From contig JAHJHI010000049.1 of the NCBI GenBank assembly GCA_018824085.1, positions 1-64,000 of the forward strand: a stretch of 64,000 bases of DNA, read 5' to 3'. This document shows, in pieces, positions 1 through 64,000 of the stretch; the first letter of the stretch is position 1, and each line of letters opens with the position of its first letter. The DNA comes from Gammaproteobacteria bacterium (lineage in GTDB: Bacteria > Pseudomonadota > Gammaproteobacteria > Burkholderiales > Rhodocyclaceae). The notes beneath the pieces were generated by a model. That model was given only the letters and a program-made list of their open reading frames with translations. It was not told where the DNA came from and did no database searches. The translations under genes were made by a program, and so were the position numbers.

Positions 1-1016
1 CACTTAAAATGCCAATTGCTGATAAAATAACACAAATTAACCCTATTGCCCAAATTGGACCAAGAATATCAACTAGCGCCGCACTTACAAAAACAGGTAC
101 AGCCAGAGCAATTGTTGTCAATGCTCCCAAAATCCCAAAAACCCTTCCCCTTACTTTAAAGGGTGTATTTTCCTGCAGAAGAGTTTGAGTTGGAACCAGG
201 GAAAAGACCATTGATATTCCCAGTAAAAAAGTAGAAAAGCAAGCAACTGGAATTTTTAATTTAACTGCCGGAGCCGCAATCACTATTCCCAAAACCCCCA
301 AAATTGCCAAAAAAGAACCAATTGCAATTGAAATTCTCTTTCCCATTCTGTCAATTATTCTATTAAGGACAAACATGCCGGCAATCATCCCAAAACCAAG
401 AGGTGTAATTAAAATTAAACCGGCATCTCTGATGTCAACTGCCAAAAGCTTTTGGGAAATAACCGGGAAAAGAATAGTTACAATTGCCATTACAACCTGA
501 ATCAGAACATAAATAACCAACGGGATAAGAATTTTCCTTTCTTTTCTAATAAAGGAGTAGCCTTCTCTTATCTGGGAAATTATTTTTTCAAAATTTTCAT
601 CAAAATTTTTGCTGAATTTTATTTCATCTGCCGGTTTGTCTTTTGGCAGGAAATAGACAGACAAAGCTGAAACCATTAAAAAAAGAGAGGCTAAAATAAA
701 TGGTCCTTGATTTCCTAAAAGCCTTATTATCGGACCTCCAATAGTAAAGCCAATTAAAAAAGTTGCCTGCATTGTCATCATAAAAAGGCTATTTGCTCGA
801 GACAATTGCTTTTTAGAAACTATTGCCGGCAAAGTTGATGCCTGGGCTGGCAGGAAAAACTCATCACACATAGAGTAAAGCAGAACAATGCTGTAAATTG
901 GCCAAATTTTATCGCTTGCTCCAAGATACAAAAGAACAACAAGAGCTTGAGCGGCATTAGTTAAGATTAAAATTTTTCTTTTACTCCAAAGGTCTATAAA
1001 CGCACCGGCAAGATGC
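1..1016 (-). CDS. MFS transporter fragment, AT-rich, incomplete at both ends
   Basis: The minus strand is open without a stop across about 1 kb. It reads as a polytopic membrane protein of the major facilitator superfamily. Near the upstream end is a motif-A-like stretch, AGAFIDLWSKRK, followed by alternating hydrophobic segments. A central soluble loop contains PKDKPADEIKFSKN, and a second motif-A-like RIIDRMGKR follows. About ten membrane segments are visible. It most resembles the MFS_3/EntS-like exporter group, but the substrate is unknown. The sequence is strongly AT-rich with A/T-ending codons, unlike every other gene here. The reading frame runs into the composition break near 1010-1030, where lysine and histidine codons appear where a hydrophobic helix is expected. 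No true start or end is present. Confidence 0.75.
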
Positions 1017-1035
1017 TTCACGATTCCATTCATCC
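1010..1035. other. Abrupt composition break, probable chimeric assembly junction
   Basis: Sequence left of about 1015 is AT-rich (runs such as ttaaaatttttctttta). Sequence right of about 1030 is uniformly GC-rich. The break cuts the MFS reading frame and sits only about 40 bp past the thiolase stop. No transposon end, tRNA or direct repeat is visible there. A misjoin of two metagenome fragments explains this better than recent gene transfer. Confidence 0.7.
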
Positions 1036-1073
1036 GCGCGGGGTGCAGGCAATCTCAGCGCGAGCGGAAGAGC

Positions 1074-2282
1074 TTACTCCCGCCAAAGTTCGAGCGCCAC
1101 GGCAGTCGCTTCGCCACCGCCGATGCACAGGCTCGCGACGCCGCGCCGTCCGCCCGCATGGCGCAGTGCGCCGAGCAGCGTCACCAGCAGGCGGGCGCCG
1201 GTGGCACCTATCGGATGTCCGAGCGCGCACGCGCCGCCATGCACATTCACCGTGTCGGGATCGAGCGCCAGATCGCTTATTGCCGCCAGCGTCACCACGG
1301 CGAACGCTTCATTGATTTCGTAGAGGTCGACATCGGCCGCGCGCCAGCCACTGCGCTCGATGACGTCGCGGATCGCGAACGCAGGCGCCATCGGAAAGCG
1401 CTTCGGCTCGCCGGCATGGGTGGCGTGCGCAGCAATGCGTGCCAGCGGCGTCAGGCCCAATGCGTCGGCCCGCGAGGCGCGCATCAACAGCAGCGCCGCG
1501 GCGCCGTCGGAAATGGAACTCGCATTGGCGGCAGTAACGGTACCGTCGCGACGGAACGCCGGCTTGAGCGACGCGATCTTCTCCGGTCTTGCAAGGCGCG
1601 GCGGCTCGTCGCTCGCGATCCGCGCGGCGGCTTCGCCGCGCCCCTTCGCGGCCACTTCCAGCGGCGCGATCTCCCACTCGAACGCACCACTGGCGTCCGC
1701 CTCGCGCGCCCGCAGCAGCGAACGCATCGCCCACGCATCCTGCGTGTCGCGGTCAAAGCCGTACTCGTCCGCGCACTGTTCGGCGAACACGCCCATCAGG
1801 GTGCCGCGGTCGGCATAAGCGTCTTCGAGGCCGTCCATGAACATGTGGTCGATCACGCGCTCGTGCCCGAGCCGGTAGCCGGCGCGCGCGCGGCCCAGCA
1901 GATAAGGCGCGTTGCTCATTGATTCCATGCCGCCGGCGACAGCGATGCCGGCGCTGCCCGCGAGCAGCGAATCGTGGGCGAGCATTACCGCCTTCATGCC
2001 GGAGCCGCATACCTTGCTGACGGTCGTGGCACCGCAGGACCGAGGGAGTCCGCCGGCAAGTGCCGCCTGGCGCGCCGGCGCCTGCCCCTGGCCGGCCGGC
2101 AGCACGCAGCCCATGTAGGCTTCGTCTACCAGCGCGGCGTCGATCGCGCTGCGATCGAGCGCGCCGGTGATGGCGGCCGCACCGAGTTGCGGTGCGGTCA
2201 GGGAAGACAGCGCGCCGAGAAAGCCGCCCAGAGGCGTGCGGCTGGCCGACACGATGACGACAGGATCATGTGCTGCATTCAT
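1074..2282 (-). CDS. Acetyl-CoA acetyltransferase (acetoacetyl-CoA thiolase)
   Basis: A 402-aa thiolase-family protein of full length for the family. It would cleave acetoacetyl-CoA with CoA into two acetyl-CoA, the last step of acetone breakdown. The acyl-accepting cysteine is Cys92 in VCGSGMKAV. The catalytic histidine lies in NVHGGACALGHPIGATGAR, and the C-terminal general-base cysteine in CIGGGEATAVALE. The N-terminus IVSASRTPLGGF is typical. The ATG at 2282 is preceded by GGGGAG about 8 nt upstream. A near-consensus sigma-54 promoter (2365-2380) and inverted GTCCG repeats lie upstream, so it is transcribed separately from the synthetase that precedes it. Thiolases also act in biosynthesis and fatty-acid oxidation; the degradative role is inferred from the neighbours. 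Confidence 0.92.
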   Translation of the reverse strand: MNAAHDPVVIVSASRTPLGGFLGALSSLTAPQLGAAAITGALDRSAIDAALVDEAYMGCVLPAGQGQAPARQAALAGGLPRSCGATTVSKVCGSGMKAVMLAHDSLLAGSAGIAVAGGMESMSNAPYLLGRARAGYRLGHERVIDHMFMDGLEDAYADRGTLMGVFAEQCADEYGFDRDTQDAWAMRSLLRAREADASGAFEWEIAPLEVAAKGRGEAAARIASDEPPRLARPEKIASLKPAFRRDGTVTAANASSISDGAAALLLMRASRADALGLTPLARIAAHATHAGEPKRFPMAPAFAIRDVIERSGWRAADVDLYEINEAFAVVTLAAISDLALDPDTVNVHGGACALGHPIGATGARLLVTLLGALRHAGGRRGVASLCIGGGEATAVALELWRE

Positions 2283-2364
2283 TTTTCATGCTCCCCGGCG
2301 GAAACACGGATAGCGCCGCAGCGCGCAGTGCGCGTCCGGGCGTCCGCTCCGACCGACATTGACG

Positions 2365-2380
2365 TGCAAACATCGAGCCA
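2365..2380 (-). promoter_or_regulatory. Sigma-54 (-24/-12) promoter for the thiolase
   Basis: On the minus strand the sequence is TGGCTCGATGTTTGCA. It matches TGGCAC-N5-TTGCA at all but one position, with the invariant GG and GC 10 nt apart. The predicted start gives a leader of about 70 nt to the ATG at 2282. Confidence 0.8.
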
Positions 2381-2454
2381 CATTTACCGAAAATTATTTT
2401 TTCGTTAAATTTCAATGTATTGCACTGTTTATATAAAGTGACTTTTTTCAGGAC

Positions 2455-2501
2455 GTCCGAAATCCGTACGATCTGGCGTTTAGCCGGTACGGTTTTCGGA
2501 C
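2455..2501. promoter_or_regulatory. Inverted GTCCGAAWWCC repeats, candidate activator binding site
   Basis: GTCCGAAATCC (2455-2465, plus strand) faces GTCCGAAAACC (2491-2501, minus strand). The similarity extends several bases further, to CCGTACG and CGGTACGG. The pair sits 75-121 bp upstream of the -24 element, a normal place for an enhancer of a sigma-54 activator. Related repeats lie upstream of acxA and of ctfA/cupin. The pair could also form a hairpin, but no U-tract follows on either strand. Confidence 0.65.
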
Positions 2502-2520
2502 GCCCGTCGGTCGCCCAGGA

Positions 2521-4491
2521 TCAAGCCCGGACGGTCCTCAGGCCCACCACCTCGTCGATGGACAGCGGGTTCTCGATCGACGACAGGTCACCCATCGGCC
2601 GCCCGATGTAGGCGTTGCGCACGACACGACGCAGGATCTTGCCGTTGCGCGTCTTCGGGATCTGCGTCAGCGCGTGGATGCGCGACGGACGCAGCGGCTT
2701 GCCGAGCAGCCGCGCGACGTGGTCCGACAGTTCGGTTTCCCACACGCTCCAGCCGGCGTCCGGGTCGGGCCCGGCCCTGCCGTCGTGCAGCGTCACGAAG
2801 CACACGACCGCCTCACCCTTGATCGCGTCGGGCACACCGACCGCCACCGCTTCCGCAACCAGCGGATGCGACACCAGCGCCGACTCGAATTCGGTCGGTC
2901 CGAGCCGCTTGCCGGCCACCTTGATGGTGTCGTCGCTGCGCCCGTGCACGAGCCAGTAGCCGTCGCCATCGATACTGGCCCAGTCGCCATGCACCCAGAT
3001 GCCGGGCAACGCCGACCAGTAGCTCTCTTCGTAGCGCTTCGCGTCGTTCCAGAACCCGTGCGTCATGCCCGGCCAGGGCTGGCGCAGCACCAGCTCGCCG
3101 ACGCTGCCGCGCACCGGCCGGCCTTCGGCGTCCACCACGTCGGCCACCATGCCGGGGATCGGCCCGTTGAAGCCGCAGGCGGTCTGCGGCAAACCGGGAA
3201 AGCTCGCCAGAATGCCGCCGCCGATTTCGGTGCCGCCGGAGTAATTGACGATGGGCCGGCGGCGCTTGCCGACGGTTTCGAACAGCCACAGCCAGGGCGT
3301 TTCGTTCCACGCCTCGCCGGTCGAACCGAACACCTTCAGCGTGTCGATCGAGCCCGGTTCGGGCACGGCGTCGCGGCTGCCCATGAGCAGGCGCACCAGC
3401 GTCGGCGACAGCCCCAGATGCGTCACGCCGTGGCGCTCGACGATGCGCCACAGCCGCCCGGCGTCCGGGTAGTCCGGCGTGCCTTCGCACAGCACGATGG
3501 TGCTGCCGAGCAGCAGTCCGCCGAACACCATCCACGGCCCCATCAGCCAGCCCATGTCGGTGACCCACATCAGCGTGTCGCCGGCCTCCATGTCGAACGC
3601 CATCGCGATGTCCTGCGCCGCCTTCAGCGGAAAACCTGCGTGCGTATGCACGACGCCCTTGGGCTTGCCGGTGGTGCCCGACGTGTAGATGAGCATCAGC
3701 GGGTGGCTGGCGCCGTGAACGCCCTGCGCCACCTCGCCATGGCCGGCAAACGTGATGCGCCCGTAATCCTGCACGCCGTAGTGGCCGGCGCCCGGCGTCG
3801 CGGCAGCCAGTCCGGTACCGAGACGATCGACGACGACGACGTGGCGCACGGAGTCGCAGGCATCGGCCGCGCCCAGCGCGTCGGTCAGCATGCGCACCGG
3901 CTTGCCGCGACGGAAATAGCCGTTGGCACAGACCAGCACGCTGGCGCCGGCATCGCGCACGCGCGCCGCAACGGAGTCGGCCGAATAGCCGGAAAACATC
4001 GGCACCGATATGACACCGATGCGGGCCGCCGCAAGCATGACGACCGCCGCTTCGGGAATCATCGGCATGTAGAGCGCGATGCGGTCTCCGCTGTGCATGC
4101 CGAGCGCAAGCAGGCCGCCGGCAACACGGGCCACCTCGCGCTGCAGCTCGCCGTAGCGGATGCTGCGCGTCTCGCCCGCGTCGCCTTCCCAGCGGATCGC
4201 GATCTTGTCCGGGTCGCGCCGGGCGTGCTTGCCGATCAGGTTGTCGCACAGGTCGAGACGACCGCCGACGAACCACTCGGGCCACATGATGCCGGCCGAC
4301 AGATCCAGCGTCTTCTCATACGGGGTATCCCATTCGAGACCGACTTCGGCCACCACGCGGTCCCAGAACTCCGGGGCGTTGCTTTCCGCGTCATCCTGCA
4401 GCTGGTCGAGCGAACCATAGCCGTTGGCTTCAATGAACCGGGCCAGCCGCGTGCCCTTCCATTCGTATTCAGATGGCGTGAATACCTTCAT
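2521..4491 (-). CDS. AMP-forming acyl-CoA synthetase, candidate acetoacetate-CoA ligase
   Basis: A 656-aa ANL-superfamily enzyme related to acetyl-CoA/acetoacetyl-CoA synthetases. It would join a short carboxylic acid to CoA through an acyl-adenylate. Visible motifs are the phosphate-binding loop YTSGTTGKPKG, NYSGGTEIGGG, the hinge region HGDWASIDGDGYWLVHGRSDD, and the C-terminal catalytic lysine in TRNGKILRR. An N-terminal ACAS-type cap (EFWDRVVAEVGLEW) is present. The frame is open to 4587, but I chose the ATG at 4491 (MKVFTPSEYEW): it has an AGGA about 8 nt upstream, and the longer version would include the terminator of the preceding gene. Context (acetone carboxylase, thiolase) suggests acetoacetate as substrate; acetate or propionate cannot be excluded. 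Confidence 0.82.
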   Translation of the reverse strand: MKVFTPSEYEWKGTRLARFIEANGYGSLDQLQDDAESNAPEFWDRVVAEVGLEWDTPYEKTLDLSAGIMWPEWFVGGRLDLCDNLIGKHARRDPDKIAIRWEGDAGETRSIRYGELQREVARVAGGLLALGMHSGDRIALYMPMIPEAAVVMLAAARIGVISVPMFSGYSADSVAARVRDAGASVLVCANGYFRRGKPVRMLTDALGAADACDSVRHVVVVDRLGTGLAAATPGAGHYGVQDYGRITFAGHGEVAQGVHGASHPLMLIYTSGTTGKPKGVVHTHAGFPLKAAQDIAMAFDMEAGDTLMWVTDMGWLMGPWMVFGGLLLGSTIVLCEGTPDYPDAGRLWRIVERHGVTHLGLSPTLVRLLMGSRDAVPEPGSIDTLKVFGSTGEAWNETPWLWLFETVGKRRRPIVNYSGGTEIGGGILASFPGLPQTACGFNGPIPGMVADVVDAEGRPVRGSVGELVLRQPWPGMTHGFWNDAKRYEESYWSALPGIWVHGDWASIDGDGYWLVHGRSDDTIKVAGKRLGPTEFESALVSHPLVAEAVAVGVPDAIKGEAVVCFVTLHDGRAGPDPDAGWSVWETELSDHVARLLGKPLRPSRIHALTQIPKTRNGKILRRVVRNAYIGRPMGDLSSIENPLSIDEVVGLRTVRA

Positions 4492-4562
4492 GATCGAATC
4501 CTGTTCCAGAACGACCGGCGTACCGGCCTGATACGGGGATGCTGTCCGCGGCATGCGCGGCG

Positions 4563-4597
4563 AAAAAAGCCCGACCCCGCAATGCACGGGGGCGGGC
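4563..4597 (-). terminator. Rho-independent terminator after the DUF1329 gene
   Basis: On the minus strand an 11-bp stem with one internal mismatch (arms GCCCGCCCCCG and CGGGGTCGGGC) is followed directly by TTTTTT. It lies about 40 nt past the DUF1329 stop and upstream of the synthetase ATG at 4491. It should end or attenuate the long acx-DUF1329 transcript. Confidence 0.85.
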
Positions 4598-4639
4598 GAA
4601 CATGCCGGGAGGAGGTACCAGCAATTCTTGCAATGACAC

Positions 4640-5965
4640 CTAGCGGCCGGAACCGGTCGCCACTTCTTCGAGCACGTTCAGCGACACGTCGGTTTCCTTG
4701 ACGCCGGCCGGGTTCGATTTCATGTTCGACGACCAGTTGGTGGCGTGGCCACGCTTGACGTCGATGATGTGGCCGATGACCGGCATCACTGCCTTGTAGC
4801 CGTCGTCGCCCACGTCAGGCCGGTTCTGGAAGATGAACATCTTCCAGAACTCGCCCTTGCGGTCGAGCGCATAGCCCAGGTAGGGGCGCGGGAAGGCCAC
4901 TTCGATATAGGCCACCTTCTTGCTGTACGGATGCTCCGGCGGCGGAGTGCCTTCCACCACGTACACCTCGCGCGGCTCCCAGCCGACATCCTTCGCCGGG
5001 TTGAAATGCGGCGCCTCGGCCATGTTGATGCGCGGGAAGCGCTTCTCCGGCTCGGTGTAGGGCTGCGACGTATCGACGCTCATCTCCGGGCTGTGCGCGA
5101 TGGCCAGCACCCAGCGCTTCTCGATCAGCTTGTTCGAGATGTACTTGGTGGGCGCCGCATCCCAGATGTCCCAGTCGTCGTACAGCTGGTCGGTACCGCC
5201 GATCGGGTCCATCCACGCGCCGCCCGACAGGCGGCGCACGCGCCGCACCGACTTCAGGTAGGCGTAGGAGTCATCCGGCTTCTTGGAGTCGGCCTGGTTG
5301 TAGCGGACCGAGAAGGTACCCAGGCCACGGATGTCCTGCGGGTAGTGCGCAACGAAGTAGGTCTTCTGCGCCACCGTGCCGTCACCCATGGAGATCGGGC
5401 CGCCGTCCAGACGCCCTTCCATGTAGTAGCGGCGCGACTGGAAAGCCTGCACCCGCTCGTAGCCCTTCTTCGCGTCGAGGAAGGCCCAGGCGATGTCGCG
5501 CAGATCCATCGTCGCGCCATAGGTGGCTGCGCGCAGGTTCCAGATCACCTTGTCACCGGCATGCGGGTCGTCCATCTTGATCGTCTCCGGCGGGAACAGC
5601 ATGCCCGCCTTCCATCCGGTCACCGTACGGTCGGCCGGATTGAACTTGACGTCCTTCGAGAACTCCTTCGTCGCCTGCACATACTTCGGGTCCATCTCGA
5701 TCTTCTTCGAGTGGGCCAGCTTGATGGTCAGATCGTAGTTCTTGATCATCCACTCCAGCTTCTCCGGCACCATGCTGGCGATCGTCTTCTTCTCGAAGGT
5801 ATCTTCCTTGATGCTGTCGTAGTTGGCCTTGTTGATGATGAAGCCTTCTTCCAGCTCCTTCGCCATCGCCGGGCTGGCGCCCAGGCCGAGTGCGAGTGCG
5901 ACCGCGCCCGCCACGCCGGTGCGCAGCACGCTGCGGCGAAGCATTGGATTGTGTGTGGTTTTCAT
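4640..5965 (-). CDS. DUF1329 envelope protein
   Basis: A 441-aa protein of the DUF1329 family (LolB-like fold predicted in the family; function unproven). The N-terminus has twin arginines and a hydrophobic stretch ending in an AMA signal-peptidase site, so it is exported, possibly by Tat (RRSVLRTG). Family-typical segments are visible, such as the YYMEGRLDGGP region and the stretch around YLKSVRRVRRLSGGAW and MDPIGGTDQLYDDWDIWDA. DUF1329 proteins are usually encoded beside a DUF1302 porin-like protein, an MMPL/RND pump and a YCF48/BNR protein, exactly as here. The set is often linked to handling of hydrophobic or solvent substrates. A role in acetone or precursor uptake, efflux or envelope adaptation is inference. 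Confidence 0.85.
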   Translation of the reverse strand: MKTTHNPMLRRSVLRTGVAGAVALALGLGASPAMAKELEEGFIINKANYDSIKEDTFEKKTIASMVPEKLEWMIKNYDLTIKLAHSKKIEMDPKYVQATKEFSKDVKFNPADRTVTGWKAGMLFPPETIKMDDPHAGDKVIWNLRAATYGATMDLRDIAWAFLDAKKGYERVQAFQSRRYYMEGRLDGGPISMGDGTVAQKTYFVAHYPQDIRGLGTFSVRYNQADSKKPDDSYAYLKSVRRVRRLSGGAWMDPIGGTDQLYDDWDIWDAAPTKYISNKLIEKRWVLAIAHSPEMSVDTSQPYTEPEKRFPRINMAEAPHFNPAKDVGWEPREVYVVEGTPPPEHPYSKKVAYIEVAFPRPYLGYALDRKGEFWKMFIFQNRPDVGDDGYKAVMPVIGHIIDVKRGHATNWSSNMKSNPAGVKETDVSLNVLEEVATGSGR

Positions 5966-5982
5966 CTGTCTTCCTCCTTTGA

Positions 5983-7545
5983 TCAGAACTGCCGGGTCAA
6001 GCGAAACACCAGCTGGCTGGCGCGATTGAAGTAGCCGAACAACTGCGATTCACCGTTGCTGAACTGCGCCTTGTTGCTCTTGCCGCCGTCCCAGAAGATG
6101 TCGGCCTCGACCTTCGCCACCCAGGCATCGGAGAAGGTCATCGCCACACTCGGGATCGCAAAGCCGCCGCCGTTCGACAGGTCAAAGCCCACGGCGAAGC
6201 CGGGGTTGATCGTGTCGTTCTTGTAGTTCAGCGTGGTGAAGGCGGTCAGGATCGTGCTGTGCTCGTTAAGCTTGGTGCCGTACGCGAACAGGCGCACGAG
6301 ATCCTCGCTGCCGTCGTAGCTGAGCACCTGCGTGTTGAACAACTGGACCGACGAGAATGACGGCCGGCTGGTGCCGAACATCCCCTGGAAATCCAGGTCC
6401 TTGTCGATGCGGATCATCGTCGTCAACGTGTCCTTCTTGCGGATGCCGTTCAGGCCGATGCCCGGATTGGCGGCATTGCCCGGATTGAACGCACCGCTGC
6501 CCATGTTGTAGGGCTGATCCTTCGTGTAGGCGACTTCCGCGCTGATGACGGCGTCCAGCGTTTCGCTGTAGCCGCTCACCGTCGCGCCCAGCACGTCGAT
6601 CTTCGGATGGATCAGGTCGAACACGGAACCGGCGACCGGCACGCCCTGGTGCGGCTTGAACACGGAACTGGCAACCGGGTCGGCCGAGAACGTGGTCAGG
6701 TAGGCCAGCGAATAGCTCAGGCCCCAGGCTTCGCCGTTCCAGCGCACGCCCCAGGTCACGTCGTCCATGTCACCGTCCTTGTGATCACAGTTCTTCGTGG
6801 TCACGCGCGACAGGTCGTAGCCCCGGTAGGGCTGGAAGAACCAGCGGCCGCCGCGGATATCGTAGGTGTTGCCGATGTCCTCGCAGCGATCCCAGCCCGG
6901 ACGCACATAGGCGGACAGCATGCCCTTGGCTTCCGGAATCCGGATCTTGGTCGACAGCATGATGAGCGGCTTGCGCCACTCTTCATTCTCGCCCTCGAAG
7001 AACAGGCGCCAGGACAGGTCATAGCCATGCACCAGGTCCATCGCGTGGAAGAAGTCCGACTCGCCCCACACCAGCTGCTGCTTGCCGAACTTCACGGTGA
7101 CGCGGTCGCCGATGGGCACTTCAGCCCACAGCTCGCGGATGTCGCCGTTGTTGTAGTTCTTCGTGATGCTCGGGCCGCCGGCAGTGCCATTGGTGGCGCG
7201 CAGATCTTCCAGATCCTCCAGGTAGCCGGTCTTGTATTCGCGATCCAGCCGCCCGATCGCCTTCCACTTCACCGGACCGGTCTGCGCATCCATGTCGAGC
7301 AGCAAGGAGCCGCGCAACATCGACAGCTTGCCGGCGCTGTCCTTGCCGATCGCCCGCAGTTCGGGCTGGTTCTCCAGGTTGAACGACGCCCAGGTGCGCA
7401 CGTAACCGTGCACGCTGAAGCTGAAGTCCTCGCTGCCGGTCACGTCGTCCATCGCGCCGTAGGCGTGCGGCGCTGCCACCAGGCCCAGCGTCGCTGCAAC
7501 GGCCAGACCCGGAACGGCCCGCCTGAAGGTTCTGCTTTTTCTCAT
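5983..7545 (-). CDS. DUF1302 outer-membrane protein
   Basis: A 520-aa DUF1302 family protein with a classical signal peptide ending near PHAYGA. The body alternates short amphipathic strands rich in aromatic residues and glycine. It ends in a C-terminal phenylalanine (FRLTRQF), the usual signature of an outer-membrane beta-barrel. It lies 17 nt from the DUF1329 gene and follows the MMPL gene. By analogy with similar clusters it probably forms an outer-membrane channel or porin working with the RND protein. No substrate can be read from the sequence. The ATG at 7545 has a GGAGGGAGTGGAG-type ribosome-binding site just upstream. Confidence 0.85.
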   Translation of the reverse strand: MRKSRTFRRAVPGLAVAATLGLVAAPHAYGAMDDVTGSEDFSFSVHGYVRTWASFNLENQPELRAIGKDSAGKLSMLRGSLLLDMDAQTGPVKWKAIGRLDREYKTGYLEDLEDLRATNGTAGGPSITKNYNNGDIRELWAEVPIGDRVTVKFGKQQLVWGESDFFHAMDLVHGYDLSWRLFFEGENEEWRKPLIMLSTKIRIPEAKGMLSAYVRPGWDRCEDIGNTYDIRGGRWFFQPYRGYDLSRVTTKNCDHKDGDMDDVTWGVRWNGEAWGLSYSLAYLTTFSADPVASSVFKPHQGVPVAGSVFDLIHPKIDVLGATVSGYSETLDAVISAEVAYTKDQPYNMGSGAFNPGNAANPGIGLNGIRKKDTLTTMIRIDKDLDFQGMFGTSRPSFSSVQLFNTQVLSYDGSEDLVRLFAYGTKLNEHSTILTAFTTLNYKNDTINPGFAVGFDLSNGGGFAIPSVAMTFSDAWVAKVEADIFWDGGKSNKAQFSNGESQLFGYFNRASQLVFRLTRQF

Positions 7546-7637
7546 GTCTCCACTCCCTCCGTTATGGCACTACTCATGCACCGCACGGACACCCCCTTGA
7601 ACGTCATGCCGACGCCGCCGGGCGCATCCGGCGACAC

Positions 7638-10013
7638 TCACACAACATATGCGGCTTCTGCGCGCTCGATCGGGCGCTGCTTGCTGCCCACGATGAACGC
7701 GGGGCGGAACACATAGACGATGGCGGGCATGATGAAGAGCGCGCTGAAGGCCGAGATGAACAGCCACAGGGCGATCAGCAGACCCATGTCGGCCTGCAGC
7801 CGCAGCGACGAGAAGCTCCACAGTCCGACGCTGGTGATGAGCGTCAGCGCCGTGACCAGCACGCCGCGGCCGGCACTGCCGAGCGCCTTGACGATGGCCT
7901 TCTCCACGTTGGACGAGTGATGCAGCTCCTCGCGGATGCCGTCAACGATGTAGAACGTGTAGTCAACCCCCAGGCCGATGCCCAGCGCGACCACCGGCAA
8001 GGTGTTGATGTTCATGCCGATGTCGTTGAGCGCCATGTAGCTGAAGGTGATCGTGTTCGACAGCATCACCGGGATCATGAAGAACACGCCGGCCACCGTT
8101 GAGCGATAGGTCACCGTGCAGCACACCACCAGTACCAGCAGCGCCAGCGCGATCGCCTCGATCTGGCCGGCGAGGATGACCTCGTTGACCGCGGCCAGCA
8201 CGCCCACCAGACCACCGGCCAGCAGGTACTCCGCCTTGTCCATCGGGTTCTGGTCGACGTAGTCGCGGACACGGGCCACGGCGGTGCGGATGGTTTCGCC
8301 CTGGTGGTCGCGGAAGAACAGCGTGACGGCACCGTTCTTCGCGTCGGCGTCGGCGTAGCGGTCCATGTCACCCGGGTCGGAACCCGACACGAACATGTAG
8401 GTCAGCTCGCCGTTCTCGTTCGCGTCGTTGCCCAGTTCCTGGTACATCGGGTTGCCTTCACGCAGCACCCGGCGCACCTGCGGCAGGATGTCGGCCAGCG
8501 AAATGCTGCCGCCGACTTCCGGCTGCGCTTCCATGTAGCGCTGGAAGTTGGCCATGCTCTGCAGCACTTCCGGCTCGCGCAGCGCGCCCTTCTCCTTGCC
8601 GGCCACCACGACGAACATGCGGTCCGAGCCCTGGAACTGGCGATTGATGTCGGACGCGTCGCGGTTGTACGACGAGTCCGGCCACAGGATGGGCGAACCG
8701 GGGTTCGCATCGCCGACCTTCAGGTTGAAGGCGTACCAGCCCGACACGAGGAACACGAGGAAGGCGATGCCGAGCACCACATAACGCCAGCGCGTGGTCA
8801 CGACACCGGCGCACACGCGCAGGATGCCTTCGAGCACCGGACGGATGTTGAGCGGATGCACGAAGTGCTGGCGCGGACTGAACCAGGACAGCATCACCGG
8901 CGTGAGGATGAGCGCGCTGACGAAGATCGAGAAGATCCACACGGTGCCGATGTAGGAAATCTTCTCCAGCATCGGGATCGGTGTCAGCGCCACCACCAGC
9001 ACGCAACCGGCATCGGCCACGATGGCCAGCATGCTGGGCTTGAACAGGTTCTTCGCACTGGCCGCAGCGGCCGCGCCCGACGTCGTGGCGCCATGCGCGA
9101 TCTCGTCGTCATAGCGAGAGATGAGCTGCACCGAGTTCGAGATGGCCTGCGCGGTGATGAGGAAGGCCACCACGATGACCAGCGGGTCCAGGTGAAAGCC
9201 CATGAGCTTGGCCGCGCCGAGCGCCCAGATTGCGCTGACGACACCGGCCAGCAGCGGCAGCACCGTGCCGTGCCAGGTGCGCGTGATCAGCATCAGGATG
9301 ACGACCAGCGAGGCGATCGCCGCGAAGAAGATCTGGATGGTTTCGTCGAGGTAGAAGTTCACCCAGCCGTAGAGCACCGGCTCGCCGACAACGCGCACCA
9401 GCACCCCGTCACCCGACGCTTCCTTCACCAGCCCCATGATCTGGCTGAAGGCCTTGCTGTAGTCGATGTCGCCATCGATGAAGTCGGCGGTGATCAGCGT
9501 CGCCTTCAGGTCGGTCGACACATAGGGGCCGTAGATCAGCGGATTGTTCAGCACCGCCTCCTTCAGCACCGCCATCGCCGCGGCGTCCTTGGGCAGCGCC
9601 GGCCACATGATGGGGCGCGACTCCACGCCTTCCGTCGAGGCCCGCACTTCCTTGATCTTCTTCGAGGCGATCGAGATGATCTGGTAGGTATCGACGCTGT
9701 CGACCTGTTGCAGGCCTATCGTCAGGTTCTGCACCTTCTCCAGCACCTTGCGGTTGAAGATGTCACCGTTTTCGGTCTCGACCATGATGCTGACCATGTT
9801 CGAGCCGCCGAACGTGGACTTGAACTTCTGGTTCACCGCGACGTAGGGATGGTCTTTCGGCAGCAGGTCGCTGAAGACCGTCTTCACCTCGACGTGGGTT
9901 GCGAGATACGCCATGACCGCAGTCATCAGCGCGACGGCAAGGACCACCCACTTGCGATTGCGTATCAGCAGCGCGAACGTGCGTTCGACCTTGCTGAAGG
10001 TTGTATTTTTCAC
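7638..10013 (-). CDS. MMPL/RND-superfamily transporter
   Basis: A 791-aa inner-membrane protein of the MMPL/HpnN-type RND superfamily. It has an N-terminal membrane segment, a large periplasmic loop, five grouped helices (about residues 220-410), a second membrane segment and loop, and a final helix bundle. The conserved GIGLGVDYTFYIVDG motif, with an acidic residue in a membrane helix, is the expected proton-relay region. Such pumps export hydrophobic compounds or lipids. The gene starts with GTG at 10013, with GGGAG about 7 nt upstream. It sits 20 nt from the YCF48-like gene, so the two are almost certainly cotranscribed. Its coupling to acetone metabolism is contextual only. Confidence 0.85.
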   Translation of the reverse strand: MKNTTFSKVERTFALLIRNRKWVVLAVALMTAVMAYLATHVEVKTVFSDLLPKDHPYVAVNQKFKSTFGGSNMVSIMVETENGDIFNRKVLEKVQNLTIGLQQVDSVDTYQIISIASKKIKEVRASTEGVESRPIMWPALPKDAAAMAVLKEAVLNNPLIYGPYVSTDLKATLITADFIDGDIDYSKAFSQIMGLVKEASGDGVLVRVVGEPVLYGWVNFYLDETIQIFFAAIASLVVILMLITRTWHGTVLPLLAGVVSAIWALGAAKLMGFHLDPLVIVVAFLITAQAISNSVQLISRYDDEIAHGATTSGAAAAASAKNLFKPSMLAIVADAGCVLVVALTPIPMLEKISYIGTVWIFSIFVSALILTPVMLSWFSPRQHFVHPLNIRPVLEGILRVCAGVVTTRWRYVVLGIAFLVFLVSGWYAFNLKVGDANPGSPILWPDSSYNRDASDINRQFQGSDRMFVVVAGKEKGALREPEVLQSMANFQRYMEAQPEVGGSISLADILPQVRRVLREGNPMYQELGNDANENGELTYMFVSGSDPGDMDRYADADAKNGAVTLFFRDHQGETIRTAVARVRDYVDQNPMDKAEYLLAGGLVGVLAAVNEVILAGQIEAIALALLVLVVCCTVTYRSTVAGVFFMIPVMLSNTITFSYMALNDIGMNINTLPVVALGIGLGVDYTFYIVDGIREELHHSSNVEKAIVKALGSAGRGVLVTALTLITSVGLWSFSSLRLQADMGLLIALWLFISAFSALFIMPAIVYVFRPAFIVGSKQRPIERAEAAYVV

Positions 10014-10032
10014 ACCTGTCTCCCTGTCCGTG

Positions 10033-11043
10033 CTATCGACCGACGATCGTCAACTTGCCGCCTTCGAGAATCCCGAGGTTGGCGCCCGAAACGTAGTAGC
10101 GGGACCCGGATCGCGTGATCTGGGTACGCCATGACACATCGCCGTCGGACAGGCGTCCGGCGGTCCAGTCGCGCGCTTCCGCGTTGGAGGTGACCATGAC
10201 GCCCTTGTCGCCCACCGCCACCCAGCGCTCGGCGTCCCACATCACGTCGAGCAGGTGTTCGCGCGTCGGCGGCGTCACGTCCGTCCAGGTCACACCGCCG
10301 TCTGCGCTCGTCATCACGGTGCCGGTCAGGCCCACTGCGACGCCGTTGAGCGGATCGCGGAAATCGACCCCCATCAGGCTCACCTTGTTGCTGGTCGGCA
10401 CGTCCTCCCAGGTCACGCCGCGATCGGCGCTGCGCATGACCGAGCCGAACTCGCCGACGATCCAGCCCGTGTCGCCGATGAAGAACACGTCGTTCCACGC
10501 GCGGTCCTTCTCCGGCAGCACGCGCGTCCACGTCGCGCCGCGGTCGTCGGAGCGCAGCAGCGCGCCGAACTCGCCGACCGCCCAGGCCACGCCGTCGAAG
10601 ATGCGTACGCGGAACAGCTTGTTGGGGTTGTCGGAATGCGGCGCCTTCGCCTGCATCCATTTGCTGCCGCCGTCAGCGGTGTAGAGCAGCGCGCCGTGAT
10701 TGCCGGCCGCCACCGCGTGCTGGAGATCCCACGCCGCGATGCCCTGCAGGTTGTCCTTCACCGGCGTGACCTGGCGATGCCAGGTGGCACCACCGTCATC
10801 GGTGCGCACGACCTTGCCGCCGGAGCCCGCCGCCCAGGCCACCGTGTCGCTCGGTGCCGCAACGCTGAAGAAGTTGTCGCGCCGCTCGACCGCCTTGGGC
10901 TCGACCTTGTTGATGACCGCTTCCGCCTTGACGAAGAAGCCGGCGTAGAGCAGTCCGCCGATGATGGCGATGGGCAGGATGGACGTCAGGAAGCTGATCA
11001 GCCCCCGCACGCCGCTGCCAAGTCTCTTTAACTGGTGAAGCAT
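10033..11043 (-). CDS. YCF48/BNR-repeat envelope protein
   Basis: A 336-aa protein with one N-terminal membrane anchor (about residues 17-36) followed by repeated beta-propeller blades. Each blade carries a pattern such as WAVGEFGALLRSDDRGATW or WIVGEFGSVMRSADRGVTW. This is the YCF48/photosynthesis-system-II-assembly-like fold, which also covers BNR/sialidase-like repeats. In non-photosynthetic bacteria these proteins accompany MMPL/DUF1302/DUF1329 genes and may be periplasmic assembly factors for the pump complex. The enzymatic residues of sialidases are not evident. It is the first gene of the envelope block downstream of acxC. Confidence 0.82.
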   Translation of the reverse strand: MLHQLKRLGSGVRGLISFLTSILPIAIIGGLLYAGFFVKAEAVINKVEPKAVERRDNFFSVAAPSDTVAWAAGSGGKVVRTDDGGATWHRQVTPVKDNLQGIAAWDLQHAVAAGNHGALLYTADGGSKWMQAKAPHSDNPNKLFRVRIFDGVAWAVGEFGALLRSDDRGATWTRVLPEKDRAWNDVFFIGDTGWIVGEFGSVMRSADRGVTWEDVPTSNKVSLMGVDFRDPLNGVAVGLTGTVMTSADGGVTWTDVTPPTREHLLDVMWDAERWVAVGDKGVMVTSNAEARDWTAGRLSDGDVSWRTQITRSGSRYYVSGANLGILEGGKLTIVGR

Positions 11044-11218
11044 CTTCAGTCTCCTTCACGCGCCGCTGCATGCAGTGCGTGCACGACGCTTTTCATGACC
11101 TGGCGGGAAATCCGGCGTGAGCGGCCCCCTGCAGTCCTTGCGGGCCGCATGAAGGTGTTGCCGATTTCCGGCGCAGGGTGTGTGGAGGAACGCGACCGGG
11201 TTCAGCCGGCCGCGCCCC

Positions 11219-11248
11219 GGATGCCGGGCCTCCCCCGGTCCGGCATCC
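11219..11248 (-). other. Hairpin between acxC and the envelope genes
   Basis: Perfect 9-bp arms GGATGCCGG and CCGGCATCC flank a 12-nt loop only 10 nt past the acxC stop. No U-tract follows, so this is not a classical terminator. It could stabilise the upstream acx message or lower expression of the downstream YCF48-MMPL-DUF1302-DUF1329 genes. No promoter is obvious in the 215-nt gap. Confidence 0.55.
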
Positions 11249-11257
11249 GTCGCTGCA

Positions 11258-11761
11258 TCAGGCCGCCTGTTCAGGCACCGGAAGACCGACCCACTCCGTG
11301 TAGAAGCCTTCGATGTCCGGTTCGAAGTCGTGGATCACCGGATACCAGGGCGTCGGAGCCTCGACGTCGTGCAAGGTGCCGCAGCTCGGGCAGTAGTACT
11401 CGCGATACACCTGCCAGTTGGTGTCGGGCGCCATGAACTTGGGATAGATCTCCGCCATCGCCTCTTCGGTTTCCCGGACGTAGATGTTGGCGTAGAGCTT
11501 CCAGTTGTCCTTGTAGCCGCAGAACTCGTGGCCGCAATCGCACTTGGTGATCCACTGCTTCGTCTTGGCCGACTGCACGATGTACATGTGCGGCGACAGC
11601 GGCAGCACGATGCGGTCCGGGAACGTCACCTTCTTCTGGAGCGTTTCCAGGTACATGGAAAAGCGCTCCTTGTCCTTGGGCATGGACAGCATGCGCATCG
11701 TCGTGTCCCAGTCGAGGGTGCCCTCGACCAGATGACCTACCTGCTCTTTCGTATATGACAT
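11258..11761 (-). CDS. acxC: Acetone carboxylase gamma subunit
   Basis: A 167-aa protein, the length expected for the gamma subunit of acetone carboxylase. The enzyme is a heterohexamer (alpha2 beta2 gamma2) that carboxylates acetone to acetoacetate at the cost of ATP. Cysteine pairs typical of the subunit are visible in CDCGHEFCGY and YYCPSCGTLH, consistent with metal binding. The ATG at 11761 (MSYTKEQVGHLVEG) has AGGAG 6 nt upstream; an in-frame TTG at 11767 is less likely. It lies 44 nt behind acxB and closes the carboxylase operon. Confidence 0.93.
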   Translation of the reverse strand: MSYTKEQVGHLVEGTLDWDTTMRMLSMPKDKERFSMYLETLQKKVTFPDRIVLPLSPHMYIVQSAKTKQWITKCDCGHEFCGYKDNWKLYANIYVRETEEAMAEIYPKFMAPDTNWQVYREYYCPSCGTLHDVEAPTPWYPVIHDFEPDIEGFYTEWVGLPVPEQAA

Positions 11762-11805
11762 TTTCAACTCCTGTATTCGCTTGATCGTTCAGGTTCGCGG
11801 GCCGG

Positions 11806-14130
11806 TCACTCTTCGACCTGGACGACGGTACGGACGTCGGGCATGGTCGAGAGGTCCATGCGGTACTTGGAACCGTAGGACGGAACGCCCAGCTCGGATT
11901 CGGGCAGTTCCCAGTCAGCCGGCAAGTCCCAGAACTTCTTGAACTCGTTGGTGAACTTTTCCGACAGCGCGAAGCTGGTGGAGAACATGTGGCGCACGGC
12001 TTGCGACGCGTGCTTGTTCAGCACGTTGCTGCGCTCTTCCTTCATCCATTCGCGGGTCGGCACCGAGCGGGCGATGCGTTCCTTGCGGATTTCCGCGCGG
12101 CGCGCCTTCGTCTTGGCGGCATCCACCGTCCACACCCCCTTGGCGTCCTTCGAGATCACCGCGCCATAGACCTTCTGCGCGAATTCCGGCAGCAGGAACT
12201 TCTGGTTCAGGTCCTTCTCGATGGCCTGGGTTTCGCGATCGATCGGGTCACCGAAGCCGGGGCCGCCGCGCAGGTAGTTCAGGTACAGATCGTGGTTGTC
12301 GTAGCAGTCTTCCGTCGTCATGCACTGCTGGTCGCGCTTGATCCGTGCCGTCGCGTCGATGTTGTGCTCGTAGGTCGGCGCGCCCGGGTCCATGTCGCCG
12401 CCCAGCGGCAGGCTTTCGCCATTCGCGATGCGACGTTCCAGGCCGGTGTTGTGGGCTTCGAAGCGGTAGCCGGTGGCCGACGGGTAGCCACCCATCATTC
12501 CCCAGTCACTGTTCATGTAGCCGTTGCCCATGAAGAACATCGTCCAGTCCTGGGCGTTCCACACCATGCGCAGCGTCTCGAAGCCGCAGCCGCCACGGTA
12601 CTTGCCGTAGCCGCCGGAATTGGCCTTCACGTTGCGGCCCATGTAGAGCAGCGGTTCGGCCATTTCCCAGATTTCGATGTCGCCCATGTCGCCTTCCGGA
12701 TTCCAGATGGCGGCGGCATGGTTCAGGCCGTCCTTGACGGCGCAGGCACCGGTACCGCACGACGACGCTTCGAAGCTGTTGACCGCGTGGATCTCGCCGT
12801 CCTGGTTGATGCCGCCGCCCTGCAGCCAGTTGGACGTGTTGGCGTTGCCGGCATTGACCTCTTCCAGATAGCCGCGGCTGAAGTAGGACTGCGACAGGCC
12901 GCGCCACAGCGCCGCCCAGCCGGACACCAGGAAGTGCCATGCGTAGGCGTGACCGGTGCGACGGTCATCCGGGTTGCACCAGGTGCCCTTGGGCAGGTGG
13001 AACTCGGTGGCGAAGTAGGCGCCGTCGTTGATGCGCTGCGTCGGCACCAGCGTCTGGCACATCATCACCCAGATGCCCGAGGTGAACGCCACCTGGTGGG
13101 CGTTGAAGGTGTGCCAGCCCCAGCGGCTCGCGCCCTCGAAGTCGAGGCGCCACTTGCCATCGCGCTTGATCGTCATTTCCACCGGCGAATGCATGATGGA
13201 ATCGAGTTTGGCGAACGCGGACGAGGTCTGCACGTCCGGGTGTGCGTACGGCACATCGACGAAGGACACCTTGCGATAGACGCCCGGCAGGGTCATCGCC
13301 TGGATGCGCATCATCAGGCCGCGGCGGCCTTCCTCGATCACCTCGTAGGCGAACTTCTCGTAGGCCTCGATGCCGTCGGCGGCGATGACTTCCTTCACCA
13401 GGTCGCGGATCATGTGGCAGCCGGCGATGCGGGTGCGCTCGTCCAGGATCCAGTACTTCGGCGTGCGCACCGAACGCTGGCTCTCGTGGAGCCAGTCGCG
13501 CAGCGGCGTGTCATTCACGCCGGTCTTGCGGCAGGTGACGATGTAGCCGTCACCGAAGCGCTGCACCTGACCCGTCGACATCGAACCCGGGGTCACCGCG
13601 CCGGTGTCGATCACGTGCGTCACGCCGCCCACCCAGCCGATCAGGCGTTCTTCGTGGAAGATCGGAACGATGGTCTGGATGTCGCACGGGTGAACGTTGC
13701 CGATCTGGCAATCGTTGTTCGTGAACATGTCACCGTCGTTGATGCCGGGGTTGGATTCCCAGTTGTTCTCGATCATGTACTTGATCGCCGCGCCCATCGT
13801 GCCGACGTGGATGATGATGCCGGTCGAGGTCAGTACGCAGTCGCCTGCGGCGTTGTACAGCGTGAAGCACAGCTCGCCTTCCTGCTCCACGATCGGGCTG
13901 GCCGCGATCTTCTTGGCGGTTTCGCGGGCATGCACCAGGCCACCGCGCAGCTTGGAGAACAGCTTCTCGTAGCCGATCGGATCGCTTTCGCGCAGTTCGA
14001 GCGTTTCCAGACCGTTGTAGTGGCCGGTCTCCTTGGTCCGCGCGAGAATCTCGTCGCGGAACTGCTTCAGCGTCTGGCCGTTCTTCAGCAGATCGGCGAA
14101 GCCGGTTTCCTTGTTACTCATCATGTTCAT
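11806..14130 (-). CDS. acxB: Acetone carboxylase alpha subunit (hydantoinase B family)
   Basis: A 774-aa HyuB-family protein with near full-length agreement to known acetone carboxylase alpha subunits (about 776 aa). Recognisable stretches include the cofactor/metal region GGVTHVIDTGAVTPGSM, the motif ending NNDCQIGNVHPCDIQ, and WGWHTFNAHQVAF. Mn-dependent carboxylation of acetone (as enol phosphate) takes place on this subunit in characterised enzymes. It starts 12 nt after acxA with a GGAGAG ribosome-binding site. The related acetophenone carboxylase and hydantoinases have the same fold; the three-gene A-B-C order with the small gamma subunit favours acetone carboxylase. Confidence 0.93.
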   Translation of the reverse strand: MNMMSNKETGFADLLKNGQTLKQFRDEILARTKETGHYNGLETLELRESDPIGYEKLFSKLRGGLVHARETAKKIAASPIVEQEGELCFTLYNAAGDCVLTSTGIIIHVGTMGAAIKYMIENNWESNPGINDGDMFTNNDCQIGNVHPCDIQTIVPIFHEERLIGWVGGVTHVIDTGAVTPGSMSTGQVQRFGDGYIVTCRKTGVNDTPLRDWLHESQRSVRTPKYWILDERTRIAGCHMIRDLVKEVIAADGIEAYEKFAYEVIEEGRRGLMMRIQAMTLPGVYRKVSFVDVPYAHPDVQTSSAFAKLDSIMHSPVEMTIKRDGKWRLDFEGASRWGWHTFNAHQVAFTSGIWVMMCQTLVPTQRINDGAYFATEFHLPKGTWCNPDDRRTGHAYAWHFLVSGWAALWRGLSQSYFSRGYLEEVNAGNANTSNWLQGGGINQDGEIHAVNSFEASSCGTGACAVKDGLNHAAAIWNPEGDMGDIEIWEMAEPLLYMGRNVKANSGGYGKYRGGCGFETLRMVWNAQDWTMFFMGNGYMNSDWGMMGGYPSATGYRFEAHNTGLERRIANGESLPLGGDMDPGAPTYEHNIDATARIKRDQQCMTTEDCYDNHDLYLNYLRGGPGFGDPIDRETQAIEKDLNQKFLLPEFAQKVYGAVISKDAKGVWTVDAAKTKARRAEIRKERIARSVPTREWMKEERSNVLNKHASQAVRHMFSTSFALSEKFTNEFKKFWDLPADWELPESELGVPSYGSKYRMDLSTMPDVRTVVQVEE

Positions 14131-14142
14131 GGTTGTCTCTCC

Positions 14143-16317
14143 TCACTTGACTTCTTTGAGATGGAACAGGCGATGCTTGTCGACGGTCGTCTCGAAACCG
14201 TCCGGCACCACGAACGTCGTCGCGTCCGATTCGATGATTGCGGGCCCGACGATGTGGTTGCCGGCCTTCAGCGCTTCCATCTTCCAGATCACCGCATCGA
14301 CCCACTTCTTGTGGCGGTAGAACGGGCGCGTGCCGAGCTTCGCTTCCGGCGGCGGCGTGGGGCCGCAATCCGGGTCTTCCGGCAGGACCGGCTTCTGCGT
14401 CACGACGGTGCCGCGCATGATGGCGCCGGTGGCCGAGTAGCCCAGTTCCGGCGAACGTGCCGAATTGGCATAGACGCGGCCGTACGTGTTCTCGAACGCA
14501 TCGACGATCTTGTCCCAGTCGGCGGCCGTGGCGGCGCCCGACACCGGCGAGATGATTTCCAGGTCGTTGAGCTGACCCATGTACTGCATCTTGTAGCCGG
14601 GGATCAGCAGCACGTCGTCCGGCTTGAAGCCGTTGATGACGAACTCTTCGATCACCTTCGCCGCCAGTTCGGCCCATGCGCTCTGCAGCGTTTCGCAGGC
14701 GGCGACCTTGACGTCATCGGACGCGTGCTGCGGCACACCCAGATCGACCGACTTGTCGTAGCGGTATTCAAAGTCGGCGCAGGCGCAACCGAAGGCCGAG
14801 AAGCCGGCTGCCCAGGCGGGCACCACGACGTCCTTGAAGCCCACACCGGCGGTGTAGCCGTAGGTGTGGACCGGGCCGGCACCACCGTAGGAGAAGCACA
14901 CGAACTCGGTCGGGTTGTAGCCCTTGGCGCTGATGTTGGCGCGCAGGTATTCCGACAGCGTGAGGTCGAGCAGCTCGATCACGCCGGCGGCTGCGTCTTC
15001 CACCGACAGGCCCAGCGGGTCGGCAATCTGCACCTTGATGTGGTCACGCGCACGCTGCACGTCCAGCTTGATCGCGCCGCCCAGGAAGTTGTCCGGGTTC
15101 AGGTAGCCAAGCACCACGTGGCAGTCGGACACCGACACGGTGTCCAGCCCGCTCTCCGGCCAGCAGGTGCCGACACGGTAGCCGGCACTGTCCGGGCCGA
15201 GCTTGATCGACTTCGAATACGGATCGATGCGCACGAAGCTGCCCGCACCGGCACCGACCGAATCCATCGCCACCAGCGGCAGCGACAGCACCAGGCGCGC
15301 CATGTCCGGATCGGACTTGATGGCGAAGCTGCCCTTGGTGATCAGCGCCACGTCGAAGCTGGTGCCGCCGATGTCCGAGCACGCGATGTTCTCGTCGCCG
15401 AGGGCTTCGCCCAGCAGCTTGGAGCCGATCACGCCGCCGATCGGGCCGGACACGATGGTGCGCGCCAGTTCCTTGGCCTTCCAGCTGATCGTGCCGCCGT
15501 GCGTGGCCATGACGCGCAGGTCGAACTTCGCACCGTGCTTCTTGAAGCGGTCGCTCACCAGCTTGAGCGTCGCACGCGACGGCTCGGCGCCATAGGCTTC
15601 GAGAATGGTGGTGTTCATGCGATGGCTTTCCTTGCGCGACGGGTAGTAATCCACCGACGCAAAGACCGGGATGTCCGCACCGAGCTTCTTCAGCTCTTCC
15701 TTGACGATGTCGCGGCAGCGCTGTTCGCTCGTGCCGTTCTTGTGTGACTGCAGCAGGCAGATGACGATCGCCTTGGAGCCGGCATCCACCAGTTCCTTGG
15801 TCATCTTGCGCACTTCATCCTCGCGCAGCGGGATGACGATCTTGCCCTGCACGTCGGTACGCTCTGCCACGCCACGGGTGCGCGAGATCGGCACCAGCGG
15901 TTCGTCATAGCGGTGCGTGTTCAGGTGGATGCGGTCTTCCAGCGCGTAGCCGAGGTAGCTTTGCAGCGCGCGGCCCATGGAATGCACCTGCTCGAAGCCG
16001 CGATTGCAGATCAAGCCGACGTCCAGCCCCTTGCGCTGCAGCACGCGATTCAGCATCGCCGTACCGGAGTACACGCAGGTCACCAGCTCGGGATACACGT
16101 CATCGACTTCGCGCTCCCAGTGGGCCAGCGCATCGACCGAAGAGTTGTAGATCGCCAGGGACTCGTCCCCGGGATTGCTTTGTGCCTTGCCGACCACGAA
16201 GCGGCCGTCAGCACGGACAAAAAAGGTGTCGGTCATGGTGCCGCCGGCATCAATTCCCAGCACCTGAACCGACGAATTTTCGATCGTCATCTCCACGTCT
16301 CCATTTAAATAGTCCAT
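14143..16317 (-). CDS. acxA: Acetone carboxylase beta subunit (hydantoinase A family)
   Basis: About 724 aa, HyuA family. It is the ATP-binding subunit thought to phosphorylate acetone and bicarbonate. The N-terminal nucleotide-binding motif VLGIDAGGTMTDTFFV is diagnostic. Also visible are YSGTAMLNRVLQRKG, MATHGGTISWKAKELA, ACSDIGGTSFDVALI and SYGGAGPVHTYGY. Two starts are possible: ATG 16317 (GGAGG, 10-nt spacing) and ATG 16290 (GGAGA, about 7-nt spacing). Both fit known lengths of about 717 aa. A perfect sigma-54 promoter lies 74-89 bp upstream of the first. Acetone carboxylase operons in Xanthobacter and Aromatoleum relatives are activated by a sigma-54 regulator (AcxR), which fits this promoter. 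Confidence 0.93.
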   Translation of the reverse strand: MDYLNGDVEMTIENSSVQVLGIDAGGTMTDTFFVRADGRFVVGKAQSNPGDESLAIYNSSVDALAHWEREVDDVYPELVTCVYSGTAMLNRVLQRKGLDVGLICNRGFEQVHSMGRALQSYLGYALEDRIHLNTHRYDEPLVPISRTRGVAERTDVQGKIVIPLREDEVRKMTKELVDAGSKAIVICLLQSHKNGTSEQRCRDIVKEELKKLGADIPVFASVDYYPSRKESHRMNTTILEAYGAEPSRATLKLVSDRFKKHGAKFDLRVMATHGGTISWKAKELARTIVSGPIGGVIGSKLLGEALGDENIACSDIGGTSFDVALITKGSFAIKSDPDMARLVLSLPLVAMDSVGAGAGSFVRIDPYSKSIKLGPDSAGYRVGTCWPESGLDTVSVSDCHVVLGYLNPDNFLGGAIKLDVQRARDHIKVQIADPLGLSVEDAAAGVIELLDLTLSEYLRANISAKGYNPTEFVCFSYGGAGPVHTYGYTAGVGFKDVVVPAWAAGFSAFGCACADFEYRYDKSVDLGVPQHASDDVKVAACETLQSAWAELAAKVIEEFVINGFKPDDVLLIPGYKMQYMGQLNDLEIISPVSGAATAADWDKIVDAFENTYGRVYANSARSPELGYSATGAIMRGTVVTQKPVLPEDPDCGPTPPPEAKLGTRPFYRHKKWVDAVIWKMEALKAGNHIVGPAIIESDATTFVVPDGFETTVDKHRLFHLKEVK

Positions 16318-16390
16318 CTGGTCTTCGCCTCCGGCCCGCCCGGACCGGTCTTGCCTGATCGATTTCAAATCAATCGAACACTTTCTCTTG

Positions 16391-16406
16391 TGCAAGGACG
16401 GTGCCA
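16391..16406 (-). promoter_or_regulatory. Sigma-54 promoter of the acetone carboxylase operon
   Basis: The minus strand reads TGGCACCGTCCTTGCA, an exact match to the consensus TGGCAC-N5-TTGCA. The expected start of transcription, about 12 nt downstream, leaves a leader of about 60 nt before the acxA start codon. Confidence 0.92.
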
Positions 16407-16494
16407 GTCAGAAGATCGTCACGACAATGCACTGCAAGCCACTGAATTTATTTAATAATCAGTACATGAGCAGCATACCGACCGATGCACCGAT

Positions 16495-16521
16495 GCGTCC
16501 GGACGGATGGAATTCGGACGC
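16495..16521. promoter_or_regulatory. GCGTCCG/CGGACGC inverted repeat, candidate activator site for acx
   Basis: Perfect 7-bp arms GCGTCCG and CGGACGC are separated by 13 bp. The minus strand contains GTCCGAATTCC (16509-16519), matching the repeats upstream of the thiolase. The repeat lies about 90-115 bp upstream of the -24 box. No gene is visible in the rest of 16318-16800. Confidence 0.6.
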
Positions 16522-16800
16522 TGCGCCGACGATCGACCGTAGTGCGATCGGACTGCCGCCAGACGGCGTCTGCACGCCGATTTCCATAATGACAATCGTA
16601 TTGCGGTGCAGCAAAACCCGTTTCGCATCGGCGTGCCGGCGCGTATCGGAGAATGCCCGTGGCATCGTGCGGCGGCGCACTGCAATGCCGTCGTCCGCAA
16701 ACGCCGCCGGACCGGCAGCGCCAGGGCGACGAAAGGATTCGAGGCAGGAAGGGAGGAAGGAGGAAGGAACGGCGAGGCGCCGGAATGCCGCGCGGGCCGC

Positions 16801-17373
16801 TCAGCGCAGCAGGATGGATCTGACCCGATACACGGGCAGCGCCGTCGCACTCGAGGCCGGTGCCGAACCGCCCGCCATGCGGCGCACCCAGCGGGCCAGC
16901 GCCGGATAGCCGGAGAGGTCGATGCTGGACCACGCATGCAGCCGTACGACGGCCCAGTGCGCGATGTCGGCGATGCTGTAGTCGCCGGCGAGATAGTCAA
17001 CCTGCCGCAGGCGACCGTCCAGCAGGCCGAACAGGCGGCGCACGGCGTCGCGACGCCGCGTCGTGTCGCCGGTGTCCGGCAGCACTTTGTCCGCCGCCAG
17101 CCACTGCAGCACGCAGTCGCGTGCACGCGGTTCGGCCGGCAGGAGCCGGCCGGACTTTCGTGCAAGGTGGATCAGGATGGCGTGCGCGCCATGCACAACA
17201 TGCAGCACGCCACCGGAGGCGTCGCGCTCGACGAGCACCGGTTCATCGTCGATCGGGCCGACGGACGGCGTGCTGGCCAGCGGCGCGACGTGCGGCAGAT
17301 GCAGGACATCAAGCGCGATGCTCACCATCCAGCGCCGCGGCGTGGCCGCGGTCATGGCATGCAGTTCGATCAT
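16801..17373 (-). CDS. Glutathione S-transferase-like protein, divergent N-terminal domain
   Basis: A 190-aa protein. The C-terminal half matches the all-helical GST domain: YLAGDYSIADIAHWAVVRLHAW contains the conserved D of the N-capping box, followed by YPALARWVRRM. The N-terminal half starts MIELHAMTAATPRRWMVSIAL, which recalls the YghU/Nu-class GST start but is short and poorly conserved. It is the last gene of the ctfAB operon, 27 nt from another GST gene. Substrate unknown; catalysis is uncertain because the glutathione-binding region is divergent. Confidence 0.7.
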   Translation of the reverse strand: MIELHAMTAATPRRWMVSIALDVLHLPHVAPLASTPSVGPIDDEPVLVERDASGGVLHVVHGAHAILIHLARKSGRLLPAEPRARDCVLQWLAADKVLPDTGDTTRRRDAVRRLFGLLDGRLRQVDYLAGDYSIADIAHWAVVRLHAWSSIDLSGYPALARWVRRMAGGSAPASSATALPVYRVRSILLR

Positions 17374-17400
17374 TCGCGCCCGCCGCCCGCATCCGCCACG

Positions 17401-18030
17401 TCAGGCGCGCGCGCTCGGCCGCGCCGCAACCTCGCGCTGCCAGCGCAGCAGCCGGGTGCAATCCGCCGGAATGTGGATGTCGGACCAGCCGGCGAACTCG
17501 ATGCTGCAGAAGGTCGTGCAATCCGCCACGGTGAAGTGGTCACCGGCGATGAAGCGATGCTTGTCCAGCTGCCGGTCGAACTTGCGGAAGAACAGGTCGA
17601 GACGCGTGCGGCCTCGTTCGACCAGCGCCGGAATCTGCGGCACCGGCGTCGCATAGCCGGGCAGCCCGCGTCCGGCGAAGGCGTCCGCGGTATTGCGGAA
17701 CACCTCGCCGGCCGCCATCATGCCTTCGTCAAAAGCGCGCCGTTCCCACATGTCGACCTGCGCGCGCTCGTAGGCGTTGCGCCCGAGCAGCGGCGGCGCC
17801 GGATGCAGTTCTTCCAGATAGCGGCAGATCGCCATCGATTCGCCGATCTGGCGTCCGTCGGTCAGTTCCAGCATCGGCACCATGGCCTGCGGAAACTTCT
17901 CCACGTAATCGGGTCGCAGGCGCAGGCCTTCGCCCGACACCTCGATGATGGTCAGGTCCAGTTCCTTCTCCGCGAGGAACATCCGCACCCTTTTCGGGTT
18001 CGGGGCTGCGTGCCAGTCATACAGTTTCAT
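17401..18030 (-). CDS. Glutathione S-transferase family protein
   Basis: A 209-aa protein with both GST domains. The thioredoxin-like N-terminal domain has KLYDWHAAPNPKRVRMFLAEK, the cis-proline segment AMVPMLEL and the glutathione-contact motif QIGESMAICRYLE. The helical C-terminal domain has FIAGDHFTVADCTTF. The ATG at 18030 has GGGAGA 8 nt upstream. An upstream ATG at 18054 overlaps the previous stop codon (TGATG) and would add eight residues. It could conjugate or reduce reactive carbonyls, but no substrate can be read from the sequence. Confidence 0.85.
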   Translation of the reverse strand: MKLYDWHAAPNPKRVRMFLAEKELDLTIIEVSGEGLRLRPDYVEKFPQAMVPMLELTDGRQIGESMAICRYLEELHPAPPLLGRNAYERAQVDMWERRAFDEGMMAAGEVFRNTADAFAGRGLPGYATPVPQIPALVERGRTRLDLFFRKFDRQLDKHRFIAGDHFTVADCTTFCSIEFAGWSDIHIPADCTRLLRWQREVAARPSARA

Positions 18031-18053
18031 CTGCGTGGTCTCCCATGGCGCCA

Positions 18054-18626
18054 TCAAAGCATGTCCGAATGTTCGGCGAGGTATTTCGCCGTATTCCGGT
18101 CCGGCAGAGGCCTTGCGGCCCTGCCCCGGTACGCGCCGAACGGCTGTGCTTCGCCGAGCGGCGGCGTCTGCTGCAGCGCGTCGATCGCGCACAGCGTCGC
18201 GTCGATGTCGCGCTCCGGCGCAAGCGTGCTGGCGATGCGGTAGCGGACAACGCCGTCCCGATCGATCAGCACGATGCTGCGCGAGGCCGGATCAGCGCCG
18301 TAGGCGCCGCCGATCGCACCCCGCGCGTCCGCCACCAGCGGATAGCCCGGTACGCCGGCTCCGGCGCGCGCCCTCCATTGCGCAATCGTCGTGACCGGCG
18401 CCGGCACGCATGCGACAACACCGGCCCTGCGGCGGACGAAATCCGGCAGGCGCCGGCCGAAGGCGACGAGTCCGGAACGTGCCGGCAGCGTGTCGCCGGG
18501 CACGTCGAACACGAGCACCGTGCAACCGCCGCGCATCGACGACAGCGTGAACGGACGGCTGCTGCCGTCGTCCCACAGCGCCTCATCGGTGAAGTCCGGC
18601 GCGACGCGTCCGACCAGCGAGGTCAT
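18054..18626 (-). CDS. Peroxiredoxin-fold (AhpC/TSA) protein lacking the peroxidatic cysteine
   Basis: A 190-aa protein with the AhpC/TSA layout: VGRVAPDFTDEALWDDG at the start, the central strand TVLVFDVPGDTLP, then ARSGLVAFGRRLPDF, YPLVADARGAIGGAYG and SIVLIDRDGVVRYR. In active peroxiredoxins the segment after the first strand is PxxxTxxC. Here the aligned position in TLPARSGLVAF is alanine, and no C-terminal resolving cysteine pair is visible. It is therefore probably not a peroxidase and may be regulatory, structural or chaperone-like. Start overlaps the MerR-like gene stop (ATGA), and its own stop overlaps a possible GST start, so it is translated within the ctfAB operon. Confidence 0.75.
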   Translation of the reverse strand: MTSLVGRVAPDFTDEALWDDGSSRPFTLSSMRGGCTVLVFDVPGDTLPARSGLVAFGRRLPDFVRRRAGVVACVPAPVTTIAQWRARAGAGVPGYPLVADARGAIGGAYGADPASRSIVLIDRDGVVRYRIASTLAPERDIDATLCAIDALQQTPPLGEAQPFGAYRGRAARPLPDRNTAKYLAEHSDML

Positions 18627-19063
18627 GACGCCGCCTTCTCGGCGACCAGCGAGAGCCGGTACTGCCGCGCGCGGAACGGCCGGCGCGAGCCGCGCCCCGC
18701 CTCGCCGTCAGCGCCGGTCGGCTGGCGCCAGGCCATCAGGCGCTGATAGCCGGCCAGCAGCTTCATGAAGTCCGGCAGCGCACGCTGCGACGGCGACGCC
18801 TCGCGGTACAGGCCCATCAGCTCGCGCAGTTCGCGCACGGTGAATCCCAGCTGAACCGCCGCTGCCGCGATGATGAGCAGGTCATCATCCGCACAGCGGT
18901 AGCGCTGCGCACCGGCCGCGACGATGATGCCCATATCCTCGAATATGCAGATCCTGGATGCCGGAATGCCGTAGCCCTGCAGCAGGCGGTTGAGCGTCAC
19001 CGTGCGGCTGCGCCGGCCCGTTTGTGTGGCGGGGCTTTCCGCCAGCGCCGACGGCTTCAGCAC
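18623..19063 (-). CDS. MerR-like transcriptional regulator
   Basis: About 146 aa. The N-terminal part carries a recognisable MerR winged-helix pattern: [21 protein letters not shown], then [16 protein letters not shown] and [14 protein letters not shown]. No metal-binding cysteines follow, and the C-terminal effector part is short. The proposed GTG start at 19063 overlaps the ctfB stop by 7 nt; a second GTG at 19000 is possible. Its place inside the operon suggests autoregulation or control of the redox genes downstream. DNA target and inducer are unknown. Confidence 0.65.
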
Positions 19064-19704
19064 AGCACCACCGGTGCCGAATGAATGGCGGTCCCCGTCT
19101 TTTCGAGCACTTCGGGAATGGTGACGCCGGGCGCCAGTTCGCGCAGTTCCAGGCCATCCGCGGTCACCGCCAGCACGCACAGGTCGGTGATGATCATGTC
19201 GACCACGCCGACGCCGGTCAGCGGCAGATCGCACGCCTTCAGTATCTTGTGTTCGCCGCTGCGGCTGCAGTGTTCCATCATCACGATGACGCGCCGCACG
19301 CCGGCCACCAGATCCATCGCGCCGCCCATGCCCTTGACCAGCTTGCCCGGAATCATCCAGTTCGCCAGATCACCGCTCGCGCTCACCTGCATGGCACCGA
19401 GGATGGCGAGGTTGATATGCCCGCCGCGTATCATCGCGAACGAGTCCGCGCTGTTGAAGAAGCTGCTGCCCGGCAGCGTGCTCACCGTCTGCTTGCCGGC
19501 ATTGATGAGGTCGGCGTCGACGTCCTCCGGGTACGGAAACGGACCGATGCCGAGCAGGCCGTTCTCCGACTGCAGCCACACATCCATGCCTTCCGGAATG
19601 TGGTTGGCCACCAGCGTGGGCATGCCGATGCCCAGATTCACGTAGTAGCCGTCGCGCAGCTCCATTGCGGCGCGCCGCGCCATTTCGTCTCGTGTCCAGG
19701 CCAT
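19057..19704 (-). CDS. 3-oxoacid CoA-transferase subunit B
   Basis: A 215-aa protein of the family I CoA-transferase beta class. It contains the active-site glutamate motif [10 protein letters not shown] and the N-terminal segment [20 protein letters not shown]. The downstream [25 protein letters not shown] region is also characteristic. With subunit A it would transfer CoA from succinyl-CoA to acetoacetate (the SCOT/ScoAB reaction), giving acetoacetyl-CoA for the thiolase. The ATG at 19704 begins 1 nt after the subunit A stop. Other 3-oxoacids such as 3-oxoadipate are possible substrates; the acetone context favours acetoacetate. Confidence 0.9.
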
Positions 19705-19705
19705 G

Positions 19706-20404
19706 TCAGTGCTGCCTCGTCGTGAGTTTTTCGATCTGCTTCGTCGGCGCGCCATTGACGATGACGCGCTGCACGAAGATGCCCGGCGTGTGGATCTGGT
19801 CCGGATCGAGTTCGCCGATCGGCACGATCTCCTCGACCTCGGCGATCGTCGTGCGTCCCGCCGTCGCCACCATCGGATTGAAGTTGCGCGCGGTCTTGCG
19901 GTACACCAGATTGCCGGCGCCATCCGCCTTCCAGGCCTTCACCAGCGACACGTCGGCGATCAGCGCGTGCTCGAGCAGATAGCGGTGACCGCCAAAGTCG
20001 CGCGTCTCCTTGCCGTCTGCGACCGGCGTGCCGACACCGGTGCGCGTGTAGAAGGCCGGAATGCCCGCGCCACCGGCGCGCAGCTTTTCGGCCAGGCTGC
20101 CCTGCGGCGTCAGTTCCACCTCGAGTTCGCCCGACAGCAGCTGGCGTTCGAACTCGGCGTTCTCGCCGACGTATGACGCGATCATCCGGCGCACCTGGCG
20201 GTTGTCGAGCAGCTTGCCGAGCCCGACGCCGTCGATGCCAGCGTTGTTGCTGATGACAGTCAGGTTCGATGCACCGCTGTCCGCCACCGCATCGATCAGC
20301 AGTTCCGGAATGCCGCACAGGCCGAAGCCCCCCACCGCCAGTGTCTGGCCATCCGCCAGCAAGCCCTTGAGCGCCGACGCCGCGTCCGCGTAAAGCTTTT
20401 TCAT
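19706..20404 (-). CDS. 3-oxoacid CoA-transferase subunit A
   Basis: A 232-aa alpha subunit of a family I CoA-transferase. It has the signature [17 protein letters not shown] near the N-terminus and the conserved SNNAG segment ([12 protein letters not shown]). The frame is open to 20524, but the ATG at 20404 ([10 protein letters not shown]) has AAGGAGGAGG a few nt upstream and matches the family start. It is the first gene of a six-gene operon (ctfA, ctfB, merR-like, peroxiredoxin-like, GST, GST-like). A sigma-54-type promoter lies about 80-95 bp upstream. Confidence 0.9.
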
Positions 20405-20483
20405 CTGCCTCCTCCTTGTTGCTTCATGTGCGGTGATCGTGGCGCCCGCGTCGTGTGGCGCCACCGGTCTGCAACAAGGCTTT

Positions 20484-20499
20484 AGCAAAGCCTGTACCC
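20484..20499 (-). promoter_or_regulatory. Sigma-54-type promoter of the ctfAB operon
   Basis: The minus strand reads GGGTACAGGCTTTGCT. The invariant GG and GC are 10 nt apart and the -12 box TTGCT is intact; the -24 box deviates from TGGCAC at two positions. It gives a leader of about 70 nt to the ctfA ATG. Confidence 0.6.
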
Positions 20500-20592
20500 G
20501 CCAGGCCACGCGGCATCGCAACAATCACAACATTCTGTTTTATCGGGAGTTCAGTGCGTTCCGTGACATGGAATGCTGCGGAGCGCAATCGC

Positions 20593-20716
20593 GCGTCCGC
20601 TCGGCCGGACGCATCACAGTCCGGAAATCGTCCGCCGCAATCAGACGTTTTGCGGGTGGCGTCCGGCCTCGGCACCGTCGTCCGTCAATCGTCCGGGACG
20701 GTCGGACGCAGTCCGG
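20593..20716. promoter_or_regulatory. GTCCG repeat cluster between the divergent ctfA and cupin promoters
   Basis: At least nine GTCCG/CGGAC pentamers lie in this stretch. They include the perfect inverted repeat GCGTCCG-N6-CGGACGC (20593-20612), GTCCGGAAATC (20619-20629) and GTCCGTCAATC (20680-20690). These match the motifs upstream of acxA and the thiolase. The cluster is 94-135 bp from the ctfA -24 box and about 90 bp from the cupin -24 box. No gene is supported in 20405-20861. Confidence 0.6.
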
Positions 20717-20777
20717 TTTTGATCCGGCGCGCAGGCACCCGCGCACGCCCGCGCGCCGCATGCGGGGTGGTGCCGGG

Positions 20778-20793
20778 TGGCACGCAATCTGCT
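20778..20793 (+). promoter_or_regulatory. Sigma-54-type promoter of the cupin gene
   Basis: TGGCACGCAATCTGCT has a perfect -24 box (TGGCAC). The -12 box is CTGCT instead of TTGCA/T, with correct GG-N10-GC spacing. The leader to the ATG at 20862 would be about 57 nt. Confidence 0.6.
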
Positions 20794-20861
20794 GCCTGGG
20801 GGAGGGATCGCAGCGATCCGCCCGCGCACACCGGCGCGGGCACGCACTACGGAGGAGTCAC

Positions 20862-21200
20862 ATGTACGCCAAGCAATTCCACGCCAACGCACTCGACTGG
20901 CAACCCAGTGGCATCGACGGCGTGAACTTCAAGGTGCTCGACGGCGATCCCGCGAGCGGCCCGTCCGTGGTGGTCTATCGTCTCGACCCCGGCTCGGTCA
21001 TTCCGGCGCACCGCCACACCGAATCCGACGAAGTGGCCTATGTGCTCGACGGCGACTTCATCGAAGGCGACACCACCCATGAGGCCGGCTCGGTGTTCGC
21101 CGCGCCGGCCGGCGTCGAGCATGGCGCGCACCGGACCGAAAGCGGCTGCACGGTGCTGTTCGTGCTGTCGCGGCAACTGGATTTCGTCGCCAGCGCCTGA
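20862..21200 (+). CDS. Small single-domain cupin protein
   Basis: A 112-aa cupin. Motif 1 is PAHRHTESDEVAYVLDGDF, with two histidines and a glutamate positioned to bind a metal. Motif 2 is GSVFAAPAGVEHGAHRTESG, with the third histidine. The ATG at 20862 has a perfect GGAGGAG ribosome-binding site. Longer in-frame starts would run through the promoter and are rejected. It resembles ChrR-type or acetylacetone-dioxygenase-like small cupins; no substrate is evident. The divergent sigma-54-type promoter and shared upstream repeats suggest it is induced with the acetone genes. Confidence 0.85.
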   Translation: MYAKQFHANALDWQPSGIDGVNFKVLDGDPASGPSVVVYRLDPGSVIPAHRHTESDEVAYVLDGDFIEGDTTHEAGSVFAAPAGVEHGAHRTESGCTVLFVLSRQLDFVASA

Positions 21201-21228
21201 GCCGGGCGCCGCGCCCGCACCTCGTGGT

Positions 21229-21921
21229 TCAGGCCAGACCGGCCACGATGTTCACGGTGAGCGCAATGATGACGACGTTGAAGAAGAACGCCAGAACGCC
21301 GTGCATCAGCGCGAAGCGCCGCAGTGCGCGGCCGGTGATCTGGATGTCGGACACCTGGAAGGTCATGCCGATGACGAAGGCGAAGTACATGAAGTCCCAG
21401 TAGTCGGGTTCATCGGCGCCGGGAAACGCCAGCCCGGGTGGCGAGGTGCGCCGCGGATCGTGGTACTGGTGCGCGTAGTGCAGCGCGAACAGCGTGTTCA
21501 CGAACACCCAGGTGAGCACGATGGTGCTGCAGGAGAGCAATACCTTCAGCGGCGCGTCCGCGCTTTTCGAGCCGAGCTCCAGACCGAGCGCGACCAGTGT
21601 CGCCAGCGTGACGACGAGGCCGGTGCCGAGCACGACCCATCGCCCCTCCTGCGCCTGTTCCGCGCGCGCCCGCATGGAACGCAGCGTCGAGCGCGCCATC
21701 ATCCGGACGATCAGCAGCAGGAAGAACAGCGATGCTGCATTGAACGCGAGCAGCAGGCCGCGCGCCGGCGCGTGCAGGTCCGTGAATGCAAGGAGCATGA
21801 GCACGAAAACGCCGGCGGCGGATGACAGTCCGGGGTGGTTCAGCACGTGGCGGGCGCGGTGGCGCAGGCGCTCGCGCCAGGTGCGCCGGGAGGCGGTCGG
21901 GAGGTTCATGCCCGCCATCAT
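21229..21921 (-). CDS. DUF1345 integral membrane protein
   Basis: A 230-aa membrane protein of the DUF1345 family. About five to six hydrophobic segments are visible (for example AAGVFVLMLLAF, GLLLAFNAASLFFLLLIV, VVLGTGLVVTLATLVALGL, IVLTWVFVNTLFALHYAH and FNVVIIALTVNIVAGLA). The family hallmark PDYWDFMYFAFVIGMTFQVSD is present. Function is unknown in the literature I know. Several in-frame ATGs lie at the start (21921, 21918, 21909) and none has a strong ribosome-binding site. It follows tpsB after a 39-nt gap that contains a palindrome, and is convergent with the cupin gene. Confidence 0.85.
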   Translation of the reverse strand: MMAGMNLPTASRRTWRERLRHRARHVLNHPGLSSAAGVFVLMLLAFTDLHAPARGLLLAFNAASLFFLLLIVRMMARSTLRSMRARAEQAQEGRWVVLGTGLVVTLATLVALGLELGSKSADAPLKVLLSCSTIVLTWVFVNTLFALHYAHQYHDPRRTSPPGLAFPGADEPDYWDFMYFAFVIGMTFQVSDIQITGRALRRFALMHGVLAFFFNVVIIALTVNIVAGLA

Positions 21922-21934
21922 TCCACGACTTCAC

Positions 21935-21956
21935 GACGGCCGGCATGCCGGCCGTC
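21935..21956. other. 22-bp perfect palindrome after tpsB
   Basis: An 11-bp arm GACGGCCGGCA is followed immediately by its exact reverse complement. It lies 5 nt past the tpsB stop, in the short gap before the DUF1345 gene. It has no U-tract. It may act as a transcript-end hairpin or a protein-binding site. Confidence 0.5.
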
Positions 21957-21960
21957 CCGG

Positions 21961-23649
21961 TCAGAACACCTGGGCGACGATCTGCACGTTCACGTAGTAG
22001 CCGCGCGGCTCCTGTATGCGACTGCGGATGGGCAGGCCGAAGGTGATGCGCGCCGACACGTTGTCGTTGATGTTGGCGTTCAGCCCCCAGCCATAGCCGG
22101 CCAGCGTGTCGGTGCCACGGGAGGAACCGATGGGCCTGAACGGCTGCGTCGCGCCGTAGTCGAGGAACAGGAATCCGCTGGTGCGTATCGGGGCGACCGG
22201 TGCCTGGGGCAGCGGGTGATGCAGTTCGACCGATGCGGTGAAGCCCTTGTCGCCGCTGAACAGGCCGGTCTGGTAACCGCGCACGCTGCCGTCGCCGCCG
22301 ATGAGGAACTGTTCGCTCGACGTGAGGTTCTCGTCCGGCGAGTACTGGAAGGCAACGGTGTTGTGCAGCGACCAGCCTTCGGCGAAGTCCTGCACCCGCC
22401 GCACGTTGCCGCGCCATACGCGGAACGACGTGGCGACGATGTCGTCGAGCGGCTCGGCCTTGCCGTCCGCGTAGGTGATGGTGCCGGTCCAGATGCGGTC
22501 CTTCTCCCACCACTGGGCGTCCAGGCCGATCGACACGTCATCGATGTCGGTCGACTGGAACAGCCGGCTCTCGATCCAGCTTTCGGTCTTGCGCGTCTTC
22601 GCGCCTGCCAGCACGTCGAGCTGGTACTGCCGCCCGATCAGCACCGGATGGCGCAGCAGCGCGGTCCACGCCGTCGACTCGCCGCGTATGTCGAGCCGCG
22701 CGAACGAGCCGCGGACGATGTGCGTCTCGTCGTTGAACCAGGACAGCGTCAGGCGCGTGCCGTAGAGGCCGAGCGGAACGCTGTACGAAAGCGCCCGCCC
22801 CTTGTGGCCTTCGGCCCCGACCAGCGTCACGCCGAGCGCGTCGCGAAAGCCGAACAGGCTGCGGTTCTGGTAGAAGGCGCCGGCGCGATAGACGCCGGTG
22901 GACGGACTGCCGCTGGTATCGGCGAACAAACGCAGCTCGTGGCGCGGCGGCTCGGTCACCGTCAGCGCGATGTCGGTTTCGGCAAACTTCGCACCCGGCA
23001 TCAGCTCGGCCCGCAGCTGTACGTCCTGGCTGCGGTTGAAACGCATCATGCTGCGCTCCAGCGCATCGACATCGGCCAGCTCACCCGGCTGCTGGCCGAG
23101 CCGCGCGAGGATGAAGTCGCTGGAGGTGCTGTCGTTGCCCGTCATCGCGACCTGACCGATCCGCCCCTCCACCAGCTTGATCCTGAGCACGCCGTCAGCC
23201 ACTTCCTGCGCCGGCAGCACGGCCTGTGCGGTCGGCACGCCGCGTTCGCGATACACGGCGTTGATCCGGTCCACCAGCGCCTGCACTTCGCCCAGCGTGA
23301 CCTCGCGGCCTTCGAGCGGTGCGGCCATGCCGCGCAGCATGTCGACCGGCAGCAGTTCCGACTTCGTGAAGTCGATGCGTTTGAGCAGAAAGCTCGCGCC
23401 CGCCGCGGCCGGAGCAGCCGGCGCCGGCGTCAGCGCGTCGCTGTCCACGGCCGGCGCCCCCTCAGGGCGCCGCTGGCGCTCCTCGAGCAGACGGCGCTCC
23501 AGATCGCGCGAGCGCTCCTGGATGACGCCCGGATCGGCCGACGACGGCAGCTGCGGCTTTTCCTGCGCCTGCACGGCGCCGGCCAGCATCAATGAGCACA
23601 GCGCGAGCGCCGATCGTGTACCGCGGTACTGTCGCTGCGTGCGCTTCAC
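21961..23649 (-). CDS. Two-partner secretion outer-membrane transporter (TpsB, FhaC/ShlB family)
   Basis: A 562-aa protein of the ShlB/FhaC/HecB family. It has a signal peptide ending AVQAQ, a proline-rich linker, two POTRA-like regions (about residues 95-245; FLLKRIDFTKSELLP, GVLRIKLVEGRIGQV) and a C-terminal 16-strand barrel domain. The barrel motif IGGDGSVRGY, with the conserved VRGY arginine, is present. The protein ends in phenylalanine (VQIVAQVF) as expected for outer-membrane insertion. The start overlaps the adhesin stop by 4 nt (ATGA), so adhesin and transporter are translationally coupled. It would recognise the adhesin N-terminal TPS domain and export it. Confidence 0.93.
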   Translation of the reverse strand: MKRTQRQYRGTRSALALCSLMLAGAVQAQEKPQLPSSADPGVIQERSRDLERRLLEERQRRPEGAPAVDSDALTPAPAAPAAAGASFLLKRIDFTKSELLPVDMLRGMAAPLEGREVTLGEVQALVDRINAVYRERGVPTAQAVLPAQEVADGVLRIKLVEGRIGQVAMTGNDSTSSDFILARLGQQPGELADVDALERSMMRFNRSQDVQLRAELMPGAKFAETDIALTVTEPPRHELRLFADTSGSPSTGVYRAGAFYQNRSLFGFRDALGVTLVGAEGHKGRALSYSVPLGLYGTRLTLSWFNDETHIVRGSFARLDIRGESTAWTALLRHPVLIGRQYQLDVLAGAKTRKTESWIESRLFQSTDIDDVSIGLDAQWWEKDRIWTGTITYADGKAEPLDDIVATSFRVWRGNVRRVQDFAEGWSLHNTVAFQYSPDENLTSSEQFLIGGDGSVRGYQTGLFSGDKGFTASVELHHPLPQAPVAPIRTSGFLFLDYGATQPFRPIGSSRGTDTLAGYGWGLNANINDNVSARITFGLPIRSRIQEPRGYYVNVQIVAQVF

Positions 23650-26600
23650 TGAACCGCCTCCTCTTCTTCTGCCTTGCGCCGTGCTTCAGCTTCTTCCTCG
23701 GTTTCTTCCTCGCCCGAATTCACCGCCGGAATGTCCAGCGGAATGTTGATGGCGAGCGACGGCAGTTGCGGCACCTGCCCTTCGGCCGACTGCCTGTCCG
23801 GCGTATCGACACGGGTGACGATGAGCTCCCGCGACTGCTCGCGTCCGCTGAAGTCGAGCACGTTGTTCATCACCACCTCGTGCAGCGGATCGCGCATCAC
23901 CACGTAGGGGTCCGTCACCAGCAACCACTGGTCGAGGTACATGTCGTTGAAACGCTTGCCAGGATGGTGCAGCTGCACGTCGGCCGGCAGCACGACGGTC
24001 GTCAGGTTGTCCATATAGACGTCGGTGACCGGGTTGCTGAAGCGCGCGCGATTGCCGATGCGGCCTTCATCGATGCGCAGCCAACCGCGCTCCATGTGGA
24101 CCTTCGCGTCAAGCGCGTCGAAGCGGTCGAAATGCACGCCGACGGCACTGTTGATCGCCAGATTCACCCAGGTGGCGGGCGCGCCGTTGCGGCCGGTGGC
24201 CCGCATCGCGAGTGCGGCGTCGTCACGCGTGTGCACGATGCGCGCGCTGACCGAGTTCGAATTGAAGGTCAGCGAACGCCCGACGCTGAGCGTACCCAGA
24301 TTCAGGTCGTTCTTCGCCGACAGCGACAGGATGTCGCCGGTGATGCGCGACACGCTGACGCTGCCGTTGACCGACTCCAGCGTGACGCCGTTGCCGGCCG
24401 TCACCGCGTCCATGATGATGTCGCTCTCCGCGATGACGGTGGTGCTGCCCGCGTCTGCCGTCGCCTCGAGCACGGTGACCTTGCCGTCTGCGAGCAGGTC
24501 GATGTTGCCCAGCCTCGAATGCACGGTGCCCTTGTTGATGTCGCCTGCCGCCGCGATGCGCACGTCGCGCAGCGCTTCGACGCTGCCGATCTCGACGTCG
24601 TCACGCTCGTCGATGTTGAGCCCGCCGGCGGTACTGATGGCGTCGATCTTCGCGATGTCGGTTTCCAGCGCGTCGGCCGGCGCACCCGGCGCGCCGCCGT
24701 TCCAGCTCGCTCCGCCGGCACCGCCCGAGGCGTCCAGCCGCACGCCGGCGCCGGCCGTGGCCGCCACGAGGTCGTAGGTGCCGGCGTCGCCGCCGTCGAG
24801 GATGCGGCTGCCGGTGGTGATGCGGATCGCATCCGCGGTGGCGTTGTTGCTGGCCTCGATGCGGCCCACGACGACGTCGCCGGCGGCGTCGATGGCAACC
24901 GTGCCGTCCTGTGCGCGCAGCACTGCGCCGTCCGCCATCAGGTAGCGCCCGGCATCGACCGAAATGTCGTTCGTCGCGCTCACCTGCGCGGCGTCCTGCA
25001 CCAGATCGCCGTCCGCGCGCAGCGCGACGGAACCGCCGCTGCTCACGTCACCGCCCAGGTGCAGCGTGCCGGCCGGCGCGGCCAGCGACACGTTGCCGCC
25101 CGCGCTGACGGTGCCGGTTGCCAGATCGGGCGACAGGCCGATCTCGACCGCCGCCGTGCCCGACAGATGCGCCTCGTCGGCGGCGTTCACGTTGACCGCG
25201 CTGCCGTCGCCGAGACTGACTAACATCGCCTGTCCGGCCGCGCCGACGCTGCCGGACAGCGAGCGCAGGTCGATGTCGCCGTCGGCGCTCTGCAGCGCCA
25301 CCGCACGCTGCGTGCCGCGTGCATCGAGAATGCTGCCGGCACTGACCAGATGGATGCCACCGCTGCCCGCGAACATTTCGGCGACGCGCATGGTGCCGCT
25401 CAGTTCGTTCAGCCAGATGCCGCTGGCGGCGCGCGCGGTCAGCAGCGCGCTGTCGCCCAGATCGATGCTGATCGGACGCGCCGCGCTGCCGATGGCGCCC
25501 TGCCCCGACTCCAGGATGGTGTCGCCGCCGCGCAGGTTCGGCGCGGCGCCGATGCCGGCGTCGACAATGCCGCCCGACACCTTGAGACGGATCGTCTTGC
25601 TGTAGTCGATGCCGCCGCCGGTGGCGTCCAGCGACACCAGATTGATGTCGCCCGGGAACACCGTACCGTTGCGCTCGTAGTCATCGGCGCCGAGGAAGAC
25701 GTGGCCGCGCGCATTGACCGTCACGCTGCCGCCCGCGCTGGTGGCGATGTCGACGTCGTCGCGCTTGAGCACGGTCGCCGTCTTCGCGACGGCGTCGATC
25801 GCGACGTCGTCCGCCTCGGCGGCCGACAGGATGCGCCGCTGCTCGGCGGACAGCGTGGCCAGGCTGGAGATATCGACCGTGAACTGGCCCTCGTCGCGGC
25901 CGACCCCGCCATTGGCGCCGGTGGCGTTGAGCACGATGTGGCGACCGACGATGTTCGGCTGTTCGATGCGCGTTTCCGTGTCCGGCGTCGACTTGTTGTA
26001 GATCGCGGCACTGACGCCGTAGCGCACCTGGTTGTCGCTCCACACGTGCGTGCCGTCGGCGATGCCGGCGGCCATCGTGTCACCCGCGGCCACCGTGTCG
26101 TAGCTGAAAGTTGCCGAGTAGTCCGAAGCGGTGCCGGTCGCCAGCGCAACACCCAGACCGCCCAGCTCGTCGTGCAGCGTGCGCAGACGCTGCGACGCCG
26201 TCGCCGCGTCGTAGGCATCGGCGCGATAGACGTAGCCGCCCGGATTGTTCGCGTCCTCGGTGAGCTGCACATTGCGCAGCGACCAGTATTCGCGATAGTC
26301 GCGCTCGATCTGCGCCTTGTGCGCCGCCAGCGCCTCGTCGAGGCTGTCGCCGGCGCCGTCCGATTCGCGCAGGCGCAGGTCGCTCCACAGCTGGTCGAGG
26401 TCGCCTTCGGCGCGCGTGTCGCGCGTCTCGTTGCGGTTGCCGTCGGTGATGCGGCCATTGCCAGCGGTCAGCGTCACGTCGCCCGTGAGCGACTCGACCT
26501 TCTCCAGCTGCATGTCGCCGTCCGGCTGCATCAGGTTGATGTCGCCATTGGCCAGTGCGTTGATGCCGCCCTGCACGCTGGCTTCGGTCTGCACCACGAG

Positions 26601-29600
26601 CGCCTGCGAGGCGCTGCCGATCTGCCCGGACGACGCCACCAGATCGACGCCGCCGCCGCTGACCCGCACCGTATTGCCGGCGCCAGCCGCAACAATGTCG
26701 CGGTCCGCCTGCAGGAACACCCGCCCGTCGCTGTCGGTACGCACGCCGGCGACGCGCATGTCGCCCGACACCTCGCGCAGCCCGACGTCGCCCGTCGCGG
26801 TGAGCGCCGTCACCGTGCCGCCCAGCATGTCCAGCTGCAGCGGTGTCAGCGTGCTGCCGATGCCGGTCGCCGCGCGCAGCACGACGGAAGGCGCGGAAAT
26901 CACACCGCGCACGCTTTCGGAATCGATGGCGCCGCCCGCCTGTCCGCGCCCGGCGGTGGAGTCCATCGTCACGGTGCCGGTGCGGTTGGTCACGCCGCCG
27001 TTGACGATGATGCCGCCGCCGCTGCGCACGTCTATCTGGCCGCTGTCGTAGCCGATGAACTTGACCGGAATGGAATAGTCGCCCTTGACCGTGTGCGTGT
27101 TGTAGCGCTTGGCGCCGGTTTCCGTCCATACCTCGTGGGTATGCCACTTCCAGATGCACAGGAAGGCCGAACATTCGGAGTCATTCACCTCCCAGTCGTT
27201 GAAGGACGTCGTCACGTCGCGCCGCTGGTAGCGGTAGGTCGTGTCGCCCATGCCGGTATCGATCTTCGTGTACTCGCCCTCGGACAGCGGCGTCGGATCG
27301 TCCCAGGTCTTGTGGTCGGTTCTGTCCTCGAGCGACCAGTTGCCGTCGAAGAACCAGAACTTCGTTTCCTTCTCGTACTTTTCGTAGGTGTTCGTCGTGT
27401 TGCGCTGGCCGGTGACCCAGGTGTAGGTCTGACCGGTCACCGGCGCGTAGGCCGAATTGCGCGTGTTCGCCGTCGTGACCGTCGTGTTGGCGAGAACGAT
27501 GTCGCCCAGCTTGTCCTTCGTGACGACATCGGTGCCCAGCCGCGTGATCTCGCGGGTGACCGGCGCCAGGCTGTTGTAGTAGGCCGTCGTCTTCGTGCTG
27601 GCCTGCCCCGGACTGGTCACGATGCCGCCGGCGCCGCCGTTGGCGCGCGGGTCCCAGCGGCGCAGGAAGTCGGTGATGCGGATGCGCCCTTCGATGTCGT
27701 TGCCGGTATCCAGCCCGGTGATGACCAGATCCTTGCCGGTGGTGTTGTCGATGTCGAAGCGGCCGTAGCCGTCCATCGCCTCGATGCGTCCGCCGCCGGT
27801 ATTCAGGATTTCCCCGACCAGCTCCAGCTTGCCGCCCTCGACCTTCACCGGTTCGAGTTCGATGCGATCGAGTTCGGCATTGAAGAAGGCGACGATGTTG
27901 CCCGACGTGTCGCGAATGCGGAAACGCGGATCCGCGGGCTTCTGGCCGCTGCTGGCGACCAGCGTGTCGTAGGTGGACTTGGCCAGCGCCAGCGTGGTGT
28001 CCACCCGGCTGGAACCGACTTCCAGCGTCACGGTAGCGTCGTTGCCGACGATGATGCTGCGGTCCGGGAGGCCGCTTTGCAGCAGGCCGTTGATGTTCAG
28101 GTAGCGCGCGCTGATGAAGATGTTGTTGCCGGCGATGGTCGGGCCGCCGGTGCCGTCGCGCTGCTGCGTCGTCGAGCCGCTGCCCGAGCCACCGTCCTCG
28201 AAGTCGTTCGCCAGTCCGCCGCTGTTGCCGCTCGGCGTGCGCGTGCCGCCCCACATGTCGCGCGGGTTGCCGGCCGTATGATAGAAGGCCGACGGCGAGC
28301 TGAACACGAAGTCGCGTCCGGCCGTGATGTTGATCGTCGCCGCCTGGATGTTCGGCGCGGTCAGCGGGTTCAGCGGGTCCTTCGGCTGCACCAGCACGCT
28401 GCCGCGCTCGCTCTCCAGCGTCACCACGCCGAGCATGTTGCTGATGTCGCCCACCACTTCGATGTCCGGTGCGCGCGTGTCGCCGTCCGCCGGCACGAAG
28501 GTGTTGCGCACGGTGATGGACGGCGCCGGCGAATTGGGCGCGATCTTCACGTCGGCGAAGTTCGCGCTGCCGCCCTGGTTGCGGTCATTGAGCGCGCCGT
28601 TGATCTGCGCGGTGGTCGGATTCGTGCCGGCCACGTTCAGGATGGCCACGCCGTTGAGCGTCAGGCGCCCGGTCGCGTCCTCGGGAATCGTCAGCGCGTC
28701 GGTGCGCAGGAAGGACGACGTGTTGTTGATGATTTCGATCTTCGCTTCGCCACGCGCATTCAGCCGGCCGTTGCCGGCCAGGCTGTCGCCGATGACGTTG
28801 ATGTTGCCGCCGCGCGCGTCGACCTCGGGCATGACGATGAAGGCCGCGTTGGATACCGACGCATTGGCGCCGCCGCCCGGGAACAGGTCTTCCATCTGCA
28901 GTTCGAGAAAGTTGATCTCGGCGGTCAGCGCGGCGACGGTTTCCGGATTGCTCGCGTCACCGCCGGTGCTCGACGTACCGGTGTAGTTGCCGCGGATTTC
29001 CTTCAGCGCATTGATGCGCGTGCGCAGATTGCCCTGCAGGTTCTCCACCGTCAGCGTCGGCAGATCCATGCCGTCGGAACGGGTGATCCAGTACGACTTG
29101 CTGACCGTGTCATAGGTGCAGCCGGCGGTACCCGGCGTGCGGCACTTCGCATCCTGCCCGTCACGCGGCACCTGCACGCTCACCGTCAGCGTCGGCGCCC
29201 CGGAGCCCGACTCGTTGATCGTCATCAGCTGCTGGTTCTGGATGCCGGCGTCGACCAGGCCGCTCACCGTCACGCCGGACGAGGAGTTCTCGATGCTGCG
29301 TCCGCTGTTCGATTCGATCGACACGTCTCCGCCGCCGAACAGGTTGCTCACGCCGCTGGCCACGGCGCTCGCCGCCTGGTCGTACAGATCCTTCGCCACG
29401 CCCTGGCCGTCGACACGGTGGCCGAAGCCCTTGTCGGCCGTCAGATTCACGTCCTTCACGCTGCGCAGGCTGCCGTCGATCCGGATCGTGGCCGTCTGGT
29501 TCAGCAGCGCGTCGGCGCCCCAGTCGTCGCTGGAAATCGGCACCAGAGAATTGTTGTACAGATCGGCACGCGCCACGCTGGAAAACCTGTTGCGCACGCC

Positions 29601-32600
29601 GTCCGCGTCGCGCCCGGCGCCGACGTTGATGAAACCGTCGGCGCGGATGTCCGTGCCGCTGCCGACCTCTGCGCTGGTGCGGCTGCGCAGGTCGGAAGCC
29701 GAATAGCCGTCGGCGTAGGCGGCCAGGCCCCAGGTCTTGGAGTTCGCGCTCACGCTGACGTCGCCCGCGTCACGCGCGGCGAGATTGAAGTCGCCCACGG
29801 TGTCGATGACGACGTTGTTGCCGACGCGTGCCTGCGTGCGTCCGCCCTGCCCCGGTGCGATCGGGTTCGCATTCACCTCGATGATGGATTCCGCGTCCGC
29901 CGCGCTGATGGCGCCGCCCGCCTCGAGCTTGGCGCGATCATGCAGATCGACCTCGCTCACCGCGTTGAAACTGCTGCGCCCCGCCGCGTCCGGGTCACCG
30001 ACGACGCGGACCACCGCACCGTCGCCAATCTCGACCAGCGTGATGTTGTCCACCGTCGTCCGGCTCGAACCCGCCGCGCCGCCCGCCAGGCCACCTGCAC
30101 CGGCGGACACGTTGAATCCCGACAGCAGCGGCTTGAGCGACCGGTTCAGCGCCAGCACATCCATGTCCCAACTGAGCAGGTTCGCGCCGGCACGGACGCC
30201 GGCCACCACCTTCGCGTCGACGTCGCTGCGCGCGACCGCGCCGCTGGCGCCGACTGCGCCGGCCGACACCGAATCGACGGTGCTGTCGAAGGTTGCCGTG
30301 TGGTCGGCGCGCACTTCCATCTTGCCGCCGGCGTGGGTGCCGAGCGCGGACGCCGCCGTGCCGCCGCCAAGCAGCGCCTGCGTGTCGGATGCGTTGCGCG
30401 TCCGGGCTTCGGCCACCGCGCCCGCGACCAGACCGCCGGAACCCGCCTTCGCCGTGGCATGGGTTTCGTCATGACCGGTCGCGACGACGGACAGCGCGTC
30501 GCCGACCGTGCCGGTGTTGCCGTTCGCGATGTCGGCCAGCGTGACCGAACCGGCGTTCGCGTTCGCGATATTGGCGCCGACCGCCAGCAGGCCGCCAAGG
30601 GTGACGCCGCTGACCTGAGCCGACTGCCGCGTCCGGTTCGACGCGGACACCGTGGTGCTGTCGCTGACCGTGAATACGTTGGAAGCACCGATGACGGCAT
30701 TCACCAGAGACTGGCCGGCCGCCGTGGCGCTGCTTCCGTTGGCGCCCCCGAGCAATGCGCCGCCGGTCGCGTTGGCGTAGGCGTGCGCGGTGTCCGCCGC
30801 ACCGGGCAACAAGGTCGCGGCACTGAGCGACAGGTGGCCGGCAGTGATGCGGTTGTTGCTGCCGAGCGTCGCGTAGGACTGCGTACCGGAAGTCGCCCGC
30901 GCCAGCGACACGCCGATCGCCACCGTCAGCGCGCCGTTGAAGCCGCGCGCCTCGGCATTGACCTGCGGCGTGCTGCGCGAGGCCACCGTCACCGTGGAGC
31001 CGGGCGCCGTCACTGTCACGCGGTCGGCGATGCCGGCATTGGCCGAACCGGTGGCCGTCGCCGTCGCTTCCGAACCGGAGCCGCCTGCAACGCCACCGGA
31101 ACCGGCGCGCGAGTAGGCCGACACGGCGTCCTGGCGACTGGCGTCAATGGCGAAATCGCCGCCGGCCAGCGTCACGCTGCCGGCAGCCGCGGCGGCACCC
31201 GATTCGCCCACCGCAGCCGTCGTCGAGCCCGTCTTCTCGGCACGGGCAATGACGATGCCCGCCGCCACCAGACCGACCGAATACCCTTCGGCGTGCGAAC
31301 TCGCATCCATGTTGTCGGCGGCGATCACGCGCACATCGCCAGTGGCGGAACCGACGCTCGCCTGTGTGCCGTCGCCCAGTTTCGCTTCGACCGTATTGCC
31401 CAGATCGGCCGTGGCCACGGCAGCCCCGACGCCGACCAGACCGCCTGCGGCCTGGAAGCTGGATACATTGACCGCGGCCGTGCCGGCGTCGAGCCGGCCG
31501 GTCGAGGCGTTGAGTTCGATGTCGCCCGCATCCGCGCGCAGCGTGATCGCGCCATCGGTGCGGGCACGCACGTCATGGCGCACGTCCAGCACACCGACCG
31601 CCGCGCCCACGCCGGCCAGCCCGCCCAGCGCCAGCCCGCCGACCTTGACGTCCACCTTGTCGTTCTCCGACGCGGTGATGCGGATGCTGCCGCCGGCACG
31701 CACCGTGTTGGCGGCACCGCCGGTGTCGACGATGGTGGCGCGGGTCGAGCCGTCCGGCGCCGCGGCGATGCCGCCGCTGGCCGATACGCGGCCGCGCGCA
31801 TTGATCGAATTGATGTCCGACTGCGACAGGTTGTCGTTGGTGCTGATGTTGCCGTCGCTCGACGACGTCGACAGCCGGTTGCCGTTGGAGAAGCCATCGG
31901 CCTTGCTGAGCGTGCCGTTGCCGTCCTTGTCGACCTCGCCCGAGGCGTCGCCGTTGAGTCCGGCGTTGAGCAGCGTGACCGCCGCCGCGCCACCGATGCC
32001 CGCGGTGCCGCCGGCCGCTGCGGCAACCGCCGCGTTGGCCAGATTGCGCGTCGCCGTCGCCTGGACCACGACGTCGTTGTCCACATGAACGTCGCTGTCC
32101 TGGATGGTGGCGCTGGTCGTGTTGTCCATCTTCGTGATGGAGGCGCCGGCGCCGGCGCCGGAGAAGCCACCCACGGCCGCCACACCGGCCCGGCTTTCCG
32201 TCACCACCGAATCGCTGGCCGCCACGCGCAGTCCGCCCGAACGGTCCGCCAGCGAGCCGACGCGGGCGTCCTTCACATAGGCCGAAGTCGTGCTGTCGAG
32301 GATGCCGACCGCCGCCGCACCGGCCACGCCGCTGCCGCCGGCCAGCGCGCCGCCGACCGCCCAGGTGCGCATTTCGGTCGCCGAATCGGCCGTCACATTG
32401 ACCTGCCCGTCGGCGTCGACGGAACCGCCGTCGATATAGCCCTTCGTCGTGCTGGTATCGAGACCGACCGCGAAGGTGCCGGCGCCTGCACCGCCGCCGA
32501 CGGCCAGCGCGCCGCCGGCCACGAGAAAGGCCGAGTCATGGCGCGCGCCGATGTCCAGCGCGCCGACGCGGAAGGTCGAGCCGATCGAGGACGCTTCGGT

Positions 32601-35600
32601 CGTGCTGACGAACTTGGCGACCGAGCCGCTGCCCACCAGACCGACCAGACCACCGGCCGCACCGACCACGATGGACGCCACGCCCTGCGACGAACGCGCC
32701 TTCACGTCCGCCTTGCCCTTGGCCGTCACCGTCGTCGCGCCGCTGACCGTCGCACTGGTCGAGCGCTCGAACAGATTGGTGTCGGCCGACAGGCCCACGC
32801 CGGCCGCACCGACCGCGATGGAGCCTATGAAAGTGTTGCCGTAGGCGTGATCGGACGCCTTGATGCTGACCGCCTGCGCGCTGCCGGCACCGCTGTTGTC
32901 GCCGCCGTTGAGTACCGAGCTGCTGACGGTGGCCTTGGTCTCGCCCCCAATCATGTTCATGCTGATGGTTGCCGCCACGCCGGCGAACGTGCCGCCGCCG
33001 ACGTTGGCCACGCCGGTCGTCGTCTGGTGCGTCGCCATCGCGTTCACCGCGATGCCGCGCACGCTCTCCTTCACCCGGGAATTCTTCAGATCCGGGGCGT
33101 CGAACGGGTTGTCCTTCGAATAGCCGCCGCCGGCGGTATTCATCGTGTCTATGCTCTCGCGCAGGTTCAGCCCGGTGATCTCGCCGGAATTCACGCTCAG
33201 TGCCGCACCCTGCTTCGCGCGCGCCGCCACCGAGCTGTCGCGGATCGCCGCTTCGGTGGTGCCGCCGATGTCATTCACCGTGACCGCGGCGCCGACGCCG
33301 GCGGCGCTGATGCCGATGCCGGCCGCGCCGGCCAGCAGCGAAATCTCGTCGTCCGATTCGGCCAGCACGCCGACGTTGTCGCGCGCCTCGATGACGGCGC
33401 CGTCTTCAACCACGGCACGCGTGTCCGAATTGATCAGATTGACCGCGACCGAGCCGCCCACGCCGACATCCAGACCTGCGCCCACGCCGACTGCAGCCGT
33501 TTCGATGTTCGCAAGCGAGTCGGCCACCAGCAGCACGTTCGCCACGTTCATGCCGGTCGAACGGACACCGGAAATCGTCGCCGCCGTCGTGTTGGCGATC
33601 TTGTTCACCGCCACCGCCGCGCCGACACCGGCCGACGCGCTGATGCCGACACCGCCCGCCAGCGACTTGATGATGGCGCTGTCCGCCGCGCGCACGCCGA
33701 CCGCCGCCGCACCGCCGGTCACGTCAGAGCCGGTGATCCCGGCCAGCGTCTTGTTGTCGGTGCGGTTGCTCGACGCGGAGCCGGCAAACGCGCCGGCCGA
33801 ACCGCCGGCGCCGGCAACCGACGCCGCCTTGATGAGCGATGTGTTGCTGCCGAGCAGCGTGAGCGACGCCGCGCCGCTCACCGTGCTGCCATCCACGCGC
33901 GCCTGCGCGGTGTTGCGCACCCAGTTGTCGCCGATCGCGCCGCCGACGGCGGTGCTGCCGGAAAAGGCCACCGCACCGGACAGCGACTCGATGGTGGAGC
34001 CATCGGTCGCCGTGACGCCGACGACAGCGTTGCCGTCCGCGTTCTCAATGGTGCTGCCGACGATCTCCGCCGTCGTGCGGTTGCCGCCCTCGCCGCCGGC
34101 CGTGCTGTCGCCGTCGTACTTGCCGATGTGGTTCAGCGTGACCGAGCCGGAAAGCGCCGCCGTCTGCCCCCCCGATGCCGCGAGCGCCAGCGTCTGCATG
34201 AGCGCCGTTTCGCTCGCCGTCACCTGCAGCGCATCGGCGTGGCGCACGGTCGAGTTCCCGATCGACGCCCGCGTCGAATTGCCGATCTTGTTGTAGCCGA
34301 ACGCGCCGCCCGCGCCGGCCGATGCGCCGACCGCCACGCTGCCCGCCAGCGACTGGATGGTCGAGCGGTCCTGCGCGCTGACGGTGACGCTGTTGCCGTC
34401 GCCGCTGTCGTCGATGAGCGCGTCATCGACCGTCGATTCCGTGGTGTTGCCGATGAAGTTCACGGCGATCGACGCGCTCACCGCGGGCTGTCCACTGCCC
34501 ACCGCCAGCCCGCCTGCGACCGCAAGGCTGCGGATGCGCGCGTCGGACACCGACAGCAGGTTCAGCGAACCGGCGGCGTCGAGCCGGGCGCGGTCGATCT
34601 GCGCCTGCACCGTATTGCCGATCTCCGCATACGTGATGGCCGCGCCGACGGCCGGGCCGTTCTTGCTGGCGGCAAAGCCGCCGGCCAGCGTGTCGATGCG
34701 CGAACGGTCGGTCGCCTCTATCGTCACCTGCGCCGCGTCGGCGTCGCGGAAGGCCGCGTTCGCCTGCGGCGCGGCCACGGCGGCAACCAGGTCGTTGTCG
34801 ATGAAATTCACCGCCACCGAACCGACGCCGGACACCTTGTCGGCCACGCCCACGCCGAGCGCGATGGACGTGATGAGCACGTCGGACTGCGCGCGCACGG
34901 TCAGCGCGCCGGCCGCGCCCGTCACATCGACCTTCGAGTCCTCGACCTTCGCCGTGAGGTCGTTGTCGATCGAACTCCAGTTGAACGAGGCGCCGATATT
35001 GCTGCTGCCACCCGCCGGATTCACCTGCAGGATGCCGGCGACCGACGTGATGCAGTTGCCGGCGGGCGTCGCGCCCGCGCCGCCGCGACCGCAGTAGTCC
35101 AGACCCGCGACCGTGTTCTCGCGCTTGTTGCCCGGCTCTATCGTGTCTTCCAGCGCCGCCTCGGCACCGCGGTCCTGTGCCAGCACATTGACCGCGCCGA
35201 TGGCGGTGACGGACGACAGGCCGGTGATGCCGGCCGTCGTCCGGTTGGTCACTTCGGTGATGACGACGGCGCCGCCAAGCGCATTGGAATTCTGGGCGTT
35301 GGACGCCTGCGCATGCGCCGCACCGGCGCCGATCTCGGTCGCGTTGAAGCCGCGCACATTCACCGTGTCAACGCCGCTCACTGCCGAGCCGTCGCCGATC
35401 TCGGCGCCCAGCGTGTTGGTGATGTCGGAATACGTGACCGCGCCGCCGGCGCCGGTCTTCGCGCCGACCGCCAGCGTGCCGCCGCCGGTGCCGATGAACA
35501 TGCGGTTGTAGCCGGTCACGTCGAGCGTGCGTCCGGCGCCGGCCGCGCCGGTCAGTTCGGTGCCGAGCAGCGCGGCGCGCACCGCGTTGTCGATGAAGGA

Positions 35601-38600
35601 CAGCGACAGCGACCCGGTCGCCGACACCGACTTCGACTTGCTCTGCTGGCTGCTCGCGTCGATCGCGACGCCGATGGCGACGGACAGCTGCTCGCCGGCC
35701 GCCAGCGCCTGCACCGTCACGTCCTGCGTGTTGCGCAGCGTCGAATCCTCGATCAGGCCCTCGACCATGTTGTCGATCAGATTGACCGACACGCTGCCGC
35801 TGATCGCCGCCGACTTGCTCTGGCCCGGATTGTTGGCGCGCGTGAAGGCTGCGGCGCCCGACGCGGTGACGATGTCCAGATCCGACACGCCGAGCACGGT
35901 GAGCGTGCTGGCCGGGCCGGCATTGCCCTGGTCCAGTTCGACGCCGGCCACGCGTGCGCGGGTGACCAGCGTCATTTCATTGACTGCCGCACTGCCCGCG
36001 CCGGACAGGCCGAAGGTCGGCTTGGCCGGCGTGCCCTGGGCGCCGGTGCCGCCCTGCTGCGACGTCGACGTCGGCTTGATGTCCACCAGTTTGGCGAGCT
36101 TGCCCTGCACCGCGTCGTACTTGCTCTTGATGCTGCCGAAGAAGCCGCCGCTGCTGCTGTTGCCGCTGCTCGTGGCCAGCGCGCCGGTCACGGCGATCGC
36201 CTCCGTGCGGCCGCTGGTGCGCGCCTCGACCGACACATTGCCGGCCTGCACGATGGCGTCCGCGATGGTGAGCTGGCTGCTGCGCGCGCCGCCGTCGATC
36301 GCTTCCAGGTCGTTGTCGGCGATCTGCGCCTCGACCATGCCGGTGACGCCGTTGTAGGCGATGCCCACGCCGACCCCGGCCGATTCCGACTTGTTGAATC
36401 CGCCGGCGATGGACCACAGCACCGGATTGTCTTCCGCGCCCACGGTGAGCTTCGCGGCGCGCAGCGTGGCTTCGTCGTCGACCAGTGCGCGCGTGGTGTT
36501 GTCGACCTCGACGATGGATACCGAACCGTTGATGCCGAAGCTCGATCCGTAGCCGGCCAGCGCCGCCAGCGAAATCACCAGATCGTGGCCTTCGGCCTTG
36601 ATGCGGATGGCGTTGCTCAGGCGCGTGCCGGTCACCGCGTGGCTGCGCTGACCGGCGACGGCGCCGGTCACGCTTTCGGTCACGCCCTGGATGACGGCCC
36701 CCTCGCGCACGAACACCAGGCTTTCGCCGGTGATGCCTTCCTGCGTGTAGGCCACGCCGAGCGACTTGCCGCCGTTGCCGGCACCGGTGTCGCCCGGCAG
36801 GAACTGCCCGCCGTGAAACATCAGCGTCACATCACGCCTGGCCGTGATGTCGGCCGGCGCGGCAAACGCCCAGGACTGCGTGACCTGCTCGTCGTCCGGC
36901 GTCGCCGCGTCGTCGGCCACCGTTTCGAAATCGTAGGTCCAGTCACCGCTCGCGTTGCCGGTGAGGTTGAGACGGGCGCCCTCCTTCACCTCGGTCTGCG
37001 CGCTGTGCGAGAAATCGAGCTTGCTGAACGAACCGGACAGGGAGATGGCGCCGTTGGAATTGTCCGATGTGGACTTTGCCGACGACGCGCCGTTGAACAC
37101 GTCGAGGATGCCGGTCAGGTCGTTGAACCAGTCCTTCACCGTCGACAGACCGTCCCAGCGCGTGAAGCTGCCACCGGTGAGCAGCGTTTCGCGCACCGGT
37201 ATCACGACGTCGGACGCCACCGCGATGCGCGGCGCGGTCACGACGGCGGCGCGCCCGATGGTGGCGCGCGCATCGTGCGTGAAGTTGCCGATGGCGATGC
37301 CGGCGGAGAAGGTGTTGCGCGCCGTGTTGGCTGCGGCGCGCTCGCGCGACTGCGAAATGGCGGAGGCTTCGGCCATGACCTGAATGTCTGCGCCGAGCGT
37401 GCGCGCAACAACGGCGACCTGATCGCCGGCATGCACCTTCGCTCCGTCGCCTATGGCCGCACTCGCGCTGGCGTCGCTGTCCACCCATGCGATGCCGCCG
37501 CCGATGCGCAACGGCGTCGATACCGGCCGCTCCGGATCCGCCGCCTTGTCGTCCGTGCCGGCGCCGCCGAGCAGCTTGTCCCACAGCTTGTCTTCCAGCG
37601 TTCCGGCGGTGTCGGTCACTGGCTTGAGCTTGTCCTTCACCGCGTCGCTGATCTGTTCGTTCAGCGTGCCGCCGACCTTGGCCTCCGCCGTGGTCGCATT
37701 CTTCGTGTTGTCGTTGATCGCCAGCACCTGCACGCGGGTCGCGTCGCCGACGTCGGCGTTCAGCGTGGCGTTGGCCTGTGTCGACAGCTCGCCGACCGCA
37801 ATCGCCGCCGCCGCGCGCCCTTCGTTGCCGAGCGAGGCGGTGACCGAATTGGTGAAACTGTTGCGATTGGTGGCCGCCACCGTCACGTCACCCGACACCT
37901 GGATATCGGCGCCGGCTTCCACCGTGGCATTCGCCCGGATGTCGGCGTAGGTGAGGCCGAGCGCAAAGCTCATCGTCGAACTTGCGTCTTCGCCCGGATC
38001 GGCCGCCTCGACGGCCGCTTCTATCGTTGCCGTGTTGTTGGCGCGCACCGTCAGGCTGGCGCCGCGCACGGTTGCGCCGGACTTCACGTCAACGGTGGCG
38101 GTCGATGTGTTGCGTGCGTACAGCGCGCCCAGGCCGAGCGGCGTATTGACCTGCGTGCCCGGTCCGCTGATGCCGGTGTCCGGCGCCGCGCCTGCGGACG
38201 TCACGTTGTCGGCGCTCAGGCTCACGCCGTTCGTGCCTTCGACCAGCGACCCCGCCTTGAGCGTGATGGTGGCGGTGCCCACGGCCTGCGAGTGGACGAT
38301 GTTCATGCCGAGCAAGGTGGCGCCGAAGCCGAGCAGTGCGGTTGCCGATTCGGTCGCCAGACTGGTCGCGTTCTGTTCGAGCGAACCGTCATCGAACAGC
38401 CAGCGGTTCTGCACGTCGGTCGACGCGCTCATCGTGACCTGGTCGCCGCGCACCGTCGCGTTGTCGAGCACGATGCTGGCGCTTGCCTCGCGGTAGCCGA
38501 GGATGCTTGCGTCCGACGTCTTGTGCGCGGTCAGCGTGACGGTGCCGCCCGCGATGTTGCCGGTGCCGTGCGCCAGCACCTTCGAGCCGGACTTCAGTTC

Positions 38601-39926
38601 GATGTCGGCCGCCTCGAACGTGATGTCGCCCGACGCTTCGATCGAGTCGCCGCCGACGTGGTCGCTCGCCACACGGCGGCTGGACACGATGACGTTCTCG
38701 CTGACGGTGATCTTCCTGTCGGCCTGCAGCAGCAGGTTCGCACCGCTCACCGTGGTGCCCGGCACGAGCTCGGCGTAGCTGCCGGCACCGCGCACCAGAT
38801 TCTGGCTGAGCACGATGTTCACGGGATCGATCAGCACCTTGCCCGCCGCGCCGCCGTCGCGTCCGTCCGCAACGAATTCGCCGCCGGCCAGCTCCACCGT
38901 GTCCTTCGCGGAAAACTCGATGAAACCGCCGTCACCGCTCGCGCCCGCGCTGGCGTCCATGACCGCGCCGCTGCGGAACACCGCGTTGCGCTGCGCCAGC
39001 GAATCGATGCGGCCGCCGTCCGAATTCTCGCCGTCACCGGCAGCGGTGACCATCGAGTCGATGTCCGCCACGATGTCGCGCCCGGCGCGCAGCGTCACCC
39101 CGCCGCCATCCACACCGGCGCCGCCGCGCGCGTCCAGTTCGCCCGACACCTCGATGTCCCGCGTCGCCGCAATGAAGATGCGCCCGGCGCGTTCGACCAC
39201 GCGCGTGCCGACCTCCAGCCCCTGCGCATTGACCACGTCGGTGAAGTCAGGCGTGCGCGCCTCGAAGCGCGCGCCGGTCAGCACGCTGCCCGACACCTGC
39301 ACGTTGCCGGCGCGGATCGACACGCCGTCCTGCGCGTTGATGCGGCCCTCCACGCGCACCAGCCCGCTTTCCGTCAGCGGTACCGTGCCGTCCATCAGCT
39401 GGCCCAGCGCATCGGCGTTCGGCACGCCCGGCGCCGCGAAGAAATTGTCGACGAACTGCTGCGTCGGCGTCATCGCGGTCAGCGAACCCACGTTCACCAC
39501 GCCGCCGGCACCGACGACGAAACCGTGCGGATTGGCGAAATAGACCGAGCCGCCGATGCGTCCGTCCCGTATCGCGTTCAGCGTGCCGTTGATGTCGGTG
39601 CGCGAGTCGCGGACGATGTTGACCAGATGCAGCGCGCCGTCGGGCACGTGCAGATTGGCCGTCTGGCCGGCATTGACGCTGAAGGTCTTGAATGAATTGA
39701 AACCGGCGTTGCCCGAAACCGTGCTGGTGCGGATGTCGGTCACCGCCCCGGCCGTCGTCACCGACGTGGCGGTGCGCCCGTCCGTCTGTATGGACTGCGC
39801 CCAGGCCGCCGGAGACAGCAGCATCGGTACGCTGGCAAGACCGAAAACCCAGGTCTGGGAACCGTTCAGGGCCGCAACAAGAGTGCGCAGGTTCGGCAGA
39901 CCGCGCCGGCGTCGTGTCATTTTCAT
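23646..39926 (-). CDS. Giant LktA-like filamentous adhesin (TpsA exoprotein)
   Basis: About 5,426 aa. The N-terminus (MKMTRRRRG) has an extended signal peptide cleaved near AWA-Q (residue 43). It is followed by a TPS secretion domain (about residues 44-290) with the filamentous-haemagglutinin pattern GSVYFANPHGFVVGAGGVVNVG. The long middle region consists of degenerate repeats of about 60-75 aa. These carry a core such as AVAVNKIANTTAATI or SVAVNFIDNDLVAAV preceded by a loop with SLAGG, as in the Fusobacterium leukotoxin LktA family. The last third has right-handed beta-helix-like segments, and the C-terminus ends in an acidic EEE-rich tail. The frame extends to 40247, but the ATG at 39926 with AGGGA upstream gives the signal peptide. 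Expected role: adhesion, aggregation or biofilm; toxicity is unproven. Confidence 0.9.
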   Translation of the reverse strand: MKMTRRRRGLPNLRTLVAALNGSQTWVFGLASVPMLLSPAAWAQSIQTDGRTATSVTTAGAVTDIRTSTVSGNAGFNSFKTFSVNAGQTANLHVPDGALHLVNIVRDSRTDINGTLNAIRDGRIGGSVYFANPHGFVVGAGGVVNVGSLTAMTPTQQFVDNFFAAPGVPNADALGQLMDGTVPLTESGLVRVEGRINAQDGVSIRAGNVQVSGSVLTGARFEARTPDFTDVVNAQGLEVGTRVVERAGRIFIAATRDIEVSGELDARGGAGVDGGGVTLRAGRDIVADIDSMVTAAGDGENSDGGRIDSLAQRNAVFRSGAVMDASAGASGDGGFIEFSAKDTVELAGGEFVADGRDGGAAGKVLIDPVNIVLSQNLVRGAGSYAELVPGTTVSGANLLLQADRKITVSENVIVSSRRVASDHVGGDSIEASGDITFEAADIELKSGSKVLAHGTGNIAGGTVTLTAHKTSDASILGYREASASIVLDNATVRGDQVTMSASTDVQNRWLFDDGSLEQNATSLATESATALLGFGATLLGMNIVHSQAVGTATITLKAGSLVEGTNGVSLSADNVTSAGAAPDTGISGPGTQVNTPLGLGALYARNTSTATVDVKSGATVRGASLTVRANNTATIEAAVEAADPGEDASSTMSFALGLTYADIRANATVEAGADIQVSGDVTVAATNRNSFTNSVTASLGNEGRAAAAIAVGELSTQANATLNADVGDATRVQVLAINDNTKNATTAEAKVGGTLNEQISDAVKDKLKPVTDTAGTLEDKLWDKLLGGAGTDDKAADPERPVSTPLRIGGGIAWVDSDASASAAIGDGAKVHAGDQVAVVARTLGADIQVMAEASAISQSRERAAANTARNTFSAGIAIGNFTHDARATIGRAAVVTAPRIAVASDVVIPVRETLLTGGSFTRWDGLSTVKDWFNDLTGILDVFNGASSAKSTSDNSNGAISLSGSFSKLDFSHSAQTEVKEGARLNLTGNASGDWTYDFETVADDAATPDDEQVTQSWAFAAPADITARRDVTLMFHGGQFLPGDTGAGNGGKSLGVAYTQEGITGESLVFVREGAVIQGVTESVTGAVAGQRSHAVTGTRLSNAIRIKAEGHDLVISLAALAGYGSSFGINGSVSIVEVDNTTRALVDDEATLRAAKLTVGAEDNPVLWSIAGGFNKSESAGVGVGIAYNGVTGMVEAQIADNDLEAIDGGARSSQLTIADAIVQAGNVSVEARTSGRTEAIAVTGALATSSGNSSSGGFFGSIKSKYDAVQGKLAKLVDIKPTSTSQQGGTGAQGTPAKPTFGLSGAGSAAVNEMTLVTRARVAGVELDQGNAGPASTLTVLGVSDLDIVTASGAAAFTRANNPGQSKSAAISGSVSVNLIDNMVEGLIEDSTLRNTQDVTVQALAAGEQLSVAIGVAIDASSQQSKSKSVSATGSLSLSFIDNAVRAALLGTELTGAAGAGRTLDVTGYNRMFIGTGGGTLAVGAKTGAGGAVTYSDITNTLGAEIGDGSAVSGVDTVNVRGFNATEIGAGAAHAQASNAQNSNALGGAVVITEVTNRTTAGITGLSSVTAIGAVNVLAQDRGAEAALEDTIEPGNKRENTVAGLDYCGRGGAGATPAGNCITSVAGILQVNPAGGSSNIGASFNWSSIDNDLTAKVEDSKVDVTGAAGALTVRAQSDVLITSIALGVGVADKVSGVGSVAVNFIDNDLVAAVAAPQANAAFRDADAAQVTIEATDRSRIDTLAGGFAASKNGPAVGAAITYAEIGNTVQAQIDRARLDAAGSLNLLSVSDARIRSLAVAGGLAVGSGQPAVSASIAVNFIGNTTESTVDDALIDDSGDGNSVTVSAQDRSTIQSLAGSVAVGASAGAGGAFGYNKIGNSTRASIGNSTVRHADALQVTASETALMQTLALAASGGQTAALSGSVTLNHIGKYDGDSTAGGEGGNRTTAEIVGSTIENADGNAVVGVTATDGSTIESLSGAVAFSGSTAVGGAIGDNWVRNTAQARVDGSTVSGAASLTLLGSNTSLIKAASVAGAGGSAGAFAGSASSNRTDNKTLAGITGSDVTGGAAAVGVRAADSAIIKSLAGGVGISASAGVGAAVAVNKIANTTAATISGVRSTGMNVANVLLVADSLANIETAAVGVGAGLDVGVGGSVAVNLINSDTRAVVEDGAVIEARDNVGVLAESDDEISLLAGAAGIGISAAGVGAAVTVNDIGGTTEAAIRDSSVAARAKQGAALSVNSGEITGLNLRESIDTMNTAGGGYSKDNPFDAPDLKNSRVKESVRGIAVNAMATHQTTTGVANVGGGTFAGVAATISMNMIGGETKATVSSSVLNGGDNSGAGSAQAVSIKASDHAYGNTFIGSIAVGAAGVGLSADTNLFERSTSATVSGATTVTAKGKADVKARSSQGVASIVVGAAGGLVGLVGSGSVAKFVSTTEASSIGSTFRVGALDIGARHDSAFLVAGGALAVGGGAGAGTFAVGLDTSTTKGYIDGGSVDADGQVNVTADSATEMRTWAVGGALAGGSGVAGAAAVGILDSTTSAYVKDARVGSLADRSGGLRVAASDSVVTESRAGVAAVGGFSGAGAGASITKMDNTTSATIQDSDVHVDNDVVVQATATRNLANAAVAAAAGGTAGIGGAAAVTLLNAGLNGDASGEVDKDGNGTLSKADGFSNGNRLSTSSSDGNISTNDNLSQSDINSINARGRVSASGGIAAAPDGSTRATIVDTGGAANTVRAGGSIRITASENDKVDVKVGGLALGGLAGVGAAVGVLDVRHDVRARTDGAITLRADAGDIELNASTGRLDAGTAAVNVSSFQAAGGLVGVGAAVATADLGNTVEAKLGDGTQASVGSATGDVRVIAADNMDASSHAEGYSVGLVAAGIVIARAEKTGSTTAAVGESGAAAAAGSVTLAGGDFAIDASRQDAVSAYSRAGSGGVAGGSGSEATATATGSANAGIADRVTVTAPGSTVTVASRSTPQVNAEARGFNGALTVAIGVSLARATSGTQSYATLGSNNRITAGHLSLSAATLLPGAADTAHAYANATGGALLGGANGSSATAAGQSLVNAVIGASNVFTVSDSTTVSASNRTRQSAQVSGVTLGGLLAVGANIANANAGSVTLADIANGNTGTVGDALSVVATGHDETHATAKAGSGGLVAGAVAEARTRNASDTQALLGGGTAASALGTHAGGKMEVRADHTATFDSTVDSVSAGAVGASGAVARSDVDAKVVAGVRAGANLLSWDMDVLALNRSLKPLLSGFNVSAGAGGLAGGAAGSSRTTVDNITLVEIGDGAVVRVVGDPDAAGRSSFNAVSEVDLHDRAKLEAGGAISAADAESIIEVNANPIAPGQGGRTQARVGNNVVIDTVGDFNLAARDAGDVSVSANSKTWGLAAYADGYSASDLRSRTSAEVGSGTDIRADGFINVGAGRDADGVRNRFSSVARADLYNNSLVPISSDDWGADALLNQTATIRIDGSLRSVKDVNLTADKGFGHRVDGQGVAKDLYDQAASAVASGVSNLFGGGDVSIESNSGRSIENSSSGVTVSGLVDAGIQNQQLMTINESGSGAPTLTVSVQVPRDGQDAKCRTPGTAGCTYDTVSKSYWITRSDGMDLPTLTVENLQGNLRTRINALKEIRGNYTGTSSTGGDASNPETVAALTAEINFLELQMEDLFPGGGANASVSNAAFIVMPEVDARGGNINVIGDSLAGNGRLNARGEAKIEIINNTSSFLRTDALTIPEDATGRLTLNGVAILNVAGTNPTTAQINGALNDRNQGGSANFADVKIAPNSPAPSITVRNTFVPADGDTRAPDIEVVGDISNMLGVVTLESERGSVLVQPKDPLNPLTAPNIQAATINITAGRDFVFSSPSAFYHTAGNPRDMWGGTRTPSGNSGGLANDFEDGGSGSGSTTQQRDGTGGPTIAGNNIFISARYLNINGLLQSGLPDRSIIVGNDATVTLEVGSSRVDTTLALAKSTYDTLVASSGQKPADPRFRIRDTSGNIVAFFNAELDRIELEPVKVEGGKLELVGEILNTGGGRIEAMDGYGRFDIDNTTGKDLVITGLDTGNDIEGRIRITDFLRRWDPRANGGAGGIVTSPGQASTKTTAYYNSLAPVTREITRLGTDVVTKDKLGDIVLANTTVTTANTRNSAYAPVTGQTYTWVTGQRNTTNTYEKYEKETKFWFFDGNWSLEDRTDHKTWDDPTPLSEGEYTKIDTGMGDTTYRYQRRDVTTSFNDWEVNDSECSAFLCIWKWHTHEVWTETGAKRYNTHTVKGDYSIPVKFIGYDSGQIDVRSGGGIIVNGGVTNRTGTVTMDSTAGRGQAGGAIDSESVRGVISAPSVVLRAATGIGSTLTPLQLDMLGGTVTALTATGDVGLREVSGDMRVAGVRTDSDGRVFLQADRDIVAAGAGNTVRVSGGGVDLVASSGQIGSASQALVVQTEASVQGGINALANGDINLMQPDGDMQLEKVESLTGDVTLTAGNGRITDGNRNETRDTRAEGDLDQLWSDLRLRESDGAGDSLDEALAAHKAQIERDYREYWSLRNVQLTEDANNPGGYVYRADAYDAATASQRLRTLHDELGGLGVALATGTASDYSATFSYDTVAAGDTMAAGIADGTHVWSDNQVRYGVSAAIYNKSTPDTETRIEQPNIVGRHIVLNATGANGGVGRDEGQFTVDISSLATLSAEQRRILSAAEADDVAIDAVAKTATVLKRDDVDIATSAGGSVTVNARGHVFLGADDYERNGTVFPGDINLVSLDATGGGIDYSKTIRLKVSGGIVDAGIGAAPNLRGGDTILESGQGAIGSAARPISIDLGDSALLTARAASGIWLNELSGTMRVAEMFAGSGGIHLVSAGSILDARGTQRAVALQSADGDIDLRSLSGSVGAAGQAMLVSLGDGSAVNVNAADEAHLSGTAAVEIGLSPDLATGTVSAGGNVSLAAPAGTLHLGGDVSSGGSVALRADGDLVQDAAQVSATNDISVDAGRYLMADGAVLRAQDGTVAIDAAGDVVVGRIEASNNATADAIRITTGSRILDGGDAGTYDLVAATAGAGVRLDASGGAGGASWNGGAPGAPADALETDIAKIDAISTAGGLNIDERDDVEIGSVEALRDVRIAAAGDINKGTVHSRLGNIDLLADGKVTVLEATADAGSTTVIAESDIIMDAVTAGNGVTLESVNGSVSVSRITGDILSLSAKNDLNLGTLSVGRSLTFNSNSVSARIVHTRDDAALAMRATGRNGAPATWVNLAINSAVGVHFDRFDALDAKVHMERGWLRIDEGRIGNRARFSNPVTDVYMDNLTTVVLPADVQLHHPGKRFNDMYLDQWLLVTDPYVVMRDPLHEVVMNNVLDFSGREQSRELIVTRVDTPDRQSAEGQVPQLPSLAINIPLDIPAVNSGEEETEEEAEARRKAEEEEAVQ

Positions 39927-40473
39927 GTTGCGTCCCTGAGTGGTTTTGCCGCGGACGACAGATCGGTTTGTAAGAATTTTTCTTACATTATTGTAAGGAC
40001 TTTTTGCAGAAGCAAGCCGCCTGCTTGACCGGATCGTGACCGTCGGCACAAACAAAAGAGTTGCCGATCCGCGAATCACGACGCGCCAGATCCCGCCCGG
40101 AAACCCTTGTGGCATAAGGATTTCGCATGACGTCGCCGAGCAGCATGACAGCACCCGAGCGAACGGCCTGCACGAACGGACCGCCACCGGCCCTGATCCC
40201 GTCAACTTTGTCAACGGTCGGCGGAACCGGCAGACCCGGTGCGGCATCGAAACGCCGGGACGTGCACCAATCTGCGCCCTGTCTGGACACCGGAATCATT
40301 CATTGGCGCCGCATGCAGCCTGATGTTGCGGCGCAATCGCGCAACTCACCGTGGCCGCTGCCCGCAGCGCCAGCAGGCTCGCGGGCGACCGCCTCGCGAG
40401 CCATGTGTCAAGGCTGTTACAGCAACGCGGCGCGGCGTACAGTGCGGCCCATTCATGGCGGGAGGAGCCCCAT
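39927..40473. other. Intergenic region between divergent adhesin and nrdJ genes
   Basis: About 547 bp without a supported gene; ORFs here have no ribosome-binding sites and lack recognisable products. It should hold both promoters. The adhesin side (39960-40010) is notably AT-rich with the inverted repeat described separately. I looked for a cobalamin riboswitch ahead of nrdJ and saw no B12 box. Confidence 0.6.
39970..39986. promoter_or_regulatory. GTAAGAA-TTT-TTCTTAC inverted repeat upstream of the adhesin
   Basis: Perfect 7-bp arms with a 3-bp centre lie 44 bp from the adhesin start, in an AT-rich patch. A third GTAAG copy lies at about 39993. The position fits an operator over the adhesin promoter or leader. 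The binding protein is unknown. Confidence 0.5.
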
Positions 40474-43362
40474 ATGCAACAGATTGACCTGGTCCCGATG
40501 ACCGAACAAGAAAAGATCGCCTGCCTGCCGGAGCAGGAAATCTCGAGCGAAGTCCTCATTGAAAAATACGCCAAGGGCGGCGAGACGACGGTGGCCGAAG
40601 TGCGTCGCCGTGTCGCACGGGCGCTGGCCCAGGCGGAGAGCGAAGACCGCCGCGCTCACTGGGAAGCAAAATTCCTCGACGCGCAGGATCGCGGTTTCGT
40701 GCCGGCCGGGCGCATCAGTTCGGCCGCCGGCACCCAGCTCACCGCCACGCTGATCAACTGCTTCGTGCAGCCGGTGGGCGACTCCATCACCGAGATCGAG
40801 GACGAACGCCCGGGCATCTACACGGCACTCGCCCAGGCAGCGGAAACGATGCGTCGCGGCGGCGGCGTCGGCTACGACTTTTCCAGCATCCGCCCGGTCG
40901 GTGCTCGCGTGCGCGGCACGCAGTCGCGCGCCTCCGGCCCGGTCAGCTACATGCGCGTGTTCGACCGCTCATGCGAGACGGTGGAGTCCGCCGGCAGCCG
41001 GCGCGGCGCGCAGATGGGCGTCCTGCGCTGCGATCACCCGGACATCGAGCAGTTCATCCACGCGAAGGACCATGGCGACCTGACCAACTTCAACGTGTCG
41101 GTCGGCGTGACCGACATCTTCATGAAGGCGGTCGAAGCCGACACCACCGTCGACCTCGTGCACAAGGCCGAACCGGCGCCGGACATCCGCGCGGCCGGCG
41201 CCTACCAGCGCGAGGACGGCATGTGGGTTTATTCCAAGCCGCGTGCGCGCGAGCTGTGGGACCAGATCATGCGCTCGACGTACGACCACGCCGAGCCGGG
41301 CATTCTCTTCCTCGACCGCATCAACCGCGACAACAACCTCTATTACTGCGAAACGATAGAGGCGACCAACCCGTGCGCCGAACAGCCGCTGCCGCCCTAC
41401 GGCTGCTGCGACCTGGGGTCGATCAACCTGACCCGCTTCGTGCAGAAGCCGTTCAGCGAACAGGCCGAATTCGACTTCGACGGCTTCCGTGAAGTCGTCG
41501 CCGTGGCCACCCGCATGCTGGACAACGTGCTCGAAGTGACGCACTGGCCGCTGCCGCAGCAGAAGGACGAAGCGATGGCCAAGCGCCGCGTCGGCCTCGG
41601 TTTCACCGGCCTGGGCGACACGCTCATCATGCTGCGCCAGCGCTACGACACGCAGGAAGCGCGGCTGATGGCGTCGCGCATTTCCGAAGTGATGCGCGAC
41701 ACCGCCTATCTGGCGTCGGTCGAGCTGGCCAAGGAACGCGGCAGCTTCCCGCTGTTCAACGCCGACATGTACCTGTCCGGCGGCAACTTCGCGTCGCGCC
41801 TGCCGGCCGACGTGAAGGAACAGATCCGCAAGCACGGCCTGCGCAATTCGCACCTGCTGTCGATCGCGCCCACCGGCACCATTTCGCTGGCCTTCGCCGA
41901 CAACGCGAGCAACGGCATCGAGCCGCCCTTCTCCTGGACCTACACGCGCAAGAAGCGCATGCCCGACGGCACGTTCAAGGAATACGCAGTCGAAGACTTC
42001 GCCTGGCGCCTGTACAAGCACCTCGGCGGCGACATGGACCGCCTGCCGCCCTGGTTCGTCACCGCGCTGGAGATTTCCGCCGCCGCGCACAAGGACATGG
42101 TCGCGGCCGTCGCGCCCTACATCGACACCGCCATTTCCAAGACGGTGAACGTGCCGGCCGACTACCCCTACGCCGACTTCGAAGACCTCTATCTCGCGGC
42201 ATGGAAATCCGGCCTGAAGGGGCTCGCCACCTACCGCCCGAACAGCGTGCTCGGCAGCGTGCTGTCGGTCGACGCACCGAAGACGGAAGAGAAGATGCAG
42301 CCGCACGACGTGGACATCGTCACCGGCGCCAACCAGCGCCTGTCCATCGGCGCCCTGCCCGCCCCGGTGCTGGCCAGCCTGCGCTGGCCCGGCCGCCCGG
42401 ACATGGCGGACGGCAACCCGAGCTGGACCTACATGCTGAAAACGCCGGGTGGCGAATTCGCGCTGTTCGTCGGCCACACCGAAAGCGAAGGCCCGGACGG
42501 ACGCATCCAGACGCTGCCGTTCGAAGTGTGGGTCAATGGCGCGAACCAGCCACGTGGCCTCGGCGCCGTCGCCAAGACGCTGTCGATGGACATGCGCGCG
42601 AATGATCCGGGCTGGCTCAAGCTCAAGCTCGACGTGCTGGCGCGCACCGTCAGCGACCAGAGCTTCGACCTGCCCATGCCGCCCAGCGGTGAGCTGCGCC
42701 GCATGCCCGGCGTCGTCGCCGCCTTCGCCAACGTGATCGGCTACCGCTGCGACAAGCTCGGCGCACTCGAGCGCGAAGCCCCCACCTCGGTGCTCGACAC
42801 GCTGTTCGCCGTACAGGAGCCGAAGACCGGCACCGACGGCACGCTGAGCTGGACGGTCGACATCAGCAACCCGGCCACCGGCGAAGACTTCGTGCTCGGC
42901 CTGAAGGAAGTCACGCTGCCGGGCGGCGAAACGCGCCCCTACTCGGTGTGGCTGTCCGGCAACTACCCGCGCGCACTCGACGGCCTGACCCGCATCCTCG
43001 CGCTCGACATGCGCGTCATGGACCCGGCGTGGATCGGCATGAAGCTGCGCAAGCTCATCAGCTACCCGGAACCGCTCGGCGACTTCATGGCCTTCGTGCC
43101 CGGCACGCGCCGCCAGCAGAACTGGCCGTCAACCGTCGCCTACGTCGCCCGCCTCATCATCCATCGCTACGCAATGCTCGGCATCCTCGACGAGAACGGC
43201 TACCCGATGCGCGAAATGGGCATCCTCGAAGCACCGCGCGACGACAACGAACCCAGGCTGATGCAGGGCGCGCTGTGCAACGAGTGCGGCAACCAGTCCG
43301 TCATCCGCAAGGACGGCTGCGACTTCTGCACCGCCTGCGGCGCCGTGGGTAGCTGCGGCTGA
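40474..43362 (+). CDS. nrdJ: Adenosylcobalamin-dependent (class II) ribonucleotide reductase
   Basis: A 962-aa class II enzyme reducing ribonucleotides to deoxyribonucleotides with a B12 radical. The catalytic region has the N-terminal cysteine in TLINCFVQP and the thiyl-radical motif [18 protein letters not shown]. It also has [15 protein letters not shown] and [19 protein letters not shown]. Two TSCPD-type domains follow (around residues 630-740 and 770-880), then a C-terminal cysteine-rich zinc-ribbon tail ([21 protein letters not shown]) that probably relays electrons. No N-terminal ATP-cone is visible. The ATG at 40474 has GGAGGAG upstream; the longer frame from 40351 lacks this. It allows DNA synthesis with or without oxygen. 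Confidence 0.93.
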
Positions 43363-43492
43363 CACCCGCCGGCTGCGTCCGGCAGACACCGGCCGGGCGC
43401 AGCACCACGGTGAACAACGCTCAGCCGGGGCCGCCCCGGCGTCCGCACTCCCGCTGCGGCGCGACCATCAGCGACCATCAGGAGCCCCCGAC

Positions 43493-43768
43493 ATGCCGAA
43501 ACTTCTCGCATCCGCCGTCGTCATCGGCGCCCTCGTCGCGCTCGCCGTCGCGCTGAACCCCGGCCCGGAAGCCCATCGCGAAAAGATCCGCGAAGTCGTC
43601 GCCCAGCGCAGCCCGGTCGCCGGCCTGTTCGGCCTCGGCGCCCTCACCGCCTTCACCTCCACCTACCACCCCCTGGCCGTCGCCTCCTACACGACAACCA
43701 ACGGCCGCACGCTGTCCATCGGCGCCTTCGGCACGGTATTCGTGCTTGATCCGGCTACGCCGGATTGA
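43493..43768 (+). CDS. Small exported or membrane-anchored hypothetical protein
   Basis: A 91-aa protein with an N-terminal hydrophobic segment (LLASAVVIGALVALAVAL) followed by LNPGPEAHREKI and a C-terminal part SYTTTNGRTLSIGAFGTVFVL. The NP-x-H/Y start and GR-x-IGxFG end faintly recall the DUF4359 family, but I cannot confirm this. AGGAG lies about 9 nt before the ATG. A 10-bp direct duplication (gcgaccatca twice) sits just upstream. It follows nrdJ by 130 nt and may be cotranscribed. Confidence 0.6.
   Translation: MPKLLASAVVIGALVALAVALNPGPEAHREKIREVVAQRSPVAGLFGLGALTAFTSTYHPLAVASYTTTNGRTLSIGAFGTVFVLDPATPD
43749..43765 (+). other. Short perfect hairpin at the end of the small gene
   Basis: ATCCGGC-TAC-GCCGGAT overlaps the last codons of the 91-aa gene and ends 1 nt before its stop. 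No U-tract follows. It may be a weak transcript-end structure. The sequence beyond it marks the start of the gene-poor left flank of the restriction-like island. Confidence 0.45.
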
Positions 43769-44191
43769 AGATGCCGCACATAGCGCCTTGTTCAGCCTTT
43801 GCTTGCTTCACCCCAACAGACATCCTCGCACCGCACCGTTCTCGCATGCAGGCAGAACAACAACGCGTCACCCCCGACGACGTGCCTCGACCCAGCCGCC
43901 ATTTCGCATTGCCGAGCCACCACGGTGGCAACCCGAGAAATGATGCAGATGGCAAAATCGGGAACTCGAAGCAGGCAAGGTGCTTGTATCTGGAAGTCAC
44001 GAACCGGCGATAGGCCTCTTTGCCCGAAAATGCCTACCACTTTCACACCCCGAGGATCTGGCGCATTCGCGACTGCGATCCGACCGCCTGCTCGCAGACA
44101 ACATCCGTGACGGAGCCTGAGGCTTGACGACTGCTGGCCAGGTCTTCCGCCACACCACGTCCTGGCGATGACAAAGAGAGGATTTCGGTTC
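43769..44191. other. Gene-poor left flank of the restriction-like operon
   Basis: About 420 bp with only short, unsupported ORFs. I see no tRNA, integrase or clear direct repeat. The promoter of the downstream operon should lie here; a TTGACG at about 44125 has no convincing -10 partner. Confidence 0.5.
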
Positions 44192-47086
44192 GTGACACAG
44201 CAACTTCTGACTCCCCACCAGAGCCAGTACTACGCGTGGCTACTGACCCGCCGTGCAGCAGGCGACAGCGTGGAGTCGCTCGCAACCACCCTTGTGGACT
44301 CGCAGGTTGACCTCAACCCCCATCAGGTGGAGGCAGCGCTGTTCGCGTGTGCCAATCCGCTCTCGCGAGGCGTCATCCTGGCCGACGAGGTCGGGCTCGG
44401 AAAAACCATCGAAGCCGGGCTCGTGATCTCCCAGCGGTGGGCCGAGCGCCGTCGCCGCATCCTGATCATCGTGCCGGCCAACCTGCGCAAGCAATGGCAT
44501 CAGGAACTGCAGGACAAGTTCAATCTGCAGGGTGTGCTGCTGGAAGCCAGGAGCTACAACGCCCTTCGCAAACAGGATTGTCCGAATCCATTTCAGATGG
44601 CGTCCGGCCCCGTCATCTGCTCATACCAGTTCGCGAAAACGAAGGCGGACGACATCAAGGCCATCGACTGGGACCTGGTCGTGCTCGATGAAGCGCATCG
44701 GCTGCGCAACGTCTACAAGACCAGCAACGTGATCGCCAAGACGCTGAAAGACGCGCTGGCCCACGTTCACTCCAAGGTGCTGCTGACCGCGACGCCGTTG
44801 CAGAACTCGCTGCTGGAGCTTTACGGTCTGGTCAGCATGATCGACGACCGCGTCTTCGGTGACATCGACAGCTTCCGCTCACAGTTCACCGCACAGTCCA
44901 GGGAACAGGCATTTGCCGCACTGCGCACCCGGCTCGCACCGGTCTGCAAACGCACGCTGCGCCGCCAGGTTCAGCAATACGTCCCCTACACCGCGCGCAG
45001 GGCCATCGTCGAAGAGTTCACCCCCTCAACCGAGGAGCGGGAGCTGTCCCGCCTCGTCGCCGACTATCTGCGGCGCCCCAACCTGAAGGCGCTGCCGGAA
45101 GGGCAACGCCAACTGATCTCCTTGGTGCTGTGGAAGCTGCTGGCGTCTTCCACGCACGCCATCGCGGGCGCGCTGGAAACCATGACCAAGCGTTTGCAGG
45201 GAAAACTGGACGAGTCGGCGAATCTTCCCGACCTGACTGACGAGCTCGATGAGGACTACGAATCGCTCGATGAGATCAAGGAGGAGCGCGCCGACGAATG
45301 GGGCAAGGGCGGGGGCGGAGAGGACGCCGCGACCTCATCGTCCACTGTCAATGAGCGGGAGACCTTGGCGCAGGAAATCGCGGAGCTGCAGCACTTCAGG
45401 ACACTGGCGACCAAGATCCGCGAGAACGCGAAAGGCACCGCGCTGCTGACCGCGCTGGACAAGGCCTTCGCCGAACTGGAACGGCTGGGCGCAGCAAAGA
45501 AGGCCATCATCTTCACCGAATCGAAACGCACGCAGGCCTATCTGCTTTCGCTGCTCGAAAACACGCCCTACGGCAAGGGCATCGTGCTGTTCAATGGCAC
45601 CAACAGCGACGCACGGGCGCAGGCCATCCATGCCGAGTGGCTCAAGCGGCACGCAGGCACGGATCGCATCACCGGCTCGAAAACCGCCGACACCCGCGCG
45701 GCACTGGTCGAGCACTTCAGGGATCGCGGCACCGTCATGATCGCCACCGAGGCCGGCGCCGAAGGCATCAACCTGCAGTTCTGCTCGCTCGTCATCAACT
45801 ACGACCTGCCGTGGAACCCGCAGCGCATCGAACAGCGCATAGGCCGCTGCCACCGCTACGGGCAGAAGTTCGACGTGGTGGTGGTGAACTTCGTCGATCG
45901 CAGCAACGAAGCCGACGCCCGCGTCTACGAACTGCTGGACCAGAAATTCCAGCTCTTCGACGGCGTATTCGGCGCCAGCGACGAAGTGCTGGGCGCCATC
46001 GGCTCCGGCGTCGACTTCGAGCGGCGCATCGCCGACATCTACCAGAACTGCCGCGACCCCGAGGCCATCAAGGCCAGCTTCGAACAACTGCAGCACGACC
46101 TTTCCGGCGAAATCAGCGAGGCCATGGTCAAGACGCGGCAAATCCTGCTCGAGAACTTCGATGAAGAGGTTCAGGAAAAGCTGCGTATCCGGGCCGAAGA
46201 CAGTCGAGCCACGCGAAGCAAGTATGAGCACATGCTGCTGGACCTCACGCGTGCCGAGCTGGCGGATTGCGCCCTGTTCGACGACGACGGCTTTGTGCTG
46301 CAGCGCCTGCCCGCCAGCGCCTTGCATGATGTTGAGCTTGGGCGGTATGAACTGCCTCGCCGATCCGGCGATTCCCACCTCTATCGTATCGGCCACCCCC
46401 TCGCCGAATGGGTGACGGAGCAGGCCAAGAACCGTGAGTTGCCCGGCACGAAGCTGGTGTTCGATTACGAGGCCTACGGCACGCAGATCAGCACGCTCAA
46501 ACCCTATCGCGGCAAGACCGGCTGGCTGACGCTGAAGCTGGTGTCGGTTGAAGCGCTCGGAAACCTGGAACAGCGCCTGCTGGTGGCGGCCGTCACGTCA
46601 GACGGCCATGTGCTCGAAGAAGACGACCCCGAAAAGCTGCTTCGCCTGCCCGCGCATGCGCAGCCAGCGGAACACGCCGACGCCGAAGTCCCCACCCTCA
46701 TCGGGGAGATCGCGGCACGCAAGTCAGCCGTGCTCCGGGAAATCAACCAGCGCAACCTGAGCTACTTCGAGCTGGAGCTAAACAAGCTGGACGCGTGGGC
46801 AGACGACCTCAAACTCGGACTTGAGCAGGAGATCAAGGCAATAGATCGAGACATTAAGGAAGTGCGACGGCAAGCCACTATTTCGCCGACATTAGAGGAA
46901 AAGTTGACCCTGCAGAGGCAACAAAAAGACCTCGAAGCTAGAAGAGCAAAACTTCGCCGAGAAGTCTTTGATCGCCAAGATGCCATCGAACTAGAACGGA
47001 ATGAACTTATTGCAGAGCTTGAGAGGAGAGTTCAGCAACAGGTTTTTGAGCAAAATCTATTCACGATGGAATGGGAGTTAAGGTGA
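44192..47086 (+). CDS. SNF2-family helicase/ATPase of a defence-like operon
   Basis: About 964 aa, SNF2/RapA-like superfamily 2 ATPase. Walker A is DEVGLGKT (about residues 65-72), the DEAH box LDEAH (about 165-169), motif III TATPLQN. The second helicase lobe shows IIFTESKRTQAYLL, TEAGAEGINLQFCS and the arginine-finger motif QRIGRCHRYGQ. The C-terminal third is charged and predicted coiled coil. I prefer GTG 44192 (AGAGAGGA 9 nt upstream; MTQQLLTPHQSQYYAW matches relatives) to ATG 44168. Relatives include the DrmD helicase of DISARM and lone SNF2 genes in defence islands. Its stop overlaps the next start (TGATG). The last 250 bp become AT-richer, matching the following gene. Confidence 0.85.
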   Translation: MTQQLLTPHQSQYYAWLLTRRAAGDSVESLATTLVDSQVDLNPHQVEAALFACANPLSRGVILADEVGLGKTIEAGLVISQRWAERRRRILIIVPANLRKQWHQELQDKFNLQGVLLEARSYNALRKQDCPNPFQMASGPVICSYQFAKTKADDIKAIDWDLVVLDEAHRLRNVYKTSNVIAKTLKDALAHVHSKVLLTATPLQNSLLELYGLVSMIDDRVFGDIDSFRSQFTAQSREQAFAALRTRLAPVCKRTLRRQVQQYVPYTARRAIVEEFTPSTEERELSRLVADYLRRPNLKALPEGQRQLISLVLWKLLASSTHAIAGALETMTKRLQGKLDESANLPDLTDELDEDYESLDEIKEERADEWGKGGGGEDAATSSSTVNERETLAQEIAELQHFRTLATKIRENAKGTALLTALDKAFAELERLGAAKKAIIFTESKRTQAYLLSLLENTPYGKGIVLFNGTNSDARAQAIHAEWLKRHAGTDRITGSKTADTRAALVEHFRDRGTVMIATEAGAEGINLQFCSLVINYDLPWNPQRIEQRIGRCHRYGQKFDVVVVNFVDRSNEADARVYELLDQKFQLFDGVFGASDEVLGAIGSGVDFERRIADIYQNCRDPEAIKASFEQLQHDLSGEISEAMVKTRQILLENFDEEVQEKLRIRAEDSRATRSKYEHMLLDLTRAELADCALFDDDGFVLQRLPASALHDVELGRYELPRRSGDSHLYRIGHPLAEWVTEQAKNRELPGTKLVFDYEAYGTQISTLKPYRGKTGWLTLKLVSVEALGNLEQRLLVAAVTSDGHVLEEDDPEKLLRLPAHAQPAEHADAEVPTLIGEIAARKSAVLREINQRNLSYFELELNKLDAWADDLKLGLEQEIKAIDRDIKEVRRQATISPTLEEKLTLQRQQKDLEARRAKLRREVFDRQDAIELERNELIAELERRVQQQVFEQNLFTMEWELR

Positions 47087-49887
47087 TGATTGATACGCAC
47101 GACTACCCAGGCTCACGCTGGTGGAAGTTCGACTTTCACAATCACACGCCTGCGTCGCTGGACTACAAGGGCAACAAGACCATCACGCCGCGCAAATGGC
47201 TGCAAGACTATCTGGCCGAGGACATTCAGTGCATTGTCGTCACCGACCACAACACCGGCGGCTGGATCGACAAGCTGAAGGCAGAACTGGCGACGTTGAA
47301 GCAGGAAGATGCGGCAAAGTGGGGAACAGTGACACTATTTCCCGGCATGGAGTTGTCGTGCAACGGTGGCGTGCATCTGAAAGTGATTCTTGACCCGACG
47401 AAAGGCACCTCAGACATTGACGCTATTCGCGGTAGCGTCGGTTATTCGGGCACACCAGGGGACAGCAATGGCGTAACCAGTCAAAGCGTTGAACAGGTCA
47501 TTCGTACTATTCAGTCGTCGGGTGGAGTCGCTTGTGCCGCGCATGTCGATCAACCCAAAGGCCTGCTGGTCTCACTAACGGACCACAACACCCTTCAGCC
47601 GATCTTCAAACTATTGGATGCAATCGAGGTTATAAATCCAGCAGCAACCTGCTTACAGCCTCATGCTGCGGCCTTAACAGACATCGCTTTCGTACTCGGA
47701 TCTGATAGTCACCAACCTAAAGACATTGGCCGAGGCTACACATGGGTGAAGATGTCAGCCCCTTCCATAGAAGGCTTGAAGCTGGCACTTCTTGATCCTG
47801 AATCAGCCATCCGCCGCAGTGACAGATGCCCAAACTACCCACAACAACTAAGCCATCCGAAGATCAAGAGCATCACGGTTGAAAAGCTGTTCCTAAGACG
47901 GAAGGACCCACTCACGATCCATTTCAACCCCGGCTACAACGCCTTGATTGGTGGCAGGGGAAGTGGAAAGTCGACGATATTGGAGTGCCTACGCTTGGGG
48001 TTGGCACGAGCAAACGAATTGATGGCAGTACGATCCGACAGCGCGTTGAGGCAATCATTTGAGAACTTCAAGAACGAAAAAACAGGGCGCCATCAGCTTG
48101 GGATGATGCTTCACGATACGCGCATCTCGGTCGAGGTGTCCAAAGGACACGGTAATCTTGAAGAGCGGTTTGAGTATCGATGGAGCAAAGGAGCTGACGC
48201 CAAGTTTGCAGTGTCGGTGCGGCGCTTGGACCGCGGTACATGGCAGGCAACGCAACTAACCGAGGAGCAAGCTCGCAACAACTTCCCGGTCAAGATTTTC
48301 AGCCAGAAGCAAATTCTTGCGTTAGCCGACAACCCTCAGCATCTGATTCATTACATCGACGATGTGCTGGGGGGTACCAAGGAGGCTTGGGCGCAAGGCT
48401 TCGCAATCAAGCGAGAGGTATTGACGGCGGCCAGAAAGCGCGTCCACGCACTGGAGCTTGAGATCGCGCAGAAGCCTGCTGTTGAACTTCAGCACAAGGA
48501 GGCATCGCGCAAGGCCAAGGTCTTCGCAGCCTCGAACTTTGGCGAAGCACTCAAAGCCTACCAGCGCGCTGGCAAACAACAGCGAGCGGTAGCCGGATTT
48601 TTCAAGGAGCTTGGCGATGAGGTTCAGGCACTGCAAACCAGTGTCGAGAAAGCCGTCAATCTGAAAACTCTGGCGCTTACCGACTTCGCGGATACGACAC
48701 CAGCTGAACAAGCGGAGAAGCAGGCGACGGAAACATTGACACAAAAGCTCGCTCGAAACTTCGACCAGATCACGACCTTGGTTGCCAGCATGCAGGCAGA
48801 CCTTAATTTTGCGAAAGTGGCCAGTGGCGCGAGCGCATGGCACCAGGAAAACAAAGTGCCTCTCGATGAGTACGCAAGCATCGTGGCGGAACTCAATGCC
48901 CAAGGCATCACCAACGCAGAAGAAGCTTCCCAGGCCGTGGCGCTCGAAGAGAAGCTAAAAAAGCAGTTGGATCAGTTCAATGCCATCAGTACCAATCTTG
49001 AGCACGCTCGAAAAGCCATTGTGGATGCGCAAGCCGCGTTGCACCAGGAACGTCAAGGTTTGACTGTGTTGCGGCAAGACTTCCTTGATCAAGTGCTGGT
49101 GAGCGTGCCTTCATTGAAGATCACGCTGAGCACTATGGCCGATGCGGAAGACGGTGCCATCAGTCTGCGGGAGAAACTTCGCATTGAAACGGAAGGTACT
49201 TTCGCAAAGGAAATCTACGGCGAGACCGATGACGATCCGCCCAAGCCTTGCGGCATGGTCTGGGACTTGGTGAATCCAGCCTTGGCATCGTCCGTGCCTG
49301 AGCGGTTGCAGGAGATCAAGCAGTCTCTTGAGGAGAAGAACGAGCAGGTGCTGAACACCAAGCTGCATGGAAAGTTCGTCAAGAGGTTACGGGACATGAA
49401 GCCAGAAGTCGCTTCGGTCGTCTTCGACGAACTAGCGGCCTGGTTCCCAGAGGATGCAGTTGATCTTCAGTACAAGCGTGACGAGTCGAGTTCGTTCCAA
49501 AGTCTTCAGCAGGCATCAGCAGGTCAGAAAACTGCAGCCATCTTGTCGTTCCTGCTGGCACACGGCAGTGAGCCACTGCTGATGGATCAACCCGAAGATG
49601 ACCTCGATAACGCGCTGGTCTCTGAGTTGGTGGTGAAACAACTCAGAAACAACAAGAATCGCCGCCAACTTATTGTCATTACCCATAACGCCAACATCGT
49701 CGTGAACGGCGACGCCGAACTGGTCATGCCTATGGAATTCGTGGGCGGTCAGATCGTGAACAACACGGCAGGTGGGCTACAGGAGAGGGCAGTGAGAAAG
49801 AAGGTCTGCGACATCATGGAGGGCGGGGAAAGGGCCTTCGAGCAACGTTACAAGCGAATACTGAAAGATATGCGAGAGAAGGTTTAA
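47086..49887 (+). CDS. TrlF-like protein: PHP domain fused to SMC/ABC-type ATPase
   Basis: About 933 aa. The N-terminal PHP metal-dependent hydrolase domain has H18-N-H20 (KFDFHNH), D54-H55 (VVTDHN), the PGMELSCNGGVHLKVI segment, ACAAHVDQP and GSDSHQP, so most metal ligands are intact. An ABC/SMC-like ATPase follows: Walker A GGRGSGKST near residue 289, a long coiled-coil middle, the signature SAGQK near 811 and Walker B LLMDQPEDDLD near 831. The domain order matches TrlF-family proteins found near RNA-repair or defence genes. It probably hydrolyses a phosphodiester after ATP-gated sensing of nucleic acid. Start 47086 has GGGAG and AAGG upstream; ATG 47071 is also in frame. GC content is visibly lower than flanking genes. 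Confidence 0.82.
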   Translation: MIDTHDYPGSRWWKFDFHNHTPASLDYKGNKTITPRKWLQDYLAEDIQCIVVTDHNTGGWIDKLKAELATLKQEDAAKWGTVTLFPGMELSCNGGVHLKVILDPTKGTSDIDAIRGSVGYSGTPGDSNGVTSQSVEQVIRTIQSSGGVACAAHVDQPKGLLVSLTDHNTLQPIFKLLDAIEVINPAATCLQPHAAALTDIAFVLGSDSHQPKDIGRGYTWVKMSAPSIEGLKLALLDPESAIRRSDRCPNYPQQLSHPKIKSITVEKLFLRRKDPLTIHFNPGYNALIGGRGSGKSTILECLRLGLARANELMAVRSDSALRQSFENFKNEKTGRHQLGMMLHDTRISVEVSKGHGNLEERFEYRWSKGADAKFAVSVRRLDRGTWQATQLTEEQARNNFPVKIFSQKQILALADNPQHLIHYIDDVLGGTKEAWAQGFAIKREVLTAARKRVHALELEIAQKPAVELQHKEASRKAKVFAASNFGEALKAYQRAGKQQRAVAGFFKELGDEVQALQTSVEKAVNLKTLALTDFADTTPAEQAEKQATETLTQKLARNFDQITTLVASMQADLNFAKVASGASAWHQENKVPLDEYASIVAELNAQGITNAEEASQAVALEEKLKKQLDQFNAISTNLEHARKAIVDAQAALHQERQGLTVLRQDFLDQVLVSVPSLKITLSTMADAEDGAISLREKLRIETEGTFAKEIYGETDDDPPKPCGMVWDLVNPALASSVPERLQEIKQSLEEKNEQVLNTKLHGKFVKRLRDMKPEVASVVFDELAAWFPEDAVDLQYKRDESSSFQSLQQASAGQKTAAILSFLLAHGSEPLLMDQPEDDLDNALVSELVVKQLRNNKNRRQLIVITHNANIVVNGDAELVMPMEFVGGQIVNNTAGGLQERAVRKKVCDIMEGGERAFEQRYKRILKDMREKV

Positions 49888-51581
49888 TGGTGTCTAAGCA
49901 AAAACTAGAACTGACTTGGATCGGGAAGGAGAAGCGGCCGAGACTTGAGCCGCGCATCCTTCTTGAAGATCCCGTCAAGTCTTACCACGCCCAGCACCGC
50001 GTGACGGATAGAGATCTGTTCAACAACCGGCTGATTTTTGGTGACAACCTGCTGGCGCTGAAGGCGCTGGAGCAGGAGTTCTCGGGCAAGGTGAAGTGCG
50101 TGTTCATCGATCCGCCCTACAACACCGGCAGCGCTTTCACCCATTACGACGACGGGCTGGAACATTCGATCTGGCTGGGGCTGATGCGCGACCGGCTGGA
50201 AATCATCCGGCGCCTGCTGGCTGAGGATGGTTCGTTGTGGATCACGATTGACGACAACGAGGCGCACTACCTCAAAGTGCTATGTGACGAAGTGTTTGGG
50301 CGTGCGAACTTCGTAGCAAATGCGATTTGGCAGAAGAAGTACACCGTATCGAACGACGCTAAATGGTTGGCAGATACGCACGACCACATCCTCATCTACG
50401 CAAAGAACAAGGAAACGTGGCGCCCCAATCGCCTTGAGCGAACTGCGGAAATGGACAGCCGCTACAGGAATCCCGACAACCACCCGAAAGGTCCTTGGAA
50501 AGCCACCCCCTTGTATGCGAAGCGCACAGGCTCGGAGAAGGAGCAGGCGTTCTCCTTTCGATTCAAGAACGGCGTTGTGTGGACTCCTCCTCGCGGCACT
50601 TCACCCAGGTTTCCGGCGGAAGCTCTCCGACAAATGGATGAGAACGACGAAATCTGGTTTGGCAGCAACGGTGACGCAAACCCTTCGAGAAAGACCTTCC
50701 TCAGCGAGTTGAAGCTATCGGCCCCGCCGGCACCTACTCTTTGGCTCCACAGTGACGCGGGCAACAATCATGAGGCACGAGAAGAGGTCAAGGCAATTAA
50801 CCCGCACGATGCCTTCGCCACACCTAAGCCCGAGAAATTGCTCAAGCGAGTTATCGGATTAGCGACCAACCCCGGCGACCTCGTCCTCGATTCCTTCGCC
50901 GGTTCCGGCACCACCGGCGCCGTGGCCCACAAGATGGGCCGCCGCTGGATCATGGTGGAGCTGGGCGAGCACTGCCACACGCACGTCATTCCGCGTCTGA
51001 AGAAGGTGATCGACGGCGAGGACAAGGGCGGCGTCACCGAAGCGGTCGAGTGGAAAGGCGGCGGCGGTTTCCGCTACTACAAGCTCGCGCCCAGCCTGAT
51101 CGTGAACGACCGCTGGGGAAATCCGGTCATCAACCCGGAATACAACGCGGCGCAACTGGCCGAGGCGCTGGCCAAGCTGGAAGGCTTCAGCTACGCCCCG
51201 TCGGAGTTGCACTGGTGGCAGCACGGCCATTCGAGCGAGCGCGATTTCATCTATGTCACGACGCAGAACCTGTCGGCGGAACAACTGCAGGCACTGTCGG
51301 ATGAAGTCGGCAGCGAGCAGAGCCTGCTGGTGTGCTGCGCCGCTTTTCACGGGGTGAGCGCCGCCGCGGCGTCGGAGCGCTGGCCCAACCTGACGCTGAA
51401 GAAGATTCCGAAGATGGTGCTGGCCCGCTGCGAATGGGGTCACGACGACTACAGCCTGAATGTGGCGAACCTGTCGATGGCGGCGCCGGAACCCGAGACG
51501 ACAGCCGCCGCCCGGCCAAGCCGCAAGGACGCCCGGACACCCGATCTGTTTGGCGATGTTGCCGGTGACGAAGCGCCATGA
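49887..51581 (+). CDS. Type III-like (beta class) DNA adenine methyltransferase
   Basis: A 564-aa Mod-like amino-methyltransferase. The catalytic motif IV DPPY (about residues 75-78) precedes the AdoMet-binding motif FAGSGTT (about 337-343), the order of beta-class enzymes such as type III Mod. The intervening part (about 130-325) is the expected target-recognition region, and its DNA is less GC-rich than both flanks. The start overlaps the TrlF stop (TAATG), and the stop overlaps the RhuM start (ATGA). It should modify host DNA, probably N6-adenine, at the site sensed by the Res-like partner two genes on. Confidence 0.88.
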   Translation: MVSKQKLELTWIGKEKRPRLEPRILLEDPVKSYHAQHRVTDRDLFNNRLIFGDNLLALKALEQEFSGKVKCVFIDPPYNTGSAFTHYDDGLEHSIWLGLMRDRLEIIRRLLAEDGSLWITIDDNEAHYLKVLCDEVFGRANFVANAIWQKKYTVSNDAKWLADTHDHILIYAKNKETWRPNRLERTAEMDSRYRNPDNHPKGPWKATPLYAKRTGSEKEQAFSFRFKNGVVWTPPRGTSPRFPAEALRQMDENDEIWFGSNGDANPSRKTFLSELKLSAPPAPTLWLHSDAGNNHEAREEVKAINPHDAFATPKPEKLLKRVIGLATNPGDLVLDSFAGSGTTGAVAHKMGRRWIMVELGEHCHTHVIPRLKKVIDGEDKGGVTEAVEWKGGGGFRYYKLAPSLIVNDRWGNPVINPEYNAAQLAEALAKLEGFSYAPSELHWWQHGHSSERDFIYVTTQNLSAEQLQALSDEVGSEQSLLVCCAAFHGVSAAAASERWPNLTLKKIPKMVLARCEWGHDDYSLNVANLSMAAPEPETTAAARPSRKDARTPDLFGDVAGDEAP

Positions 51582-52714
51582 ATGGCAAACCCGGTGCAAA
51601 GGGCCCGGCTGATGCGCCTCGCGAGCCTGTCGGTGGAGTTCTGCAGTCGGGTGCTCAGAGCGCGTTCCTGCTCTATCAGACCGAGGACGCGCAGACGCGC
51701 GTTCAGTTGCGGCTGCATGGCGATTCGGTCTGGGTGACGCAAAAGCAGCTCGCGGAGCTGTATCAGGTGAGTGTGTCCACCATCAATGGTCACCTGCGCG
51801 TGCTGTTTCAGGACGCGGAGCTGGCGGCCGATCGAACTATTCGGAAATTCCGAATAGTTGCCCGGGAAGCCGCGCGGGACGTGGAAAGGCTGGTGGATCA
51901 CTACAACCTTGAGGTGATCCTGCACCTGGGTTACCGGGTGCGCTCGCACCGTGGAGCGCAGTTCCGCCGCTGGGCGACCAGACAGTTGCAGGACTATCTG
52001 GTCAAAGGGTTCCTGCTGGATGACGAACGCTTCAAGGCGGGTCAGGACGCCGACTATTTCGAAGAGCTGCTGGCGCGCATCCGCGACATCCGCTCTTCGG
52101 AAAAGGTGTTCTGGAAGAAGGTGCTGGACATCTTCGCCACCAGTATCGATTACGACCCGAACGCGGCCACCTCGCAGCAATTCTTCGCCACGGTCCAGAA
52201 CAAGATGCACTGGGCGGCGCACGGACATACCGCTGCGGAGTTGCTGGTATTGCGCGCCGATGCGCAGGCGCCCTACATGGGGCTGACCAGTTGGCAGGGG
52301 CAGACCAGGGGCGGGCTACCGCGCAAGGCGGACGCGGGCATTGCCAAGAATTACCTGAACGAGGCGGAAGTGGGAACGCTCAATCGCATCGTCAATGCCT
52401 ACATCGAAGTGGCGGAACTGCAGGCCAGCGCAAAGCAGCCGATGACGATGCGCGACTGGGTCACTCAGCTGGATGATTTCCTGCGGCTGACGCGCAAGGA
52501 CATCCTGACCCACGCGGGCAAGGTTTCCGCGGATGCCGCGCTGGCCAAGGCTCAGGCGGTCTATGCGCAATATCAGCAGCTCACCCGGGAACAACTCGGC
52601 ACCACACCTTCGCAGGTGGAAAGAGACTTCGAAGCTGCGATAGCACAGCCGGTCAAGCGGCTTGAGAAGACGAGAAAAGCCGCACCCAAAAAGAAGCAGG
52701 GAGATGATCAATGA
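51578..52714 (+). CDS. RhuM-family protein
   Basis: A 378-aa protein of the virulence RhuM family. It contains an N-terminal HTH-like segment (VWVTQKQLAELYQVSVSTIN, about residues 48-67) and the family hallmark RLVDHYNLEVILHLGYRVRS followed by FRRWATRQLQDYLVKGF. The C-terminus is lysine-rich (KKKQGDDQ). RhuM proteins occur in pathogenicity and defence islands, often beside restriction genes; their biochemical activity is unknown. It lies between the methyltransferase and the restriction subunit with 4-nt overlaps at both ends, which argues for a component of the same system rather than a passenger. Confidence 0.85.
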   Translation: MNGKPGAKGPADAPREPVGGVLQSGAQSAFLLYQTEDAQTRVQLRLHGDSVWVTQKQLAELYQVSVSTINGHLRVLFQDAELAADRTIRKFRIVAREAARDVERLVDHYNLEVILHLGYRVRSHRGAQFRRWATRQLQDYLVKGFLLDDERFKAGQDADYFEELLARIRDIRSSEKVFWKKVLDIFATSIDYDPNAATSQQFFATVQNKMHWAAHGHTAAELLVLRADAQAPYMGLTSWQGQTRGGLPRKADAGIAKNYLNEAEVGTLNRIVNAYIEVAELQASAKQPMTMRDWVTQLDDFLRLTRKDILTHAGKVSADAALAKAQAVYAQYQQLTREQLGTTPSQVERDFEAAIAQPVKRLEKTRKAAPKKKQGDDQ

Positions 52715-55446
52715 GCGCGCGCGTCCTGAACCACATTACCGGGCGCCTGTCGCTGCGTCCGCCCCAGGCGGAATCGCTTGTGAAATTGGTACGTGCGCTC
52801 GACGCCGCACCCGGCCTGCTTGGCCATGACCAGAATGTGGCGGCCATCCTTGCCACACTGAAAGCCGAGTTCCCCACGCTGGAAGACTTCGAGCGCGAGT
52901 TTCCGTCGCTGTGCTTCGCGCTGGCCACCGGCGTGGGCAAGACGCGCCTGATGGGGGCTTTCATCGCCTACCTGCATCTGGCCCACGGCATCAACAACTT
53001 CTTCGTGCTGGCGCCCAATCTGACGATCTACAACAAGCTGATCGCCGACTTCACGCCGAACACGGCCAAGTACGTGTTCAAGGGCATCGCCGAGTTCGCC
53101 CAGCAGCCGCCACTCATCATCACCGGCGACAACTACGACCAGACCGGTGCGGCGGTGACGGATGCACCGGCGGGCTTCGCCCACGACGTGCGCATCAACG
53201 TCTTCAACATTTCCAAGATCAACTCCGAGGTGCGTGGCGGCAAGGAGCCGCGCATCAAGCGCATGAAAGAGGTGCTGGGCGACAGCTACTTCAACCATCT
53301 GGCCAATCTGACCGACCTCGTGCTGCTGATGGATGAGTCGCACCGCTACCGGGCGAGCGCCGGAGTGCGGTCGATCAACGAACTGAAGCCGCTGTTCGGT
53401 CTGGAGGTCACCGCCACGCCCTTTGTGGAATCCGCGCGCGGCCCGGTGCCGTTCAGGAATGTGGTGATGGACTACCCCTTGGCGCGGGCGATGGAAGATG
53501 GCTTCGTCAAGGAGCCCGCCGTCGTGACCCAGCGCAATTTCGACCCGCGGGCGCACGCACCGGACGAGATCGAGAAGATCAAGCTGGAAGACGGCGTTCG
53601 CCTGCACGAAAGCACCAAGGTCGAGCTGCTCACCTACGCGCGCGAGAACGGTGTGCCGGCGGTGAAGCCCTTCATGCTCGTGATCGCACGGGACACGACC
53701 CACGCGTCACAGCTCAAGACGCTGATCGAGTCTTCCGCCTTCTACGAGGGGCGCTATGCGGGCAAGGTCATCCAGGTGGATTCCAGCCGTAGCGGCGCGG
53801 AAGAGGAGGACATGATCGCCCGGCTGCTGGCGGTGGAAAGCGTGAATGAGCCGACCGAAATCGTGATTCACGTGAACATGCTCAAAGAGGGCTGGGACGT
53901 GACCAACCTCTACACCATCGTGCCTTTGCGCGCGGCCAATGCGCGGACGCTGATCGAGCAGTCCATCGGCCGCGGCCTGCGGCTGCCGTATGGCAAGCGC
54001 ACGGGCGTGGCGGCGGTGGATCGGCTGAACATCGTCGCGCACGACAAATTCCAGGAGATCATCGACGAAGCCAACCGGGGCGATTCGCCGATCCGGCTGA
54101 AGCAGGTGATCCTCGAAGCGCCGAGCGCAGACGACCGGAAGGTGAGCGTTCAGGTGGGCTCGGGCGCGATGACGGCGCTCGGGCTCGCACCGGCGCCGGT
54201 CATGGGCACCGGGGCGGCCAACGCGGACACGACACCGGCCGACACGCCGCCTTCGCCGGTGTTCGCAAGCGAACGCGAGCGGCACGCTGCGCGCGTGGTG
54301 ATGGATGTGATCGCCCAGTACGAGGTGAAACGCGACCTGGTACCGACCAGCCAGGCACTGCTCAAGCCAGAAGTGCAATCGGCCATCCTGGCCGAGGTGG
54401 TCGAGCGATTGAAGCCGGTTCAGGGCGAGCTGCTGGCGGAAGCGGACGATGCGGCGCCCGTCCTGGATCTTTCAGCAGTGATCGCAAAGACGACCGAAAT
54501 CGTCGTCCGGCAGATGATCGACATCCCCCGCATCGCGGTCGTGCCGACAGGCGAAATCACGACCGGTTTTCATCCGTTCAAGCTCGGCGCGCTGCCCAAC
54601 TTCCAACCCGGACAGCGGGAAATCGTGGGGCAGGAACTGCGCACCAACGAACAGTTCACGCTGAGCCGCGAAGCCGGTATCCGGGAACAGCGCTTCGAGG
54701 ACTACATCGTCAGGAAGCTGATCGACTACGACGACATCGACTACTTCACGCAAGCCGAACTGCTGTACGACCTCGCGGGTCAGGCGGTCGCCCACTACCA
54801 GACGCAGAACTACTCGGAAAACGAACTTCACGAGGTATTCGACTCTTATGGCGCGGAGCTTGCGCGGCTGATTCGCGCCGAAATGCTGGCGCATTTCTGG
54901 GAAGAAGCCACGGACTACGAGGTACAGGTGAGCCGGGGTTTCACTGAACTCAAACCCTGCAACTACACCGCGGTCGCTGGACAGACGGCGCACCATTTCC
55001 GCGAAACCGTGGCCGAACCCGGCAGGATCAAGCAGATGCTGTTTGGCGGGTTTGCGCGCTGCCTGTACCCACTGCAGAAGTTTGACTCGGACACCGAGCG
55101 ACGCTTTGCGGTCATCCTTGAGCGCGACGCATCAAAGTGGTTCAAGCCTGCCAAGGGGCAGTTCCAGATCTACTACAAACTGGGCAGCGAGCAACCGGAA
55201 TACATACCCGACTTCGTGGCCGAGGTTGATTCAATGATCTTCATGGTGGAAACCAAGGCGCAAGGTGACATCGACACACAGGAAGTGCAGGCCAAGGCCG
55301 CTGCCGCCGCACGCTGGAGCAAACACGCTTCGGATCATGCAGCGGGCGTCGGCGGAAAACCGTGGCGCTACTTGCTGGTGCCACATGACGAAATCTCCGA
55401 ATCAAGGCGGCTCTCAGACTTCTTGCGCTTTGGGGTGAATGGCTAG
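52711..55446 (+). CDS. Type III-like restriction helicase-nuclease (Res)
   Basis: A 911-aa superfamily 2 helicase. Walker A is ATGVGKTRLMGAF (GVGKT about residues 74-78), the DEAD-type box MDESH (about 207-211), motif III VTATPF, and the motif VI region IEQSIGRGLRLPYGKR is complete. The C-terminus has a PD-(D/E)XK nuclease core: PDF near residue 833 and ETK near 847. This is the layout of type III Res subunits and related standalone helicase-nucleases. It would translocate on and cleave unmodified DNA. Start overlaps the RhuM stop by 4 nt. It is the last gene of the operon; scar sequence follows. Confidence 0.88.
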   Translation: MSARVLNHITGRLSLRPPQAESLVKLVRALDAAPGLLGHDQNVAAILATLKAEFPTLEDFEREFPSLCFALATGVGKTRLMGAFIAYLHLAHGINNFFVLAPNLTIYNKLIADFTPNTAKYVFKGIAEFAQQPPLIITGDNYDQTGAAVTDAPAGFAHDVRINVFNISKINSEVRGGKEPRIKRMKEVLGDSYFNHLANLTDLVLLMDESHRYRASAGVRSINELKPLFGLEVTATPFVESARGPVPFRNVVMDYPLARAMEDGFVKEPAVVTQRNFDPRAHAPDEIEKIKLEDGVRLHESTKVELLTYARENGVPAVKPFMLVIARDTTHASQLKTLIESSAFYEGRYAGKVIQVDSSRSGAEEEDMIARLLAVESVNEPTEIVIHVNMLKEGWDVTNLYTIVPLRAANARTLIEQSIGRGLRLPYGKRTGVAAVDRLNIVAHDKFQEIIDEANRGDSPIRLKQVILEAPSADDRKVSVQVGSGAMTALGLAPAPVMGTGAANADTTPADTPPSPVFASERERHAARVVMDVIAQYEVKRDLVPTSQALLKPEVQSAILAEVVERLKPVQGELLAEADDAAPVLDLSAVIAKTTEIVVRQMIDIPRIAVVPTGEITTGFHPFKLGALPNFQPGQREIVGQELRTNEQFTLSREAGIREQRFEDYIVRKLIDYDDIDYFTQAELLYDLAGQAVAHYQTQNYSENELHEVFDSYGAELARLIRAEMLAHFWEEATDYEVQVSRGFTELKPCNYTAVAGQTAHHFRETVAEPGRIKQMLFGGFARCLYPLQKFDSDTERRFAVILERDASKWFKPAKGQFQIYYKLGSEQPEYIPDFVAEVDSMIFMVETKAQGDIDTQEVQAKAAAAARWSKHASDHAAGVGGKPWRYLLVPHDEISESRRLSDFLRFGVNG

Positions 55447-56057
55447 AAGAAGACGCTGCGCCGCTTCTTTCCGGCAAGCATCCGACCGAGAGCGATCTGG
55501 CCTTCGGTCTGGACCAGTGCGTCGAGATGTTCGAGGGCCGCCAGCATGTCGCTGCCAAGCGTTCGACCTGCGCCGTCTTCCCTTTGGTGATGTAGCACGT
55601 AATCATCGCCCGGGTCTGAGCACCTCAACGTCGAGGCATGACGAAGGTGTTTATGGAAGAGAAGAAGTCGGGACGTCGCTTCACTGAGGAATTCAAGGTC
55701 GAAGCGGTCAGCAGGTTACCGAGCGTGGCCATCAGGAAAAGATGTGGCGCAGTCCCGATAGCCGCCCGGTCAAGCCGCTCTGCCTGAGCACACGACCGTG
55801 ACGGTTCGATCCGCCCGTCGGCGCCCCTGTCCCGCACCGGCAGGATTCAGCCAGCCGGCCTCGCCACCCGCTACCCGGCTGGCGGCATTTTTCAGCAGAC
55901 CCGGTCGAACTGCCCGAATCCCGGCGGTACGGCCGTTCTGACGGCCATGCCGGCACGGCGACCAGATTGGAAGACGAGGTACGTGCGGCCCGTTCCGCGT
56001 GAAAGCCACTTCGAGGTCCACTTGAGGCGCAGCTTCGCCCGGCGGAGAGCCGCTCCC
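55447..56057. other. Gene-poor scar region downstream of the restriction-like operon
   Basis: About 600 bp with no complete gene. A 61-codon minus-strand frame (55443-55628) contains LAALEHLDALVQTEGQIALGR, which looks like residual coding sequence but matches nothing I recognise. An IS3-type transposase head is at 55653. The remainder is unassigned. Confidence 0.5.
55653..55735 (+). pseudogene. IS3-family OrfA transposase 5' remnant, frameshifted
   Basis: ATG at 55653 gives MEEKKSGRRFTEEFKVEAV, the typical N-terminal HTH start of IS3-group OrfA. After codon 19 a one-base deletion shifts the frame: QVTERGHQ continues in another frame from 55712. Similarity stops at about 55735. It is non-functional. 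Confidence 0.7.
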
Positions 56058-56085
56058 TTGACATCATGAAGGCGTGACGTAACAT
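56058..56085 (+). promoter_or_regulatory. Sigma-70-type promoter upstream of the DUF4242 gene
   Basis: A perfect -35 TTGACA is separated by 16 bp from TAACAT (4 of 6 matches to TATAAT). The predicted start near 56092 gives a leader of about 117 nt to the ATG at 56209. Confidence 0.55.
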
Positions 56086-56208
56086 ACCAATCGGTCAGTA
56101 ATAGGGGCTGATGCACTCTGCGCAAGCAGCCGGTCGCGCCTGTCGCGAGACGACGGGCGATCCAATTCAGGGGCTCGGACTTCCAGCCCGATTCAGTGAG
56201 GAGACAAC

Positions 56209-56481
56209 ATGCCCAAGTTCATCATCGAACGTGAAATCCCCGGTGCAAGCGACTTGACCGCCGAAGATCTGAAGGGAATTTCAGCGAAATCCTGCTGCGT
56301 CCTGAAAGACCTCGGACCGCAGATCCAGTGGGTGACGAGCTATGTGACGGACGACAAGGTCTACTGCGTGTACATCGCTCCGTCGGAGGAGCTGATCCGT
56401 GAGCACGCGAACCAGGGCGGATTCCCCGCCAACAAGATTTCCCGGGTCAGTCGCGTGATCGATCCGACGACGGCTGAATAA
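56209..56481 (+). CDS. DUF4242 small protein
   Basis: A 90-aa protein of the DUF4242 family, some members of which are described as nickel-binding. It begins PKFIIEREIPGASDLTAEDL and contains the conserved WVTSYVTDDKVYCVYIAPSEELIREHA followed by GFPANKISRV. Two cysteines (SAKSCCVL) and a histidine are potential ligands. It has a good ribosome-binding site (GAGGAGA) and its own likely promoter. It lies intact between an IS3 head and an htpG/IS3 tail scar, so it may be a passenger brought in or preserved by rearrangement. Confidence 0.85.
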   Translation: MPKFIIEREIPGASDLTAEDLKGISAKSCCVLKDLGPQIQWVTSYVTDDKVYCVYIAPSEELIREHANQGGFPANKISRVSRVIDPTTAE

Positions 56482-56582
56482 GGCCGGTCAAGCGCGCGCC
56501 ACGACCTGCACCGGATTCTGCGGATTGTCTGAAGCTTGCCTTGTCCAGCGTCCGGAACCGACTGGCACAGCCACTGCGCAAC

Positions 56583-56615
56583 AAAAAAGGGCATCTCCAC
56601 GGAGACGCCCTTTTT
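56583..56615. terminator. Bidirectional rho-independent terminator
   Basis: AAAAAA precedes GGGCATCTCC, a short loop and GGAGACGCCC, then TTTTT. The stem pairs at 9 of 10 positions. It can serve DUF4242 on the plus strand and was probably the terminator of htpG on the minus strand. Confidence 0.8.
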
Positions 56616-56657
56616 CTTTCCGGCAACAGGCTCGACGACCGTGCTTATGCGCCGGCC

Positions 56658-56785
56658 TTACGCGCCGGCGCCTTCGGCGAGCAGCGCCTGGTCGAACAGC
56701 ACCGCGGCCCAGTCGTCAAAATGCGCTTCTTCCTTGCGCAGGCGCTGAACCACCGGGTGCTGCGGGTTGGCCGGATGCGCGTGCT
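56658..56785 (-). pseudogene. htpG: 3' stub of htpG (Hsp90 chaperone)
   Basis: The last 40 or so codons before a TAA at 56658 read NPQHPVVQRL, then FDDWAAVLFDQALLAEG. This is the C-terminal dimerisation part of bacterial Hsp90 (HtpG). Upstream of the HAHPANPQH stretch the similarity stops abruptly at about 56785, where an IS3 transposase tail begins on the other strand. The rest of htpG is absent from the window. Confidence 0.65.
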
Positions 56786-56788
56786 GAC

Positions 56789-56923
56789 GTGTTCGACGAC
56801 ATTTCGATGTTCCACGACACGGAGCGTCGGCACGGTTCCGGCACCGAACTCTCGCCGGTGGAATCTGACAGGCAGTCCTTTCAGAGATGCGGGAACGTCC
56901 GGGAAATCCGTGGTGATTCGCGG
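56789..56923 (+). pseudogene. IS3-family OrfB transposase 3' remnant
   Basis: The plus strand reads VFDDISMFHDTERRHGSGTE, then LSPVESDRQSF and NVREIRGDS. This is the C-terminal end of an IS3-family OrfB integrase (consensus like YIEMFYNxxRRHGSxxxxSP). It lacks the catalytic DDE domain. It is in the same orientation as the OrfA head at 55653. The two outer ends are about 1.27 kb apart, close to the normal size of an IS3 element. Confidence 0.7.
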
Positions 56924-56952
56924 AGTGCAAAAAACGGGCAGCTGATTGATGG

Positions 56953-58425
56953 TCAGTGTTGCCCCGCCGGCGACGCCCCCGGCTCCGGCGCTGCCGAGGC
57001 CGCAATCGCTTCACCGTTCAGGGGTTGCAAGCCGCCGCCAAGAGCCTTGTACAACGCCACCGTATTGGCGATGTCCTCGCGCCTGAGTTCCAGCAGCGTC
57101 TGCCGTGCGGCATACAGTTCGCGCTGTGTATCCAGCAGCTCCAGCCGGCCATCAATTCCGGCCCGGTAACGCAGGCTTGAAAGCGCCAAACGGCGTTCCG
57201 ACGCACTGACTGAACGTAATTGCGCCTTGATCTGACGATCAAAGGTGGCCGTTCCCGCCAAGGCATCCGCCACCTCGCGAAAGGCCGTCTGGATTGCGCG
57301 CTCGTACTGGACAACGGCTTCGGATTTGCGCACTTCTGCCAGGCGCAGCCCGGCGCGCAGACGCCCGCCCTGGAACAACGGCTGGGAAATCTGTGGCGCG
57401 AAACGCCACACCTGTCGAGCTGGATCGAACAGGCCATCAAGCGAGGTGCTGGCATAGCCGAACGATGCCGTGAGCGAAATCTGCGGGAAAAAGGCAGCGC
57501 GTGCCGCGCCGATATCTGCATTGGCAGCCACCAGCATCTGTTCGGCCTGTCGCAGATCGGGGCGCGTCAACAACAGATCGGCCGGCAACCCTGGCGGCAG
57601 ACGTGCAACGACGGGTTGTCGTTCCAACGGCAGTGCCAGCGGCAGATCGCCGGGCAGTTCGTCTCCGACCAGCAGCTGCAGCGCATTGTGGGCCAGTGCC
57701 AGCGCGCGCTTGCGCGCTTCCAGGTCGGCTTCGGCAACCGCCACCTGACCTTCGGCCTGCGCCACGTCCAGGCCACCATGCTGTTCGGCTTGCTTCAACA
57801 GCCGGGCCAGTTCCAGGGACTGGCGCCAGTCTGCCAGCGTCTGTTCGGCCAGCGTCCGCTGTTCCTCAGCGAGTTGCCGGGCGAAATAGGCATCCGCGAC
57901 GGCGCCAACCAGCGCAATCTGCGCGGCATCACGCCCATGCCCCTCCGCGAGGTAGCGTGCCAGCGCTGCATCGGAAAGTGCGCGTACGCGCCCGAACAGG
58001 TCCAGTTCGAAGGCGCTGACGCCAACACTCACCCCCATCTGCTTGCCGACTTCATGACTCGGGGCCACGTCTTTGTTCGAACCCATTGTCCGCTCGCGGA
58101 CATGGTTCGCATCGACGGACACCGACGGCCAACGCCCGGCAAGCTGGATGCGCGACATCGCCTGCGCCGCCTCCACGTTCAGCGCGGCCAGACGCAGATC
58201 GCGGTTGTTCAGCAAGGCGTGGCTGATCAACCTCTGCAGGCGTGGATCGCCGAACATCGTGCGCCAACCCAGTTCGCTTGCGGGCGCTGTCGTGCCAGCA
58301 ATCGTGGCCGGGAGGTCCTGCGCCGGATAGTTCGCGGGTACCGGGAGCGCCGGGCGTTGCAGTGCCGGCGTCAGCGAGCAGGCGGTCAGGCACCACGCGA
58401 GGGACAAAGGGATCCACGGACGCAT
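56953..58425 (-). CDS. RND efflux outer-membrane factor lipoprotein (OprM/AdeC-like)
   Basis: A 490-aa NodT/OprM-family outer-membrane channel. The lipobox LTAC near residue 16 marks it as a lipoprotein. Two TolC-type repeats with long helical segments follow, with motifs such as LGWRTMFGDPRLQRLI, NNRDLRLAALNVEAA, LTRPDLRQAEQMLVAANADIG and RAAFFPQISLTASFGY. The ATG at 58425 lies 2 nt after the RND stop with GGGA 9 nt upstream; an in-frame TTG at 58431 is less likely. It completes the tripartite pump. Confidence 0.92.
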   Translation of the reverse strand: MRPWIPLSLAWCLTACSLTPALQRPALPVPANYPAQDLPATIAGTTAPASELGWRTMFGDPRLQRLISHALLNNRDLRLAALNVEAAQAMSRIQLAGRWPSVSVDANHVRERTMGSNKDVAPSHEVGKQMGVSVGVSAFELDLFGRVRALSDAALARYLAEGHGRDAAQIALVGAVADAYFARQLAEEQRTLAEQTLADWRQSLELARLLKQAEQHGGLDVAQAEGQVAVAEADLEARKRALALAHNALQLLVGDELPGDLPLALPLERQPVVARLPPGLPADLLLTRPDLRQAEQMLVAANADIGAARAAFFPQISLTASFGYASTSLDGLFDPARQVWRFAPQISQPLFQGGRLRAGLRLAEVRKSEAVVQYERAIQTAFREVADALAGTATFDRQIKAQLRSVSASERRLALSSLRYRAGIDGRLELLDTQRELYAARQTLLELRREDIANTVALYKALGGGLQPLNGEAIAASAAPEPGASPAGQH

Positions 58426-58427
58426 TA

Positions 58428-61400
58428 TCAATTTTCCCTGGTCACGAACGATGCACGCTTCGAGCTGCGCGCACGCCAGGCTTCAAGACGTGCCTGCGCG
58501 CCCATCACGAACACGAAAAACGCCGGCACGAAGAACACGGCCAGCAGCGTGCCACTGAGCATGCCGCCAAACACACCTGTGCCGATGGCATGCTGGGTTT
58601 CCGCACTGGCGCCCGAGGCGAGCATCAGAGGCATCACGCCGAGAGTGAAGGCCAGCGAAGTCATCAGGATCGGCCGCAGGCGCAGCCGGGCTGCCGTTAC
58701 CGCAGCGTCGACCAGCGTCCTGCCCTCGGCGTGCAACTGGCGGGCGAACTCGACGATGAGAATGGCGTTCTTCGCCGACAGGCCGATGATGGTGATCATG
58801 CCGACTTTGAAGAACACGTCATTGGGCAGGCCTCGCAGCATCACCGCCGCCACCGCGCCGAGCAGACCCAACGGCACCACCAGCATCACCGACAGCGGGA
58901 TCGACCAGCTCTCATACAAAGCGGCCAGAACAAGGAATACGACGAGCGCAGACAGCAGCATCAACATGGGCGCCTGCGCAGCCGACTGGCGTTCCTGCAG
59001 CGACTGCCCGGTCCAGGCCACGGCAAAGCCCTGTGGCAACTGCGCCGCCAGGCGTTCCATCTCTGCCATCGCCGCGCCGCTCGAAACGCCTGGTGCGGCA
59101 CCACCGGCAATACGCACGGCCGGGAAGCCCTGGAATCGCATCATCTGCTGCGGCGATTCACTCCACACCGGGGTCACCACTTCGCGCAACGGCACCATGC
59201 CGCCGCGGGCATTGCGCACCCGCAGGCTCAGGACGTCATCCAGTTGCATGCGCGCGGGCGCCTCGGCCTGCAGGATCACCTGCTGCATCCGCCCCGCATT
59301 GGGAAAGTCATTGACGTAGAACGAACCCATGGCCGCCGACAGCGTGCTGCTGACCTCGGCAAACGACAGGCCCATGGCTTCGGTCTTCTGCCGGTCGATC
59401 TCCAGCCGGATGCTCTCGCCGGGCGGCAGGCCATCGGGGTAAACATCGCTGACGATGCTGCTTTGCCCGGCCAGTTCCAGCAGTCGCGTCCGGGCCGCCA
59501 GCAAGGCGCCCTCACCGCGGTTCGCACGGTCCTGCAGGAACAGGGTGAAGCCTGATGACGTGCCAAGCTCGTCGATCGCCGGCGGCATCAGGCTCATGAC
59601 GGTGCCTTCGGCTGCGACCGTCATGGCCTCCTGCGCCAGAGCCGCCTCGTCGCCGGCGGTGGCGCCATCGCGCTCCCCCCAATCCTTGAGCATGGTGAAG
59701 GCCATGGCTGCATTGGGGCCCGCGCCGGAGAAGCTGAACCCCTGGACGACCAGGTTCGAGGCCAGCGCGGGCCGAGAGGCCACGTGCGCCTCGAAGGCCT
59801 TGACGACATCCAGGGTCCGCTCGCTGGTCGCGCCGGTCGGCAACTGGATGGAGGTCATGAAGTAGCCCTGATCCTCTTCCGGGAGAAAGGACGAGGGCAG
59901 TTGCGCCAATGCGAATGCCAACACGCAGCAGAGCACGGCAAAGACCGCCATCGTGCGCGCGCTGCGCCCGGCCATGCGCGCCACGCGGGAGGCATAGCCG
60001 CCTGTCAGCCGCTCGAAGGCGCGATTGAAGGCACCGAACAAGCCGCGCTTGTTGTGGTGATCGGCACTGACCGGTCGCAGCAGCGTGGCGCACAGCGCTG
60101 GAGTCAGCGTCAGAGCAAGGAATGCCGAGAACAGGATGGACACCGCCATCGACAGCGTGAACTGCTGGTAGATCACCCCCACCGAGCCCGCGGCAAACGC
60201 CATGGGGATGAACACTGCGGTGAGCACCAGGGTAATGCCGATCACGGCGCCGGCGATCTCCTTCATCGCCTTGACGGTGGCATCCGCGGGGGACAGCCCC
60301 TGGGTCGCCATCAGCCGCTCGACGTTCTCCACCACGACAATGGCATCATCCACGATGATGCCGATGGCCAACACCATGCCGAACATGGTCAACGAGTTGA
60401 TCGAAAACCCGGCCGCCAGCATGACCGCGAAGGTGCCGAGCAGCGCGATGGGGGCCACGATGGCCGGAATCAGGGTGTAGCGGATGTTCTGCAGGAAAAG
60501 GTACATCACCAGAAATACCAGCACCATCGCTTCGAGCAGCGTGTGGATCACCTTTTCGATGGAGACCTTCACGAACGGCGCGGTATCGAAGGGAATGGAA
60601 TAGGCCATGCCGGCCGGCATGCCGGGCGCCAGTCCGGTCAGGCGCTCGCGCACGGCCTGCGCCGTGCGCACCGCATTGGCGCCCGGTGAAAGCTGGATGG
60701 CAGCGCTGGTCGCGGTCATGCCGTTTTCGCGGTTGGAGAAGGCATAGGACTGGGCACCCAGTTCGACACGCGCCACATCGCCGATCACCACCCTCGCACC
60801 GTCGGCGCCGGCACGAAGCACCACGGCCGCGAACTGCTCCGGTGTCGAAAGCTGGCCTTCGACGGTCAGCGGCACGGTCAGGCGCTGACCCGGCAAAGCC
60901 GGTTCGTCACCCACGCGTCCCGGCGCGATCTGCACGTTCTGCTGCTCAATGGCTTTGGCCAGATCGTTCATCGACAGCCCGTACGTCGTGAGCTTCGCCG
61001 GATCAACCCAGATGCGCATCGCCTGTTCTGCGCCGAACAATTGCACACGGCCCACGCCTTCGATGCGGCGCAGTTCCTGGACAATGTTGCGCGCAAGATA
61101 GTCGTTCAACGCCACTTCATCATGGCTGCCGTCGGGTGAGGTCATGCCGACCATCATCAGGAAACCAGAGGCGGCGGACTCGACCTGCAAGCCGCTCTGG
61201 CGCACCACCTGTGGCAAGCGTGGTTCTACCGATTTGATGCGGTTCTGCACATCCACCTGGGCCAGTTCCGGATTCGTGCCGGGTTTGAATGTCGCCGTTA
61301 TTTGAGCGGTGCCGGAGGTATCGACGGATGACTCGAAGTACAGAAGGTTCTTGACACCGGACAGCTCCCGCTCGACCAGACTGACGACGGAGTCGTTCAG

Positions 61401-61568
61401 TGTCTGTGGCGTAGCGCCCGGATAAGTGGCGTAGAGGCTGACCGATGGCGGTGCCACGGAGGGGTAGCGGGCAATGGGAAGCTGCGGAATCGCGATGAGG
61501 CCGAACAGCACGATGAACAGCGCGATCACCCAGGCAAACACCGGGCGTCTGATGAAAAATTGGGGCAT
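58428..61568 (-). CDS. RND multidrug efflux pump inner-membrane subunit (AdeB/AcrB-like)
   Basis: A 1,046-aa HAE1-family pump of full length. The start MPQFFIRRPVFAWVIALFIV is typical. The proton-relay aspartates in helix 4 are present (GIIVDDAIVVVENVERLM), as is the lysine in helix 10 (IGLSAKNAILIVEFA). It would export amphipathic drugs, dyes or solvents using the proton gradient. It sits 18 nt downstream of the adaptor gene and 2 nt from the outer-membrane factor. The divergent AdeRS-like regulators suggest induction control like that of adeABC. Confidence 0.94.
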   Translation of the reverse strand: MPQFFIRRPVFAWVIALFIVLFGLIAIPQLPIARYPSVAPPSVSLYATYPGATPQTLNDSVVSLVERELSGVKNLLYFESSVDTSGTAQITATFKPGTNPELAQVDVQNRIKSVEPRLPQVVRQSGLQVESAASGFLMMVGMTSPDGSHDEVALNDYLARNIVQELRRIEGVGRVQLFGAEQAMRIWVDPAKLTTYGLSMNDLAKAIEQQNVQIAPGRVGDEPALPGQRLTVPLTVEGQLSTPEQFAAVVLRAGADGARVVIGDVARVELGAQSYAFSNRENGMTATSAAIQLSPGANAVRTAQAVRERLTGLAPGMPAGMAYSIPFDTAPFVKVSIEKVIHTLLEAMVLVFLVMYLFLQNIRYTLIPAIVAPIALLGTFAVMLAAGFSINSLTMFGMVLAIGIIVDDAIVVVENVERLMATQGLSPADATVKAMKEIAGAVIGITLVLTAVFIPMAFAAGSVGVIYQQFTLSMAVSILFSAFLALTLTPALCATLLRPVSADHHNKRGLFGAFNRAFERLTGGYASRVARMAGRSARTMAVFAVLCCVLAFALAQLPSSFLPEEDQGYFMTSIQLPTGATSERTLDVVKAFEAHVASRPALASNLVVQGFSFSGAGPNAAMAFTMLKDWGERDGATAGDEAALAQEAMTVAAEGTVMSLMPPAIDELGTSSGFTLFLQDRANRGEGALLAARTRLLELAGQSSIVSDVYPDGLPPGESIRLEIDRQKTEAMGLSFAEVSSTLSAAMGSFYVNDFPNAGRMQQVILQAEAPARMQLDDVLSLRVRNARGGMVPLREVVTPVWSESPQQMMRFQGFPAVRIAGGAAPGVSSGAAMAEMERLAAQLPQGFAVAWTGQSLQERQSAAQAPMLMLLSALVVFLVLAALYESWSIPLSVMLVVPLGLLGAVAAVMLRGLPNDVFFKVGMITIIGLSAKNAILIVEFARQLHAEGRTLVDAAVTAARLRLRPILMTSLAFTLGVMPLMLASGASAETQHAIGTGVFGGMLSGTLLAVFFVPAFFVFVMGAQARLEAWRARSSKRASFVTREN

Positions 61569-61586
61569 GACCGGATTTCCCTGTGC

Positions 61587-62747
61587 TCAACGCGCGGTGA
61601 TTGCGACATGCGGCGCAGCGGCCTGCCAGTCGCGTGTTTCGACCTGCACGCCATCGGACAGACGCTCGCCGCCCTCGATGACGACGCGCTGACCTGCACT
61701 GAGTCCGGACGCAATCCGGTAGCGACCGCCAACCAGTTCGCCCACCTCGACTGCGACCCGATGAGGCTGCTGCCGTGCATCGACCACCCATACGCCGGGT
61801 TGGCCTGCAGTGCGGGTGACAGCCTGCTGAGGCACCATCAGCGCATCTGCGTAGTGGGCACGCTGCACACGCGCCTTCACGTACATGCCCGGCAGCAAGC
61901 GGCGCCGAGGGTTGTCGACCAGCACCCGCAGCAGCACGTCACCGGTGCCTGCGTCGACGCTGATGCCCGAAAAGAGCACGCGTCCGTCCAGCCCGTAAGG
62001 TTGGCCGCTGCTCTTCAGTATCTGCACGGGCAATGTGCGGTCATCCGTCCCGGACCGGCGATCCAGTGCGTCGCTCAGGCGCTCCAGTGCGTCCGCCGAC
62101 TGGCGCACGTCAACATAGACCTGATCAATCTGCTGGATCGTGGCCATGGGTACGGCGTCGTTTGACGATACCAGCGCACCTTCGGACACGAGCGCCTGAT
62201 CGACACGGCCTGAAATGGGGGCATCCACCGTGGCGAATTTCAGGTCGAGCGCTCTGCGCGACAATGCTGACCTGGCCTGCGCAACGTCGGCCGCCGCTTG
62301 CGCCTGTTGCGACACAGCATCGTCATACGCCTGCTGGCTGACCGCTTCGGCCTGCACCAGCGGCGCCAGGCGTTCCGCCTGCACACGCGCACGGTCAAAT
62401 ACCGCCTGTGCCCGCTGCAACGCGGCTGCAGCGCTGTCGACCTCGGCCTTGAACGGGGCGGACCGGATCTGGAACAACGCAGTGCCAACCCTGATCTCGG
62501 TGCCTTGCTCGAACAACCGCTTCTGCACGATGCCGCTGACCTGGGGCCGAATCTCTGCCGTGCGTACGGCCGCCACACGTCCCGGCAGCTCGTCATGGAC
62601 CGCGAGTGTCGCCGGTTCAATGGTCAGCACAGTCACCCGGACCGATGGCGCCGACGCTTCGGTCTGTTGCGCAGGTTTGCAACCGGCCAGCGCGAGGACG
62701 ACAACCCCGACCAGCACGGCGCACAGCCGCTTTCCTTGTAGGCGCAT
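61587..62747 (-). CDS. RND periplasmic adaptor (membrane fusion protein, AdeA/AcrA-like)
   Basis: About 386 aa, HlyD/AcrA family. A lipoprotein signal with LAGC (residues about 19-22) anchors it to the inner membrane. The lipoyl-like half-motif RPQVSGIVQKRLFEQGTEI, an alpha-helical hairpin rich in alanine and glutamine, and barrel segments (GRVDQALVSEGALVS) are visible. Two starts are possible: ATG 62747 (GGAGA 11 nt upstream) and ATG 62759 (GGAG almost touching the start codon). It bridges the pump and the outer-membrane factor and is the first gene of the efflux operon. Confidence 0.9.
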   Translation of the reverse strand: MRLQGKRLCAVLVGVVVLALAGCKPAQQTEASAPSVRVTVLTIEPATLAVHDELPGRVAAVRTAEIRPQVSGIVQKRLFEQGTEIRVGTALFQIRSAPFKAEVDSAAAALQRAQAVFDRARVQAERLAPLVQAEAVSQQAYDDAVSQQAQAAADVAQARSALSRRALDLKFATVDAPISGRVDQALVSEGALVSSNDAVPMATIQQIDQVYVDVRQSADALERLSDALDRRSGTDDRTLPVQILKSSGQPYGLDGRVLFSGISVDAGTGDVLLRVLVDNPRRRLLPGMYVKARVQRAHYADALMVPQQAVTRTAGQPGVWVVDARQQPHRVAVEVGELVGGRYRIASGLSAGQRVVIEGGERLSDGVQVETRDWQAAAPHVAITAR

Positions 62748-62907
62748 GAATTCAGACATCTCCAGTTTGCCGGCCTCGTGCGGGTTCGGCAGCAAGACCC
62801 GAAAAAGACTGATCCTGAAGGGTGTCTGTGGGTTATTGATTGACGTTCCATGGAGATAGAATGGAGGCACGAATTGAATCCAGCAGACGCTTTGTGGAGC
62901 ATTGAAC
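62748..62907. promoter_or_regulatory. Divergent promoter region between efflux and regulator genes
   Basis: About 150 bp that must hold both promoters. On the plus strand TAGAAT (62857-62862) is a good -10 box, with TTATTG 18 bp upstream or TTGATT 15 bp upstream as weak -35 candidates. I see no clear minus-strand promoter. In AdeRS systems the response regulator binds this intercistronic region. Confidence 0.45.
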
Positions 62908-63633
62908 TTGTCGCCCCCTGCCCTCCAGGACGCTTTGCAGGAAGCGTTGATCCTGATTGCCGAAGACGAGGCGGAGATTGCCGAAATCCTGGCCGCTTAT
63001 CTCCAGCGCAGCGGCATGCGCACGATCCATGCACCCGATGGACGAGAAGCCCTGGCCAAACACCTGTCCCTCAAGCCCGACTTGGTACTGCTCGACGTGC
63101 ATATGCCCCGCATGGACGGCTGGAAGGTGCTCAGCGAAATCCGCACCCGGGGCGACACACCCGTCATCATGCTTACGGCGCTCGACCAGGATATTGACAA
63201 GTTGATGGGGTTGCGCATCGGGGCAGACGACTACGTAGTCAAGCCCTTCAACCCCGCCGAGGTGGTCGCCCGAGTCCAGGCGGTACTTCGCCGCACCAGC
63301 GCAGACAGTGCCAACAACGCACGTCTATTGCGGGTTGGCGCGTTCCAGGTCGATCTGGACAATCATGAAGCCGTCGTGCGCGTCGGCGGCAAGCGCCGCA
63401 CGCTGGAACTGACGCTGACCGAGTTCAGGATCCTGGCCGCCCTGATGCGCGCCCCCAAGCGTGTCTTCAGCCGCGCCGAACTGCTCGTCACCTGCCTGCC
63501 TGAGGGCGATACGCAGGAGCGGACGGTGGACAGCCACATCAGCAAGCTGCGCAAGAAACTGGAAAACCTGGATATTCAGGGCGTCCCCGCCAGTGTGCGC
63601 GGTGTCGGCTACCGCTTCGGGAGCGGCACGTGA
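62908..63633 (+). CDS. OmpR-family response regulator (AdeR/BaeR-like)
   Basis: About 241 aa. The receiver domain has acidic DE in LIAEDEAEIAEI, the phospho-acceptor aspartate in LVLLDVHMPRMDGW, the threonine of MLTALDQDIDK and the lysine of DDYVVKPFNP. The block PVIMLTALDQDIDKLMGLRIGADD is close to AdeR. A winged-helix OmpR DNA-binding domain follows (LTEFRILAALM, RTVDSHISKLRKKL, VRGVGYRF). Start codons are TTG: 62908 has GGAG 8 nt upstream, while 62902 is too close. It overlaps the kinase gene by 4 nt and is divergent from the efflux operon it probably controls. Confidence 0.88.
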   Translation: MSPPALQDALQEALILIAEDEAEIAEILAAYLQRSGMRTIHAPDGREALAKHLSLKPDLVLLDVHMPRMDGWKVLSEIRTRGDTPVIMLTALDQDIDKLMGLRIGADDYVVKPFNPAEVVARVQAVLRRTSADSANNARLLRVGAFQVDLDNHEAVVRVGGKRRTLELTLTEFRILAALMRAPKRVFSRAELLVTCLPEGDTQERTVDSHISKLRKKLENLDIQGVPASVRGVGYRFGSGT

Positions 63634-64000
63634 AGCACAGCCCGGGACTGCGCAAGCAGATTACGCGGTCCCTGATCGCCATGGCACTGGGTGTGATCCT
63701 GTTGTCGGTGGTCGGCACTTATGTCTTCTATGCGCTGGCCAGCATCTACTCGCCGGGCAGCATCTCGGAAACGTGGATACCTTCCGGCGTCGAATTGGTC
63801 TGGATCGTCGGCACGACGCTTGTCGCGCTGACACTTGCCGGATCCGTCGCCATCCGGTTGTCACGCCAGATCCTGACTCCCCTGAACGCTGTTGCCGACA
63901 GCTTGCGCGACGTTGCCCAAGGCAGGCTCGATGTCCGTGCCGTAGTGGATGCGCACGCATCGGGGGAAACGGCTCAGTTGGCGCGCGATTTCAACGCATT
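63630..64000 (+). CDS. Sensor histidine kinase N-terminus (AdeS-like), cut by window end
   Basis: The open frame starts with GTG at 63630, overlapping the regulator stop (GTGA). It shows a first membrane helix (IAMALGVILLSVVGTYVFYAL), a short periplasmic loop, a second helix (LVWIVGTTLVALTLAGSVAI) and a HAMP-like linker (LSRQILTPLNAVADSLRDVA). The catalytic domains lie beyond the window. It pairs with the upstream response regulator. Confidence 0.85.
   Translation, partial: MKHSPGLRKQITRSLIAMALGVILLSVVGTYVFYALASIYSPGSISETWIPSGVELVWIVGTTLVALTLAGSVAIRLSRQILTPLNAVADSLRDVAQGRLDVRAVVDAHASGETAQLARDFNA

Follow-up and report, generated by a model that had tools for sequence, protein, structure and literature searches.

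The question raised by this locus is whether five genes that overlap at every junction make up one defence machine, as the original prediction of a single stoichiometric five-protein system had it, or a restriction system into which other genes have been inserted. In the window, by which we mean the whole stretch of 64,000 nucleotides analysed here, five co-directional open reading frames (ORFs) encoding SNF2, TrlF, Mod, RhuM and Res occupy 44192..55446, and the following features were assigned:

44192..47086, + strand: SNF2 helicase/translocase, DrmD/RapA-like, core gene 1 (PF00176 + PF00271)
47086..49887, + strand: TrlF, PHP plus ABC/SMC-type ATPase, cargo of slot 1, the gap between SNF2 and Mod (NF045780)
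49887..51581, + strand: Mod, beta-class DNA methyltransferase, core gene 2 (PF01555, PADLOC MTase_III)
50343..50858, + strand: putative target-recognition segment of Mod, swapped among relatives (DNA homology break)
51578..52714, + strand: RhuM, cargo of slot 2, the gap between Mod and Res (PF13310, PADLOC PDC-S05)
52711..55446, + strand: Res, SF2 helicase with a C-terminal PD-(D/E)xK motif, core gene 3 (PF04851, PADLOC REase_III)

The junctions read TGATG, TAATG, ATGA and ATGA from the first gene to the fifth, in agreement with the prediction. SNF2 starts with GTG at 44192, with an in-frame ATG also at 44168, and TrlF has an in-frame alternative start, the ATG at 47071. Such overlapping junctions are the style of this operon, since a 4-base overlap joins Mod to Res in 16 of the 30 related loci in which slot 2 is empty.

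Mod and Res resemble a type III restriction pair, as had been proposed. Mod matched MTase_III in PADLOC (722 bits) and, among solved structures, the Mod of EcoP15I (118 bits), and Res matched REase_III (686 bits) and weakly resembled the Res of EcoP15I (27 bits, by profile). Motif scans found DPPY and FAGSG in Mod, GVGKT, DESH and PD...ETK in Res, GLGKT and DEAH in SNF2, and HNH, TDH, SDSH and GRGSGKS in TrlF, which are catalytic motifs of these families. The window thus has the beta-class Mod and the helicase-nuclease Res that define type III restriction-modification (R-M), EcoP15I being the reference, and differs from it in adding a dedicated SNF2 gene and two cargo slots; judging from the PADLOC matches, routine annotation tools would probably report an ordinary type III system and overlook both additions. 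Within the Mod segment the mean column identity drops to 0.25-0.5, and across the SNF2-anchored sample and the plasmid records described below, Mod and Res come in three or more size classes (about 550/910, 640/980 and 1050/1115 aa).

The nearest solved chain to SNF2 is RapA, and its family matches lead to DISARM, class 1 of which consists of DrmD, DrmMI and DrmA, DrmB and DrmC. SNF2 scored 651 bits against DISARM_DrmD_b (cut-off 950) and 262.6 bits of the 610 required by a second DrmD cut-off, and in PADLOC it matched DrmD at 645 bits, one DrmA model far lower at 136 bits, and HmaA at 183 bits. The predicted comparison with DISARM was borne out in both its parts, a DrmD-like SNF2 and the absence of DrmA, DrmB and DrmC genes from the five operon proteins (profile searches); the window has a type III-like Mod and Res instead, and we rejected membership of DISARM on the sub-threshold DrmD scores and the missing DrmA/B/C.

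TrlF scored 606 bits against its family model NF045780 (cut-off 350) and matched Ppl in PADLOC at 458 bits. Against the Ppl model NF042955 it reached 559 bits, under the cut-off of 1000, so that membership of Ppl was rejected and the chemistry of Ppl may not carry over. RhuM scored 356.7 bits against PF13310 (gathering score 33.7) and 443 bits against the PADLOC candidate PDC-S05, and a structure prediction for RhuM from 8 sequences had a mean pLDDT of 51.6, too poor for use. The analysis supports the view, also put forward originally, that this is a defence-type operon.

To establish how often the arrangement recurs, a first search for Mod covered 61 genomes near the window's, with 20 stretches compared; in close relatives SNF2, Mod and Res were kept while the intervening genes varied. 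The GTDB species collection (84,980 species) was then scanned with the Mod profile, and the best 80 loci of 591 matched stretches were evaluated; 52 of these 80 had a family SNF2 upstream of Mod and 48 had both SNF2 and Res. Among the other 28 of these best 80, 14 had less than 6 kb of upstream sequence and 14 lacked SNF2 despite at least 6 kb of it; a strong SNF2 match anywhere in the genome was present in only 3 of the latter 14 genomes. The 48 loci, the window, five relatives and three plasmid records constitute a set of 57 core loci, whose record titles name Proteobacteria, Cyanobacteria, Planctomycetes, Acidobacteria, Deinococcus, Bacteroidetes and others. In all, 109 stretches were read, of which 94 had a Mod of at least 300 bits and the other 15 were dropped; locus L019 stands outside the 57 because no Res was assigned past its interrupted Mod.

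A second sample was anchored on SNF2. Among 398 genomes of the phylum, 19 (counting that of the window) carry the gene at E 1e-150 or better, and of 18 further stretches taken from this sample 14 extend at least 8 kb past SNF2, one of these 14, L231, being the same locus as L098. A Mod-profile match follows SNF2 in 13 of these 14, two of them weak (L234, 98 bits; L235, 49 bits), and in L243 of this sample no Mod-profile match was found between SNF2 and Res. The arrangement SNF2-[slot]-Mod-[slot]-Res, found at 57 loci across several phyla, is not due to chance. The search for a conserved gene order, which had been suggested as a check, upheld the order SNF2-Mod-Res and not the full set, since the exact five families were found in just 1 of the 56 other core loci (L072), where the TrlF-family protein is about 25-33% identical to the window's over the aligned parts.

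What fills the two slots varies widely. Contents were labelled from one or two scanned representatives per kind and phmmer matches of at least 50 bits to them, and the counts over the 57 loci include ORFs whose longest form starts within Mod; the tree, the GC and correlation tests and the ATPase count reported below use earlier labels without ORFs starting inside Mod (such as the DUF1016 gene of L016). Left out of the cargo were two scanned proteins: L014:5069, which lies on the opposite strand, and L020:8269, which belongs to a helicase/methylase set outside the family. In slot 1 an identified gene is present at 47 loci, 6 loci have nothing there and the gene of the other 4 is unassigned. The contents of this slot are of at least 18 kinds: AIPR is the commonest (13), followed by LmuB-like SMC (6), HEC-01 and AlbA_2 (5 each), DUF2130 (4), TrlF, PLD and DUF1016 (3 each), and IetA, PD-Lambda-2_B, PDC-S06 and DUF3800 (2 each), with a Dsr2-like sirtuin, Fic, DUF6119, Septu, a capP/RmrA-like protein and a PD-T4-6-type kinase found once each. 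At one locus slot 1 additionally matched the SNF2 profile. Of the 57 loci, 30 have nothing in slot 2, 10 have DUF1016 there and 8 have RhuM (2 have both), while one has TrlF and another a second Mod; the remaining 9 are unassigned or lack an ORF of 140 aa. Both slots are empty in 6 loci; TrlF occurs in 4, one of these in slot 2, and TrlF and RhuM are placed as in the window in 2. The original prediction had accepted that absence of TrlF, SNF2 or RhuM from most syntenic loci would speak against it, and this is what was found for TrlF (4 of 57) and for RhuM (8 of 57, slot 2), though not for SNF2, which is present in 52 of the 80 best Mod loci of 591.

Eight plasmid records annotated by others were also read: the Salmonella record shows an IS256 transposase and a protein of the Abi family in slot 1, that of Deinococcus AIPR and a VapC gene, and that of Aeromonas an AAA ATPase and DUF4276 in slot 2. 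No cargo is present in the Klebsiella and Cupriavidus records, the Roseomonas record has a gap of about 1 kb with no listed gene, that of Blastomonas has a short hypothetical protein, and the E. coli record annotates no gene where a HEC-06-like ORF reads. VapC and HTH genes stand together in a slot of L115.

The slot genes appear, from their profile matches, to be mostly relatives of known or candidate antivirus genes. PADLOC matches of at least 60 bits were obtained for 18 of 26 scanned slot-1 proteins, and 8 of 26 had weaker matches or none, against 1 of 10 flanking genes (a Cas3; Fisher p 0.002); with the flank control enlarged by two genes the latter became 2 of 12 (p 0.0045). The control comprised 10 of 83 listed genes of at least 250 aa, namely five downstream genes from the top of the list and, from the loci that follow, five upstream genes, the cut-off ORF of L047 being skipped, and the 26 cargo proteins were mostly one per kind, hence not a random draw of loci. 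Part of the enrichment may be circular, because candidate families in PADLOC may themselves come from embedding and because shared ATPase parts cause some matches. Slot-1 proteins without a PADLOC name include DUF6119 in L038 and DUF3800 in L107 and L083.

Whether the cargo is inherited with the core was examined on a tree of 60 loci, made from the concatenated core with the Mod segment removed; the Mod ORF of L016 was kept in alignment A1 and excluded from A4, as its front half is another gene. None of the five cores nearest to the window's on this tree carries TrlF, their cargo being IetA (L016, of the same genus), AIPR (L044), IetA (L100), PLD (L033) and SMC (L040). Slot labels (n = 29) required 40 changes on the tree, where the minimum possible is 28 and the shuffled mean 46.6, and 0 of 200 shuffles were as low as 40, so that a little inheritance of cargo along the core remains and the cargo is not random on the tree. 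Over 45 loci (990 pairs), pairwise identity of SNF2 correlated strongly with that of Res (rho 0.81) and less so with that of Mod (0.50), and that of Mod without its segment also followed Res (0.71), whereas that of the Mod segment did not (-0.08). For the cargo, rho with Res was 0.25 for AIPR (12 loci), 0.36 for SMC (5 loci) and -0.26 for RhuM (5 loci), compared with 0.50, 0.89 and 0.92 for SNF2 in the same loci. The core genes thus co-vary; for the cargo and the specificity segment of Mod, co-variation is slight or absent.

In DNA comparisons with L013 and L040, the window aligns over SNF2, Res and the two ends of Mod, and the match is missing at about 47.1-49.9 kb, 50.34-50.86 kb and 51.49-52.70 kb, with the SNF2 match to L013 stopping early, at 46906; homology to relatives ends at or near the edges of the core genes. 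Homology in the Mod segment is interrupted against L013, L018, L039 and L040, and the match to L033 runs unbroken through it, this segment being common to the window and L033. In L016, slot 1 holds IetA and another gene fused to the remainder of Mod, the Mod segment is a different one and slot 2 holds DUF1016 (recognised by eye); its SNF2 lacks a large middle part and its Mod the front, through decay or assembly. Polaromonas L055 carries AIPR in slot 1 and, in slot 2, a TrlF that shares 86% identity with the window's; its Mod is 61% identical. Searching 274 genomes of the class for TrlF (E 1e-50 or better) gave 4 further proteins, 33-37% identical. GC content is 0.538 in TrlF against 0.613 in SNF2 and 0.625 in Res, and in 36 of 48 loci the cargo has a lower GC content than the core (p 0.0005), with a median difference of -0.027 that is exceeded by the spread among the three core genes (0.039). 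As far as such comparisons of sequence reach, they demonstrate that cargo has moved between cores and between slots.

Genes embedded in other systems' operons have precedents: restriction, Hma and BREX operons with defence genes inside them are, in the available text of the sources cited here, already published. Hma is described as a helicase-methylase operon with embedded Septu and HEC genes (PMC12255303, PMC11411939); HEC-01 and Septu genes likewise sit in slots of the window's type, and HEC-06 in L019. HmaB is described as an m5C methyltransferase (PMC8565338), whereas the window's Mod is a PF01555 protein. HmaB was not in the best 25 of the 60 PADLOC matches of Mod, none of the 7 matches of Res was HmaC, and we rejected Hma membership on these grounds. 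DarTG2 and TgvAB are reported as embedded in type I R-M systems (PMC12255303, PMC11411939), and BREX operons as carrying back-up effectors, with BREX-related systems pairing a Swi2/Snf2 helicase with an N6-methylase (PMC12839542); in these, as here, defence genes sit inside modification operons, but the core genes are others (PglZ, DUF499 etc.) and the excerpts describe no SNF2-Mod-Res core. ARMADA, according to the accessible portion of its description, also joins a RapA/BrxHII-like helicase to a methylase, and is built on a YprA helicase and a PglX-like methylase (PMC12458937); YprA and PglX were not named among the family matches of the five proteins, in a model set without one for ARMADA. 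TrlF is described as a gene of a Photorhabdus temperature-restriction locus (PMC7554251), where it stands with TrlG and TrlR, while the window's stands with Mod, Res and SNF2; a gene with the two domains of TrlG (AlbA_2, HATPase_c_4) is slot-1 cargo in 5 of the 57 core loci. The window shares with the embedded systems that unrelated defence genes occupy a fixed place inside another system's operon. Within the available text of the literature searched on SNF2 and type III restriction, a coverage that stops short of the guilt-by-embedding preprint, the core is undescribed and no characterised counterpart of the five-gene set was found, as the original prediction had supposed. That 2024 preprint reportedly introduced guilt-by-embedding and may include the SNF2-Mod-Res core.

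At the level of sequence these results establish a constant core, two slots, a swapped Mod segment and cargo that moves between cores and slots. We consider it likely that SNF2, Mod and Res form a core, predicted to be an ATP-dependent R-M system, with exchangeable cargo in two slots (here TrlF and RhuM) that probably constitutes a separate second layer of defence. Mod would methylate a motif dictated by its swappable segment, and Res, aided by the SNF2 translocase, would cut unmethylated DNA. By analogy with its relative Ppl, TrlF might be a DNA exonuclease restrained by nucleotides and licensed by free 3' ends once infection drains the nucleotide pool, and RhuM might serve as a toxin-like accessory. 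New cargo would displace the old by homologous recombination in the conserved core genes on either side, which would let a lineage alter its specificity (Mod segment) and its back-up effector (slots) independently.

A single obligate five-component machine, a complex of the DISARM kind, could account for the overlap at every junction and for the recurrence of the same five families in L072, but unrelated genes occupy the same two places, TrlF is present in 4 of 57 loci and slot-2 RhuM in 8, both slots are empty in 6, and cargo identity tracks the core weakly or not at all. On the slot counts, the core tree and the weak correlation of cargo with core we abandoned the stoichiometric system originally proposed, which now seems highly improbable. 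Rather unlikely, in our judgement, is a core that acts as the infection sensor, whose SNF2/Res-made ends or stalled translocation trigger end-sensing effectors in the slots and place TrlF downstream of restriction: most cargo is of other classes, with AIPR the commonest (13 loci) and Fic, a kinase, DUF6119 and a Dsr2-like protein also present, and several cargo families are known to stand alone, Septu, IetAS and DSR2 being standalone systems. Consistent with a sensor are the ABC/SMC/OLD-type ATPases in slot 1 of 16 of the 45 loci with identified cargo (earlier labels) and, in the available text of one 2026 review, the description of Lamassu as probably end-binding and of Ppl as a 3'-5' exonuclease that is activated by 3'-OH ends and requires nucleotide depletion, although the same text calls Ppl a single-gene system (PMC12904381).

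It is possible that TrlF is triggered directly by Res-made ends, and this is the main rival to a restriction core with autonomous second-layer cargo, which the family assignments and the literature on Ppl and RhuM favour. PrrC guards EcoprrI, and the cargo could in the same way be an addiction or guard device protecting the restriction system against loss or phage anti-restriction. The VapC and HTH genes in the slot of L115 would suit such a device, as would the account, in the accessible part of one source, of RhuM as a proposed toxin domain and of PrrC/RloC in R-M operons beside RhuM- or Fic/Doc-like genes (PMC3710099); cargo that guarded its core would, however, have to be squared with the little sign of co-adaptation between the two, and we hold this explanation to be quite improbable. 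More speculatively, and rather improbably in our view, SNF2-Mod-Res might be a general DNA-surveillance chassis whose DNA ends and translocation on unmethylated DNA are a universal trigger for effectors, TrlF included, plugged into two standard sockets, with the Mod segment exchanged separately to alter recognition.

On the favoured reading of a restriction core with second-layer cargo, the two sockets of the core make it a natural inventory of defence genes, and every new gene in a slot becomes a candidate antivirus gene. Related cores that differ in cargo also permit direct comparison, and with it a clear-cut way to tell whether embedded defences simply travel with restriction or are functionally wired to it.

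The operon is preceded by a gene (40351-43362) that by eye we take to be a ribonucleotide reductase, and homology to four relatives ends at or just after it (window 43362-43395). A clean empty site was not found when 14.5-15.5 kb of these four relatives was compared with the window up to 64000, homology never resuming. All 13 genomes of the genus carry this upstream gene, and 2 of the 13 carry Res.

The core of the system comprises the SNF2 gene, the type III-like methyltransferase gene Mod and the helicase-nuclease gene Res. Eleven related Mod loci, two of them from Bartonella, lay in genomes where no strong SNF2 of the family was seen (L039, L050, L051, L057, L058, L066, L074, L087, L099, L102, and L111), and these constitute a branch without the SNF2 gene. 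Plasmids from Klebsiella, Aeromonas, and Blastomonas, together with one genome, carried a larger sub-type with a Mod of ~1050 aa, a following gene product of ~1115 aa, and an SNF2 of the same family (L114, L118, L120, and L242). At L062 and L237, two tandem Mod genes were positioned 5′ of Res, an arrangement that looks like the stacking of an additional specificity.

A small helix-turn-helix gene, which could be an operon regulator, was located immediately 5′ of SNF2 in the plasmid copies L113, L114, L116, L118, and L119; by eye, no helix-turn-helix gene was noticed adjoining SNF2 in the window. The core was also present, with cargo in some cases and without it in others, on contigs listed as viral in IMG/VR (L147, L149, L153, L155, L157, L158, L167, L186, and L188), which may be proviruses, phage-plasmids, or host contamination.

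Three proteins encoded in slot 1, between SNF2 and Mod, had no match among the PADLOC models and are candidates for new antivirus genes:

L083, 8753-9925, protein with no Pfam match
L038, 8385-10001, DUF6119 protein
L107, 9078-9836, DUF3800 protein

At L103, a 1752-aa ORF 3′ of Mod matched the TrlF profile at 178 bits and is perhaps a fusion.

In the window, a short stretch 3′ of Res (55638-55740) resembles, by eye, the beginning of OrfA from a transposase of the IS3 type, and possibly marks an island edge. The operon's surroundings also include one very large ORF, shadowed by an antiparallel ORF of 4781 aa:

23646-40247, minus strand, ORF of 5533 aa, resembling (by eye) large exoproteins such as filamentous haemagglutinin
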